Assembly (NCBI GenBank): GCA_030765065.1 | Contig: CM060978.1 | Location: 219,065,498 to 219,129,497, forward strand | Direction: 5' to 3' | Origin: Deroplatys truncata | Lineage: Eukaryota > Arthropoda > Insecta > Mantodea > Mantidae | Length of the DNA stretch: 64,000 nt | Shown here: one piece after another, positions 1 to 64,000 of the stretch | Layout of the letters: each line of letters opens with the position of its first letter | Position numbering within the stretch: position 1 is the first letter of the stretch | Translations under genes and position numbers: made by a program | Notes under the pieces: generated by a model | The model's input: only the letters and a program-made list of their open reading frames with translations | Database searches by the model: none | Told to the model about the DNA's origin: nothing

Positions 1-259
1 TCATTAACATTTCCTGTCTAGAAGACCCGACAGACCCGCTCCCTCAGAAAGGGCGATGAACGACGCTTGCAACCAGGCAGTCCCCTGGTGTCCAACGGGA
101 ATGCTCCTTTCGCAGAAAAAACGTCCGGGCCATCTGTCCGACACTGCCACACGCCACGATACCTAGAAGCACGCCTGAAAAATGAGAACGGAATGAAATG
201 GAAATGAGATAAGATAAATCTTTGAGTTGAGTTGCTATTTATTTTTCCTTTAATCCATC
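1..259. other. no gene seen; possible LINE 3' tail
   Basis: Moderately GC-rich stretch, followed by AT-rich DNA from about 200. No open frame or known motif was recognised. It lies downstream of the minus-strand LINE fragment, so part may be that element's 3' untranslated region. Confidence 0.3.
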
Positions 260-309
260 ATGCATTTTAACACCGTGGTTATTTATGCATGGTGGGTTAT
301 AACAAATTC

Positions 310-1134
310 TTATTGCTTTATTTTTCTAAACCATTTTTCTATTACTCTCCCCATATATTCTCCTATTCTTTTTATATCCCTCTCCTTTTGTATTTTCATT
401 ATCCTAACTTTTAATACTTCTTTGTTAACATTCTCCCATTCTTTAGGTAAAAACTGATCTCTCCACAACTTAGTTTCTTCACATTCGATTATATAATGCA
501 AGTCATTATCTGCCTCTCCACAAAGAGGACACCTATTCAAATTCGCTCCCTTCCTATCTTCCCTTAGCCTATGTGCACTTAATCTAGACCAGGCCCACCC
601 TTCTCTCACTAACCTATTGCCTACATCCACATACTTCTCCCTTCCACAGTCCACCTTTAATTGTCTATATAGTTCCAAACCTTTCTTTCCTTCCAGACTG
701 TGAAATAATTCTTCTTTCTCTATATCTTCTACTCTGTTTCTCACTTCTTTTCAGAAACCTTTAACTAATCCCTCTCTCTCCTCCCATAATTTACCCATTT
801 CTATTTCCTGTAAAATTCTCCTTATTCCTTGAGCCCAGTTCATCCCATCACTGAATTTTTCTTGCATTATTAAACATTGCTTCAAGATATTATGCTCGTC
901 CATTGATTTCAATCTATGCCAATATTTAAGTATCCTTTCTACTATCATGTCCTTGCTACCTACTCTTCCCAACTCCAACATTGCTGCTTCATTAGGTGAT
1001 GAAATAGATAAACCTAACATACATTTACAGAACGACCTATGTACTTTATCAATCATCTCCTATCCTTTGTCACTTCCCCAAATCTCTGATCCATAGACCA
1101 TTTTTGTAAACCCTTTCCAACCATTTAATTTGCA
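310..1134 (-). pseudogene. LINE reverse-transcriptase C-terminal region, 5'-truncated and broken
   Basis: Minus-strand frame in two open segments (1056-751 and 744-310) in the same frame, separated by one in-frame TGA at 751-753. A further in-frame TAG lies just upstream, near 1062. Upstream codons read YGSEIWG, and then comes the ELGR...KYWHRL block typical of the region after the RT domain in insect non-LTR retrotransposons. Near the end is a zinc knuckle-like C-x2-C...H-x4-C (CPLCG...HYIIEC), also usual there. Similarity fades at about 1140, so only the last ~275 codons survive. The endonuclease and catalytic RT are absent. It is a dead copy. Clade (jockey, R1 or RTE-like) cannot be fixed without an alignment. 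Confidence 0.75.
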
Positions 1135-1140
1135 TAATCT

Positions 1141-2002
1141 AGTAGAACGGAAACTAAATCCTAGCATCCGGCTACCAAAACCCATGATCAGGGTGGGCGA
1201 ACCTAGACGTGAGCCTCACACGTTAACGCAGAGTCAACTCGCTGGGGTCCTGCGTTAGATAAGTGGTAAAGAAATAAAAGTGATAGATGTGTAGCTATGA
1301 AGATCAGTGCCTTGACCAATGCTTTAGAACGTGGTTAATCCAGAGAAGGCGAAAATGTGGATGTTTCATAAGTATGGAAAAATTGCACAGATTAAGCTCC
1401 GGGATGAGGGTTATTCCTCATCCTAAACCCAAAAATGTCTGTCTTGATGCCGCCTTTTCCAGCAAAAACTCTGCCGTTGTTACGATAGCTCTTAACACTA
1501 AGCACTCTCATGTGGTTGTGGCTGACATCGACATATTATACGTCGTTAGTATTGTCATAAAACGCGACGTTTATTGAGTTACTCGACACTCTGATGCCTA
1601 AGAACCTGGAAACGAAAGCGGAAGTTTTGTTCCTTTTAGCCGTTAGGGCGCTTCCTTTGGAAATGTGCTACTATTTTTCTTTTCCTTAACAAAAGTTTTT
1701 ATTGTAAAACGTCGACAATACCGTGCTAAGTTTACACATCTTTTAGATGCTTGAGAGTTATATAAAAAAAGCCACTGCAAGTATGCTGGAGAAACTATGT
1801 TTTACATTCTTTACCATTATTATCATGTAACTGTTACATCAATGCAAGTGATGCCAAATTAATTGCATATCAGAAGTGGCGTATCTATAATACGGCTTCT
1901 TGTTTTACTTTTTCCAGCACTTACCTAAGGTAAAGGACGTACCGCTTCATTCCAAAATTGAACAGTGAGATTCAAGGTATTTGGAAATGTGAACATCAAA
2001 GG
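1141..2002. other. unassigned intergenic DNA
   Basis: A 96-codon plus-strand frame exists at 1287-1577 but has no recognised domain. The stretch from 1580 to 2002 is AT-rich and featureless. No gene is supported. Confidence 0.4.
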
Positions 2003-2990
2003 TGAGGCAGTATTTTTAACATTTAAATGATTTCAGTCTAATTATATAATATAAAATATAACAGCCCGCCTTAAAGCAATATGTGTATAAATAACATAAA
2101 ATGTATGTGACAGTCATTGTATTAATGTTTATATTATTATGTACATGTATAATAATGTTATGTGAATGTATTACATAATTTAATAATGTTGGAGCTGTGA
2201 GAATATAGGTCAAAAGTTGCTAACAATGAGGTAACAATGAGGTAATCTTAAAGCAATAATGAATTTGAAAGTTTAATAATGCTACTAGTAATTCTTGGAA
2301 ACAATAATGTAATATTTTTGAAACAGTTTATAAATAGCCAATCAAAAACTAGAAAAGGCTAAACGATAATAAAAGTATTCTATGGAGTAGGATTAGCCAA
2401 TCAGAGACTTGAAATAGATGAACTTTGCAAATTCAGGCATTAGAAGTCAGTTACTAGTAGACAGCGTTCCTAACTGGACGCGAGACGCGTCCTCGAGAGG
2501 TTTAATACGTATTCAGTGTGAGACATATAAAATTCATTACGGAGAGAATATTATAAAGTTTACGTGTTTAAAAGTGCAATTAATAAATAATCTCACAGCT
2601 CTCTATATAGTGGTGTTATTTAATCGTGTGAAGGTTTAATAAATGGAGTGAAGTAAAAATTATAATTTGTGTAAGCCTACATTCTTTAGCAGCATCACAC
2701 CCTGTTCAGAGATACATGTTTCTACAAATTAATATTGACGCAGCCGAGGCAAACATAAATATATATAATATTTAAAGAAGCATTAAAATTCAAAGTTGAT
2801 TCCTAAACTTGGGGCGAAGGGCACCGGAAAGTAATCTTGGGGCGAAGGCCACCGGAAAGTGAACGTTAGGGCGAAGGTTACCGGATCTTTGTACCATACA
2901 TGGGGCAGTTACATCAAGTTTGGCTCCCCAACAGTCGAACTATAACACCTACTCCAAATTGACGCCCAAAGCGTATTGCAAGTAACATAA
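2003..2990 (+). mobile_element. LTR retroelement copy a: LTR plus leader
   Basis: Shared with 36778-37850 (+) and 57820-58708 (-). All three copies start abruptly at TGAGGCAGTATT and have unrelated sequence upstream. I place the LTR 3' end at AATATTGACGCA (2731-2742), whose last 12 bases nearly mirror the first 12; this gives a ~740-bp TG...CA repeat. Inside are a TCAGT insect initiator near 2512 and AATAAA near 2637, fitting U3-R-U5. Beyond the LTR lie three 26-28-bp repeats built on TTGGGGCGAAGGCCACCGG, then a 'caaattGACGCCCAAAGCG' block resembling the primer-site/leader motif of many insect LTR elements. No gag or pol follows, so the copy is truncated. Confidence 0.6.
2817..2896 (+). repeat. 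three tandem ~27-bp leader repeats
   Basis: Successive units read cttggggcgaagg(g/c)(c)accgg with minor changes. Two such units recur in the second LTR copy at about 37567-37616. Confidence 0.7.
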
Positions 2991-3464
2991 AAATACAACT
3001 CCTCCTAAAATACACTTCTTCAAAGGATATAAAATTAACTCAAGAAAAATGGACATTTCTGAATGCAATTGACAGATCACTGTATTATTAGTATATATAC
3101 CTACATCTCTTGAAATTTCTACAATTATGCTTCGGTAGTTATCCTGAAAAATATTATTAGCTTCTATAAAATATTTTCGACAAAGTGAAAAAAGTTTGTC
3201 TAGCTTCCCTTTGTTTAGAAACCAGCTAAAGTAGAGAGTTGAGATTTTTTTACATATGAAGGCATTTTGTCTCATACTACTGAACTAAGGAAACTAAGCT
3301 GCCAATAGTTTTTGTTTCATACTATCTATCTGCATTTCATATTTCCAAACTAGTACGTCAAGTTGAACTTTTGCGTTCAATTACTTTCCGTATTCCACAG
3401 CAACATTTGAATACATTGGCTCTTCAGTGAGCATATGAAACTTATGATTGCATCCATGTTTGCC
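2991..3464. other. AT-rich DNA with a repeat recurring at the window end
   Basis: No gene. Bases 3352-3393 (AGTACGTCAA.TTGAACTTTTGC...TTACTTTCC) recur at 63962-64000 with few changes. This marks an unnamed dispersed repeat whose edges I cannot define. Confidence 0.4.
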
Positions 3465-3465
3465 G

Positions 3466-3650
3466 GCCCTCGTAGCCGCGGTTGCTGGAGTGGTCGCTCC
3501 GGCGCTCCGCCAAGCTGAGTGTCGCGGGTTCGAGTCCCGCCACGGGCATGGGTGTTTGTGTGTGTATGTGTGTTGCGGAAATAAGCGGTATAAAACAGCA
3601 AAACACAGTAGTATAAACTGGGAACGAAAAGGGAGCTCAAAAAAAGAACA
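3466..3650 (+). mobile_element. tRNA-derived SINE
   Basis: The 5' part is tRNA-like: an A-box-like TAGCCGCGGTTGCTGG and a perfect T-arm GCGGG-TTCGAGT-CCCGC containing the B box. The ends GCCC...GGGC could pair, but the rest of the acceptor stem does not. A short GT-rich body and an A-rich stretch follow (near 3640). This is an RNA polymerase III-type retroposon, not a functional tRNA gene. Confidence 0.7.
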
Positions 3651-4537
3651 TGTAGTAGAACATTTAACCGATATAGAAAGTATTTCGACATTGTACCAAT
3701 GAAATCGAAAGAATTTTCGATATTTTCCAGCCTCAGCTTCGCTTTGGCGCAAACGATTTCCTATACGATTACATAAATAATTATACTGGTTCTGATTTAT
3801 TTCTCTGTAAAGAAAATGAACCAAAATTTACATCTAAAGGTTTTAAACAAAATCCTCATTTTAAAAACGTTTTACAATTAAAAACGTAACTCTAGTTCAA
3901 AGGATGTAATAGTTTGTTTCATACAAGTGAGTAAAATTTAAAATTTTATAGCATTTTAGAAAAAGAAGTGTCTGCCTGAAAAATGTGGTTTTCAGATAAT
4001 CGCAATTAAAATTTAATTCACAGGTACGACTCACATACTCTCCAAGGGAGTAATCATTAACTGCATCCTATGTTGCCTTCTAATTTGCAATTCTTTTCAG
4101 CCGGAAGTCTTTAAATAGAGCATGTGATGTCCTTTTAGCAGATAACACGTGCTGAGATTTAAAAGTTTTAGTAAAAAGGGCGGGAAAATGCAAAGTTTGA
4201 AGCGTCGCAGAATCCGTATAAACGTTCTTCTAAATGGTTAGGTGTTTTAAATGACAGTACACACACACACACGCATATATATATATTAAAACAGAAAATG
4301 ACATATTTTTCATTCTACACTTCTCAGTCCACTCACGGAAAATGCATATTCTGAATCACCTGAATTCTCACCAAACATCTTAGAAAAGCTCCGCGAGCGC
4401 GTGTGGTATGTGTTTTCAAGTAGGGGAGAGAAAGTAAGTATATCAACAATATTTTAAGTCAAGTAAAGTTTAAAGATGCAACATGAAGATTTTCATACAA
4501 ATCTCCATGCCCTATACCCCTTTACATTGAAAAAAAA
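3651..4537. other. unassigned AT-rich DNA
   Basis: No gene or known element seen. It contains a short (CA)n(TA)n microsatellite at about 4258-4287. Confidence 0.4.
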
Positions 4538-5291
4538 ATCTGTGTTACCTCACATGACTTTCTCTACTCTTGTACAAACTATTTTTACAAACGCTTATTC
4601 TCCATATGCTTCATGTTAATCGAGATATGGCGATGTTAATGTAATTGCTAATTTTCTTGTAGACGCAAGGGGAATTGGTAGGTTTTAAGCGATAGTCAAA
4701 TATTTTAAGAGCTGGTTGCTATGTGGAGTATTCCATTCTCATTGTATCACCAGGACAAAAAAAAATGAATAACGAATTTGAGAAAAAGTATATTGCAAAA
4801 TTTAAGGGAATAACAAGCAATATCTTGATAATGATTCACTCAACAACAAAAAAGTATATGAGATAAATTGTGTATTTTAACGCCATCTACATTTTTTGTG
4901 TAGTAAAATTTTGTCTATCTCTTATGGTTTACCAGTTATGCAAACGTCGTTCACAATGAAGAATACTTTTGGAGACATTCCCAGAAAATTCAAGATATAC
5001 ACTTTATTTGTCATAAAAATATCTTAAATATATGATATTTTAATCAAAACTGTTATAGCCATTTTTGAGAAAATTAAAACTTTCGAAAAATGTTCCATGT
5101 AAAGGGTAAATCTGGGGTGGGGGATTTTCTTGAAAACCTTCGTGTCGCATCTGTGGAAGATACTAAACCTAAATACCAAGTTTGGTGTTTATCCGACTGT
5201 TCGTTTCTGAGTTATTTCCGATGAAATCTCATATCGAATTTTTGGGTGGATTGCTATACTTCCCCCACTTACTATACGTAGTAGAGAAATT
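4538..5291 (+). mobile_element. family H repeat, copy 1 (microsatellite lost)
   Basis: Non-coding dispersed repeat. In this orientation full copies start ATCTGATGTGTTACACTCAC preceded by an A-run, then carry ACTTTCTCTACT, and end TACTATACGTAGTAGAGAAAGT. Thus ACTTTCTCTACT and AGTAGAGAAAGT form 12-bp subterminal inverted repeats, with a small hairpin at each tip (GTGT-t-ACAC; TACTA-tacg-TAGTA). This copy lacks the CA-rich microsatellite and flanking ~70 bp present in others. The layout resembles non-autonomous Helentron/HINE elements, but that class is inference. Confidence 0.7.
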
Positions 5292-8289
5292 AAGAATACA
5301 AGTTTGAGATATTAGCATGAGGAATAAAATGCATTTCTTAAAATTCTTCTCGGTAACCGTGACATATTGTCATTCTTATTGAATTTAATACATCCTTGAA
5401 ACGCGTTTAAACGGTAGATCTAAATAAGTATGAGATAGATATATCTAGCTGTGGTTAAAATGTTCACTTTATATTGAAGAGCATATTTCGCAGGTTTAGG
5501 CGTTACCAAAAATTTGCTGCTACAGTTTAAAATATTGCACACCGATGCCATCTGAGTAAAGTATTTAAAAACTAGCATTTCTTATGATAACCACCGACTG
5601 AATGCAGTTTTCGCATTATACATATAGCAAAACTAATGTTTCCTGATATTACACGACTTTCAGTCAGGTATTTTACTTTTGAGCATTAGTTTTAATTTAA
5701 ATTAAACCAACAAAAATACTGACCCAGCAAGCAATAATAAAGACCAAACACCTAAAGTATGAGTTATAGTGAGCTTAGCTGAGTTTAAGCGGGCAGATGT
5801 AATATAGTGAATTAGTGGTGTATTGAGGATTCCTTAACGTAAGCACCACTCTCTCCAGGTATGAAGGTAATATATCTACCTTCAAAACTACAGTGCGCAG
5901 TTCGAATCTCGATTGGATATTTCCGTTATTCCAGTCCCTTGGACCCCGGGCTAATTTAAGAATACTTCTATCCATTTCATTCCAGTCTCTGCAGATTTGA
6001 ATTGTTATAAGATAGGTTAAAAAAGCAGATTTTGAAAAGTTAAATCAGATTTAAAGAATTTGGGTCAGCGCTAGAATTTAACTTCCTGTTTCTGCGCTCT
6101 TAGCAAATGAGAAATCTTACCAATCGTAGTGTTGTTTTATACGGCCTTTGTATTCACTTGAAAGAATTTTTACATAATTTGAGTAAAACCTTTTTGAGAG
6201 CATGAACAGCAAACCGATAGGCCTTTCATGTGATTTCAAGTCTATAATGGCTTTGTTTATAATCTTGCATTAATCAAGGATAGGAAATCATAGCAATGAA
6301 TCGTATTGTGTACATTCCTCCCAAACCCAATACTCTTGACTGAAAATTATTAATTTCTTACTCTTTCATTACTTTAAAGGTGCTGTTGAAATTCCTTACA
6401 GCATCCATAAATATTTTTGGTAACAACTTATTTTTTTTGTACTATCGGCAAGTTTGATCGTAAAACAACTATTCTTCTCTAAAAAAGTAATACCTATGAA
6501 TTCATTTATTTTATTATTTCACAACCTAAACCAATGGGTACGCACATGTATATATTTTCATCAAAATGTATATTTCAACTTTAACACGATTTAGAACTGC
6601 TATGAAAATAAGAACATTTCGTTATATACATGCGTCTTAATTTTATAATTTGGAGGTACAAGTTAATTTGTGCAAGTTAACTAAACTCCTTCTTCTTCTT
6701 CTTCTTCTTCTTCTTCTTCAACTGACTACGCTCTTCGTTATAGGTCGTATAACCCAAAGGACTTACAGGCCAATGCCTTGGTTAGTAGTTTGTCGAGGAG
6801 CATATTCAGGATGGGTGATGAATGCAATGCTTGGTATGGTGTTGAAGAAGAAGGAAATGGAATGAAGTTACGAAAGGGATTATAGGAACATTTGTCGATA
6901 AAATTATCCATCTAGCATTCACGACCGAGGAAAACCACGCAAAAAAATATGAGAGATTGGTCGGTCCCGGGAGTAAACTAATCAAAGTAATCCTCATTGC
7001 TTACATTTTATCTTTTTAGTTCAATAGGTAGCATAAAACATACAAATAGTCAAGCAACATAATTCCTACAGTGACGAGGATCTGCAAAGCATAGCAGAAA
7101 ATATTAGGACTAGAAAGCTATCATTGAAGTCAGCAGCAAAAGCTTCCAATTTAATAAAGGAACACTCTTTAATGGAAACCATGGCAAACACCATAATCAA
7201 TTTGGCTGACCGGTAGTTGGAGAGGAGAAATCATTTGTGCAGTAAAATGGCTTTGAAGGGTTTAAGTTTTGAATTTTCGTGGTGAAAGCCCATTTCATCA
7301 ACTGTTACACAAAGAATTAATTTCAGATGTTATGTTCGATTAACATCATTTAAGCACCTTTATATGTAATTGTATTATTCCATGCTAGGATGTGTGTTAT
7401 TAATTTTTTAAAGAACTTTAAAATTAATGAAAAATATGACTTAACAAATTTATGATGAGCTTCAATAAACAAACTTTAACAGTACTGAACAGCGTGTGCG
7501 TTTAAGCAGTAATTGGGTCAAAAGTTCAGCAAAACATCATGTTGATCAAGATTTCTGCAAGTACCTGTAATAATAGTCATTAAACTTGACCATACACATC
7601 CAATTGTGTTCTATCATTTAGCTTCACTTAACGCAATTTTAAAATTAATGTGACAGCAATATATTCAATCAATATTACAGTAATCCTTTCAAAGCACTAT
7701 TTATTAAAATATACTTCAAGATTTCCGAACTATCTCTAAGGTTGTTTCCAAATGAGATTATGCCTTCCTTCAGTGCCACGAGACTGTAAACCAATGAGAG
7801 TCTTGCAGTATTATCGTATTGTATTCCCGCTAGTAGGAAGTGCCGTGCGTCAACTGAATCCATCTATAATAAATACAATTAGGTCAAAATATTCTAAATA
7901 TTCTAATTTCGAATAAACAGGAGGGTAGAGTGCAATATTTGAAACACAACCGTGGAAAAGACATACTTTTAGCTCAAGCTATTGCCAGGATGATACTAAA
8001 GGAACTACTTTGAACAAGCACCAGGAACTTATTTGTTTCCTCTCTGTTGTTCAAGATGAAGACAAGAGCTTATCTAGAGAACGTCCGCGTGACATGTTTA
8101 TGATGATAAGCTTGTCGGCCTGTGTTTAAGTATTCAGAGTTCAAATACTTCATACGAGTAATCAGTTGCTGCTTTAAGTAGCAATAGAACAGGCCTGAAT
8201 TCGTGCAACGGCCTTAACGGCGAATTCAGTGTCCAGTTCAAAACTGGTATTGCGAAGCCAGGTTCTAAATATTTTAGAGTATACACATT
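5292..8289. other. 3-kb AT-rich stretch without genes
   Basis: No open frame above 72 codons and no recognised domain. A (CTT)n microsatellite lies at 6689-6719. A B-box-like gttcgaatctc occurs near 5900 without a convincing A box. Confidence 0.5.
6689..6719 (+). repeat. (CTT)n microsatellite
   Basis: About ten uninterrupted CTT units. Confidence 0.9.
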
Positions 8290-9257
8290 TTTACTTTCTC
8301 TACTACGTATAGTAAGAGGGAAGTATTGCATTCCACCCAAAAATTCGATACCGAGATTTCACCGGAAATGTATGTTTTGAGGCCTTCTGAATCCAAAAAA
8401 GTATTTTTGTAAACATGTCAGTGTGTGTGTCTGTGTGTCTGTGTGTGTGTCTGTCTGTCTGTGAACAGCAGAACTCAGAAACGAACAGTCGGATAAACAC
8501 CAAACTTGGTATTTAGGTTCAGTATCTTCCAGAGATGCGACACGAAGGTTTTCAAGAAAATCCCCCACCCCAGATTACCCTTTACATTTTTCGAACATTT
8601 TAATTTTCCCAAAAATGGCTCTAACAATTTTAATTAAAATATCATATGCTTAAGATATTTTCATGACAAATGAAATGTATATCTCGAATTTTCTGGATAT
8701 GTCTCCAAAAGTATTCTTCATTTGAACGACTTTTGCATAACTGGTAAACCATAAGAGATAGACGTAATTTTACAACACAAAAAATGTAGATCGCGTTAAA
8801 ATACACAATTTATGCCGTATACTTTTTTTCGTGAGTGAACCATTTTCGAGATATTGCTTGTTATTCCCTTAAATTTTCCAATACTTATATACTAAATGGG
8901 AATTCGTTATTCATTTTTTTTGTCTTGGATATGCAAAGAGTATTAATCTGTGGCAAAGAGAATGGTGCTGCACCTAGCAACCAGCTATTAAGAGATATGT
9001 ATGTGCTTAAAGGCTACTGTATTTCTATATTGCCCTTGCAAATTCAAAACAAGGGGAACATAGTACGCCTTAAGCGATAGTAAAATATTTTTAGAACTGG
9101 TCGCTATGTGTAAAATGTAATTCTCTTCGCATGTCAAAAGATCGTTTCTGCAAATGTTTCATCTGGATTAATATGAAATAGATGGAGAATAAGAGTTTGT
9201 AAGAATAGTTTGTACAAGAGTAAAGAAAGCCATGTGAGTGTAACACATCAAATTTTT
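8290..9257 (-). mobile_element. family H repeat, copy 2 (full length)
   Basis: Runs ACTTTCTCTACTACGTATAGTA ... GTAACACATCAAATTTTTT, the reverse orientation of copy 1. It carries a GT/CTGT microsatellite at 8418-8462 next to the conserved 'ctgtgaacagc' block. It is flanked by T-runs on both sides. Confidence 0.75.
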
Positions 9258-10868
9258 TCAAAGATGCGCAATGAGAGCAAATATGTGTTTAGAATTATTA
9301 AATCACCAAAGATTATAAATCTTAATCATAAGTTTAAAGCAAAGTATAGGGTTGTAATGATATGAATTAAACCCTTTAATATGATTTCAAGACATAATCT
9401 TATCATTAAGTTTATAACTTATTAGGAAGTGAGAATTCAATTGACTTCAAAAATGCTCAGCAACTTACTGCTAAAGCGTATGGTGTAGGCAAAGCAAGTG
9501 TGTCTCGCGAGTTACTTACATAACCTTATGCTAGACATTGTGCGAGCGAGGGAGAAACATTAAGAGTTGGGATAACGAAGTAGCAACAGTATCTGATTCG
9601 TCGGAGAGCAAAAATATTTTCATTTGAAAAGTACTGTAGTGTCATTCATTCCTATGCTGGAATATGTGTTTGGAAAGGGTTATAATTTTTTTTGAAAATC
9701 TTTTAAGCTGAAAATGTGCTTTTAAATAGAGGTGTGTTTGAGTTCAAGACTGAGAAGAATTCACTTGGTAATGAAAGCCACTGAGTGCAGTATGTTCAAA
9801 AATGATTTCGCCTATTTGACATAAGTATGATCAATTTCTTCCTATACGTTGTCCTTAGACTTCTATACAGACCCAAAGTCTATTTATAAGCAGCATTTTT
9901 AAATGTATAAATATCATTAAGAAAAATTCTAGTACAGATCAGTAGTATTTTAAACACCATCACTTATTCAGTTACAGTGTGGAAAGGGAGACTGCGACAG
10001 ACAGGCTGAACTTTATACTTTGCTTTGCAGTGGTTTTACGGTGCTTAAAACAGAGAAGAAGCTGATAAATCTAGAAAGGGCAGATAATCTCGTTTGCTGG
10101 AATCTAGGGAAAAGTATACGCGATAAAAGCGCTAAATAGCTCTTGCGCACAACACTTCTAATTGAGTTTTGTTGCCCCTAATGACGTAATTGCTGAAGCT
10201 GAGCTGCAGTTACTACAAACCAGCTCTTAATTGGACCACACAGTGAGGTCTGGCGCCGTAATTATTCAAACACTCTCTTAATGTCTTTCAAAACATACAA
10301 TTTAAATGAGCGTTTCTCTTGGCTCTTGACGATTCGTAGTAGGAGACCATGGTGTTTTCCATCTGTGTCATTAATCCCATTTGTTGTAGTTTTGCTTCTC
10401 CGGAATGCGAAATTTCTAAACAATACAATTGAATTAAAAACCATTGTAAAGATGCAATTAATCTTAACAACATATTATTTAGAACAAGTTGCCATTATTT
10501 ATAATTCTCTAAGAAGTGTGCATTCATTGTAGGTTTACTTATTGTTTTTATAGCACGTAGAAACATACCCTTAATGCTGCTTTTCAGCTTAAAGCTGCAT
10601 TCTATCTTGCATACAAAACAGCTATGTACCTTATGTATTACTCGATCTTGGATTTTAAGGGAAGTTCAAAAGCCCCAATGTTAAATCTAATACATTCAAG
10701 GCCTATTACCTCAAACTATTTAAGATATCAGAATAAAATGATTGCAGGGTATAGATACATACCTTCTAAGTTCAATTAAATACAATAAATTTGTTTACTA
10801 AGGAAGATAGTATTATTTATTTATTTAAACCACCTTTTGATTAGAATGTGTTAGCAATTATATTTCTA
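9258..10868. other. unassigned AT-rich DNA
   Basis: No gene seen. A short plus-strand stretch near 9440-9510 reads like a helix-turn-helix (AKAYGVGKASVSRE) but is immediately closed by stops. Confidence 0.4.
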
Positions 10869-11709
10869 AATCTGATGTGTTACACTCACATGACTTTCTC
10901 TACTCTTGTACAAACTATTTTTACAAACGGTTATTCTCCGTATGCTTTATGTTAATCTTATTGCTAATTTTCTTGTAGGTTCAAGGGGAATATGGTAGAC
11001 TTTAAGAGATAGTCAAATATTTTAAGAGCTGGTTACTATGTGGAGCATTCCATTCTCTTTGCATTTCCAGTACATAAAAAATGAATTACGAGTTCCCATT
11101 TGAGAAAAAGTATAAGTACTGGAAAATTTAAGGGAATAAGAAGCAATATCTGGAAAATGGTTCACTCAACTAGATAAAAAGAAAATGTATATAACATAAA
11201 TTGTGTATTTTAACGCGATCTACATTTTTTGTGTAGTAAACTTTTGTCTCTCTTATGGTTTACCAGTTATGCAACAGTCGTTCACAATGAAGAACACTTT
11301 TGGAGACATTCCCAGAAAATTCGAGATATACATTTCACTTGTCATGAAAATATCTTAAACATATGTTACTTAATCAAAATCGTTAGAGCCACTTTTAAGA
11401 AAATTAAAATTTTCGAAAAATGTTCCATGTAAAGGGTAATCTGGGTGGGGGTATTTCTTGAAAACCTTCGTGTCACATCTCTGCAAGATACTGAACCTAA
11501 ATACCAAGTTTAGTGTTTATCCGACTGTTCGTTTCTGAGTTATGCTGTTCACAGACAGATACACAGACACACGCACACGGAAATGTTTCCAAAAATGCTT
11601 TTTTTGTGTTCAGGAGGACTCAAAACATGTATTTCTGGTGAAATCTCGGTATCGAAATTTTGGGTGGAATACAATACTTTCCCTACTTACTATACGTACT
11701 AGAGAAAGT
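10869..11709 (+). mobile_element. family H repeat, copy 3
   Basis: Starts AATCTGATGTGTTACACTCAC and ends ACTATACGTACTAGAGAAAGT, followed by AAAA. The CA-rich microsatellite is reduced to about 30 bp near 11555-11580. All conserved blocks are in order. Confidence 0.75.
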
Positions 11710-12659
11710 AAAAATAGCCAACCATGTTATTAACGCCAAAGTAGATCTACAACAGCACTTAGAGTTTATTTTTATCATACTAAACTTTAATGTAGCTATT
11801 CTCAATAGTTTCTGAGATAAACGGGTCATGTTTACCAGAAAATATTCACAGAAAAAGAAAGGCTGTTTAAAGCAAAATGGCTGAAACAAGCTCGCATATT
11901 TGCAAGGAAAGAAACCACATTGCTACAGCACAGAGAAGCTGCTATACTTAACAGCAGTACCAACTTCTAGAGCAAAGCTTCTTCCAAATTCGGCCAAAGT
12001 TTACCACTCTACTCCAAAGTTGTAACAGTTATGTTTTCTTTGAAGTGGTGCGAAACTCACAGCACAAAAAAGCAAATACACTACGATTTTTAAATATATA
12101 TTTAAAATATAAGTATTGTGCTTACAATGACAAAATATGCGGGAAAAACTAAAGACTCCATGTTTCTCGCAATTTTCTGCATTTAGTCTCCCCTTAAGCA
12201 AATGTTTACTTAATTCCTTTAGTGAGACGTGGAAAATAGTTGCAAATGATTAATAAACATAAGGAATCAAGGCTACTGAATGCACATTATAATGCCTAAA
12301 ATGTCTTAAAAGGCTAGTTGACAAGTATTTCAATCGTCGTTTCTGTCTAGAACAGCTCTTAAGAGGTAATAATTATTGTGTCTTCTTAAAAAGGCTTTTC
12401 GTCTACCTGTGAGCTACACATATATTTTTAACAAACTTTTTATTTAATCCTAATTTGCGTCACATTACAGAAGGGTTGTGAAGCGCGAAGACTGCAATAT
12501 GGATTTCAGACAAACGTTCCATTAGGCTGGACAACGCACTCTACCTACTTATTTAAATGTCACTTCTAGTTTCTATGTATGATTCAGCTGCACTACATAG
12601 GGAAGGGGACACCTGTTGCATTGCGGCGTACTATGCCTACCCCATCTATTTTAAAGAGT
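11710..12659. other. unassigned AT-rich DNA
   Basis: Nothing recognised. Open frames are below 70 codons and lie in AT-rich sequence. Confidence 0.4.
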
Positions 12660-14057
12660 TCCATCTCTTTCAGTAGAAATATTTTTTCAATCTCTTATGG
12701 CTAACCAGCTATGCAAAATTATTCAAAATTTTGATCGAATGAAGAGCACTTCATAGGCTTTTTGCGACAAGTTCAAGATATAGGTATGTTATTTCTCAAG
12801 CAAGTATCATTACATGTAACATTTAATCAAAATTTTAGAACCATTGTTGAGAAGATAAAAAATTACGACAACTTTTCCATAGTTTGAGGTGGTGGGAGGG
12901 CGTTGCTTCAAAATCTTCGAATCGAACCCTTTGAACCCCAAACCCCAAGTTTATTATCTATGCGATAATTCCTTTTGAGTTATTCTGTTCACACACGCAC
13001 ACGCAAGCACACACACAAACATATACACACGAACCTTGTTCTAAAATACTTATTTTTACTTTCTCTACTACGTATATTAAGTAGGGGAAGTATTGTATTC
13101 CACCCAAAAATTCCATACCAAGATTTCACAGGAAATACATGTTTTGAGACCCCTGAATCCAAAAAAAGAATTTTTGCAAACATGTTCGTGTGTGTGTCTG
13201 TGTGTCTGTCTGTGAACAGCATAACTCAGAAACGAACAGTCGTATAAACACCAAACTTGGTATTTAGGTTCAGTATCTTCCAGAGATGCGACACGAAGGT
13301 TTTCAAGAAAATCCCCCCTACCCCAGATTACCCTTTACATAGAAATTTTTTCGAAGATTTTAATTTTCTCAAAAATGGCTTTAACGATTTTGATTAAAAT
13401 AACATATGTTTAAGGTATTTTCATGAGAAATAAAATGTATATCTTGAATTTTCTGGGAATGTCTCCAAAAGTACTCTTCATTGTGAACGAATTTTGCATA
13501 ACTGGTAAACCATAAGAGATAGACAAAATTTTACTACACAAAAAACGTAAATCCACAATTTATGTCATATACATTTTTTTTTTGTTGAGTGAACCATTTT
13601 CGAGATATTGCTTGTTATTCCCTTAAATTTTTCAATACTTATTTTCTCAAATGGGAATTCGTTATTCATTTTTTGTCTTGGATATGCAAAGAGTATTAAT
13701 CTGTGGCAAAGAGAATGGTGCTGCACCTAGCAACCAGCTATTAAGAGATATGTATGTGCTTAAAGGCTACTGTATTTCCATATTGCCCTTGTAAACATAT
13801 ATTCCCCTTACATCTACAAGAAAATTGGCAATAAGATAGAGTCTGCAAATGTTTATCTCGATTAACATGAAGTAGAGGGAGAATAAGCGTTTGTAAAAAT
13901 AGTTTGTACAAGAGTAGATAAAGTCGTGTGAGTGTAACACATCAGATTTTTTTATATTTAGGATACCTAAAACTGTATTTGCGGCGTAATCTCAATATTG
14001 AAGTTTTGGTTGCAGCGCAATACTTCCTTTACTATAGTTAAGCAGTAGCGAAAGTAA
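12660..14057 (+). mobile_element. family H repeat, copy 4 (old, interrupted)
   Basis: A strongly diverged plus-orientation copy in two pieces, 12660-13055 and 13951-14057. Both match consecutive parts of the family consensus. The break falls in the oligo-T tract that other copies carry just after the microsatellite (ccaaaaatgcttttttt|ggattcagg), where copy 5 sits. Confidence 0.65.
13056..13950 (-). mobile_element. family H repeat, copy 5, nested in copy 4
   Basis: Well-preserved minus-orientation copy from ACTTTCTCTACTACGTATATTA to ACACATCAGATTTTTTT. It carries the GT microsatellite (13187-13213). It lies exactly inside the T-tract of copy 4. Confidence 0.75.
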
Positions 14058-14061
14058 AAGT

Positions 14062-15117
14062 ATGATGGGTTACGGTCACGTGATTTACTCCACCCACGGT
14101 CGTTTAGTTTTTGTATATGTTCTACAAACAGTTCTTGCAAAATATTACTTTTCTCCCTACTTCATGTTGATTGAGCTATATGTTGGCAGTAATAGCTTCA
14201 TAAAGCATTTCAAGGGAGGATGGAGGAAGCCAAATAAATTTTTTGAAAGTGGATGTCGCAAAAATGTTAATTGAAATAAAGGATACTTTTAGTTAGGGAA
14301 TTTTCGTATAAACCTTCATGTTGCATCTTTGGAATATATTGAACATCATACCAAGTTACGTATTTATCCGACCTTTCATTTTTTAGTTATTCTGCTCACA
14401 AACGCACACACATACGTACACAGGTGAATCTTTTTCTAAAAATTCTTCTTTTTACTTTCTCTATTACGTATAGTAAGTAGGGAAAGTATTGTATTCCACC
14501 CAAAAATTCGATACCGAGATTTCACCGGAAATATATGCTTTGAGACCCCCTGAATCCAAAGAAAGCATTTTTGGAAATGTCTTCAAAAGTATTCTTCATT
14601 GTGAACGACTTTTGCATAACTGGTAAACCATAAGAGATAGACAGAATTTTACTACACAAAAATGTAGATCGCGTTAAAATACACAGTTTATGTCATATGC
14701 ATTTTCTTTTGTTGAGTGAACCATTTTCGAGATATTGCTTGTTATTCCTTTAAACTTTCCAATACTTACTTTTTCTCAAATGGGAATTCGTTATTCATTT
14801 TTTTATGTCCTGGTAATGCAAAGAGAAGGAATACTCCACATAGCAACCAGCTGTTAAAATATTTGACTATCGCTTAAAGCCTACCATATTCCCCTTGCAT
14901 CTACAAGAAAATTAGCAATAAGATTAACATCTCGACTAACATGAAGCATATGGAGAATAAGCGTTTGTAAAAGTAGTTTGTACAAGAGTAGAGAAAGTCA
15001 TGTGAGTGTAACACATCAGATTTTTATTAAAAAGGCCTCCAAACATTTACTTCCGGTGAAATGTCAACATCGAATGCTTCGGTAAAAGGCTACCTACTAG
15101 GTAAGTGGTGGAGAAAG
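14062..15117 (+). mobile_element. family H repeat, copy 6 (old, interrupted)
   Basis: Diverged plus-orientation copy in two pieces, 14062-14450 and 15025-15117 (…tccaaacatttacttccggtg…gagaaagt). It is split at the same T-tract position as copy 4. A 20-bp tip of yet another copy (AAATCCGATGTGTTACAT) follows at 15119-15137. Confidence 0.6.
14451..15024 (-). mobile_element. family H repeat, copy 7, nested in copy 6
   Basis: Minus-orientation copy with both ends (tttactttctctattacg … acacatcagattttt). It has an internal deletion that removes the microsatellite and about 300 bp. It is inserted in the T-tract of copy 6. Confidence 0.7.
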
Positions 15118-15164
15118 TACAAATCCGATGTGTTACATGTAGTACTGTACTGCATAAAGCACAG

Positions 15165-15640
15165 AGTACTGACACATGGACCGCTGCAAGTGCCAGGTAT
15201 ATCTACGTTCGGTGGCCGACCTTCCTGACTCATGGGTTTTTCGGGGTTCCTCCGGGTTGCCAGGCAAATGCTGGGAAGGATCGTTACATCCCTCGAATTT
15301 CCTGTCCCTCCATTTCATATACATTCTTTTTTCACTCCACCTCTCATCTGCTTGGTTCCTTTCAGGGTTGCAAGTGTCGGTGGGAAGTCTCGGCATGTGC
15401 ATAGCAGACTGCGAGCGGTTTCCGGGTCCCGCCCCTCCCAGCCCACAGGGGGAGGGGTACGACTGCACCAGCCAGCACCCGGGGAGTTCAACTCTGTAAA
15501 TAGTAGGGACCTTGCCCTCTTCCTGGCGTGTCTCCTGACCTGGACGTCCTCTGTTTCCTCTCATATTCCCTCCTCCCGGTGGCGTGCTGTCAGGGGCTTA
15601 GGAACAAAAGATCTGCGTAGGTTGAGGTGTTAAGTTCCCC
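15165..15640 (+). mobile_element. SINE-like retroposon, GC-rich
   Basis: Shares with 54515-54830 the block TTCGGGGTTCCTCCGGG..GCCAGGCAAATGCTGG, then a pyrimidine-rich tract ending tttcag. This block recurs in arthropod tRNA-derived SINEs. A clear tRNA head is not visible here. Open frames of 99-143 codons on both strands reflect the high GC and lack any domain. Confidence 0.4.
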
Positions 15641-15699
15641 TCATCTTGTATATATGCGTAGTCTACTCAATACAGTCTCCCAAACAATATCTCTGTGAC

Positions 15700-16788
15700 T
15701 TACGTACAGGAATTTAAAAAACACTGACGACACATGCCTTATCAATGGCGCGATGCTAATTCCTTGGAACACTACGCTCAGTAGACCAAACAGTTGACCA
15801 ATCAAATGCATACATCACAGAACTAAACTCCAAGTTTGCCCCAATAAAAACTAAACGTGTGACTAAACAACCGGCACCATGGTTGACTGCCGATATTCGT
15901 ACTTTGATGGCTCAGGGAGACCACGCTTATAGAACATATAAAAGACATTAAAACGATACAAACCATAAGAATTACCTACTCTGTAATAATGCAAGTCAAG
16001 CAGAAAGAAATGTCAAAATAAAACATGCTTACAGCCTCATCGAACCGAAACCTAGCGCTGCTGATATGTGGCGAGGCATTCGAACCATAGGCGCTGGGAA
16101 ATGCATTACCGCAGGCACACGGCACTCCTCTCTCACTAAACGACCTTAATGACATTTCATTAAAGTTCCCTTTGAACCGAACAAAACTGATAAGGACCGT
16201 ACTGTTCGAAGTGTGCTACATGACTCATCTGAAACTGACACGTTTTACTTCACATATGTCACGGAAACAGAAGTTATGCAAGCACTGAGACCTATAAAGA
16301 CTGGATCTCAAGAATCTGATCACATTAATATAATCCTAATAAACAAAATTTTGCAGGTGCTACTGCCGACTGTGACATACATCTTCAACTCCTCCGTTAT
16401 GACATTGGCTTATCCTGTACAATGGAAACCTAAACCTAAACCTAAAAGTAAAGCACCTGACTAGGATACTTCATTAGAATACACCAATTAGTATGCTACC
16501 GACCCTTCCAAGCACTTCAACGTATACAACATAAGCAGCTGACAGATTATCTTAATACGCATTACCTTCTTGATCCTATCAATCCAGTTCCAGACCAGGC
16601 CAGAGCACTAGTACGACGCTATTAAATATTGTTGGAGATGTATGTGAAGCTTGCGATGAACGGAAACTGACTCTAATGGTACTATTAGACATGACTAAAG
16701 CTTTTAATTCTGTAGATACAGACGTATTGCTCGCTAAGTTTAAGGCATTAAATTTGCCACAGTCACTTGGTTCAACTTCTATCTTTGC
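15700..16788 (+). pseudogene. LINE (jockey/CR1-like), 5' part of reverse transcriptase
   Basis: Plus-strand frames, repeatedly shifted, give the endonuclease-RT linker (KRVTKQPAPWLTADIR), then the RT start (AL.PIKTG...HINIIL..KIL), then RT motif A (MVLLDMTKAFNSVD) near 16675-16720. The match stops at TWFNFYLCER, immediately before the palindromic element. The continuation lies at 29354-30545. Several stops and frameshifts show the LINE was already dead or has decayed since. The 5' boundary is uncertain. Confidence 0.75.
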
Positions 16789-16794
16789 GAAAGG
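16789..16794 (+). repeat. 6-bp target-site duplication, left (GAAAGG)
   Basis: GAAAGG here and at 29348-29353 bracket the palindromic element. Both copies sit in the LINE RT frame at codons for E-R. Six bases is the duplication length known for Polintons/Mavericks. Confidence 0.85.
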
Positions 16795-17669
16795 AGTAGA
16801 ATAAGAATGCCGATTCTGAAACAAAGGATTTGCCGCCATCTGATAAGGTTCTTTGATCTATGCCGCTAGCCCCGCCCCCTCCCTTTGTGAGCTACTATTT
16901 GCCGCCCGGTCTCGTGTCGTTAGGCCCCGCCCCCTCTCGCTTTGTGTGCTCACCTAATGCCGGCAGTATCTGTGCTAACAGGTTCTACCCCCTCCCCCAT
17001 GCGTTCTACTGTGGCGTCATGACTTGATGGAATTGTTTTCTCGAGTCCTGCTGCCCCTCGGCAAATTAATTAGGTAATGTTCGTCAAACATTTTTTTTAT
17101 GATTACTAAGGTCTGCAGATTGCATCCTCGAGCAATTAAGTTTTTTGATTAATGAATTGTTGACTGGAGCTTGAGTATAAGTAGTCTGCTCACGGTAACA
17201 GTCTGTCATGTAATGAAACACTGCAGCCTTCTTGTATCTGGGGAAATCGCTTGTCCATTAGCTGAACATGTTAGACGCTTTCAACACATTAATAGGCTTT
17301 TAAGTTTACATTCCGGATCTGTTTACATACATTAGCGATCAACGACATACTTCCGTCTGGAGGTAACGGTGACCCACATTAGCTGACCCGTTAGACGCTT
17401 TCACCCCATTAGCGAACAATGTCAGTAATTGTTTTCCTAAGTGCTCTGCATAACTCTCAACACTTCAATATTTAGCGATGGAAATGATATAAAAAGCAGC
17501 AGCTCCTCCAATGAATTCCAAGTTGACCAGAATGACCGGAATCGAATCTAGGAGTGATTACAAATTCAGCTTCTAATAACTCAGAGACTAATTACGATAA
17601 AGACATCAAATAAAGTTTATTACATTAATGTCATTAGATAGTTTCTTGTGAATGTATATTTGGGTACAT

Positions 17670-19420
17670 GGTGTCCAGGGTTCGAATACCGATAAAATGT
17701 AATTTAATTATAAATTTAATAACTCCTAAACTAATTAAGATAAAGACGTCAAATAAACTTTATTGCCTTTATGTTATTAGGTAGTATCTTGTGGAGATGT
17801 AATTAGATACCTGACGTTCTGGGTTCGAGCCTGATGTTTAAATCGTCATTATCTCAGAAACTAAGAGAGGTAGAGGAATTGACCAAAGCATGATTGATAG
17901 CTCCTATGATGGGTAAATAATACTGTATATAATTTTTAATCAGTTGTCCTTATTTCGAATCCCGATCTTTCAATCACTTACTTATTTTTTCTCTATACTC
18001 TAGAATATGTCACTTAGATTGATGCTGTAACTGCATACACAACCTTTAAACATATCAAACTAATATTGTAAATAATTTTGTTTCTGGTGTCCAGGGTTCG
18101 AATACCGATAAAATGTAATTTAATTATAAATTTAATAACTTCTAAACTAATTAAGATAAAGACGCCAAATAAACTTTATTGTCTTTATATTATTAGGTAC
18201 TATCTTGTGGATGTGTAATTAGATACCTGACGTTCTGGGTTCGATCCTAATTTTAAATCGTCATTATCTCAGAAACTAAGAGAGGTAGACGAGTGAACCA
18301 AAGCATGATTGATAGCTCCTATAAGGGGTAATTAATACTGTATATAATTTTCAATCAGTTGTCCTTACTTCGAATCCCGATCTTTCAATCACTTACTTAT
18401 TTTTCTCTATACTCTAGAATATATCACTTAGATTGATGCTGTAACTGTATACAGCACCTTTAAACATATCAAACTAATGTTGTAAATAATTTTGTTTCTG
18501 GTGTCCAGGGTTCGAATACCGATAAAATGTAGTTCAATTATAAATTTAATAACTTCTAAACTAATTAAGATAAAGACGCCAAATAAACTTTATTGCCTTT
18601 ATGTTATTAGGTATTATCTTGTGGATGTGTAATTAGATACCTGACGTTCTGGGTTCGAGCCTAATTTTAAATCGTCATTATCTCAGAAACTAAGAGAGGT
18701 AGACGAGTGAACCAAAGCATGATTGATAGATCCTATGAGGGGTAATTAATACTGTATATAATTTTCAATCAGTTGTCCTTACTTCGAATCCCGATCTTTC
18801 AATCACTTACTTATTTTTCTCTATACTCTAGAATATATCACTTAGATTGATGCTGTAACTGTATACAGCACCTTTAAACATATCAAACTAATATTGTAAA
18901 TAATTTTGTTTCTGGTGTCCAGGGTTCGAATACCGATAAAATGTAGTTTAATTATAAATTTAATAACTTCTAAACTAATTAAGATAAAGACGCCAAATAA
19001 ACTTTATTGTCTTTATGTTATTAGGTACTATCTTGTGGATGTGTAATTAGATACCTGACGTTCTGGGTTCGATCGTAATTTTAAATCGTCATTATCTCAG
19101 AAACTAAGAGAGGTAGACGAGTGAACCAAAGCATGATTGATAGCTCCTATGAGGGGCAATTAATACTGTATATAATTTTCAATCAGCTGTCCTTACTTCG
19201 AATCCCGATCTTTCAATCACTTACTTATTTTTCTCTATACTCTAGAATATATCACTTAGATTGATGCTGTAAATGCATACAGCACCCTTAAACATATCAA
19301 ACTAATATTGTAAATAATATTGGTTCTGGTGTCCAGGGTTCGAATACCGATAAAATGTAATTTAATTATAAATTTAATAACTCCTAAACTAATTAAGATA
19401 AAGACACCAAATAAACTTTT
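17670..19420 (+). repeat. ~414-bp tandem repeats, 4 units plus partial (left arm)
   Basis: GGTGTCCAGGGTTCGAATACC recurs at 17670, 18086, 18500, 18914 and 19328, giving periods of 416, 414, 414 and 414. Each unit has three near-palindromic 'TTCGAA/TTCGAT' sites in B-box-like contexts, but no A box was recognised. The last unit is cut short at about 19420. Confidence 0.9.
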
Positions 19421-20033
19421 ATAGGGGAAAGGATGCTCTCCTGAAACATTAGGTCTCTAGATAGAAGTATTTATAGGGGAGAGATAGGGAATACCAGGGC
19501 TGATGCTAGGCTAGTCAGATGCTAAAGGAGGGAGGGATATGCTTTATACGAGAGAGATAGGGAACACAAGGAAAGATGCTATACTAAACAGGACTTGAAG
19601 GGTAGAATATGAGCGATATAGCAAACCGAGGAGAGGTATTAGGATAGGAGTTTTGAATGATGGAGTAGGCGTTTATATGCGAGAGATAGGGAATACGAGG
19701 GTCGATGCTAGGCTAGACTGTGTTGAATGAGGGAATGCATCTTATATGAGAGAGGTAGGGGAATATGAGGAGAAGTGCTAGGCTAGTCGGGAAGGTCTGA
19801 ATGAGAGAGTATACGTCTATATGGGAAAATATAGGGAAAACGAAGGTAGGTGCTAGGTTGAGAGAGTCTTCAAGGAGGAAAATGCATTTATATGAGAGCC
19901 GTAGGGTATACGAGGAGAGGTGCTAGTCTAGACATGGTTTGAGGATTAGAGTATACGTTTATATGGGAGAAATATGGAAAACAGGAGAGATACAAGGATA
20001 GACAGAGATTGAAGGAGGAGGAATGTAGGTTTA
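19421..20033 (+). repeat. ~60-bp minisatellite (left arm)
   Basis: Degenerate units built on GAGAGATAGGGAATACGAGG, then ga.agatGCTAGGCTAGaca, then ttgaaggagg.aatgcgtttatatg. The same unit forms both ends of the palindrome at 39.8-52.0 kb. Confidence 0.85.
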
Positions 20034-20570
20034 TACTGTAATATAGAGAGTAATTCGATTATAAAACTTTTCTCATCCAGCCTTACAACACTTTTTATAT
20101 ACTTAATTTCTAAACCTTACAAACTTTATATTTGTTAAACAGTAGTGCGCGAGACGGAGAGGGACAAACAGTATATAGGTTTACAGTGAAGTATACGTCC
20201 TAACCTATTCCCACCTTGTTTGTTCTGGATCTTCTCATTGTCTGTCATCTAACGTAACCACGTAACAAGACGTAACACAGGAAATCATACATTTGGCACA
20301 TTAAAAAAATAAAGGTATATATAATGAAACATAAACAAGTAGACAGAGGGTCGTCGATACATAGAAAACCAGGAGTTGTATGTACTGAGACCATAGATTA
20401 GTATAGGCAAACAACAAAGAAGTGAATTTATAGTGTAAATAGCCTAATATTTTCAAATATTATTATAGTCTAAAAGTATATAACTTAATTATGTATCGAG
20501 TATTGAGAAATAAACGTTATTCATTATTCAATAATCTCAGATCACTGCAATTGTATTGAATCAATTCACA
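20034..20570. other. unique central DNA of the palindromic element
   Basis: AT-rich, with no gene seen. It has isolated cgtaac words near 20253-20272, reminiscent of the satellite further in. Confidence 0.4.
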
Positions 20571-20623
20571 ATTGCTAATGCCATTCAACTTTCATTTGTC
20601 TCTGATACATAAACAAATTGCAA

Positions 20624-20860
20624 AATGGAGAAGGACGAAAGTAATAAAAAAACTCAGGCAGCAAATTTTAAGAAAGAAGAGAAAGATATATGACCGACAT
20701 TGTTTTAGAACACAAATTAGTGTTGAAAATAAAATAACTGATAGCTCTGCTAAGCGTAAGGAAGAGACATGGAAATAAATTGCAAATGAATACAATTCTA
20801 GGTTAGAAAAAGAAGATAAACAACATTCATGTAAACCAATTTTTAAAAATCAGTTTAACT
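20624..20860 (+). pseudogene. Myb/SANT-like DNA-binding domain remnant
   Basis: Two plus-strand frames together resemble the Myb/SANT-like domain of transposon and MSANTD proteins. The first frame gives ANFKKEEKDI, then stops. The other gives ENKITDSSAKRKEETWK, a stop, then IANEYNSR. The spacing of the W and of the IANEYN helix is typical. At least one frameshift and one stop make it a pseudogene. Such domains occur in accessory proteins of DNA transposons and in host regulators; which one this came from is unknown. Confidence 0.45.
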
Positions 20861-20968
20861 GAATACATGTAAAAAAACATATCACTTTACAAAAAGTAAT
20901 GCAGACAACATTTATTTTTTATAAACATTATCCTATTACATTCCTTTACAAAAAACCATACATATTTC

Positions 20969-21178
20969 CTAAAGGCAAAGGTGATAGTCTAGACATTCTA
21001 AACACTCAGTTATATAATCATATACATCACACAGAAAGAGACCATCATTATCAGTAAAAAAACTAAACATCTCAACAATGTCTGAATGATGTATTTTATA
21101 AGTACAAGTTTTTTGATATTTCAAAGTTCCTGTTAACCATGGCAGTAATTGATTAACACAATTTCTCGATCCTGTCAT
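20969..21178 (-). CDS. hypothetical 69-codon ORF overlapping the zinc-finger ORF
   Basis: Starts at ATG 21178 and overlaps the stop of the upstream 155-codon ORF in the arrangement GCATGA. No domain was recognised; it is rich in Tyr, Cys and Asp toward the end. It may be a second small gene, a frameshifted tail of the upstream ORF, or chance. The overlap makes a frameshift in one original protein the simplest reading. Confidence 0.3.
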   Translation of the reverse strand: MTGSRNCVNQLLPWLTGTLKYQKTCTYKIHHSDIVEMFSFFTDNDGLFLCDVYDYITECLECLDYHLCL

Positions 21179-21642
21179 GCTATAACTTTAGATGCTTTCA
21201 GCTTGCTTATAATTTCCTCAATCTCTTGTGTGTGTCTATTATTACCAGCATCCCTCGACGCAATTAGTAACCTCAATATATTTACTAGTCTATTCGGATT
21301 TTCAAGCGTTGATATCACTGAATCATCATCATATGAAGATTTCATATTCTCGCAACTTCCGATGTATCCAGATTTTTCACCAACAGTAGTCTCCAGTGAA
21401 GGACAGAGGCTTGATACGGTATAACATTCCCCTCTATACATCTTCGGATCTTCAAGTGCAGGTGAGAGAGTCGATTCAGTATAACATGTTGCTCTATGAA
21501 ACTTAAATCTTGACAAAGAACGATTCTTAAAAATCCGCCCGCATACACAGCATCTAATAACGCGTTTTCCTCCATGTGTAATGTATGAAAAATCGAGTTT
21601 CTCATTCGTCAGTTGCACAGATTTTCTCGGGCAGTAGCTCAT
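21175..21642 (-). CDS. C2HC zinc-finger-like protein, 155 aa
   Basis: This is the longest non-repetitive frame in the palindromic element. Residues about 31-53 form C-x2-C-x13-H-x4-C (CVCGRIFKNRS...FHRATC), a plausible zinc-binding finger similar in spacing to the fingers at the N-terminus of the polymerase ORF at 43.9-45.1 kb. After it, two similar segments (CYTESTLSPALEDPK... and CYTVSSLCPSLETT...) look like an internal duplication. The C-terminus (residues about 120-155) could be a helix. Just upstream of the ATG is TTTCTTTTAGTTTTAG, which could be a 3' splice site, so this may be a downstream exon. Function unknown; a DNA-binding role is only an inference. Confidence 0.5.
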   Translation of the reverse strand: MSYCPRKSVQLTNEKLDFSYITHGGKRVIRCCVCGRIFKNRSLSRFKFHRATCYTESTLSPALEDPKMYRGECYTVSSLCPSLETTVGEKSGYIGSCENMKSSYDDDSVISTLENPNRLVNILRLLIASRDAGNNRHTQEIEEIISKLKASKVIA

Positions 21643-22187
21643 GCTAAAACTAAAAGAAATTAAATGAATACGTGAATGCTAACGCTCGAAGGAATTAAAA
21701 GCGAATGAATGAATTCATAACACGCACCTATGTATATATCCAGGATGAGGACGACGGAGGGAATTGCGATCAATGCATAGCAGGGAGAAAGGATACTCTC
21801 TTGAAACATTAGTCATCTAGACAACTATTGTTCACGGAGCCTGTAGACGTCAGGTTGAATGGGACAGACCTCAGGTTCAAATCTTTAAGGGCACGGACCC
21901 AGCCTTTTGCCTGTCATGTATACTAAACCATCCTAACAGCGTAACATTACGTTACAACGACACGTAACCAGAACATGGCGAGTGCGAGCATGGAAAAAAG
22001 GATGCTCTCTGGGAACATTACTGGAAACGGATGCTCTCTGGAAACACTAGTCATCCACACAACGGGTTATCCCTAACATTTCCAGATTTCGGGTCGTTCA
22101 ACATCGTGACGCGCCCCTGTCATCAACATTTCGACGAAATTTTACCTCCTGAATTAAAGTTTGGTGATCTGTATAGACCTGTACAAC
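21643..22187. other. central spacer with repeated GGATGCTCTC motif
   Basis: GGATaCTCTC.tGAAACATTAGTCATCTAGACAAC at about 21791 recurs in shorter form near 22003 and 22030. It also lies at the inner edge of the 414-bp repeats (19431, and inverted at 25870). No gene seen. Confidence 0.55.
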
Positions 22188-25041
22188 ATGCATTACGCTA
22201 TGTAACAGACTCATCACGTTATGTAACAACACGATCACGCTAGGTAACAACATGTTCACGCTACGTAACAACATGATCACGCTATGTAACAACATGATCA
22301 CGCTATGCAACAACATGATCACGCCATGTAACAACATGATCACGCTATGTAACAACATGATCACGCTATGTAACAACATGATCACGCTATGTAACAATCT
22401 GATTACGCTATGTAACAAAACGATCAAGCTATGTAACAACTGATCACGTTATGTAACAACTGATCACGCTATGTAACAACATGATCACGCTATGTAACAA
22501 CATGATCACGCTATGTATCAACATGTTCACGCTATGTAACAACATGACCACGCTATGTAACAAAACGATCACGCTATGTAACAACACGATCACGCTATGT
22601 AACAACACGATCACGCTATGTAACAACTGATCACGCTATGTAACAACCTGATCAAGCTATGTAACAACTGATCACGCTATGTAACAACATGATCACGCTA
22701 TGTAACAACCTGAGCACGCTATGTAACAACATGATCACGCTATGTAACAACCTGAGTACGCTATGTAACAACATGATCACGCCATGTAACAACTGATCAC
22801 GCTATGTAACAACATGCTCAAGCTATGTAACAACTGATCACGCTATGTAACAACATGATCACGCTATGTAACAACCTGATTACGCTATGTAACAAAACGA
22901 TCAAGCTATGTAACAACTGATCACGTTATGTAACAACTGATCACGCTATGTAACAACATGATCACGCTATGTAACAACATGATCACGCTATGTAACAACA
23001 TGTTCACGCTATGTAACAACATGACCACGCTATGTAACAAAACGATCACGCTATGTAACAACACGATCACGCTATGTAACAACACGATCACGCTATGTAA
23101 CAACTGATCACGCTATGTAACAACCTGATCAAGCTATGTAACAACTGATCACGCTATGTAACAATCTGATTACGCTATGTAACAACCTGAGCACGCTATG
23201 TAACAACATGATCACGCTATGTAACAACCTGAGTACGCTATGTAACAACATGATCACGCCATGTAACAACTGATCACGCTATGTAACAACATGCTCAAGC
23301 TATGTAACAACTGATCACGCTATGTAACAACACGATCACGCTATGTAACAACCTGATCAAGCTATGTAACAACATGATCACGCTATGTAACAACCTGAGT
23401 ACGCTATGTAACAACATGATCACGCCATGTAACAACAGATCACGCTATGTAACAACATGCTCAAGCTATGTAACAACATGTTCACGCTATGTAACAACAT
23501 GATCACGCTATGTAACAACATGTTCACGCTATGTAACAACATGATCACGCTATGTAACAACATGACCACACTATGTAACAACATGATCACGCTATGTAAC
23601 AAAACGATCAAGCTATGTTACAACTGATCACGCTATGTAACAACCTGAGCACGCTATGTAACAACCTGATCACGCTATGTAACAACTGATCACGCTATGT
23701 AACAACCTGATTACGCTATGTAACAACATGATCACGCTATGTAACAACATGTTCACGCTATGTAACAACATGTTCACGCTATGTAACAACATGATCACGC
23801 TATGTAACAACATGTTCACGCTATGTAACAACATGATCACGCTATGTAACAACATGATCACGCTATGTAACAATATGATTACGCTATGTAACAAAACGAT
23901 CACGCTATGTAACAACATGTTCACGCTATGTAACAACATGATCACGTTATGTAACAACATGATCACGCTATGTAACAACATGATCACGCTATGTAACAAA
24001 ACGATCAAGCTATGTAACAACCTGAGCACGCTATGTAACAACATGTTCACGCTATGTAACAACATGAACACGCTATGTAACAATACGATCACGCTATGAA
24101 ACAATCTGATTACGCTATGTAACAACTGATCACGCTATGTAACAACATGATCACGCTATGTAACAACCTGAGCACGCTATGTAACAACATGACTACGCTA
24201 TGTAACAAAACGATCACGCTATGTAACAACTGATCACGCTATGTAACAACCTGAGCACGCTATGTAACAACATGACCACGCTATGTAACAAAACGATCAC
24301 GCTATGTAACAACTGATCACGCTATGTAACAACCTGAGCACGCTATGTAACAACCTGAGCACGCTATGTAACAATACGATCACGCTATGTAACAACCTGA
24401 TCACGCTATGTAACAACCTGATTACGATATGTAACAACTGATCACTCTATGTAACAACATGATCACGCCATGTAACAACCTGAGCACGCTATGTAACAAC
24501 ATGATCACGCTATGTAACAACATGAACACGCTATGTAACAATATGATCACGCTATGTAACAATCTGATTACTATGTAACAACGGATCACGATATGTAACA
24601 ACATGATCACGCTATGTAACAACCTGAGCACGCTATGTAACATCATGATCACGCTATGTAACAACCTGAATACGCTATGTAACAACATGTTCACGCTATG
24701 TAACAACCTGAGCACGCTATGTAACAACATGATCACGCTATGTAACAACATGTTCACGCTGTGTAACAACACGATCACGCTATGTATCAACACGATCACG
24801 CTATGTAACAACATGGACACGCTATGTAACAGCATGAACACGCTATGTAACAATACGATCAAGCTATGTAACAACCTGAGCACGCTATGTAACAACATGA
24901 TCACGCTATGTAACAACATGAACACTCTATGTAACAACCTGAGCATGCTATGTAACAACATGATCACGCTATGTAGCAACCTAATCACGCTATGTAACAA
25001 CATGATCACGCTATGTAACAACATGATCACGCTATGTAAAT
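22188..25041 (+). repeat. 21-bp satellite array, about 135 units
   Basis: Unit ATCACGCTATGTAAC plus AACATG, with 19-20-bp variants (aactg in place of aacatg) and changes clustered in the last six bases. Because 21 is a multiple of three, both strands stay open in long runs: heptads LLHSVIM on the minus strand (up to 219 codons, 24422-25081) and ITLCNNM on the plus strand. These are by-products of the period, not genes. A ~477-bp higher-order copy relates 22383-22800 to 22860-23280. It is not CRISPR: there are no unique spacers. Confidence 0.95.
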
Positions 25042-25278
25042 AGGGTGGACCATTTAAGTTGAGGCTATACAATATATCCAAAACTAAGCGTTGTAGAAAG
25101 AAATGTCTTTAATAAAACTTGACTGATATTATGGCGAAAGTAAATGCTGCTAGTCGTATTTCGTTTGGAGGACGTAGTGAGGGTCATTTCAGGGTCTTTT
25201 TAAATGGGACCCTAATTGTAGGTTCCCATTTAAAAAAATAAATTGACCCAAAATGACCCTCATAACGGCCTCCAAACG
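25042..25278. repeat. imperfect ~120-bp hairpin at the inner edge of the right arm
   Basis: TTTCGTTTGGAGG...TGAGGGTCATTT...TTAAATGGGACC (25160-25212) is followed after 9 bases by GGTTCCCATTTAA...AATGACCCTCA...CCTCCAAACGAAA (25222-25281). It forms a long stem with few mismatches, ending where the inverted arm starts. Confidence 0.8.
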
Positions 25279-25880
25279 AAACCTACATTCCTCCTCCTTC
25301 AATCTCTGTCTATCCTTGTATCTCTCCTGTTTTCCATATTTCTCCCATATAAACGTATACTCTAATCCTCAAACCATGTCTAGACTAGCACCTCTCCTCG
25401 TATACCCTACGGCTCTCATATAAATGCATTTTCCTCTTGAAGACTCTCTCAACCTAGCACCTACCTTCGTTTTCCCTATATTTTCCCATATAGACGTATA
25501 CTCTCTCATTCAGACCTTCCCGACTAGCCTAGCACTTCTCCTCATATTCCCCTACCTCTCTCATATAAGATGCATTCCCTCATTCAACACAGTCTAGCCT
25601 AGCATCGACCCTCGTATTCCCTATCTCTCGCATATAAACGCCTACTCCATCATTCAAAACTCCTATCCTAATACCTCTCCTCGGTTTGCTATATCGCTCA
25701 TATTCTACCCTTCAAGTCCTGTTTAGTATAGCATCTTTCCTTGTGTTCCCTATCTCTCTCGTATAAAGCATATCCCTCCCTCCTTTAGCATCTGACTAGC
25801 CTAGCATCAGCCCTGGTATTCCCTATCTCTCCCCTATAAATACTTCTATCTAGAGACCTAATGTTTCAGGAGAGCATCCT
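25279..25880 (-). repeat. ~60-bp minisatellite (right arm)
   Basis: Inverse of 19421-20033, in the same order and nearly the same length. Confidence 0.85.
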
Positions 25881-28475
25881 TTCCCCTATAAAAGTTTATT
25901 TGGTGTCTTTATCTTAATTAGTTTAGGAGTTATTAAATTTATAATTAAATTACATTTTATCGGTATTCGAACCCTGGACACCAGAACCAATATTATTTAC
26001 AATATTAGTTTGATATGTTTAAGGGTGCTGTATGCATTTACAGCATCAATCTAAGTGATATATTCTAGAGTATAGAGAAAAATAAGTAAGTGATTGAAAG
26101 ATCGGGATTCGAAGTAAGGACAGCTGATTGAAAATTATATACAGTATTAATTGCCCCTCCTAGGAGCTATCAATCATGCTTTGGTCAATTCCTCTACCTC
26201 TCTTAGTTTCTGAGATAATGACGATTTAAACATTAGGCTCGAACCCAGAACGTCAAGTATCTAATTACACATCCACAAGATACTACCTAGTAACATAAAC
26301 GCAATAAAGTTTATTTAGCGTCTTTATCTTAATTAGTTTAGGAGTTATTAAATTTATAATTAAATTACATTTTATCGGTATTCGAACCCTGGACACCAGA
26401 AACAAAATTATTTACAATATTAGTTTGATATGTTTAAAGGTGCTGTATGCAGTTACAGCATCAATCTAAGTGATATGTTCTAGAGTATAGAGAAAACATA
26501 AGTAAGTGATTGAAAGATCGGGATTCGAAGTAAGGACAGCTGATTGAAAATTATATACAGTATTAATTGCCCCTCATAGGAGCTATCAATCATGCTTTGG
26601 TCAATTCCTCTAGCTCTCTTAGTTTCTGAGATAATGACGATTTAAACATTAGGCTCGAACCCAGAACGTCAGGGATCTAATTACACATCCACAAGATAAT
26701 ATCTAATAACGTAAAGACAACAAAGTTTATTTGGCGTCTTTATCTTAATTAGTTTAGAAGTTATTAAATTTATAATTAAACTACATTTTATCGGTATTCG
26801 AACCCTGGACACCAGAAACAAAAGTTATTTACAATATTAGTTTGATATGTTTAAAGGTGCTGTATACAGTTACAGCATCAATCTAAGTGATATATTCTAG
26901 AGTATAGAGAAAAATAAGTAAGTGATTGAAAGATCGGGATTCGAAGTAAGGACAGCTGATTGAAAATTATATACAGTATTAATTACCCCTCATAGGAGCT
27001 ATCAATCATGCTTTGGTTCACTCGTCTACCTCTCTTAGTTTCTGAGATAATGACGATTTAAAATTAGGATCGAACCCAGAACGTCAGGTATCTAATTACA
27101 CATCCACAAGATAGTACCTAATAACATAAAGACAATAAAGTTTATTTGGCGTCTTTATCTTAATTAGTTTAGAAGTTATTAAATTTATAATTAAACTACA
27201 TTTTATCGGTATTCGAACCCTGGACACCAGAAACAAAATTATTTACAATATTAGTTTGATATGTTTAAAGGTGCTGTATACAGTTACAGCATCAATCTAA
27301 GTGATATATTCTAGAGTATAGAGAAAAATAAGTAAGTGATTGAAAGATCGGGATTCGAAGTAAGGACAACTGATTGAAAATTATATACAGTATTAATTAC
27401 CCCTCATAGGACCTATCAATCATGCTTTGGTTCACTCGTCTACCTCTCTTAGTTTCTGAGATAATGACGATTTAAAATTAGGCTCGAACCCAGAACGTCA
27501 GGTATCTAATTACACATCCACAAGATAATACCTAATAACATAAAGGCAATAAAGTTTATTTGGCGTCTTTATCTTAATTAGTTTAGAAGTTATTAAATTT
27601 ATAATTAAACTACATTTTATCGGTATTCGAACCCTGGACACCAGAAACAAAATTATTTACAACATTAGTTTGATATGTTTAAAGGTGCTGTATACAGTTA
27701 CAGCATCAATCTAAGTGATATATTCTAGAGTATAGAGAAAAATAAGTAAGTGATTGAAAGATCGGGATTCGAAGTAAGGACAACTGATTGAAAATTATAT
27801 ACAGTATTAATTACCCCTTATAGGAGCTATCAATCATGCTTTGGTTCACTCGTCTACCTCTCTTAGTTTCTGAGATAATGACGATTTAAAATTAGGATCG
27901 AACCCAGAACGTCAGGTATCTAATTACACATCCACAAGATAGTACCTAATAATATAAAGACAATAAAGTTTATTTGGCGTCTTTATCTTAATTAGTTTAG
28001 AAGTTATTAAATTTATAATTAAATTACATTTTATCGGTATTCGAACCCTGGACACCAGAAACAAAATTATTTACAATATTAGTTTGATATGTTTAAAGGT
28101 TGTGTATTCAGTTACAGCATCAATCTAAGTGACATATTCTAGAGTATAGAGAAAAAATAAGTAAGTGATTGAAAGATCGGGATTCGAAATAAGGACAACT
28201 GATTAAAAATTATATACAGTATTATTTACCCATCATAGGAGCTATCAATCATGCTTTGGTCAATTCCTCTACCTCTCTTAGTTTCTGAGATAATGACGAT
28301 TTAAACATCAGGCTCGAACCCAGAACGTCAGGTATCTAATTACATCTCCACAAGATACTACCTAATAACATAAAGGCAATAAAGTTTATTTGACGTCTTT
28401 ATCTTAATTAGTTTAGGAGTTATTAAATTTATAATTAAATTACATTTTATCGGTATTCGAACCCTGGACACCATG
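25881..28475 (-). repeat. ~414-bp tandem repeats, 6 units plus partial (right arm)
   Basis: The inverse marker GGTATTCGAACCCTGGACACC ends at about 25982, 26397, 26813, 27228, 27642, 28056 and 28472 (periods 414-416). There are two more units than in the left arm. Confidence 0.9.
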
Positions 28476-29347
28476 TACCCAAATATACATTCACAAGAAA
28501 CTATCTAATGACATTAATGTAATAAACTTTATTTGATGTCTTTATCGTAATTAGTCTCTGAGTTATTAGAAGCTGAATTTGTAATCACTCCTAGATTCGA
28601 TTCCGGTCATTCTGGTCAACTTGGAATTCATTGGAGGAGCTGCTGCTTTTTATATCATTTCCATCGCTAAATATTGAAGTGTTGAGAGTTATGCAGAGCA
28701 CTTAGGAAAACAATTACTGACATTGTTCGCTAATGGGGTGAAAGCGTCTAACGGGTCAGCTAATGTGGGTCACCGTTACCTCCAGACGGAAGTATGTCGT
28801 TGATCGCTAATGTATGTAAACAGATCCGGAATGTAAACTTAAAAGCCTATTAATGTGTTGAAAGCGTCTAACATGTTCAGCTAATGGACAAGCGATTTCC
28901 CCAGATACAAGAAGGCTGCAGTGTTTCATTACATGACAGACTGTTACCGTGAGCAGACTACTTATACTCAAGCTCCAGTCAACAATTCATTAATCAAAAA
29001 ACTTAATTGCTCGAGGATGCAATCTGCAGACCTTAGTAATCATAAAAAAAATGTTTGACGAACATTACCTAATTAATTTGCCGAGGGGCAGCAGGACTCG
29101 AGAAAACAATTCCATCAAGTCATGACGCCACAGTAGAACGCATGGGGGAGGGGGTAGAACCTGTTAGCACAGATACTGCCGGCATTAGGTGAGCACACAA
29201 AGCGAGAGGGGGCGGGTCCTAACGACACGAGACCGGGCGGCAAATAGTAGCACACAAAGGGAGGGGGCGGGGCTAGCGGCATAGATCAAAGAACCTTATC
29301 AGATGGCGGCAAATCCTTTGTTTGAGAATCGGCATTCTTATTCTACT

Positions 29348-29353
29348 GAAAGG
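29348..29353 (+). repeat. 6-bp target-site duplication, right (GAAAGG)
   Basis: Matches 16789-16794. The LINE reading continues directly from it (ERQ, a stop, then CVVSGN). Confidence 0.85.
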
Positions 29354-30545
29354 CAGTAGTGTGTTGTTTCTGGGAATCTCTTATCATGGCGTTTCGTAAA
29401 GGCAGGAGCTCCACAGGTGTTTTGGAGCCCTTATTATTTGCGCGTTATATAAACGATATTTCTCACTCTATTCGCTACAGCAAACATCACCTTTATGCCG
29501 ATGATTTACAACACATACGAGATTCAAGAGCTGATGGCATTCAAAATATAGTGTTGAAAATTAGCCATGGCATCAACTCTGTTTATTCATGGGCAGGTGA
29601 TGTAGGACTTAGGATCCATTCCTCAAAATCATAGACATTGTTGGTGGTACATCCAAGGCTGGTAGGCTCTATAAGCATGCGCTGTATTCCTTTAGTTGAA
29701 ATTAATAACTCTATTATCTCTTTGACTGAATCGAGGAAGAATTTAGGTGTTACTTTTTAACAATAAACGTAGTTGGAACTATCATGTTGCTGAGATTTGT
29801 AGTAAAATATTCACATTCAAGCGTTTAAATACTCCCTACCTAGGGACCTAAGAAAGATTTTGCTACAAACAATGGTGATGTCCCGCTTCAATTATTGAAG
29901 ATCTGATCTGCCACGTAAATTACAGCTAGCTCATTCTACGCGTGTGCGCGCTACATCTGTGATGTACGTCGTTACGATCATATAACACCATCTCTGCACG
30001 AGTTGTCATGGTTCCATCTAATTGACGTAAAAACATTCACTGTCTTTTACTTCTCTTTTAACTTATTCACACTTCTACACCTACATACCTGGCTTCTCGC
30101 TTTAAAAGTTTGTCCTCATCTCACAACCTTCATACACGCTCTGAAAATTGTCACATACTTTCAATACCACTTCACCGAACATCTGTATACTCATCATCTT
30201 TTACTTGAAGTTTATAGGCTCTGAAATTCACTGCCACAGGATGTCAGGGGCTGTCAAACTTTACAGGCTATTCGTCATAGATTGCAGATTTTAGTTAGAG
30301 GAAATATCCTTATCCTCATTATATATAGTGTATAGACATATTTTTAAGCTGTTCATTGCTGTAAACTTAGTTTCTCTATATTTTCAATTAACTTAACTTT
30401 AACTGTTCCTCCAATATGTGTGTTATTTCTGTTTCGTGTTCCTTTGGATATTGTTTACGCGTACCAACGATACGTTCAGGATATTGTATTCAGGATTCTT
30501 ATATGTGATTGAGCTGAAAGAAGGCCAAATGACCTCATAATAAAT
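29354..30545 (+). pseudogene. LINE (jockey/CR1-like), 3' part: RT core, C-terminus and 3' end
   Basis: Continues the LINE broken at 16788. The RT block GVLEPLLFARYINDI, the catalytic HLYADDLQ (YADD codons 29494-29505), then KNLGVTF, LPRDLRKILLQ and the C-terminal LWNSLPQDVR...RHRLQIL region of CR1/jockey-type proteins near 30220-30300. Frameshifts and stops are frequent, starting with TAG in place of a glutamine codon just after the target duplication. The 3' end is probably near 30545 (GACCTCATAATAAATA). Confidence 0.8.
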
Positions 30546-30547
30546 AC

Positions 30548-30690
30548 ATTTACACGACTTTTGGTAGAAACAATCGCTAATTTTTGTATGGGTTATACAA
30601 ACTATTCTTACAAAAGCTTGTTTTTTCATTTACTTAACATTAGTCGTAATGTACACTTGCAGAAATAGTTTCATGACATATTTCGTTGTT
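30548..30690 (+). mobile_element. family H repeat, degenerate 5' fragment
   Basis: Diverged match to the first ~150 bp of the family (ttacacgactttt…ttatacaaactattcttacaaaagctt…cttgcagaaat). Confidence 0.4.
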
Positions 30691-31363
30691 AGTACAAAGT
30701 GGTTACAAGAAACAGCAGCGAAAGTCAAATGATTAAATGCGGGCCGCAAAACTACCTCTTCTTAATATAGGTAAGAAGTAGAGTAATTAAATGTTACGCC
30801 CCCTAAAAAGGAGCTTTATCTTTAACTTAATTTTAGGTTTTAAATTTCCGAAAGCATCCTAATTTTTGTTCTTCTACTGTTCAGATATCTTTGTTTGGAC
30901 CACTGAATACGGTAAGAAAAGGTGCTCTGGAAGTGGGCTAGGGGGGGGGAGGTAAAAAAAATAATTTTGCGGATGTAACATCAAATTGCTTTCAGCCTTT
31001 AAAATGTAATTAGCAAGAGGAAATACGGCCTGACTATGAAGTAAAATGTTATAAGTCAAACTAAAATACAAAAACACTAGCTGGATTATCATAAGTTGTA
31101 CGTTAGGTGTTTAAACTGGAATGACGAATTCGTTAATTTCATTGAATTCCTCCAGTTCTTTACGAAACTGTTGTAAAGTAATCTAGAGGATTTTATGGTT
31201 AATCCTCTGCTTTATCCCTTACAATCGTAACATCGTACATCCCTGGCTATTCTTTATAGCCAATGAAATATTGCTTGATATTCACGAATAAGGACGTAAA
31301 ACATCAGCAGAACATCAAACTTCCTCAACCTCCTCCAGACAGTGTTCCAGGTTTTGGAAGGCT
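30691..31363. other. unassigned DNA
   Basis: No gene seen. It contains a G8 run at about 30942. Confidence 0.4.
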
Positions 31364-31655
31364 GGCCCCATGGCTCAATCGGTAGAGCACCTGCCTTTGT
31401 ATGAGGGGTCTCGGATTCGATTTCCGACTAGGGGTGGGTACATTTCTGTAGCCAAGATTATTCTCTATTTTCCCCAGAATCTGGAAGTGTGAATGTATGT
31501 GTGTATTCTAGTGATTAAAGCACAAAAATGCAAGAAACCCAAGGGCAAGAAAATACGAGTTAACACCATTGCCAATAGTTAATAAGTTCCAAAAGGAAAG
31601 GCCGCCGATAAGACCAATGTAGTTAAAGGCGGGGTATAAATGGAACTAAAAAAAA
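31364..31655 (+). mobile_element. tRNA-derived SINE, family S copy 1
   Basis: tRNA-like head with A box TGGCTCAATCGGTAGAGC and B box GGATTCGATTTCC. The ~215-bp body (ctggaagtgtgaatg…aaggaaaggccgccgataag) is shared with 33742-34012. It ends ggcggggtataaatggaact plus A8, which reads directly into family H copy 8. Confidence 0.8.
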
Positions 31656-32396
31656 TCTGATGTGTTACACTCACATGACTTTCTCTACTCTTGTACAAAC
31701 TATTTATACAAACGCTTATTCTCCATCTACTTCATGTTAATCGAGATAAACATTTGCAGACTCTATCTTATTGCTAAGTTTCTTGTAGATGTAAGGGGAT
31801 AATATATTTACAAGGGCAATATAGAAATACAGTAGCCTTTAAGCACATACATATCTCTTAATAGCTGGTTGCTAGGTGCAGCACCATTCCCTTTCCCACA
31901 GATTAATACTCTTTGCATATCCAAGACAAAAAATGAATAACGAATTCCCATTTGAAAAAATAAGTATTGAAAAATTTAAGGGAATAACAAGTAATATCTC
32001 GAAAATGGTTCACTTAAAAAAATGTATATGACATAAATTGTGTATTTTAACGCGATCTACATTTTTTGTGTAGTAAAATTTTGTCTATCTCTTATGGTTT
32101 ACCAGTTATGCAAAAGTCGTTCACAATGAAGAATACTTTTGGAAACATTCCCAGGAAATTCAAGATATACATTTTATTTGTCATGAAAATGTCTTAAACA
32201 TATGATATTTTAATCAAAATCGTTAGAGCCATTTTTGAGAAAATTAAAATTTTCGAAAAATCTTCCATGTAAAGGGTAATCTGGGGTGGGGGGATTTTCT
32301 TGAAAACCTTCGTGTTGCATCTCTGGAAGATACTGAACCTAAATACTAAGTTTGGTGTTTATCCGACTGCTCGTTTCTGAGTTATACTGTTCACAG

Positions 32397-32432
<36 letters not shown>

Positions 32433-32581
32433 ACACACACAGACACACACACGGACATGTTTCCAAAAATTCTTTTTTTGGATTCAGGGGGTCACAAAAC
32501 ATGTATTTCCGGTGAAATCTCGGTATCGAATTTTTGGGTGGAATACAATACTTCCCCTACTTACTATACGTAGTAGAGAAA
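31654..32581 (+). mobile_element. family H repeat, copy 8 (full length, in a SINE A-tail)
   Basis: AAAATCTGATGTGTTACACTC…ACTATACGTAGTAGAGAAAG, followed by CAAAAAG. It carries an uninterrupted (CA)n of about 28 bp at 32397-32426, then further CA/GA units to 32452. It sits exactly at the A-tail of the preceding SINE, showing a preference for A/T homopolymers. Confidence 0.8.
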
Positions 32582-33249
32582 GCAAAAAGAACTCTGGAAA
32601 CGCCGCATAGCCTGTGCGCATTCTTTGGCGGTGGAACAGTCATGGTGAAAAGGGTCGAATAGTTTTTTAGATAATTACAGTATGTGAAATTTTCAATATT
32701 TGTGCTTTCTTTTTCATCCCATATTTATTTAATAACATAATACAGAAAGAGTTATCATATATAATGAGATTCCGCACTCCCAGGCCACAAGTTAAGGGTG
32801 TTGGACAAGATCATAGTGTACAATCATCGCGACCATCTGCGATCAATTTAGTAATGTTGATTTACTGATCTCTAATGTATGTAGTATTCTCTCCTAACAC
32901 AATTCTTATCATGCCCTACTACGAAGCTGGTTACAGCATAGGTACAAAGGGTATAAAGCAAAACTTGTCTTACATAAGGGTTATTAAAATACTTTGGCAT
33001 ATAGATGGTGACAATTTGGTAACTAAGAAAACAGAACACGCAGCAAAACAAGAAAGTCGAATCTCCTTATAACGCTAGGATATTCATGCGGTACCAAGCT
33101 GCGCCCTGGCTGATCTTTCAAGCGGTAAATGTGTTGCTTCCGTCTGTGAGGTGATGCAGAAAAACACAGCGGCGAGTTTGAAGATTACATAGTAATAATT
33201 GTTCTCTAAGAGAGCAACAGGTAAAAGATTCGTTATGTATAGCAGTGTT
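32582..33249. other. unassigned DNA
   Basis: No gene recognised. The 65-codon frame at 32875 has no domain. Confidence 0.35.
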
Positions 33250-33336
33250 ATGTTTTGCGTTATTGGAAGTAACAATACCCATGATATTAAGTTTTATTCT
33301 TTCCATCAAGACTGTAAAACTCACGCCTGGAAATGA
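33250..33336 (+). pseudogene. possible THAP-domain remnant
   Basis: An ATG-started 28-codon frame reads MFCVIGSNN...IKFYSFHQD...AWK and then stops. The F-x2-F spacing and terminal W resemble the start of a THAP (C2CH) DNA-binding domain found in P-element-type transposases and host proteins. The second expected Cys is Ser and the rest is missing. A chance match is possible. Confidence 0.3.
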
Positions 33337-33741
33337 AAGCAAATCGTGTTTAAGTAATATCACAAGTCAGATGTAATAGATTACATGAATAAAATTGCAA
33401 ACGTTTATTGTTCTTAATTACGTTTCTTTCATTGTCAAAGATGTCTACCTAGAAAGTTTCTGGTTTGTTCAATGTTTGAATTTATGCCTATAATTGCAAT
33501 TCTAATTCTTTGTTGCCCGGGCTGTAACTTACCTGAAATGACATGGGTTCTTATCCAAGATTGTGTGCTCAAATCTGGACTAACATACAAAATGCATAGA
33601 ATATTTCGTTAATATAGCGTAAGTCTAAAAATCAGATTTGTATTATGTCAAACGTAGAGATATGTTGAGTATGGTCTTGTTTTATTGTCAGAAAAATAAG
33701 CTTTAAAATACAAAGCTAGGCCTACAATACCAGCCCAGGCT
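33337..33741. other. unassigned AT-rich DNA
   Basis: No gene or repeat recognised. Confidence 0.35.
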
Positions 33742-34012
33742 GGCCTCGTAGTTCAGTTGGTAGAGCACCTGCCTGTTGTGTGAGGGGACCCGAATTCGAT
33801 TCTTGGCTAGGGGGTCGGAATTTTTCCCTAGCAAAGATTATTCACCACTCTCCCAAGGGTCTGGAAGTGTGAATGAGAGTGTGGAGGTGTATGTGATCTA
33901 ATGAATAAAACCCAAACATTACCAGAAATCCAACGACAAGCGAATTCGAATTAACACGATTGCATCAAGGCAATTAAATGCTCCAATGGAAAGGCCTCCG
34001 ACAAGATCATTG
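33742..34012 (+). mobile_element. tRNA-derived SINE, family S copy 2
   Basis: Head GGCCTCGTAGTTCAGTTGGTAGAGC with a B-box-like GAATTCGATTC. The body matches copy 1 through ggaaaggcctccgacaag. The 3' tail seen in copy 1 is missing and the Tc1 element follows within about 10 bp. Confidence 0.8.
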
Positions 34013-34143
34013 TTATACATATAGACTATGTGATCAAAAGTATCCGGACACCCCACAAACATTCGTTTTACATCTTAGGTGCATTGTGCTGCAACCTACT
34101 GCCTGGTACTCATTATCCGCGACCTCAGTAGTCATTAGACATC

Positions 34144-35170
34144 GTGAAACAGCAGAATGGGACGCTCCGTGGAACTCACGGACTTCGAATGTGGTTAGGT
34201 GATGGGTGTCACTTGTGTCAGAAGTCTGTACGCGAGATTTCTACACTTCTAAACATCCCTAGGTCCACTGTTTCTGATGTGATAGTGAAGTGGAAACATG
34301 AAGGGATATGTACAGCACAAAAGCGTACAAACCGGCCTCGTCTGTTCACTGACAGAGACCGCCGACATTTGAAGAGGGTCGTAAAGAGTAAAAGGCAGAC
34401 ATCTATCCAGACTATCACACAGGAATTCCAAACTGCATCAGGATACACTCACAGTTAGGCGTGAGGTGAGAAACCTTGGATTCTATGGTCAGGCTGCTCA
34501 TAAACCATACATCACGCAGGAAAATGCCAAACGAGCCTCTCTTGGTCTAAGGAGCGCCAACATTACACGATTGAACAGTGGCAAAACGTTGAGTGGAGTG
34601 ACGAATCACGGTACACAATGTGGCGATCCGATGGCAGGGTGTGAGTATGGCGAATGCCCGCTGAACGTCATATGCCAGCGTGTGTAGTACCAACAGTGAA
34701 ATTCGGAGTGGTGTTATGGTGTGGTCGTGTTTTTCCTGGAGGGGATGGCACCCCTTGTTTTGCGTGGCACAATCACAGCGCAGACCTACATTGATATTTT
34801 AAGCACCTTCTTTCGTCCTACTGTTGAAGAGCAATTTTGGGATTGCGATTGCAACTTTCAACACGATCGAGCACCTGTTCATACTGCACGGGCTGTGGCG
34901 GAGTGGTTACACGACAATAACTTCCCTGTAATGGACTGGCCTGCATTTTGGAACGCCGACTTCGTGCCAGGCCTCACCGACCTACAATACCTCTCCACAG
35001 TTCCGCACTCCGTGAAGAATGGGCTGCCATTCCCCAAGAAACCTTCCAGCACCTGATTTAAAGTATGCCTGCGAGAGTGAACGCTGTCATCAAGACTAAG
35101 TGTGTGCCAACACCATATTGACTTCCAGAATTACCGATGGAGGGCACCACGAACTTGTACGTCATTTTCA
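34144..35170 (+). pseudogene. Tc1-family transposase, broken
   Basis: Segment 34144-34458 carries the N-terminal paired-type helix-turn-helix (VREISTLLNIPRSTVSDVI) and the second helix region with RPRLFTDRDRRHLKR. Segment 34721-35056 carries the DDE core: TAQTYIDIL and FQHDRAPVHTARAV, where Tc1 proteins have Q-D-N-A-P around the second catalytic Asp. The third acidic site region is scrambled (DWPAFWNADFVPG.TDLQ) by a frameshift. At least three frame changes separate the segments. A normal protein is about 340 residues, so nearly the whole length is present but non-functional. Confidence 0.85.
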
Positions 35171-35197
35171 GCCAGGCGTCCGGATACTTTGATCACG

Positions 35198-35200
<3 letters not shown>

Positions 35201-35252
<52 letters not shown>
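35201..35252 (+). repeat. (TG)26 microsatellite at the Tc1 right tip
   Basis: Uninterrupted TG dinucleotides directly abutting the terminal repeat. Confidence 0.95.
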
Positions 35253-35256
<4 letters not shown>

Positions 35257-36777
35257 GTCCACCTCACCACACTAATTTACATATATGTTGCTCAACGGTA
35301 GTGTGTTGTAGTTTTCACATTATTATGTCATTCCATTTACGAGATACAGAGCAGTCATTTTAAGATAAGACCGGCAATATGCGCTATATGCACCACTTAT
35401 ACCATGGTTAGTACTCATTATAGTGCATGTTACCACCACTCGTGAGTAAGTAATGCAAGAGTTACGAACGAAAAACCCCCAGTGTAATATTTGAGGAGCA
35501 CGCACACGCGCGATCCGTATCTAGCCTAGATGGCTATTTCTGGTACTATATGGCTTTTACAATGATTTATATAATGATTAGCTTGCAGTTTGGATAATTT
35601 TACACATTTAATAAGCCACATGACTCACTATGCCTATAAGGAGCTCTAGAGTTTGTAATGAACACACTCTTGGAGGCGGTAAGTCAGGGAAGTCTGAGGG
35701 CCGCTTACTAAAACAATGTTTTGTTTAAAGATTTAAATACTGCCGAGTTAAACATTGTTGTTTAACTTTGCATTGCTAAATTAATGTCCAGACGGTGTTT
35801 ATCTAAGCAGCGTTTAAAGCGTCATCTGCCCGGAAAGTAAACGTGGCAACACCGCATTTTGAAGCTTTCCTATTTGAACAACACGTGGCGCATTGTTCCG
35901 GGAAATAGCGGAAGAACGGTATGGGGAGTCTTTTTCTACCTGCGGCGCAGAAAGTAAAATGTCTAAGAAAGTAGAACATTTCAGCGCTACTGAAAGACAC
36001 TCTTTCGAAATTATTAATACAGTTTGAGAAAGAAGATTACCAAAATGTAGTTCGCTTTAAAAATATTCATGTAAGAATTTAATACTACCTTTTAAACAGA
36101 CCTCGGAATTCATTGCGCTGCGCTTAGAACGTTAGGTGTATGATAGGGCGTTGGTTTGGAGGGACGGGGAGAAAATGCCTCATTTCCTTCGTTGTATAGG
36201 TACAGTGCGTGAAAATAAAGTTGCAAGTTTATTTGCATGATAGTCAGAATTTTGACAATATAATTTAAGGGTTCGACATTGTGATATAAAGCATTAATGA
36301 ATATATTAATAGAATACAAACGATAAAACAGTCTCCTTTTATGAGCCAGTTATGTTTCCACGGTTCTATTACAATAAATAACAACCATTTTTGGAAAGTG
36401 TGAAAAGAAAAACTTTTCCGCTTATCATTTAAAAATCCTTTGTATTCAGAAAACGTTACAACTTAACGTTACAAACGTTAACCTCTTACGACTCTGTACT
36501 CTCTAAAAGCGAATGACAGATTGATGTACGTGTTGACAATAAGTGCCTGTCCCGTTGCCCTTGCCCGGACTGGAGGGATGGACGTGACGTGATACACGGG
36601 GTATAGTCCATGCTCAGACAACGTGTATCCAGTCTCGAGGCAATGATTTCCGAGGTCTAATTATAACGCATACTTAAGGAAATGTAAACGTATAATTTAC
36701 AGGTGACAAAGCACTAGTTTGCTTGCGTAATAATTTGTAAAACGTACAAATAAGTCCATATTACTGCACCCGTGCCC
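35253..36777. other. unassigned DNA
   Basis: 1.5 kb with no gene or known element. The longest frames are below 70 codons without domains. Confidence 0.4.
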
Positions 36778-37850
36778 TGAGGCAGTATTTTTAACACTTA
36801 AATGATTTTCAGTCTAGTTATATAATATATAATTCAATAACCGCCCGCCTTAACGCAATATCTGTATGTAACAATATATAAAAAGCGTATATTACAATCA
36901 TTGTATATGTTTATATTATTGTATCCATGTGTAATAATGTTATGTGAATATATTACGTAATTTAATAATGTTGGAGCTGTGAGAAATAGGTTAAAAGTTG
37001 CTGAAAATGAGGTAACAATGAGGTAACTTAAGGCAATAATGAATTTGAGAGTTTAATAATAGGTACTACTTGTGATTCTTGGAAGCAATAATGTAATTTT
37101 AGTGACAGTTTAAAAAAAAGGCCAATCAACAACCAGAAAAAGCTTTAGTTAAATGAACGGATTAGGAATAGCGAATCAGAGACTTGAAATACAGAAATTT
37201 ACAGGTTTAGGCGGTTGAAATCAGTTCAGTTGCCTGCAAACAGTGTTCCTAACCGGACACGAGACACATCCTCGAGAGTTTTAATACGTATTCGTGTGAG
37301 ACAAAAATAGTTTACTTGTTAAAAAGTACAAGTAATTAATAAAAGAATCTCACACTTCTATATTAGTGAAGTGTTATTTAAATCGTATCATGCATTAATA
37401 AAAGGAGTGAAGTAAAATTATAATCTGTGTAAGCCTACATTCTTAAGTCGCACCACAACCCTGCTAAGAGAAACGTGTCTAAGAATAATACTGACGCAGT
37501 CGAAGCAAACATAAATATGTAATATTTAAAGAAACAGTTAAATTATAACGTTAATATTTTTTTAAACTTGGGGCAAAGGCCACCGGAAAGTACATTTGGG
37601 GCGAAGGCTACCGGAAACTGTTTACTATACGTGCAGTTGCAACTACTACAAGTTCGGTTCCCCAACAGTTGAAGTATAATACAACTCATTCAATACAATC
37701 TATTTCAAATTGATGCCCAAAGCGTGGGGCAAATAATAGCAATACTCCTTCAATATCTTCTTCAAATTGGCGCCCAGCGTGGGGCAAAGTACAATACAAA
37801 CTACTCCAAATTTGGCTTCCCATACTTGGGGCAAATAACAATAATACAAC
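36778..37850 (+). mobile_element. LTR retroelement copy b: LTR plus leader
   Basis: TGAGGCAGTATTTTTAACAC to AATACTGACGCA (37487-37498) is a ~721-bp LTR. The leader has two GGGGC(A/G)AAGGC.ACCGGAAA units. It then has three degenerate ~50-bp repeats of 'caaatTGGCGCCCAGCGTGGGGC' type at about 37700-37835, the motif many insect LTR elements carry at the primer site. No gag or pol follows. Confidence 0.65.
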
Positions 37851-39120
37851 AAAACTACTTCAGCCCTTATACGAGTAGAACTTGAAAAATTCGATATGAA
37901 TTTGGTTATGTGGTGCCAAAATGCAATGCACAAAAATGTACAGAGGCTTCTCAATAAGCACACCCAGTTTGAATGTAACTTCTGGATTCTGTCGCCTGAT
38001 GCTCACATTAACTTACTGTCCTTTGTCATACACTCAGCTCAATTCACTTAATTGTCTGGGTTGCCAAAATGAGGTAATAAACGTTTTATTACGTAAGCAT
38101 ATTGCCAATGTTTTCGGTAATAATATTCAATTCATAAAGTCTATATGTTTTATGAATGTGCATAAGCAATAGGTATTCTTGAAGCACATCACACACATAT
38201 CCAAGATCTAGAGTACTTTCACTTCAATCCTAACACCAGGAGCAGGCGAACGAACCAAGTGTGTCATATACGTGTGGCAATGTATTATCACGCCTGCATA
38301 TATCAATCCAACGTAGTAAATAGCACCAGAGGTTCAAACGGCTGAATAAATTAATGAACTACACTTCATAATAACCTTCACATTAGATTTGTTTTCACAG
38401 CATGACATCTGATTAAAATAAGGATAGTTAATCTCTGGCTTTAACATAGAAAAAATCCGAAGCGGACGCTTTCCTATAAAAATTTTGCCCATATAAGAAA
38501 CCAACCTAGTATTAACCTAGAAGGAGGGTACTAAATTATGTTAAAATAGATGCCACAAGCACCGAATGTTGATCAAGTTAGCGGTGCACGTTAGATGTTA
38601 TTTATGAGGATGAAACAGCATACGAGAAGCACAAGCATTAATTTAACTTGTGTTAAACTGTAGGGCTAGGGAGGTATTAGCTGAAAGACCATCTCTTTAA
38701 TGAAATTGGTATATATCTGGATTTACTACCTAAGTCTGTTTTGAACTCGGTATAGAGATTAGAAGGGTAACTAAGTACTATTCGCGGTCGTATCACCCTT
38801 CTTCTCCTTTCAGGGTGTAAAATTACTTCACATGAGTATTATGTAACGATATCAAAAAATTTTATAAACTCCATCTTGTTTCTGTGCTCTCGCTCCGTCC
38901 CTCCTGCAAAAAAATCATTGCTTACTAGATAATAATAGTGAAGTTGAAAGTTAAACAGCACCTAAACCACCTGTTATGGTGTGTCTAAAGCTAACGTGAT
39001 TTAGATACTGTTTAGCACTAAACGTCGTTTTTGCAACGTGTTAAATATCGTCTTTATAAGCGACCCTGAAAGCCCAGCATATATTCCAAGCGTGTTCCCA
39101 AGACTGCATAGTATAGGGTA
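37851..39120. other. unassigned DNA
   Basis: No gene recognised in about 1.27 kb. Confidence 0.4.
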
Positions 39121-39775
39121 CTTCAACAAGAGTGTCCTATCTTTGAACTTAAATAAAACGCGTTCTATAAATGATAGAGGTTTATTTCTTTTTTTATTTT
39201 GGAACATAATTACTGCCATTACGTGTGGAAGAGAACAGTGACCGCTGCGACTTCGTTGGGTTGCGCGTATACGGTTGATCCAATTTTCAATGACAGAAGA
39301 ATGTAAATTAGGTCCAACTTCAAATAACAGGCGTGATGTTATTCATAAGAACATTTCCTGTTTCTGGCTTGTTGACATAAACTCGAGATTTAACATAACC
39401 CCACAAGAAGTAATCCAACGGCGTTAAATCACATGAACTTGGGGGGCCAGTTAACATCACCACCACGGAAAGTGATGAAATCTCTGAACTTCTCCTTCAA
39501 AAGGTAACAATTTGTAAAACTGTTTCGAGAGCAGTATGACATGTAGCACCATCTTGCTGGAACCAGATATTTCTGAGATCCATACCATCCAATAGAGGCA
39601 CAAATAGTCCCTTATAAGAGCCCGGATTCTTTCTCCATTGATAGTTAGAGCTTCTCCATCTTCATCTTGGAAAAATATGGACCAATGATTCCGCCATATC
39701 AAAATCCATACCACCCTGTAACCTTTTGGGGATAAAGTGCTCAGTAGGTTATATAAGACAGCCCGAGGCCACTTT
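39121..39775 (-). pseudogene. mariner-like (DUF4817 type) transposase, C-terminal half plus terminal repeat
   Basis: Minus-strand sequence in shifting frames gives GPYFFQDEDGEALTINGERI, DLRNIWFQQDGATCHTA (second catalytic Asp) and a degraded WPP.S.D-like segment. The element's end repeat CTTCAACAAGAGTGTCCTAT lies at 39121-39140, matched inversely at 52526-52545. The N-terminal half is 12 kb away at 52041-52439 in the same orientation. A palindrome therefore landed inside this transposon. About 40-50 codons of the middle are missing at the junction, so target DNA was lost. The gene is dead. Confidence 0.8.
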
Positions 39776-39778
39776 TTT

Positions 39779-40270
39779 GCGTTTATATGGGAAAAGATAG
39801 GGAAAACGAGGGTAGATGCTAGGCTAGGAGAGCATCCAAGGAGGAAAAATGCGTTTATATGGGGGAGATAGGGATTACGAGGAGAGTTGTCAGGCTAGAC
39901 AGGGTTGAAAGGGTAGAATGCACGTTTTATACTGAAGAGATAGGGATTACAAGGTTAGATGTCGATTAGACAGGGTTTGAAAGGTCGGAATATATGCTTT
40001 ATAAGGGAAAGGATAGGGAAAACGAGGGGAGATGCTAGGATAGACAGAGGTTGAAATAGGAGGAATGCGCTTTATATGAGAGTGGCAGGGAATACGAGGA
40101 GAAGTGCTAGGCTAGTCAGAGGTCGAGTAGAGTATACAATTATATACGAAAAATAGGGAGTAGATGATAATGCTAGACAGGTACTGAAGAAGGGGGAGTA
40201 TGCGTTTATATGAGGGAGATAGGGAATACGGGGAGAAATGCTAGGGAAGACAGGGACTGAAGGTATGTAG
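39779..40270 (+). repeat. ~60-bp minisatellite, left outer end
   Basis: About seven units of GCGTTTATATGGGGGAGATA, GGGAATACGAGG, aGATGCTAGGCTAGACAGGG form. Same unit as at 19421-20033. Confidence 0.85.
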
Positions 40271-41391
40271 GGTGTTTTTCCAGAAGGGAAGAGTAAGAAT
40301 TTCAGAGGTATTTAGAGCACAATATAACTATTTTAGAACACACTTAGAAGCTTTTTGGGCACATGTTTATCTAACTTTGCAGGTATGCTGACGATGTTTT
40401 AATGCGGTAGAACAGCCATTTGACATCCTCTTACTGGCTTTAAAATATTTTTAGACATAGATACAGATACGTGTTTTAGGGTATTGGTGTAAGCATTTTA
40501 GCCAGTGTACTAGGAATTGTGGAGCATTTTAGGGTTCATTTAGAGACATTTTAGGCACAGGTACAGATATTTTTTTGATATGAACAAGGCTTTCAGGACA
40601 TTCTGGTATGAGGCAGGGGAATTTTAGATGTTTCAGCAGCATTTTGGGAACTGGAGCAGCTAGATTCAGGGTATTTATATAGGCTTCAGAATATTTCGAG
40701 GTGTTTTATGATGCTTTTAAGGTATTTTGAAAATTTTCAAGACGTTTTCAAAGCTCGTGCTAGGAGTGTTTGTGGCTCTTTAAAGGTATTTTAGGTTATG
40801 GATGCGGCATAGGCACAGACCATTAAGAGTTCCTGAAGGGGCTTTTGGATAAGTGTAGTGACTGTTTTATTGGCTTTCGGCTAAGTGTAGTGGCTGTTTT
40901 TATGGAAGTTTGGAAAGTGCAGTGGCTATTTTTATGCCATTAGAGATTCTGGCGGGCCTTTTAGAAAGTGTAGCGGTTATTTTTATGCTATTGGCACATG
41001 GTTTTCAGACATTCTCTCTTGTTTATAGAATTTTTCTCTTGTATTACACAGGTCTTATGATCTATAATCATTTCTAACGTTTTTACTGTCATACCGGTTG
41101 CTTTTGAAGTCTTCTCAATATTCTAATGCTAACATGTAAGAAACTATGTAGAGATGTCTTTTATAACCCAACCTTAAGCTCTGTTAGTGATATTAATGTT
41201 CTATTCAGCTTTTCTGTTTTTGTATGGTTAATTGTTGTCTAGGTGTATCGTCTTTACCAGTTAATTGATGGTTTATTAGATAAGGGTTGTAAGGGCAGGT
41301 GCCTCTCCCCTTTTATCTAGGTTTGAGACTAGCACTAGGATTTGCTCCTAATGGCAGGGTTACCGCCTCCCTTCCACATTCTTATTTTTTA
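40271..41391. other. non-coding arm segment with recurrent TTTTAG words
   Basis: CATTTTAGG/A-like words recur irregularly at least eight times from 40310 to 40800. From 40850 to 40990 AAGTGTAGTGGCTGTTTTTATG-type units repeat three to four times. No frame is open. Mirrored at 50710-51830. Confidence 0.6.
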
Positions 41392-41397
41392 TTTATT
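41392..41397 (-). promoter_or_regulatory. candidate polyadenylation signal, left polymerase copy
   Basis: AATAAA on the minus strand about 100 bp past the stop codon, mirrored at 50704-50709. Confidence 0.5.
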
Positions 41398-41496
41398 CTT
41401 AGGTGTCTGCTAGATGTATACACAGCACAGGGATAAACTTCCACTTTTTAAAGTTGTAGACTCACGAGAAAATCATCATCTTAGGATTACATTCTC

Positions 41497-42618
41497 TTAA
41501 GCACTGCTTGTAATGCTGTAATGGCCATATGCATATGTCGTTATTCCATCCTCAGCAACAACTCTTTTATCGTCGTATGGAGTCAATGCAATTTGATTCA
41601 CTTGCACTGTGGTAACAGTATGCTTTCGTGACAGGATCAGATTCATGGGCGTCCTTATTATTTCTCTGGATTTAAGACAGTCTGTATAGCTGTCGAATGT
41701 GATGTGCTGCTTAATAGAGCCACGTTTTATACCTTTAATCTTTTTTATCATTGAGCCGTGGATATCTAGCGCACACAGCTTAGGTCGCAGTCCGACAAGG
41801 CGTTGGATGATTTTACCATTAGCCTCATCTTTAAATTTTCCAAGCACTTTCTTGTTTAGAGCTGAATAGCATATATGGTTTGCAGGATAATCAGCCGTAT
41901 CCAGATGCTCAAGAAAACGTAGCTTGTCCTTGTACACATCTTCAGTTGTAACTTGATGGATGAATGAATCAGTGTCCATATACATCAGCTTCAGGTTTTC
42001 AACTCCATAATGCGGTAACAACACATCATAATGATAGTGGTACATTAATGTCTTGGAGATGTCCAACACACTCATTCCAATGTATACAGGCTTGTTGAAC
42101 ACGATCTGTCGGGAGGCCATATGCACAGCAGCTAGATTGGTGGCATATATTGTTCGATCGATAAACGTAGGCTTTGCAATTAACTTTTCCAGTGTCTTCT
42201 CGTTTGTCACCAACCGTATATCCACACGATTACGAAGGTTCTCCATTGTTTTTCCAAACATAGCATTGTTGAACAGTTTGTAGAGATCCTTCTCAAAATC
42301 ATTTGCAGCCTTTTGTCGTAGTCTGTTGTTAAATTCCACATACGGTTTTAACCACTGTGACTGTCGGAATTGTAGCACACGATGGATTTTTATTAGTCGT
42401 AGTCCATGACTAAGAGCTTGCTTCAAAGTCATGTAATGCACTACATACTTCTTTCGTGATCCAAGGTGAGGAATTAACTTCTTTGTAGTCGAGTCCTTTG
42501 GTTTCAGACACTCAGGCAGGAATGGTAAATCATTATGCAAATCATGGAGTTCAGCAGGATACTCGATGTCAACTTCTAATATGTATCCATGAGGATCATC
42601 TCCTTCTAGTCTTTGCAA
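41497..42618 (-). CDS. DNA polymerase B, C-terminal palm/thumb segment (left copy)
   Basis: 373 codons from the first Met, open from about 42648. Contains the motif B-like NNAMFGKTMEN (residues 117-127), polymerase motif C LMYMDTDSF (YMDTDS at 213-218; the two Asp bind catalytic metal), and the C-terminal YDDKRVV..DGI.TYAYGH block common in Polinton-type and related arthropod elements. This is DNA_pol_B_2-like, protein-primed family B. Polymerase motif A lies in the upstream frame, cut off by TGA at 42649-42651, so this piece alone cannot be an active enzyme. It is the most intact C-terminus of the two copies. Confidence 0.85.
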   Translation of the reverse strand: MQRLEGDDPHGYILEVDIEYPAELHDLHNDLPFLPECLKPKDSTTKKLIPHLGSRKKYVVHYMTLKQALSHGLRLIKIHRVLQFRQSQWLKPYVEFNNRLRQKAANDFEKDLYKLFNNAMFGKTMENLRNRVDIRLVTNEKTLEKLIAKPTFIDRTIYATNLAAVHMASRQIVFNKPVYIGMSVLDISKTLMYHYHYDVLLPHYGVENLKLMYMDTDSFIHQVTTEDVYKDKLRFLEHLDTADYPANHICYSALNKKVLGKFKDEANGKIIQRLVGLRPKLCALDIHGSMIKKIKGIKRGSIKQHITFDSYTDCLKSREIIRTPMNLILSRKHTVTTVQVNQIALTPYDDKRVVAEDGITTYAYGHYSITSSA

Positions 42619-42717
42619 GTTTATTTCTTCAGGTGAAACCCACTGAAATCAACCAAAAGGAAGGGCGTGACACATTGCCCACCCATATTGGTTGTTGGCG
42701 TCCTCGTATGTGATGAA

Positions 42718-43926
42718 TTAGGTTGGTCTCGACGGATCAAACTTATCCATGTAAGTGTTATTAGCCTCTGCATACCGATGTGAAACTTGGCATAAACCTC
42801 CTCTTATGCCGGATTCTACCATGAGTAGTTGGTCATAATCTTGCAACAGTTCCAGTTCGATTCCAGTATACAGTAACATGGCGTCCCATGTAAGTCCTGG
42901 AGAGGTGAAATAATGTGCTGGATCAACTTTGTGCGTTTTGAGAGTTTGTTCTCTAAATGTCTCAAAGACATCAGCTAGAAGAAGAACATCCGAGGTTAAG
43001 TAGAGGTCACTGTATTCACCCAGGTTTCTCACATTGAACAGTCTCCATACATTTCTAGCATGTTCGTAGTCAGCATCACTAATTTCTTCTTCATTCAGTT
43101 TGTTGTAGAAGCAATTCTTAGGAGGCAGGCAGATCTCGTTCAAGACATCCCATGATGTGACGTAATCATTAGGAAATACACCCTTACGTGCCATCAACTT
43201 CAACTTGTCTTCTCCGAAGTACTTCAATGTTTCAGGATATGAGATTAGATTTTTTACCAGCTTATCCAAGCTTGTACTAAGGAACCGAAAGCTATCCACA
43301 AACCGGAGCTTTATATCTCCGACATACTTAGAGAATGAGATATAGCTTTCTTCAGAGTTAGGAATTACCTCCACACGTTCACTTGTACATCCCAACTCCT
43401 TAACAATGAAATGAGAGTCATATCCACTAAGGTTATGTATGAAGACAGGGATATATTTAGGCGTTTTACAGGCTAAATTGCATTCATTATGAAGACTTCC
43501 TCGGTATTCACCACTGATGTGATCATGATCGCGTACTTTGTAGTTCACTTCTGTAAAGGTTTTTCCACACAAGTAGCATACTGTAGAGGCATTGAAATCC
43601 ATCTGCTGTTGATCTGTAAGTTTCAGGGGCATGACAGATTTGTATATATTATTAATCTCCTTTGCAAGGAATGACAGGTATTCCATAAACTTCTGAGCAG
43701 CATCAACACCACGATGTACATAGGGATGCTTAGGAAGACCAGTTTCCAGATGTTCAACGCTGGTTGATGGTTTAACGTAAACACAGAAGCTCATTGCTGT
43801 GTGCTCTTGATAAGGGGTTGTATAGGAAGTTTCAGGACTGGGAATACACGTATGACATGGAGTGAGAAGGCTTTCAAAGTCTGCGTAGATGACGTAAGGT
43901 AGTTTCAAAATTTTTAAACTGTACAA
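42718..43926 (-). CDS. DNA polymerase B, exonuclease segment (left copy)
   Basis: 402-codon frame overlapping the upstream frame by about 50 bp. Exonuclease motif I YADFES at residues 14-19; a CYLCGKTF...RDHDHISGEYRG...HNECNL zinc/HNH-like block (about 117-151), seen in many Polinton-type polymerases; exonuclease II HNLSGYDSHFI (about 162-172); and the LGEYSDLYLTSDVLLLADVF exonuclease III region. It ends at TAA 42718-42720, where the other arm has CAA, just before polymerase motif A. A second stop (TGA, 42649-42651) follows. Confidence 0.85.
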   Translation of the reverse strand: MYSLKILKLPYVIYADFESLLTPCHTCIPSPETSYTTPYQEHTAMSFCVYVKPSTSVEHLETGLPKHPYVHRGVDAAQKFMEYLSFLAKEINNIYKSVMPLKLTDQQQMDFNASTVCYLCGKTFTEVNYKVRDHDHISGEYRGSLHNECNLACKTPKYIPVFIHNLSGYDSHFIVKELGCTSERVEVIPNSEESYISFSKYVGDIKLRFVDSFRFLSTSLDKLVKNLISYPETLKYFGEDKLKLMARKGVFPNDYVTSWDVLNEICLPPKNCFYNKLNEEEISDADYEHARNVWRLFNVRNLGEYSDLYLTSDVLLLADVFETFREQTLKTHKVDPAHYFTSPGLTWDAMLLYTGIELELLQDYDQLLMVESGIRGGLCQVSHRYAEANNTYMDKFDPSRPT

Positions 43927-45142
43927 TTGATTTCTCCTTTGTAGGCATAACTACCCTTGCAACACCATGCTGATTACAGATGGATGCATGTTCTTGCAGC
44001 TTTTCCAATCCACTTCGTCCATACTGATTGTCAAAGTGAGTAAAGCACCGCTTGCAGGTATATATCACTCCATCATGCTTAGTTTTCTGACGTCGAACGA
44101 GCTTCTCAAAATTCTTGATATATACATAGTGATGTTTTCCACTACTGTCACTCAATAGTAGGAGGTCACGGTGGTCAGGTAGCTCAGTGTCAGCAACCTT
44201 TATCGGATACACTTCATGTTTCTCATCCAGCCCGAAAACGTTGATAGACATCCTATTAAGCTTCTCAAATTTAGGTATTTGAGAAAGTGGAGTATGATAG
44301 GAAACGCAGCTGAAGTCGTACTTATCTTGAAGCTGTTTGTATTTACTGACGCGTTGAGGCTTGGTGCTGACGAATTTGGCCAATACAGAATATATAAAAC
44401 ATTGCTCATCCTTATAGTTTTGGACGTTAATGCAAGCTTCTTTAGCTCCAACAGATGGAGGTAGGGGTATGCAGCTACTGCCTCGTAAGGGGTTGTACTT
44501 GTTAATACGAAGGCGCACCCCTTCCACAGCAAGCAGAGCCCAGTTGCTTCCCTTTAGTTGTGACTCCTCCATTTCAGTAACCAACTTCTTCATTTTCGTT
44601 TCCAGCATAGAGTCCAGATCCGTTTCTAAGAAAGCAGCTTGATTCCGTGTTTTAAATGTTTTGTCACAGGTTTCTCCGATACTGTTTACAAATCGGCATT
44701 CAACCAGCAGATTAATTTTCACACTCTTGTGAATACCAAGCTCTTTATGCACTGCCTGGATTATTCGTTGTTTAGCCTCATGCAGGTACATATTCAGGTC
44801 CTTAGATGAATCGCATCGTATAAAATACGATTTCAATCGTCCTTCGAACGCTGTCTCGTATTCTTTCATGTCACAGTCCTCCATTGTGGATAATATGTGA
44901 TGTTTGGTAGGCTCCAATCTGCTTTTCTTCTGAGGACTGCTTATTTCACATACGTCTTCGTGCCGCTGTCCCTTATAACCATCATTAAAGGTTACATTAC
45001 AATGTTTACATTTGAAGAGTCTCCTACAGGTCATCTGATGTCTTCTCTTGTCATAACTTCGGAGGAATTCCTTTCTACATTTACTACAAGCGTATCCAGT
45101 AGCGCTTGGAATAATATCCTTATACGCTGAGTTATTCATCAT
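43874..45142 (-). CDS. DNA polymerase B, N-terminal zinc-finger region (left copy)
   Basis: 422 codons. Two C-x2-C...H-x4-C fingers at residues about 19-39 (CSKCRKEF) and 45-65 (CKHCNVTF), a DEQCFIYSVLA block near 250, and HYVYIKNFEKL followed by a third finger (CKRCFTHF...HASIC) near 345-390. This order is typical of the N-terminal extension in insect Polinton-type polymerases. The next segment lies in another frame: a 1-base difference around 43903-43906 ends this frame at LRHLRRL, and the same shift is present in the other arm. TATA box 150-160 bp upstream. Confidence 0.8.
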   Translation of the reverse strand: MMNNSAYKDIIPSATGYACSKCRKEFLRSYDKRRHQMTCRRLFKCKHCNVTFNDGYKGQRHEDVCEISSPQKKSRLEPTKHHILSTMEDCDMKEYETAFEGRLKSYFIRCDSSKDLNMYLHEAKQRIIQAVHKELGIHKSVKINLLVECRFVNSIGETCDKTFKTRNQAAFLETDLDSMLETKMKKLVTEMEESQLKGSNWALLAVEGVRLRINKYNPLRGSSCIPLPPSVGAKEACINVQNYKDEQCFIYSVLAKFVSTKPQRVSKYKQLQDKYDFSCVSYHTPLSQIPKFEKLNRMSINVFGLDEKHEVYPIKVADTELPDHRDLLLLSDSSGKHHYVYIKNFEKLVRRQKTKHDGVIYTCKRCFTHFDNQYGRSGLEKLQEHASICNQHGVARVVMPTKEKSIVQFKNFETTLRHLRRL

Positions 45143-45298
45143 TATTCTTGATGCAATAACGTATTAATCCTTCTTCAAGCGAAATGTAGACCTCCTCACC
45201 TTGATAACACTTTATAAAGCTGATTATTCTTGGAGAGAACACGATGTTAACACCGCAAGACTAATTAGCGCAATGAAGTCCAGTGTCAGCGGTCACCC

Positions 45299-45306
45299 TA
45301 TTTATA
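45299..45306 (-). promoter_or_regulatory. TATA box, left polymerase copy
   Basis: TATAAATA on the minus strand, about 157 bp upstream of the ATG, mirrored exactly at 46795-46802. Confidence 0.6.
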
Positions 45307-45463
45307 GAGGGAGCACGAACCTTTTAGATCAATTATATACTGAATTTTAATAATAAAACGATGATTAAGCGTCTAAACTCTTATATCTCAATACGTTACA
45401 CAGGTATTCGGGCGTTTCCGTAGGTGTTCGAACATGTTCGTGTGTTTGGAGAGGTGCTCGAAT

Positions 45464-46637
45464 GTGTTGTGTATGTGTGTGTCTGTGTGTGTGTTTTGAA
45501 CTGTCTCGGGGTGTGTATGTCTGTGTGTATGTCTGTGCGTGTCTGTGTGTGTCTGTGTGTGTATATGTCTGTGTGTATGTCTGTGTATGTCTTTGTGTGT
45601 CTTTGTGTGTATGTCTGATTTGTGTGTGTGTCTGAGTGTGTATATCTGTGCGTGTCTGTGTGTGTGTCTGTGTGTGTCTGTGTGTGTATATGTCTGTGTG
45701 TGTATTTCTGTGTGTGTATGTCTGTGTGTGTGTCTGTGTGTGTGTCTGTGTGTGTCTGTGTGTGTGTGAGTCTGTGTGTGTATGTTTGTGTGTGTGTTTC
45801 TGTGTGTGTATGTCTGTGTGTGTGTCTGTGTGTGTGTTTTGAACTGTCTCGGGGTGTGTATGTCTATGTGTGACATACACACATACAGACATATACACAC
45901 AGACACACACAGACACGCACAGACATACACAAAAACATACACATACAGACATACACACAGACATACACACCCCGAGACAGTTCAAAACACACACACAGAC
46001 ACACACAGACATACACACACAGATACACACAGACTCACACACAGGCATACACACACACCCAGACACACACAGACTCAAACACACACAGACACACACGGAC
46101 ATACACACACAGACATACACACACAGACATATACACACAGACACACACAGACACACACAGACATGCCCAGATATACACACACAGACACACACACAAAACA
46201 GACGTATACACATACAGACATATACACACAGACACACACAGACACGCACAGACATACACACAGACATACACACATAGACATAGACACCCCGAGACAGTTC
46301 AAAACACACACACAGACACACACACAGACATACACACACAGAAACACACACACAAACATACACACACAGACTCACACACACACAGACACACACACAGACA
46401 CACACACAGACATACACACACAGAAATACACACACAGACATATACACACACAGACACACACACAGAAACGCACAGATATACACACTCAGACACACACACA
46501 AATCAGACATACACACAGACATATACACACACAGACACAAACAGACACGCACAGACATACACACAGACATACGCACAGACATACACACCCCGAGACAGTT
46601 CAAAACACACACACACAGACACACACATACACAACAC
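45464..46637. repeat. GT/CA microsatellite core of the palindrome
   Basis: GT/CTGT-type repeats to 45872, then CA/CAGA-type from 45873, so the strand bias flips at one point. Islands of CCCCGAGACAGTTCAAAAC occur at about 45970, 46287 and 46590, and inverted at about 45493 and 45837, dividing the core into ~310-345-bp blocks: two on the left, three on the right. Long open frames here (455 codons minus, 309 plus) are low-complexity CVCV/HTHT runs, not genes. Confidence 0.9.
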
Positions 46638-46794
46638 ATTCGAGCACCTCTCCAAACACACGAACATGTTCGAACACCTACGGAAACGCCCGAATACCTG
46701 TGTAACGTATTGAGATATAAGAGTTTAGACACTTAATCATCGTTTTATTATTAAAATTCAGTATATAATTGATCTAAAAGGTTCGTGCTCCCTC

Positions 46795-46802
46795 TATAAA
46801 TA
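46795..46802 (+). promoter_or_regulatory. TATA box, right polymerase copy
   Basis: TATAAATA followed 20-40 bases later by CACTGGACTTCATTG. The ATG is at 46959. Confidence 0.6.
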
Positions 46803-46958
46803 GGGTGACCGCTGACACTGGACTTCATTGCGCTAATTAGTCTTGCGGTGTTAACATCGTGTTCTCTCCAAGAATAATCAGCTTTATAAAGTGTTATCAA
46901 GGTGAGGAGGTCTACATTTCGCTTGAAGAAGGATTAATACGTTATTGCATCAAGAATA

Positions 46959-48227
46959 ATGATGAATAACTCAGCGTATAAGGATATTATTCCAAGCGCT
47001 ACTGGATACGCTTGTAGTAAATGTAGAAAGGAATTCCTCCGAAGTTATGACAAGAGAAGACATCAGATGACCTGTAGGAGACTCTTCAAATGTAAACATT
47101 GTAATGTAACCTTTAATGATGGTTATAAGGGACAGCGGCACGAAGACGTATGTGAAATAAGCAGTCCTCAGAAGAAAAGCAGATTGGAGCCTACCAAACA
47201 TCACATATTATCCACAATGGAGGACTGTGACATGAAAGAATACGAGACAGCGTTCGAAGGACGATTGAAATCGTATTTTATACGATGCGATTCATCTAAG
47301 GACCTGAATATGTACCTGCATGAGGCTAAACAACGAATAATCCAGGCAGTGCATAAAGAGCTTGGTATTCACAAGAGTGTGAAAATTAATCTGCTGGTTG
47401 AATGCCGATTTGTAAACAGTATCGGAGAAACCTGTGACAAAACATTTAAAACACGGAATCAAGCTGCTTTCTTAGAAACGGATCTGGACTCTATGCTGGA
47501 AACGAAAATGAAGAAGTTGGTTACTGAAATGGAGGAGTCACAACTAAAGGGAAGCAACTGGGCTCTGCTTGCTGTGGAAGGGGTGCGCCTTGGTATTAAC
47601 AAGTACAACCCCTTACGAGGCAGTAGCTGCATACCCCTACCTCCATCTGTTGGAGCTAAAGAAGCTTGCATTAACGTCCAAAACTATAAGAATGAGCAAT
47701 GTTTTATATATTCTGTATTGGCCAAATTCGTCAGCACCAAGCCTCAACGCGTCAGTAAATACAAACAGCTTCAAGATAAGTACGACTTCAGCTGCGTTTC
47801 CTATCCTACTCCACTTTCTCAAATACCTAAATTTGAGAAGCTTAATAGGATGTCTATCAACGTTTTCGGGCTGGATGAGAAACATGAAGTGTATCCAATA
47901 AAGGTTGCTGACACTGAGCTACCTGACCACCGTGACCTCCTACTATTGAGTGACAGTAGTGGAAAACATCACTATGTATATATCAAGAATTTTGAGAAGC
48001 TCGTTCGACGTCAGAAAACTAAGCATGATGGAGTGATATATACCTGCAAGCGGTGCTTTACTCACTTTGACAATCAGTATGGACGAAGTGGATTGGAAAA
48101 GCTGCAAGAACATGCATCCATCTGTAATCAGCATGGTGTTGCAAGGGTAGTTATGCCTACAAAGGAGAAATCAATTGTACAGTTTAAAAATTTTGAAACT
48201 ACCTTACGTCATCTACGCAGACTTTGA
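46959..48227 (+). CDS. DNA polymerase B, N-terminal zinc-finger region (right copy)
   Basis: 422 codons, matching the left copy except for a few substitutions (for example Arg to Gly, Asp to Asn and His to Pro in the middle third). Same three zinc-finger-like motifs and the same end. The frame closes at 48227 because of the shared 1-base shift near 48195-48198. The equal length of the two copies, with only missense changes, suggests a recent origin or gene conversion. Confidence 0.8.
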   Translation: MMNNSAYKDIIPSATGYACSKCRKEFLRSYDKRRHQMTCRRLFKCKHCNVTFNDGYKGQRHEDVCEISSPQKKSRLEPTKHHILSTMEDCDMKEYETAFEGRLKSYFIRCDSSKDLNMYLHEAKQRIIQAVHKELGIHKSVKINLLVECRFVNSIGETCDKTFKTRNQAAFLETDLDSMLETKMKKLVTEMEESQLKGSNWALLAVEGVRLGINKYNPLRGSSCIPLPPSVGAKEACINVQNYKNEQCFIYSVLAKFVSTKPQRVSKYKQLQDKYDFSCVSYPTPLSQIPKFEKLNRMSINVFGLDEKHEVYPIKVADTELPDHRDLLLLSDSSGKHHYVYIKNFEKLVRRQKTKHDGVIYTCKRCFTHFDNQYGRSGLEKLQEHASICNQHGVARVVMPTKEKSIVQFKNFETTLRHLRRL

Positions 48228-49539
48228 AAGCCTTCTCACTCCATGTCATACGTGTATTCCCAGTCCTGAAACTTCCTATACAACCCCTTATCAAGAGCAC
48301 ACAGCAATGAGCTTCTGTGTTTACGTTAAACCATCAACCAGCGTTGAACATCTGGAAACTGGTCTTCCTAAGCATCCCTATGTACATCGTGGTGTTGATG
48401 CTGCTCAGAAGTTTATGGAATACCTGTCATTCCTTGCAAAGGAGATTAATAATATATACAAATCTGTCATGCCCCTGAAACTTACAGATCAACAGCAGAT
48501 GGATTTCAATGCCTCTACAGTATGCTACTTGTGTGGAAAAACCTTTACAGAAGTGAACTACAAAGTACGCGATCATGATCACATCAGTGGTGAATACCGA
48601 GGAAGTCTTCATAATGAATGCAATTTAGCCTGTAAAACGCCTAAATATATCCCTGTCTTCATACATAACCTTAGTGGATATGACTCTCATTTCATTGTTA
48701 AGGAGTTGGGATGTACAAGTGAACGTGTGGAGGTAATTCCTAACTCTGAAGAAAGCTATATCTCATTCTCTAAGTATGTCGGAGATATAAAGCTCCGGTT
48801 TGTGGATAGCTTTCGGTTCCTTAGTACAAGCTTGGATAAGCTGGTAAAAAATCTAATCTCATATCCTGAAACATTGAAGTACTTCGGAGAAGACAAGTTG
48901 AAGTTGATGGCACGTAAGGGTGTATTTCCCTATGATTACGTCACATCATGGGATGTCTTGAACGAGATCTGCCTGCCTCCTAAGAATTGCTTCTACAACA
49001 AACTGAATGAAGAAGAAATTAGTGATGCTGACTACGAACATGCTAGAAATGTATGGAGACTGTTCAATGTGAGAAACCTGGGTGAATACAGTGACCTCTA
49101 CTTAACCTCGGATGTTCTTCTTCTAGCTGATGTCTTTGAGACATTTAGAGAACAAACTCTCAAAACGCACAAAGTTGATCCAGCACATTATTTCACCTCT
49201 CCAGGACTTACATGGGACGCCATGTTACTGTATACTGGAATCGAACTGGAACTGTTGCAAGATTATGACCAACTACTCATGGTAGAATCCGGCATAAGAG
49301 GAGGTTTATGCCAAGTTTCACATCGGTATGCAGAGGCTAATAACACTTACATGGATAAGTTCGATCCGTCGAGACCAACCCAATTCAGCACATACGAGGA
49401 CGCCAACAACCAATATGGGTGGGCAATGTGTCACGCCCTTCCTTTTGGTGGATTTCAGTGGGTTTCACCTGAAGAAATAAACTTGCAAAGACTAGAAGGA
49501 GATGATCCTCATGGATACATATTAGAAGTTGACATCTAG
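48175..49539 (+). CDS. DNA polymerase B, exonuclease plus motif A segment (right copy)
   Basis: 454 codons: exonuclease I YADFES (14-19), zinc/HNH-like block, HNLSGYDSHFI, YLTSDVLLLADVF, and polymerase motif A DANNQYGWAM (about 409-418), the first catalytic Asp of the palm. It ends at TAG 49537-49539, where the left arm has GAG. It extends 52 codons beyond the left counterpart. The overlap with the upstream frame is 53 bp; the Met at the start is an artefact of frame opening, and natural translation would need the upstream frame. Confidence 0.85.
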   Translation: MYSLKILKLPYVIYADFESLLTPCHTCIPSPETSYTTPYQEHTAMSFCVYVKPSTSVEHLETGLPKHPYVHRGVDAAQKFMEYLSFLAKEINNIYKSVMPLKLTDQQQMDFNASTVCYLCGKTFTEVNYKVRDHDHISGEYRGSLHNECNLACKTPKYIPVFIHNLSGYDSHFIVKELGCTSERVEVIPNSEESYISFSKYVGDIKLRFVDSFRFLSTSLDKLVKNLISYPETLKYFGEDKLKLMARKGVFPYDYVTSWDVLNEICLPPKNCFYNKLNEEEISDADYEHARNVWRLFNVRNLGEYSDLYLTSDVLLLADVFETFREQTLKTHKVDPAHYFTSPGLTWDAMLLYTGIELELLQDYDQLLMVESGIRGGLCQVSHRYAEANNTYMDKFDPSRPTQFSTYEDANNQYGWAMCHALPFGGFQWVSPEEINLQRLEGDDPHGYILEVDI

Positions 49540-49721
49540 TATCCTGCTGAACTCCATGATTTGCATAATGATTTACCATTCCTGCCTGAGTGTCTGAAAC
49601 CAAAGGACTCGACTACAAAGAAGTTAATTCCTCACCTTGGATCACGAAAGAAGTATGTAGTGCATTACATGACTTTGAAGCAAGCTCTTAGTCATGGACT
49701 ACGACTAATAAAATTCATCGT
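49540..49721 (+). pseudogene. DNA polymerase B, short segment between stop and frameshift (right copy)
   Basis: Same frame as the preceding segment after the TAG. It encodes the HNDLPFLPECLKPKD...HYMTLKQAL region between motifs A and B. It is broken by a 1-bp deletion around 49709-49714 relative to the left arm. Confidence 0.75.
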
Positions 49722-50390
49722 GTGCTACAATTCCGACAGTCACAGTGGTTAAAACCGTATGTGGAATTTAACAACAGACTACGACAAAAGGCTGCAAATG
49801 ATTTTGAGAAGGATCTCTACAAACTGTTCAACAATGCTATGTTTGGAAAAACAATGGAGAACCTTCGTAATCGTGTGGATATACGGTTGGTGACAAACGA
49901 GAAGACACTGGAAAAGTTAATTGCAAAGCCTACGTTTATCGATCGAACAACATATGCCACCAATCTAGCTGCTGTGCATATGGCCTCCCGACAGATCGTG
50001 TTCAACAAGCCTATATACATTGGAATGTGTGTGTTGGACATCTCCAAGACATTAATGTACCACTATCATTATGATGTGTTGTTACCGCATTATGGAGTTG
50101 AAAACCTGAAGCTGATGTATATGGACACTGATTCATTCATCCATCAAGTTACAACTGAAGATGTGTACAAGGACAAGCTACGTTTTCTTGAGCATCTGGA
50201 TACGGCTGATTATCCTGCAAACCATATATGCTATTCAGCTCTAAACAAGAAAGTGCTTGGAAAATTTAAAGATGAGGCTAATGGTAAAATCATCCAACGC
50301 TTTGTCGGACTGCGACCTAAGATGTATGCGCTAGATATCCACGGCTCAATGATAAAAAAGATTAAAGGTAATAAAACGTGGCTCTATTAA
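49722..50390 (+). CDS. DNA polymerase B, palm segment with motif C (right copy)
   Basis: 222 codons with NNAMFGKTMEN and LMYMDTDSF (catalytic Asp pair present). The frame is lost at a 1-bp insertion near 50369-50372. The C-terminal YDDKRVV..GITTYAYGHY block follows in the next frame to 50604, with an extra TGA at about 50471. This copy thus carries a nonsense codon, a deletion, an insertion and a second stop that the left copy lacks, while the left has two stops of its own. Confidence 0.85.
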   Translation: MLQFRQSQWLKPYVEFNNRLRQKAANDFEKDLYKLFNNAMFGKTMENLRNRVDIRLVTNEKTLEKLIAKPTFIDRTTYATNLAAVHMASRQIVFNKPIYIGMCVLDISKTLMYHYHYDVLLPHYGVENLKLMYMDTDSFIHQVTTEDVYKDKLRFLEHLDTADYPANHICYSALNKKVLGKFKDEANGKIIQRFVGLRPKMYALDIHGSMIKKIKGNKTWLY

Positions 50391-50604
50391 GCAGCACATC
50401 ACATTCGACAGCTATACAGACTGTCTTAAATCCAGAGAAATAATAAGGACGCCCATGAATCTGATCCTGTGACGAAAGCATACTGTTACCACAGTGCAAG
50501 TGAATCAAATTGCATTGACTCCATACGACGACAAAAGAGTTGTTGCTGAGGATGGAATAACGACATATGCATATGGCCATTACAGCATTACAAGCAGTGC
50601 TTAA
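50391..50604 (+). pseudogene. DNA polymerase B, C-terminal tail (right copy)
   Basis: In-frame remains of KQHITFDSYTDCLKSREI, a TGA, then VNQIALTPYDDKRVV..AYGHYSI. The stop is at the position mirrored in the left arm. Confidence 0.75.
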
Positions 50605-50703
50605 GAGAATGTAATCCTAAGATGATGATTTTCTCGTGAGTCTACAACTTTAAAAAGTGGAAGTTTATCCCTGTGCTGTGTATACATCTAGCAGACACCT
50701 AAG

Positions 50704-50709
50704 AATAAA
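50704..50709 (+). promoter_or_regulatory. candidate polyadenylation signal, right polymerase copy
   Basis: AATAAA about 100 bp past the stop. Confidence 0.5.
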
Positions 50710-51830
50710 TAAAAAATAAGAATGTGGAAGGGAGGCGGTAACCCTGCCATTAGGAGCAAATCCTAGTGCTAGTCTCAAACCTAGATAAAAGGGGAGAGGC
50801 ACCTGCCCTTACAACCCTTATCTAATAAACCATCAATTAACTGGTAAAGACGATACACCTAGACAACAATTAACCATACAAAAACAGAAAAGCTGAATAG
50901 AACATTAATATCACTAACAGAGCTTAAGGTTGGGTTATAAAAGACATCTCTACATAGTTTCTTACATGTTAGCATTAGAATATTGAGAAGACTTCAAAAG
51001 CAACCGGTATGACAGTAAAAACGTTAGAATTGATTATAGATCATAAGACCTGTGTAATACAAGAGAAAAATTCTATAAACAAGAGAGAATGTCTGAAAAC
51101 CATGTGCCAATAGCATAAAAATAACCGCTACACTTTCTAAAAGGCCCGCCAGAATCTCTAATGGCATAAAAATAGCCACTGCACTTTCCAAACTTCCATA
51201 AAAACAGCCACTACACTTAGCCGAAAGCCAATAAAACAGTCACTACACTTATCCAAAAGCCCCTTCAGGAACTCTTAATGGTCTGTGCCTATGCCGCATC
51301 CATAACCTAAAATACCTTTAAAGAGCCACAAACACTCCTAGCACGAGCTTTGAAAACGTCTTGAAAATTTTCAAAATACCTTAAAAGCATCATAAAACAC
51401 CTCGAAATATTCTGAAGCCTATATAAATACCCTGAATCTAGCTGCTCCAGTTCCCAAAATGCTGCTGAAACATCTAAAATTCCCCTGCCTCATACCAGAA
51501 TGTCCTGAAAGCCTTGTTCATATCAAAAAAATATCTGTACCTGTGCCTAAAATGTCTCTAAATGAACCCTAAAATGCTCCACAATTCCTAGTACACTGGC
51601 TAAAATGCTTACACCAATACCCTAAAACACGTATCTGTATCTATGTCTAAAAATATTTTAAAGCCAGTAAGAGGATGTCAAATGGCTGTTCTACCGCATT
51701 AAAACATCGTCAGCATACCTGCAAAGTTAGATAAACATGTGCCCAAAAAGTTTCTAAGTGTGTTCTAAAATAGTTATATTGTGCTCTAAATACCTCTGAA
51801 ATTCTTACTCTTCCCTTCTGGAAAAACACC
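50710..51830. other. non-coding arm segment (mirror of 40271-41391)
   Basis: Inverse copy with the same CTAAAA-word recurrence. No gene. Confidence 0.6.
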
Positions 51831-52040
51831 CTACATACCTTCAGTCCCTGTCTTCCCTAGCATTTCTCCCCGTATTCCCTATCTCCCTCATATAAACGCA
51901 TACTCCCCCTTCTTCAGTACCTGTCTAGCATTATCATCTGCTCCCTATTTTTCGTATATAATTGTATACTCTACTCGACCTCTGACTAGCCCAGCACTTC
52001 TCCTCGTATTCCCTGCCACTCTCATATAAAGCGCATTCCT
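51831..52040 (-). repeat. ~60-bp minisatellite, right outer end
   Basis: Three to four units, inverse of 40061-40270. It stops abruptly at the mariner junction. Confidence 0.85.
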
Positions 52041-52545
52041 TGAACGGCGCAACCAATGGTCGTTGGGCTTTAGTTCTTGAGTTATCACCATTTTGTAAGC
52101 GTGAAACTTCAAGTCCAGATGCAGAATTCGCCAAGTTGTGGTCGGCGAAAGCCCCAATTCTTGTGCTCGACGAGCAATTGATTTGTTTCCGTTCTCGCGT
52201 ACACTCTCACGAACGGCGCCTAAGTTTTCGTTGGAGCGCTTACGTCGATTACGTACAGGTGTTCTTTGATCGCTGACAGAACCACTTCTTTCAAATTTAT
52301 CGATCAAACGCCGAATCGTTCTCTTGCCGGAACGATTATGCACACCGTAAGCTTCACGCAAGTTTTGGCGAACAGATGATCCATTTTGATAATAAATTTT
52401 CACATTTTCTGTGCGTTGCTGAATGCTGTAACTTTCCATGACTATTTATCAATAACAACTGTAACCACATGAAGAAAAATTACTGCTGAAACTCAATAAC
52501 AACGGCAGCTATCACATGTTAAAGATAGGACACTCTTGTTGAAAG
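52041..52545 (-). pseudogene. mariner-like (DUF4817 type) transposase, N-terminal half plus terminal repeat
   Basis: ATG at 52439. 133 codons carry two helix-turn-helix units (VKIYYQNGSSVRQNLREAYG...RTIRRLIDKFE; ARRAQELGLSPTTTWRIL), then TQELKPNDHWLRRS, where the frame runs into the minisatellite of the palindrome. The open frame continues to 51945 through foreign sequence. The end repeat lies at 52521-52545. The other half is at 39121-39775. One extra glycine-like gap region (REAYG) is shorter than in relatives. No frameshift is seen in this half, unlike the other. Confidence 0.85.
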
Positions 52546-53934
52546 ACCCTTTACAAAGAAAGCATCAGTGGCTAGATTTGACAGATTAACGTGGCGAAGC
52601 GATACTAAAGACTTAATGTCACTCGTGATTCTTAATTCAGAAGGCATTGAGTCTATTACAACACCACCTAAAGTTGTTGCCAATACCCAGGTTTTAAGAG
52701 AAGTACCACCGACAACAATTGTTTACTTTACTTGCATATCTGATGGAAATAATGTTGACACCCAGGCATGTATTTCACATGATTTTTGATGATTTGGTAA
52801 GGAAATAAATGTTAACAAGTTTTCTGATACAGACTGCGCTGTAGAGTGAAGTCGTTCTCGGTGCGATAACTTTGATGCCGCTCCCTGCTTCAAATGTTTA
52901 TTGTTACCTGCCCTGTTGATGAGTTTTCCGATGTCATCTCATAGTTCGTTCTCCGTTGTCTCGTGTGCCAGCTGCTCTAGTGGTATAGCTATGAGTTCTT
53001 CATCTTAGGGTATGCGTGAGTTGTATTTTAAAAGGATAACACCAGTTTAGTTAGCTGGTAAATTATAATGTAGAGTAAAAGGTTTTGTTTTTACTTCTAT
53101 AACAATAATTACAAGAAGCATCAGTTACCGTAAGTCACCGAAATTATACTCCGAAAGATCACTCCTAGTAGCCGCTAAAACTTACTCCCTCAAGCGCGTC
53201 ACTAGACGCTACACTACTTAAAATGACGCTCACATTCGCAAGGATTACCGCACGAGCAAGTCACGAAATTAAGTAAATAAGTGACTCTAATTTAGAAAGA
53301 ACGCCCTTTTCATTAACTTAAACTCCGCCTACCTATCCCTACCCCTACCAAAGGTCCTACTTATGCGGTCCAATCTTAAAACTCTAAGTATGTGTATCTG
53401 ACACTGTTTCTAAGCGGGAATCCCCCTAATGTCAGGATTTCAGTTCCCTTTCTGTTTTACAGAATGCCTGCCTATGTGACTTTGCAAACCCTATCTCTAA
53501 CTGCATTCCAGCAACTTTTATACTAACGTGTTCGCAGTCGGCTGTCACTAATGACTTTGCTTTACATGACTGACCGATTACCTTTTCCTTTCCGGACAAA
53601 TCTTTCAATTCAGGCTTATTACAATATACATTAATTTCGTATATGGAAGTTATTTATTGGAACTGTTTATCTTACTATCATTTCTTTATTTAATTATTTA
53701 TATCTTCCCGTCAATAATTATTCTATCAAGAGAAAAGTTCCTATGGTTTCAGTTCTGATGAAAGTTAATACAAAATGATTAGAAGTGCCAGTTTCGAGAC
53801 ATTTAGTTTGTTTAAAAATACAATAAATAAACTCTGTATAATTAAAATTAATAGGAAAAATAGACTTCTAATTTGTTTAACCAAGATGAAACTAGAGGTA
53901 GATAAACGCACCCATTAACGAACATTTTTTCTGG
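52546..53934. other. unassigned DNA
   Basis: A 73-codon frame at 52568-52789 has no recognised domain. The rest is AT-rich and featureless. Confidence 0.4.
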
Positions 53935-54010
53935 GGTTCAGGGGGCCTGAAATATGTATTTACAGTGAAATCTCTGCATCGAATTTTTGGGTGGAATACA
54001 ATACTTCTAC
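53935..54010 (+). mobile_element. family H repeat, 3' fragment
   Basis: Begins at the T-tract (attttttctggggttcaggggg) and runs through ttgggtggaatacaatactt. Only the last ~80 bp survive. Confidence 0.55.
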
Positions 54011-54514
54011 TTATTGTTAAGTACATAATTGGGAAAACAAAAATTATAAGAGAATTTTGTTTTAACACAGAGGTTATTTTACCTGAAGGGAATCCTTCAC
54101 AAATCTGCGTCTGGAGTACTTAAGAAGTGTTTGACTTATGTATGTCACTTGGTGTTCGTTCAACTTTAGGTTTTTGAGTCACACACATCGCTGTCACCGA
54201 TCCTACTCCGTCCAACCGCGGACGGCAACGTGTCCTTTAGTGCTCGCCAACAATTTATTGAAAGGGAAAGGGGATGGTGCCCTCTCCCCAACGTAAGTGC
54301 CAGGAGCGCCTTCGAGATGTGACCAGAAATCTCTGGATGCACTCTTCCGTGCTTCCCACAAACTTTCTGGAATTCCCCAACAGTTTTGTATACTAGATTA
54401 AAAATGTTCTCGGAGCATAATGTAGATATATGTGATAGTAAAGAATATTATTTTATTACATGTTGGCAATGTTCACGATGTCACTTCCATAGAAGTTTCA
54501 TGACTGTTGTAGCA

Positions 54515-54830
54515 ACCAGTTATCGAGCGAATGGCGTGCGGTAAGTTTGCGACTCGCATTCGGGAGTTCCCGGGTTCGGTCTGCGGCCACCGCCCACTCT
54601 GAGTCAGGTTTTCGCGGTTTCTCCGGGATCTGCAGGCGAATGCTGGAGTGGTTTCTTATCTACCAATATTTCCTTTCCATCATTTCCCTTTCATTCTTTC
54701 CTTCTCATGTTTCAGGTGTGCTTTTAGGTTTCGGGAGTGCGGCGGTGCCGGGAAGATGGCGCGGATGCATGCTCAATGGAAAGACAATAGAGGACTGCTT
54801 GATTAGTGGGTCGTTCACCACCCTCTCTTG
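54515..54830 (+). mobile_element. SINE-like retroposon
   Basis: tRNA-like 5' part (gcgaatggcgtgcggtaag…cccgggttcggtctgc, B-box-like). It then has the TTCGCGGTTTCTCCGGG..TGCAGGCGAATGCTGG block shared with 15230-15280, and a pyrimidine tract ending tttcag at about 54716. The GC-rich 107-codon frame across it is not a gene. Confidence 0.5.
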
Positions 54831-55164
54831 GCGATCCAGCAGTGTGACGGTGAGAGCTTGGAAATGTTAGGGATTTATGCGCTGCTCTGTGGTCTGTCTG
54901 CATACCGCTGTAGCCTCTTGTGGTCCTTCAACTCATTTCTTCCTCCTAGGGGGGTGGTAGCCCCAATATATGGGTGCAGGTAACAGCGCGCGAGGTGTCC
55001 CTCACCACTGAATCACCAACTATGGCAACCAATTTTATTTGTTTGTGCATGCTGATTTATCGTATTTGATAATTGGCTACAGAGCAATACTCAAACACAA
55101 AGTTTTGTGTTTTCTTAAACAAATCTGCTTTAGAAACATTAATGCCACTTGAAGACGCTTATGG
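54831..55164. other. unassigned DNA
   Basis: No gene; possibly the 3' part of the SINE-like insert to about 54970. Confidence 0.35.
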
Positions 55165-55255
55165 TAAGCAGCAATAAATAAACCCCAGGGTCGGGCCTTA
55201 AAATGTGTATTTGTGAAATCTCCAATCCGAATTCGTAAGTGGAATGCAACACTAA
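55165..55255 (+). mobile_element. family H repeat, degenerate 3' fragment
   Basis: ccccagggtcgggccttaaaatgtgtatttgtgaaatctcc…gtggaatgcaacac matches the end of the family. Confidence 0.4.
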
Positions 55256-55936
55256 CAAACTAATGAACAAAGGCTTATCAAAAATAGAAGGGTTTTATTA
55301 CGAACAGAACTTCTTATTGAAATTTTGTGCAGAGAATTACCTCACAGTGATGATGGCCATAAAGACATACCTTTGTGCACTCTTCGTTTGGTTGGTGTTG
55401 GCCAGCAAACCTCTTCAAAATTGTATATGAAGGTTCTCTATAGAATGCAAAAAACAGCATGGAATACAAAATAAGCACAAATGCAAAAGTACTGCTGAAC
55501 ATTCTTCTTATCACACTCCACTGATGAAAAATCAAATTCTATCTGAATTAGATTAATTTTTAATTCCTTGTACGGGATTCATGTAGCCAGCTGACTCTCA
55601 GGAATGCTAAAGCATAGAATGATATACAGGAGAAAAGAACTGGTTATGAAAATGGGATGCATTCTCATTATGATTTTCAATTTAAGTCCTGGATTATCAG
55701 AGAAAGTTCTTAATTGTGTGACTTGTTATATTCTTAGGATATAACTATTACCTAAAGAAAAGGACGTAGAAGCTGGATATATTAGTTGTTTTATATGCAA
55801 TAATTATACATTCTATGTCCTTGCCTTGAAAGGATAAGTTTAATAGGCTGTGTGCTTGTGCGCACTTCATCAATCACCTTTTGACCACCATCAAGATTTT
55901 CACTTAGAAAGTTGGAGTAACATTTTTTAAATTATT
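55256..55936. other. unassigned DNA
   Basis: No gene or repeat recognised. Confidence 0.35.
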
Positions 55937-56078
55937 ACTTTCTCTACTACGTAGAGTAAGTAAGGGAAGTATTGTATTCCACCCAAAAAATTGGATTCCG
56001 AGATTTCACCGGAAATACATGTTTTGAGACCCCCTGAATCCAAAGAAGCATTTTTGGAAACATGTCCGTGTGCGTGTC

Positions 56079-56115
<37 letters not shown>

Positions 56116-56815
56116 CTGTCTGTGAACAGCATAACTCAGAAACGAACAGTCGGATAAACACCAAACTTGGTATTTAGGTTCAGTATCTTCCATAAATGCG
56201 ACGTGAAGGTTTTCAAGAAAATCCCCCCACCCCAGATTACCCTTTACATGGAAGATTTTTGAATTTTCTGGGAATGTCTCCAAAAGTGTTCTTCATTGTG
56301 AACGACTTTTGCATAACAGGTAAACCATAAGAGATAGACAAAATTTTACTGCACAAAAAATGTAGCTCGCGTTAAAATACACAATTTATGTCATATACAT
56401 TTTTTTTGAGTGAACCATTTTCGAGATATTGCTTGTTATTCCCTTAAAATTTTCAATACTTATTTTCTCAAATTGGAATTCGTTATTCATTTTTTTGTCT
56501 TGGATATGCAAAGAGTATTAATTTGTGGCAAACAGAATGGTGCTGTACATAGCAACCAGCTATTAAGAGATATGTATGTGCTTATATTGCCCTTGCAAAT
56601 ACAAAACAAGGGGAACATATTAGGCCTTAAGCGATGGTTAAATATTTTTAGAACCGGTCGCTATGTGTAAAATGTAATTCTCTTTGCATGTCAAAAGATC
56701 GTTTCTGCAAATGTTTATCTCGATTAATATGAAATAGATGGAGAATAAGCGTTTGTCAAAATAGTTTGTACAAGAGTAGAGAAAGTCATATGAGTGTAAC
56801 ATATCAGATTTTCTT
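55937..56815 (-). mobile_element. family H repeat, copy 11
   Basis: ACTTTCTCTACTACGTAGAGTA…AACATATCAGATTTTC, with a GT microsatellite (56086-56115). About 100 bp is missing after ccctttacatgg. Confidence 0.75.
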
Positions 56816-57819
56816 TTAGACATTATGCCACTCGAGCTAGCTTACAAATGTATAACTTGGAGAAATCTTTCATCGATTTGCTCCCTAATTTTTGGTCCAA
56901 GCATTTTTTATTGAAAACCCATTGCATAATTGTATCCGATATTGTATACAATTAAGCAGTTGATTGTTTTTTTCCAAATAATGTACACTCGTGCATTAGT
57001 TTATAATAGAATCCGCGTTGGTAGCAATTCTAAATAGGCAGCCGCTCAACTACTCTTAGCTTTTAGAGTAATCTAAAAGACAGACCATACATTAAACAAA
57101 CGAATGCTTATGGGAGCTTTGTAGGTACACACATAATGAATACGTAATCTTTCGAGGCAAAATCCTTCCCCCGTAAGGTATTATCTCACTCAAGAGTAAT
57201 TTAAACGTCATTTAAACCTTGTTGTCGCAAGCAAATTCAGATCCTTCAGCAGTGCTCAGTTTGTAGATAATGTTGTCCTGCTGAAATACACATTCTCATA
57301 TTTAGAGTGTCACTAGTGCATAACTTGGTTATGCACTTATCCATTTGCATTGCCACTCTGATAAAAATATTGGAAAAAACACAGTATTTCGAAGTTTAAT
57401 AATTTTATTGCTTTTCCAACTGCTGATTCAGTGAATATAAATAATCATGATGAGATTGCATTTTTATCAAGAATAAATTTGTTGCAGTTGCGCCTTTGCT
57501 GTTCAATGAAACATTTCCCAAAACTATTGTAAAAGTTAAGAGAGCGGCTTTAAAAGTTACACGTTTCACATATTATCCCTTCTATGTTCTAGATATACCA
57601 GAGTATGAGGACACGACGAACAGATTATTTTCCTTCCATTACAACATAGTGTCTTTCAGTTTACAAGCGAGCAGTTTACTCTAAATACCACGATTTTGTA
57701 TTCAGAAGGATTAAAAAACCGAGGGAGACGGTTAACGATTAACGCTAATGTTCGCATTATTCGGTGAAGAAATGTTTGTTACGTTATTTGCAACATTTAG
57801 CTCTACGTATGAGTTTGCA
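56816..57819. other. unassigned AT-rich DNA
   Basis: No gene recognised in about 1 kb. Confidence 0.4.
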
Positions 57820-58708
57820 CCACGTATGGACGCCAATTTGAAGTAGTTTGTATTGAAGGTGTATTTTATTTTGACTTTTGGGGATCCGAACTTGTAGTAG
57901 TTGCAACCGCACGTATACCTTCTGCTGGCCTTTGACCCAAGTTTAAAAAAATATTAACTTTGTAATTTGACTGTTACTTTAAATATTATATATTTATGTT
58001 TTCCTCGGCTGCGTCAGTATTATTTTAGAGACATGGATATCTTGGCAGGGCGTGATGCAACAAGAATGTAGGCTTACACAGATTTTAAGTTTTAATTCAC
58101 TCATTTTTATTAATCCTTGACAAAAATTAAATACCACTTCACTGATATCGAGAGCTGTGAGATTCTTTTATTTAATACTTGCATTTTTAACACGTATACT
58201 ATTTTCGTCTCACACGAATACGTATTAAATCTCTTAAGGACGCAGCACAAGCAACGCATCCAGTTATGAGCACATTCTGCAGGCAACTGAATAGATTTCA
58301 ACCGTCTAAATTTGTAAATTTCCTTACTTCAAGTCTCTGATTGGCTAATCCTGCTTCAATAAAATACCTTCATCTAACTAAAACCCCCTCCGGTTGTTGA
58401 TTGACTATTTTATAAACTGTCACTAAAATGACATTATTGCTAACAAGAATCACAAGTAACATTTAAACTCTCAAACTCATTATTGCCTCAAGGTTACCTC
58501 ATTGTTAGCAACCTTTAACTTATTATTCTCACAGCTCCTACATTATTAAATTACGTAATACATTCATATAACATTATTGAACATGTATACAATAATGTAA
58601 GCATATGCAATGACTGTTACATACATTTTACAAATTATTACATACACATATTGCTTCAAGGCGGGCTGTAATTGAATTTACATATTAAATGTTACAAATA
58701 CTGCCTCA
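57820..58708 (-). mobile_element. LTR retroelement copy c: LTR plus leader
   Basis: On the minus strand it starts TGAGGCAGTATTTGTAACAT at 58708. The LTR end AATACTGACGCA is at 58010-58021 (about 699 bp). The leader runs left to CAAATTGGCGTCCATACGTGG (about 57822-57845). The LTR is cut from the rest of the element as in the other copies. Confidence 0.65.
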
Positions 58709-58933
58709 TCCAGAAGAATAATTAACTTTCCTATTTATCCTTATGAGGATAATCGTCCTTCTTACTAGACACCCAGTTGAATACAGGGTTGGTGCACACT
58801 TTTAGGAGTCCAGGGGTCATTAAAATGGAATAAAATAAAAGACAACAGTAGCAAAGGAAAGTTCAAAGGTCCAAGAGTCAACCGCCAGAAATAATTGCAT
58901 AATAGCAACATTTTTCTAACAACTAAATGAGAA
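58709..58933. other. unassigned DNA
   Basis: Nothing recognised. Confidence 0.3.
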
Positions 58934-59806
58934 AAATCTGATGTGTTACACTCACATGACTTTCTCTACTCTTGTACAAACTATTTTTACAAACGTGTAA
59001 AATTTTTACAAAAATTTGATACCGAGATTTCACCGGAAATATATGTTTTGAGGCCCCTGAATCCAAAAAAAAACATTTTTTGGAAACATGTCCGTGTGTG
59101 TGTCTGTGTGTCTGTCTGTCTGTGTCTGTGAACAGCATCAGAAACGAACATTCGGATAAACACCAAACTTGGTATTTAGGTTCAGTATCTTCCAGAGATG
59201 CGACACGAAGGTTTTTAAGAAAATCCCCCACCCCAGATTACCTTTTACATGGAACATTTTTTAGAACATTTTAATTTTCTCAAAAATGGCTCTAACGATT
59301 TTGATTAAAATATATGTTTAAGATATTTTCATGACAAATGAAATGTATATCTTGAATTTTTTGGGAATGTCTCCAAAAGTATTCTTCATTGTGAATGACT
59401 TTTGCATAACTGGTAAACCATAGAGATAGACAAAATTTTACTGCATAAAAAACGTTGATCGCGTTAAAATACACCATTTATGTCATATACGTTTTGTTTT
59501 TGAGTGAACCATTTTGGAGATATTGCTTGTTATTCCCTTAAATTTTCCAATATACGTTTTCTCAAATGGGAATTCATTTTTTTGTCCTGGTAATGCAAAG
59601 AGAATGGAATACTCGACATAGCAACCAGCTCTTAAAATATTTGACTATCCCTTAAAGCCTACCAGTTCCCCTTGCATCTACAAGAAAATTATCAATAAGA
59701 TTAACATCTCGATATCTCGATTAACATGAAGCATATGGAGAATAAGCGTTTGTAAAAATAGTTTGTACAAGAGTAGAAAAAGTTATGTGAGTGTAACACA
59801 TCAGAT
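58934..59806 (-). mobile_element. family H repeat, copy 12, with long terminal inverted repeats
   Basis: A minus-orientation copy whose normal left tip is replaced by an inverse of its right tip: 58934-58996 mirrors 59745-59806 almost perfectly (about 63 bp). The GT/CTGT microsatellite is at 59091-59128. Confidence 0.7.
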
Positions 59807-60267
59807 TTTTTGTCTGTGTAGTGCTTCGTGTATATCTGAATATATTAAGCTAAATTTTGTGCTGCTTATGCGATTAGCTGTTATGAATGTTAAAGATAAT
59901 GCTTGCTTACGGTAGCATCACATCTACAGCAAGCCCTGAAAACCTCGAACTTAAAGTTTAATATTAAATCCATAGAAACTTTGATCACTCATGTATGCAT
60001 AAAAGATGCGGGAAGAAGCGTAATGCCATTTAGATTAGAATGTTCAAGATGGCTCTAAGCAGCGCGCGTGCCCGGAAAAATTGATACGTACACTCAGGCC
60101 GCGTCTTGTTCTTGAGTGGCTCTGGGATTGATTGATTAAACCCCTATTGAAACATTGACGCAGTGAATACTTTACACTTTATCTCAAAGAGAATCTCATT
60201 AAATGTAGTTAAATACAACACAGTATAAACAGAGCTAAGAAATAAGTTTTTTAAAATATTACTGATA
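59807..60267. other. unassigned DNA
   Basis: No gene recognised. Confidence 0.35.
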
Positions 60268-60831
60268 TAATCATACGAGAGTAATCCAGAAAGTCCCAGA
60301 CGTTTTGAAATAAACACTTAACTAAATGCAAATATCAACGTTTATTATCTACATTTGAAAGGTAGTATCTTAGGCTATTTTTCTACATAATCGCCATTCA
60401 AATTGAGGCATTTATCATACCGTGGCACAAGTTTTTCAGTAACCTCTCTGTAGAAATCTGCCGCCTGCAACTTCAACCACTGTTTTACACCGGCATGCAG
60501 TTCAGCGTCAGTATCAAAGCATCAATTTGATGCACCAAACTCCGTGAAATTTGGGGAAAATGTTCCGAAAGTTCTGTAATCGTGAAACGATTTTCACGAA
60601 TTTTGTCATTGATTTGCATTGACAGTTCATCAGGCTAGGCCTACCACTGTGATACTCGTCGTGAACATTGGTATGGCCATTTTTAAAATAAATGCACCAT
60701 TGCCTGACTCGGCTTTCACTCATTATTCCCTGCCCGTAAACATCACAAAGTTGACGACAAATTTCAATTGGTTTGTTCTTTTTAGCCAACCGCACTTCAC
60801 AAGTGGCAGGATTTTCTATTGCAGCGCACAT
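60268..60831 (-). pseudogene. mariner transposase, internally deleted
   Basis: ATG at 60831: CAAIENPATCEVR...EICRQLCDVYG...RQWC..FKNGHTNVHDEY.SGRPS is the N-terminal helix-turn-helix region of mariner (Mos1-like) transposases. After a region resembling ITELSEHFPQISRSLVHQI (out of frame), the sequence jumps near 60528 to the extreme C-terminus DAELHAGVKQWL...YREVTEKLVPRYDKC...NGDYVEK. The whole DDD catalytic core, about 200 residues, is missing. A terminal-repeat-like AGAGTAATCCAGAAAGTCCC lies at 60275-60294; I found no match to the right. Non-coding derivative. Confidence 0.8.
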
Positions 60832-60860
60832 TTTAACAAATCACAGAGAGCACAGTAAGG

Positions 60861-61628
60861 AAGGCCTTGGCGCTACCTACAGAGCCTTACCACCGAGCGC
60901 TTGCACTGAGCCATCATTCTCAACATCTCCATCAGAACGTGCCGACGACACAACGGGAGCAACCCCAACAATCGCCTCAAGAATCGAAGCTTATCACCAC
61001 CGTCTAATCTCCATTGACGCGTTCTACAAGATCTTCATGTTGCCACCGCCACCATCACTTCCACACTTCGTAACCTCATCAACACTTGGACGCTACACAT
61101 GGATGCAGTCACCAATTCCCTCCGAAGATGGCGTTCTTGGGCACATCGACCAACGAGAGACGAACTCAGAAGTACCTCCAGTCACCGCAGAAACAGAACT
61201 TCGACTCACTCCGGTACCTCCTCAACTGGACGCCGCCGATTCCGACATTTTACCAGCCTCCCCAGAGACTTCACCACCTACGCCAAAAACATCCGACAAG
61301 GTGCCCCGGAAACCACTGATGCATCCTCGGACACCACAACGCCGCCGCTCTTCTCTCGACGCGCTCGGAACCTCGAGCTGTTCGAGAACATTGTTTGAAA
61401 TCACCAACTGTACTCTCAAATACCAGTGAGGCAACGGCTTCCGCCATTGCCTCGTTCAACCACGCCCGCAATTAACAATCCCAATACCGACCAAACGGTA
61501 CGCACGGACTTCATTGCCGCAACAACCGACCACAACAGCACCTCTCTAACGCAGCACTACACACCGTCACGGCCGGAACCACCTATATGCCAGGGACTGG
61601 CGGAACTCACCAGCCTTGCTCGCCAGCC
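60861..61628 (+). pseudogene. unidentified GC-rich degenerate coding stretch
   Basis: GC and codon use differ sharply from the AT-rich surroundings. Three overlapping plus-strand frames (60773-61429, 61086-61319, 61099-61398) seem to pass a single protein between them: NSLRRWRSWAHRPTRDELR, then FDSLRYLLNWTPPIPTFYQP in another frame, then YAKNIRQGAPETTDASSDTT and ARNLELFENIV back in the first. A Pro/Thr-rich tail (PVRQRLPPLPRSTTPA) is in the 61426 frame. I do not recognise the family. Candidates are a retroelement gag-like or other structural protein. It is broken by frameshifts. Confidence 0.35.
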
Positions 61629-62424
61629 TTAGGGTACGGCCACGCTGTGAGCGTCGAGCTGCGCGGCAAGACGAGCGACCTGTCTCGACAAAGGGCAGTG
61701 GTGGGGGTTGTCGAGCGATGCCTTGTCCATGCACAGCGTCATATCACTGTGAGCGTTGAGTGGAGCAGCTTTGACATCATGGCACTTTCTAAAGATACCC
61801 GCATGTGCTTGCTGTTGTTCCTCTCTGGAACCAGGATCATGAACGCCACATGGTATTAAAATGCAGTTGGGCAAGCTGAGGTACCTTCGGAGGTACGTCA
61901 AGAAATAGCAAGCAAAAGCTTAGTAAAGATAGTGAGAAATGAGCTAATGCTTGCTTTTATTTATACCACTTATGTGTTAATAACTATATAGTATAAACAG
62001 AGCTTTATTTGGCATTTAAAATAGCCTATAATTGAATGTCCTACCAAGTAAAATGTAAACCATACTCACCAGGAATATTTAATAGAGCCCCAATATCATC
62101 CCAAGCTTTCTTCGTCACCGCAACATTTTTAAAATTCTTGTCACGGTCATTCCACAAGAAATTTCTGGTCTGCACCTCCGAAATCAAGACGTCTTTTTCT
62201 TCTTTGGAGCACTCGGTCGGTCATGTTAAAACACTTGATCTAAGCGACGCGTTGAGAATCTCAAACAATACTGCGCGTTGAGCGACAGGTAGTGAAGGTC
62301 CGCGCGGTCCCTTCCCCTCCAATTTGACGCGCCGCTCACACTGTGGCCAACCGAACCTAATCTCTATTGTTTGCTACTACCGCCCGGCGTGCCGCGCAGC
62401 TCGTCGCTTGCAGCCTGGCCCTTA
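61629..62424 (-). mobile_element. PIF/Harbinger-like element, short, with TTA duplication
   Basis: TTA (61629-61631) | GGGTACGGCCACGCTGTGAG ... and ... CAGCCTGGCCC | TTA (62422-62424). The ends pair as inverted repeats, including a shared CGAGCTGCGCGGCA core (61654-61667; inverse at about 62389-62402). A 3-bp TTA/TAA duplication is the mark of the PIF/Harbinger class. At 790 bp it is too small for a transposase, but it keeps a MADF exon. It interrupts the GC-rich stretch to its left and right. Confidence 0.7.
62071..62236 (-). pseudogene. MADF (Myb/SANT-type) domain exon
   Basis: Minus-strand frame: TECSKEEKDVLISEVQTRN, then FLWNDRDKNFKNVAVTKKAW, then DDIGALLNIPG. This is the L-[IV]-x-E-V ... 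LW ... AW..I pattern of MADF domains, which form the second (DNA-binding) protein of PIF/Harbinger elements. After NIPG comes GTGAGTATGG, a consensus 5' splice site, so this is probably a first exon. An ATG at 62225 is one base out of frame with it. Downstream exons and the DDE transposase are absent. Confidence 0.7.
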
Positions 62425-62989
62425 CGTCTAGCGGGCATATAGGGTAGAGTATTTTCATCGATACAAACAATGGCCGCCTGGTGTGCCAAGACAGGACGGC
62501 TAACCCTCTTAATCGTGGCCTCTTTTGAGGCCACCACAAGCACACTATTTCGCAGTATTTGTGATTCTTAAATAAAGAAATTTACTTTATATTCCCCAGG
62601 TTTCAGTCAGGGCTTCGGCAATGTCTGGAGGTTGGGAACCCAGCCTTGTTTCGCTCCTGCCCTTCCGCAGCAGCAACCTACCACCTTTACTAACGGGGGT
62701 GCATGCGCGGGACCCCGCTCTTCCTTTCGACCTTTCCTACAATCTCCTAAGATCCCAAAAAAGTCCTCACGCTACCACAGCTGGATGCTTACTGAATGTA
62801 GGAACGTTCTGACATCAAGATGGCGGCTATAGCCCTACTCATCGCCACGATAGACCAAAACGTCTGGGATTTTCTGGACTGCCCTCATACTTGTACATTA
62901 AAATGCGTATCTGAAGCTTCAGAGAGCTGGTCCGCATTTTCTATGCATTAACCTGCGGCTGATGGAAGCATAAAAATATCTAAGTTGCT
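62425..62989. other. unassigned DNA with a moderately GC-rich core
   Basis: 62600-62870 has high GC and overlapping 63-66-codon frames without domains. AATAAAG occurs at 62571. Possibly the continuation of the GC-rich stretch interrupted by the Harbinger-like element. Confidence 0.35.
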
Positions 62990-63905
62990 ACATTCACATG
63001 GCTTAGACCATGAATTCTTCAACAAACTATTTTTATACAAGAGTATTGTTCTATCTACATTATGCTAATCCAGATAAACATTTGCAGAAATTATTTTAAT
63101 ACATGTTTCCTTGTAAATACAAGGGGAATAAGGGAATACAGTACACTTATGAGATAGTCAAATCTTTTAAAAGCTGGTTGGTATGTGATGGCTTTGAAAT
63201 CCCGTTCCTTTTACATGACTACGAGAAAAAACGAATAGCGGTTTTGCCATTGAAAAAGTATAGCTAAAGTACTTACAATTCAAAACAATGATAAAGAATA
63301 TCTCGTAAATAGTTAATGCCACAAACAATTTCATTTGTTATCAGTTATGTGACTCAACGAGATATACGTCTTTGTGCAATAAGCTTTTATCTTGGCTCGT
63401 ACGGTATACCATATATATGTTATAAAAATCATTCAGAATGAAAATGACTTCACAGGCTAGACCCAGAAAATTCAAGGTTTACATTCCTTGCCATAGAAAT
63501 ATCTTAAAATATGATTAATCAAAATCGTTAGATCATTTTTAAGAAAGTAAAAAATACTGAAAACTTGTTCATAAAGGGTAATTTTGATTGGGGGATTTTA
63601 TTGAAAACCTTCGTGTCCCATCTTTGGAAGATGCTGCATTTAAATACCAAGATCTGTATTTAGTTTTTGAGTTATGCTGTTCAGACAGGCACACAGACAG
63701 ATGGACGGACATTCTCTCTCTCTCTCTCTCTCTGTCTCTCACGCTCGCGCGCACACACACATACATGGACCTTTTTCCAAATATGTTTTTTTTTTAATTC
63801 AGGAAGTCTCAAAACATGTATTTCCAGTGAAATGTAGACATAAAATTTTGGAGTGGAATACAAAACCTGCTTCGTTTACTTACTATAGGTAAGCCACAGA
63901 GAAAT
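62990..63905 (+). mobile_element. family H repeat, copy 13 (diverged)
   Basis: Starts gttgctacattcacatggctt and ends ttactataggtaagccacagagaaatt. Diverged throughout, but every block is in order. The microsatellite here is (CT)n plus CA (63711-63765), unlike other copies. Confidence 0.65.
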
Positions 63906-64000
63906 TAAACAAGTATTTTGTTTTATATTATCTGGAATTCCACGTAATCCGTCTCTAAACCAGTACGTCGAATTGAACTTTTGCTATCAGTTACTTTCCA

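Follow-up and report, generated by a model that had tools for sequence, protein, structure and literature searches.

The mantis Deroplatys truncata carries a mariner that is interrupted by two inverted, nearly identical arms, each with a broken DNA polymerase B (PolB) gene, and the question is whether this structure (element B) is an isolated accident of one chromosome or the genome of a mobile element. To our knowledge, Polinton replication in animals has been inferred from gene content and never directly watched. The original prediction, made from the letters alone, saw in the locus a fold-back product that came from the part of a larger element near its polymerase and had been captured at a break. 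The window analysed here is a stretch of 64,000 nucleotides (contig CM060978.1, positions 219,065,498 to 219,129,497), and its features are collected in Table 1.

Table 1. Features of the window (positions within the window; TSD, target-site duplication).
Feature	Position	Strand	Description
Element A, second palindromic Polinton-like element, no PolB	16795..29347	.	ends AGTAG...CTACT, TSD GAAAGG
Mariner, C-terminal side, up to the left end of element B	39109..39742	-	87% to L024 3858-4488
Palindromic Polinton-derived element B, right end truncated	39743..52040	.	terminus on left side only
Left arm, terminus to microsatellite	39743..45872	.	inverted match to right arm
Subterminal repeats, about 72 bp	39782..40255	+	about 70% related to the repeats of element A
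Broken PolB gene, left arm	41497..45163	-	open pieces 45163-43874, 43950-42718, 42648-41497 (stop-to-stop frames)
11-bp deletion site, left arm	43902..43903	.	counterpart in right arm near 48199
Microsatellite core	45463..46638	.	TG-rich 45463-45872, CA-rich 45873-46638 (Tandem Repeats Finder)
Right arm, without the terminal 318 bp	46269..52040	.	inverted match to left arm
Broken PolB gene, right arm	46938..50604	+	open pieces 46938-48227, 48151-49539, 49692-50390; far end is the mirror of 41497
Mariner, N-terminal side, beyond the truncated right end	52044..52528	-	87% to L024 4646-5115

The inverted arms are as evenly matched as had been predicted. Segments 40061-45462 and 46639-52040 are 5,402 bp each and align over 5,403 columns with 25 mismatches and 2 gap columns. 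Extended into the microsatellite (40061-45872 against 46269-52040), the arms are 98.6% identical over 5,817 columns. The left arm reaches 318 bp further out than the right one, which stops at 52040, so that 39743-40060 is found in the left arm alone. This additional part starts with the terminus AGTAGGTTATATAAGACAG (AGTAG, at 39743), the same sequence as at the ends of other B copies. Both outer ends had been thought to lack termini; this holds for the right arm, which is cut, but not for the left one, whose terminus is complete. The flanks are indeed the two halves of one mariner, with a DUF4817 domain match within 51945-52442 on the N-terminal side, and 157 bp are absent between the halves in comparison with the L024 mariner copy.

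The PolB genes of both arms are of the Polinton type and read outward from the core, in agreement with the original prediction. In the domain scan, pieces of the left arm match DNA_pol_B_2 (3e-11 and 4.9e-10) and Endonuclease VII (2.9e-06), and the right-arm piece 48151-49536 matches DNA_pol_B_2 (7.7e-13). For the complete 1,225-aa frame from a different copy, Endonuclease VII is the sole domain reported and DNA_pol_B_2 is absent, which we guess to be an effect of HMMER's filters. PolB is open across 1,225 codons in four of the eight arms surveyed. Between deeper lineages, the dN/dS values are 0.13, 0.15, 0.15, 0.25 and 0.37 (five comparisons, four of them within 0.13-0.25), and the polymerase thus shows purifying selection. 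Among close copies dN/dS is near 1 (1.08 and 1.35), so selection is visible between the deeper lineages only. With one PolB piece as query, viral_contigs gave no relative, and no match was found among solved structures.

B forms a family of dispersed palindromes whose ends are of the Polinton type. Two genome searches with the 40 best-scored matches each give a union of at least 45 loci. The search for other inverted dimers, which the original prediction had suggested, was productive: 22 of these at least 45 loci have two matches forming a mirror-oriented polymerase pair (12 pairs among the 40 matches listed in one search and 14 among 40 in the other), always in the same mutual orientation. 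An inner-arm probe gives 15 pairs among the 40 matches listed. As controls, the polB of an ordinary Polinton gives no pair within 25 kb among 40 listed matches, and its integrase region gives none among 40 listed matches as read by eye. Both ends could be read in 15 elements besides the copy in the window, whose right end is gone. They have the ends AGTAG...CTACT and a 6-bp TSD, perfect in 13 of the 15 and with 5 of 6 bp in the other two. Since target duplications surround these relatives, the palindrome is the mobile unit and integrates as a whole. Each genome of B is a full palindrome of two inverted arms, each with an outer Polinton-type terminus and one PolB, around a short core.

At 23 of the 45 loci a single polymerase match appears among the matches listed. 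Inspection of four of them revealed a palindrome at C16:374M, a shortened second arm in the C13 and C7 copies and a cut-off element at C16:237M, where by inspection the sequence beyond the break holds short ORFs only and no recognised gene. An element at C16:227.8M has a 99% B-type terminus without PolB at the expected place; a stretch free of long ORFs is found there instead, which itself forms 18 mirror pairs among 40 listed matches. Among the four inspected loci and the C16:227.8M element there is thus no monomeric parent of B. In the one ordinary Polinton that was compared, the orientation of PolB relative to the near end is opposite to that in B, with 27-47% identity by piece. Given both results, the predicted derivation of the arms from the polymerase side of a larger Polinton is unsupported. 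Searched with tblastn, the integrase ORF (rve, 1.1e-08) from one of the genome's ordinary Polintons matches neither the window copy nor any of 22 loci from ten further B copies. The same is true there for seven further non-PolB ORFs of that Polinton (a DJR capsid piece, an ATPase, a phospholipase-like ORF and four unassigned ones), although a diverged gene could escape such a search.

The two arms of one copy are mutual closest relatives in all seven copies with both arms read, and the 11-bp deletion of the window copy, present in its two arms, agrees with this. Private states common to both arms (56) outnumber those in one arm (38), and the latter come mostly from two older residents, W with 18 and C1a with 16. 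In recently moved lineages the both-arm to one-arm counts are 15 to 1 (C1b), 9 to 2 (C16b) and 4 to 0 (C14). C1b and C16b are palindromic through the axis, and the cores of C9, C5 and C16c measure 1,068, 1,068 and 1,157 bp. The asymmetric 1,068-bp core is 99.7% alike in two copies at different sites, and must therefore be inherited. The idea that B folded repeatedly, each time at another axis, was considered and dropped, as a perfect palindrome of the C1b type yields the C9/C5, C14, C16b and window cores via central deletions. With all B cores derivable from one such ancestor, repeated de novo folding within the family is unproven.

Ordinary Polintons are present in the same genome alongside the B palindromes, and some of the capsid-bearing ones have also turned into palindromes. 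A capsid search gave 126 matches with three inverted pairs, those at C16:687M and C4:95M among them, palindromic where read, and the remaining matches are unpaired. The arms of these palindromes are 99.9-100% alike where read, in comparison with 97.6-98.1% between pairs. One of them is flanked on both sides by a perfect 6-bp TSD (CATGCT); for the pair at C4:95M, the ends were not located within the 301-bp pieces examined. Three palindromes among otherwise unpaired matches fit an origin of dimers from a monomer during replication.

Taken together, B is probably a self-complementary, snapback-type Polinton derivative, which would rely on its own PolB for copying and on integration in trans. In its origin, the strand displaced in protein-primed replication would have folded back and then been copied; the fold-back product of the original prediction (by hairpin or template switch) is still the best guess here, but as the founder of a dispersed family with TSDs and not as a one-off event. 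Any single strand of the palindrome could fold into an arm-length hairpin whose open end would offer a double-stranded origin for a new start by PolB, and the palindrome may persist because its single strands fold in this way. Pairing of the arms in the hairpin, followed by repair or copying, would render them identical in each cycle, while the unpaired core would remain asymmetric. Because the B copies read have no integrase, we assume that the integrase of ordinary Polintons acts in trans. More tentatively, and with only a modest chance of being right, the palindrome may be a stable lifestyle: between insertions B would take the form of a giant hairpin that its own PolB copies, with the arms homogenised each cycle, and capsid-half palindromes of ordinary Polintons would circulate alongside, so that polymerase-only and capsid-only forms may complement each other like a divided genome.

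A different account needs no hairpin step in replication. A single old inversion or fold-back would have been followed by ordinary transposition, with chromosomal gene conversion keeping the nearby arms alike. The derivation of the different cores from one axis is in its favour, and arm-to-arm conversion is known in chromosomal palindromes. However, the older-looking residents W and C1a retain their one-arm states, so conversion within the chromosome is not fast, whereas the recently moved C1b, C16b and C14 have shared private states and few one-arm ones. The capsid palindromes show in addition that dimers formed in another Polinton lineage too. We consider this account unlikely, though it is the most probable of the rivals.

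The remaining accounts concern the locus itself. The right junction, a deletion without terminus, would suit a lone fold-back piece of a larger Polinton, captured when the mariner suffered a double-strand break, but the left terminus is intact, and the dispersed mirror pairs with 6-bp TSDs around the relatives refute capture as a full account; it is very improbable. An assembly echo or sequencing hairpin artefact might be considered, as some library protocols are known to produce palindromes. The 25 substitutions between the arms, their open frames broken at different positions (as the original prediction had stressed) and the other copies' own flanks with target duplications make its probability negligible, although an 11-bp deletion is common to both arms of the window and missing from 12 arms of eight other copies in alignments spanning the site. 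Equally hard to believe is that two separate Polinton insertions adjoin by chance in opposite orientation: the two halves of each B pair have one common outer target duplication, and chance would place about 0.09 pairs of the 126 capsid matches within 25 kb of each other, against the three found, all inverted and with nearly identical arms.

The snapback-type derivative preferred here has partial counterparts in known systems. Like B, foldback-type transposons such as Galileo have inverted repeats of great length that contain tandem repeats. Galileo has a P-like transposase and a target-duplication length other than 6 bp, whereas B has Polinton ends, PolB and 6-bp TSDs, and no transposase domain in the scanned arm pieces. 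Adenovirus replicates by protein priming, its displaced strand is able to fold back into a panhandle and palindromic defective genomes are formed; these are laboratory or virion products, in contrast to the heritable genomic family of B. With Polintons (Mavericks), B has in common a PolB of the DNA_pol_B_2 family, AGT-rich ends, 6-bp TSDs and a length of about 15-16 kb. Intact vertebrate Mavericks are described as 12.7-24.6 kb long, with 6-bp TSDs and (AGT)2//(ACT)2 or (AG)3//(CT)3 ends (PMC8097293). Their terminal repeats are given there as 46-1,447 bp, whereas the inverted repeat of B spans the whole arm (>6 kb), and the palindromic PolB copies read have PolB twice and no integrase, capsid or ATPase homologue. 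Snapback genomes of AAV are described as self-complementary and replicated with helper functions; either half of the genome can give rise to them, and they are symmetric or, where a loop stays unpaired, asymmetric (PMC8235507). B is likewise self-complementary with a symmetric centre (C1b, C16b) or an asymmetric core (C9, C5, C16c). AAV, however, is a parvovirus with hairpin ends and Rep, while B has PolB and presumably protein-primed replication; the AAV snapbacks in that source are particles in a virus population, and B consists of dispersed genomic insertions with TSDs. Among the results listed by literature searches, with many subscription papers and bioRxiv outside their coverage, no paper describes palindromic Polintons.

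Integrated palindromes with TSDs preserve replication products like fossils, and as such would document both the formation of snapback dimers and their acceptance by Polinton-type integration. B would be the case of a dimer that gave rise to a successful family whose polymerase is under selection. In each copy, the two arms serve as an age clock, like the paired LTRs of a retrotransposon, and the family opens the hairpin model of Polinton replication to direct tests. For annotation it is a warning that a terminal inverted repeat may equal the entire element. Whole-genome palindromes with a doubled PolB, together with the capsid palindromes, hint at the copying mode of such elements.

Element A, the second palindrome of the window, has 414-bp arrays in its outer arms and a 21-bp array in its core. 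Its relative L039 has 95-98% identity, and its terminal repeat is also found on the capsid palindrome at C10:54.2M.

In the window, two inverted arms that are 98.6% identical form the palindromic Polinton-derived element B. Each arm measures 5,402 bp before the microsatellite begins, as the original prediction of equal arms implied, and their alignment contains 25 mismatches and 2 gap columns. Pieces of a Polinton-type DNA polymerase B (PolB) gene (DNA_pol_B_2, Endonuclease VII) are found in both arms. The predicted layout is likewise observed: each arm carries one broken gene reading outward, and the flanks are two halves of a single mariner. This mariner lacks 157 bp relative to the mariner copy in another fetched stretch (L024). 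The left arm extends 318 bp past its paired part, to 39743. Both outer ends had been thought to lack termini, but the left end is complete, because other copies end at this same position. A single deletion across the right junction would explain why the right arm is 318 bp short and why part of the mariner is absent.

Element B has many relatives in the 4.29-Gb eukaryotic genome to which the window belongs. Among 40 scored matches listed (6,072 first-look candidates), the window PolB probe gives 12 pairs in opposite orientation, 5.7-9.0 kb apart. A PolB probe from another B lineage gives 14 such inverted pairs among 40 matches listed, and an inner-arm probe gives 15 pairs among 40 listed. The union of both PolB probes comprises at least 45 loci, at least 22 of them with two matches. 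As controls, polB of an ordinary Polinton of the same genome gives no pair within 25 kb among 40 matches listed, and its integrase region, read by eye, none among 40 listed. Inspection of four single-match loci revealed a palindrome at one, a second arm of reduced length at two and a cut-off element at the last. In the place of PolB, an arm stretch without a long ORF is found in L060, in an element whose ends are 99% B-type; it is assigned to a PolB-less palindromic family because it gives 18 mirror pairs among 40 matches listed.

Coordinates, ends and target duplications (numbers alone are window positions; others are contig label:position)
Feature	Position	Ends	Target duplication	Remark
B, left arm, paired	40061-45872
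B, right arm, paired	46269-52040
B, subterminal repeats	39782-40255
A, subterminal repeats	19470-20035
Element A	16795-29347	AGTAG...CTACT	GAAAGG
B copy C9		AGTAG...CTACT	gacatg	perfect
B copy C5		AGTAG...CTACT	cacatc	perfect
B copy C1b		AGTAG...CTACT	gacaat	perfect
B copy C16b		AGTAG...CTATT	GACGCT	perfect
B copies C1a, C14		AGTAG...CTACT		5/6 matching
L060, PolB-less arm	C16:227769500-227770700
B-type element	C2:279626927-279633154			6.2 kb
B-type element	C10:743060-755226			12.2 kb
DJR capsid inverted pairs	C4:95.17M, C10:54.2M, C16:687.83M			mirror-identical surroundings

Six further B copies, 15.2-15.9 kb long, were retrieved piecewise, and only the right end of C16b departs from the common termini. 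A terminus search gave 13 end pairs, of which 2 were already fetched, 2 were left out for lack of a match starting at the first base and 9 were read; the duplication is perfect in all nine. These nine elements were selected by their ends and not by PolB: at least the one at C7:274.9M has a PolB pair, while those at C16:227.8M and C16:403.9M carry PolB-less arms. Two others, at C2:279.6M and C10:0.74M, have common flanks and count as one site. In total, the duplications are perfect in 13 of 15 elements and carry one mismatch in 2 of 15; therefore the entire palindrome is the unit of integration. The C2 and C10 elements are B-type, lie in opposite orientation and have the same duplication, which reflects either duplication of the locus or a target repeat common to the two.

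An intact PolB frame of 1,225 codons is present in 4 of the 8 arms surveyed (C14 right, both C16b arms and C16:237M). A single stop interrupts the frame in the left arm of C14, and the frame is broken in the right arm of C1a and in the two arms of window B. The dN/dS values between deeper lineages are low (0.13, 0.15, 0.15, 0.25 and 0.37; C1b against C9, 0.14), whereas they are 0.72-1.35 between close copies or the two arms of one copy, so PolB is selected in the B lineage and copies decay once inserted. An ordinary Polinton supplied eight ORFs other than PolB, among them integrase, capsid and ATPase; a search of 25 targets, including window B and loci from ten further B copies, found no homologue of any of them.

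The dimer could be folded anew in every cycle or passed on as a dimer. C1b and C16b are palindromic through the axis. C9 and C5 have a common asymmetric core of 1,068 bp, 99.7% alike and in opposite genomic orientation, which shows that the dimer is passed on in dimeric form and is not refolded in every cycle. The core of C16c, another copy, is 1,157 bp. Central deletions of the C1b form can yield the other cores, so one ancestral axis is sufficient for B.

The two arms of a copy could be homogenised in the chromosome or during replication. Left and right arms are sisters in all seven copies with both arms read, in a tree built from 16 arm segments (2.3 kb each). Two pairs are identical, and support is strong in C16b, C1a and C1b and moderate in the window (94/90) and C5 (93/87). 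In the window, the two arms are about as distant from each other (0.70%) as from the closest of the other copies (0.65%). Copy-private states are common to both arms in 56 cases and confined to one arm in 38, 34 of the latter in the window and C1a; the ratios are 15 to 1 in C1b, 9 to 2 in C16b and 4 to 0 in C14. Both arms of the window copy carry an 11-bp deletion that breaks the PolB frame, and 12 arms from 8 other copies with alignments spanning the site lack it; the two arms did not acquire it independently. Arm differences thus accumulate in resident copies and are absent or common to both arms in recently moved ones, which points to homogenisation at replication rather than in the chromosome.

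We infer a snapback or hairpin mechanism for the Polinton-derived element B; the observation in the original prediction is confirmed and its interpretation supported in part. The following hairpin scheme is most likely at work. During protein-primed replication a single strand would be displaced, and a displaced palindrome strand would fold into a hairpin of one-arm length with a double-stranded origin at its open end. PolB could start again from this origin and run round the loop, restoring the palindrome. Mismatches of the paired arms would be repaired or copied away, and those of unpaired cores would not. With integrase in trans, this cycle would account for arm identity, inherited asymmetric cores, the kept PolB and full ends, and the loss of all other content. 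Among described systems, snapback genomes of adeno-associated virus come closest; an excerpt of PMC8235507 describes them as symmetric, or asymmetric with a loop, and as coming from either genome half. Terminal repeats of vertebrate Mavericks, 46-1,447 bp in an excerpt of PMC8097293, are far shorter than the whole-arm repeats of B. Our literature search found nothing on palindromic Polintons, which is weak evidence of absence.

Ordinary Polinton genes give 38 Pox_A32 ATPase and 126 DJR capsid matches in the genome; these elements also carry a phospholipase-like protein, rve integrase and PolB. In the ordinary Polinton examined, PolB is 27-47% identical to that of B by piece and is turned the opposite way with respect to the closer end. 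The 126 capsid matches include three inverted pairs, and no others, within 25 kb (chance expectation 0.09), at unequal spacings of 9.4, 11.9 and 22.3 kb. In the stretches adjoining the capsid genes, which the reading covered, sequences on the inner and the outer side of the genes mirror at 99.9-100% in 3/3 pairs and match at 97.6-98.1% between pairs. Both ends of the C10:54.2M pair are located, 16.4 kb apart, with CATGCT on each side; ends of the C4 pair were not found within the pieces read. Thus, dimers have formed in at least one further Polinton lineage. Ordinary Polinton matches crowd on C16, which makes up 707 of the 4,290 Mb, with 28/40 polB and 24/40 integrase matches listed; for the palindromic PolB probe it is 9/40.

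The terminal repeat of the C10:54.2M palindrome is that of element A, the second palindromic element of the window, which is Polinton-like. Element A has arms with 414-bp arrays, a core with a 21-bp array and no PolB. Its terminus probe gives 16 pairs among 40 matches listed; taken alone, this demonstrates no more than inverted ends. A relative lies at C5:135.6M, where the 9 kb read match at 95-98%; aatggc flanks it on either side when the end is taken 1 bp outside the probe. By eye, element A is inserted in an apparent LINE reverse transcriptase. The subterminal ~72-bp repeats of B and A are ~70% alike, though the rest of the arms differs.
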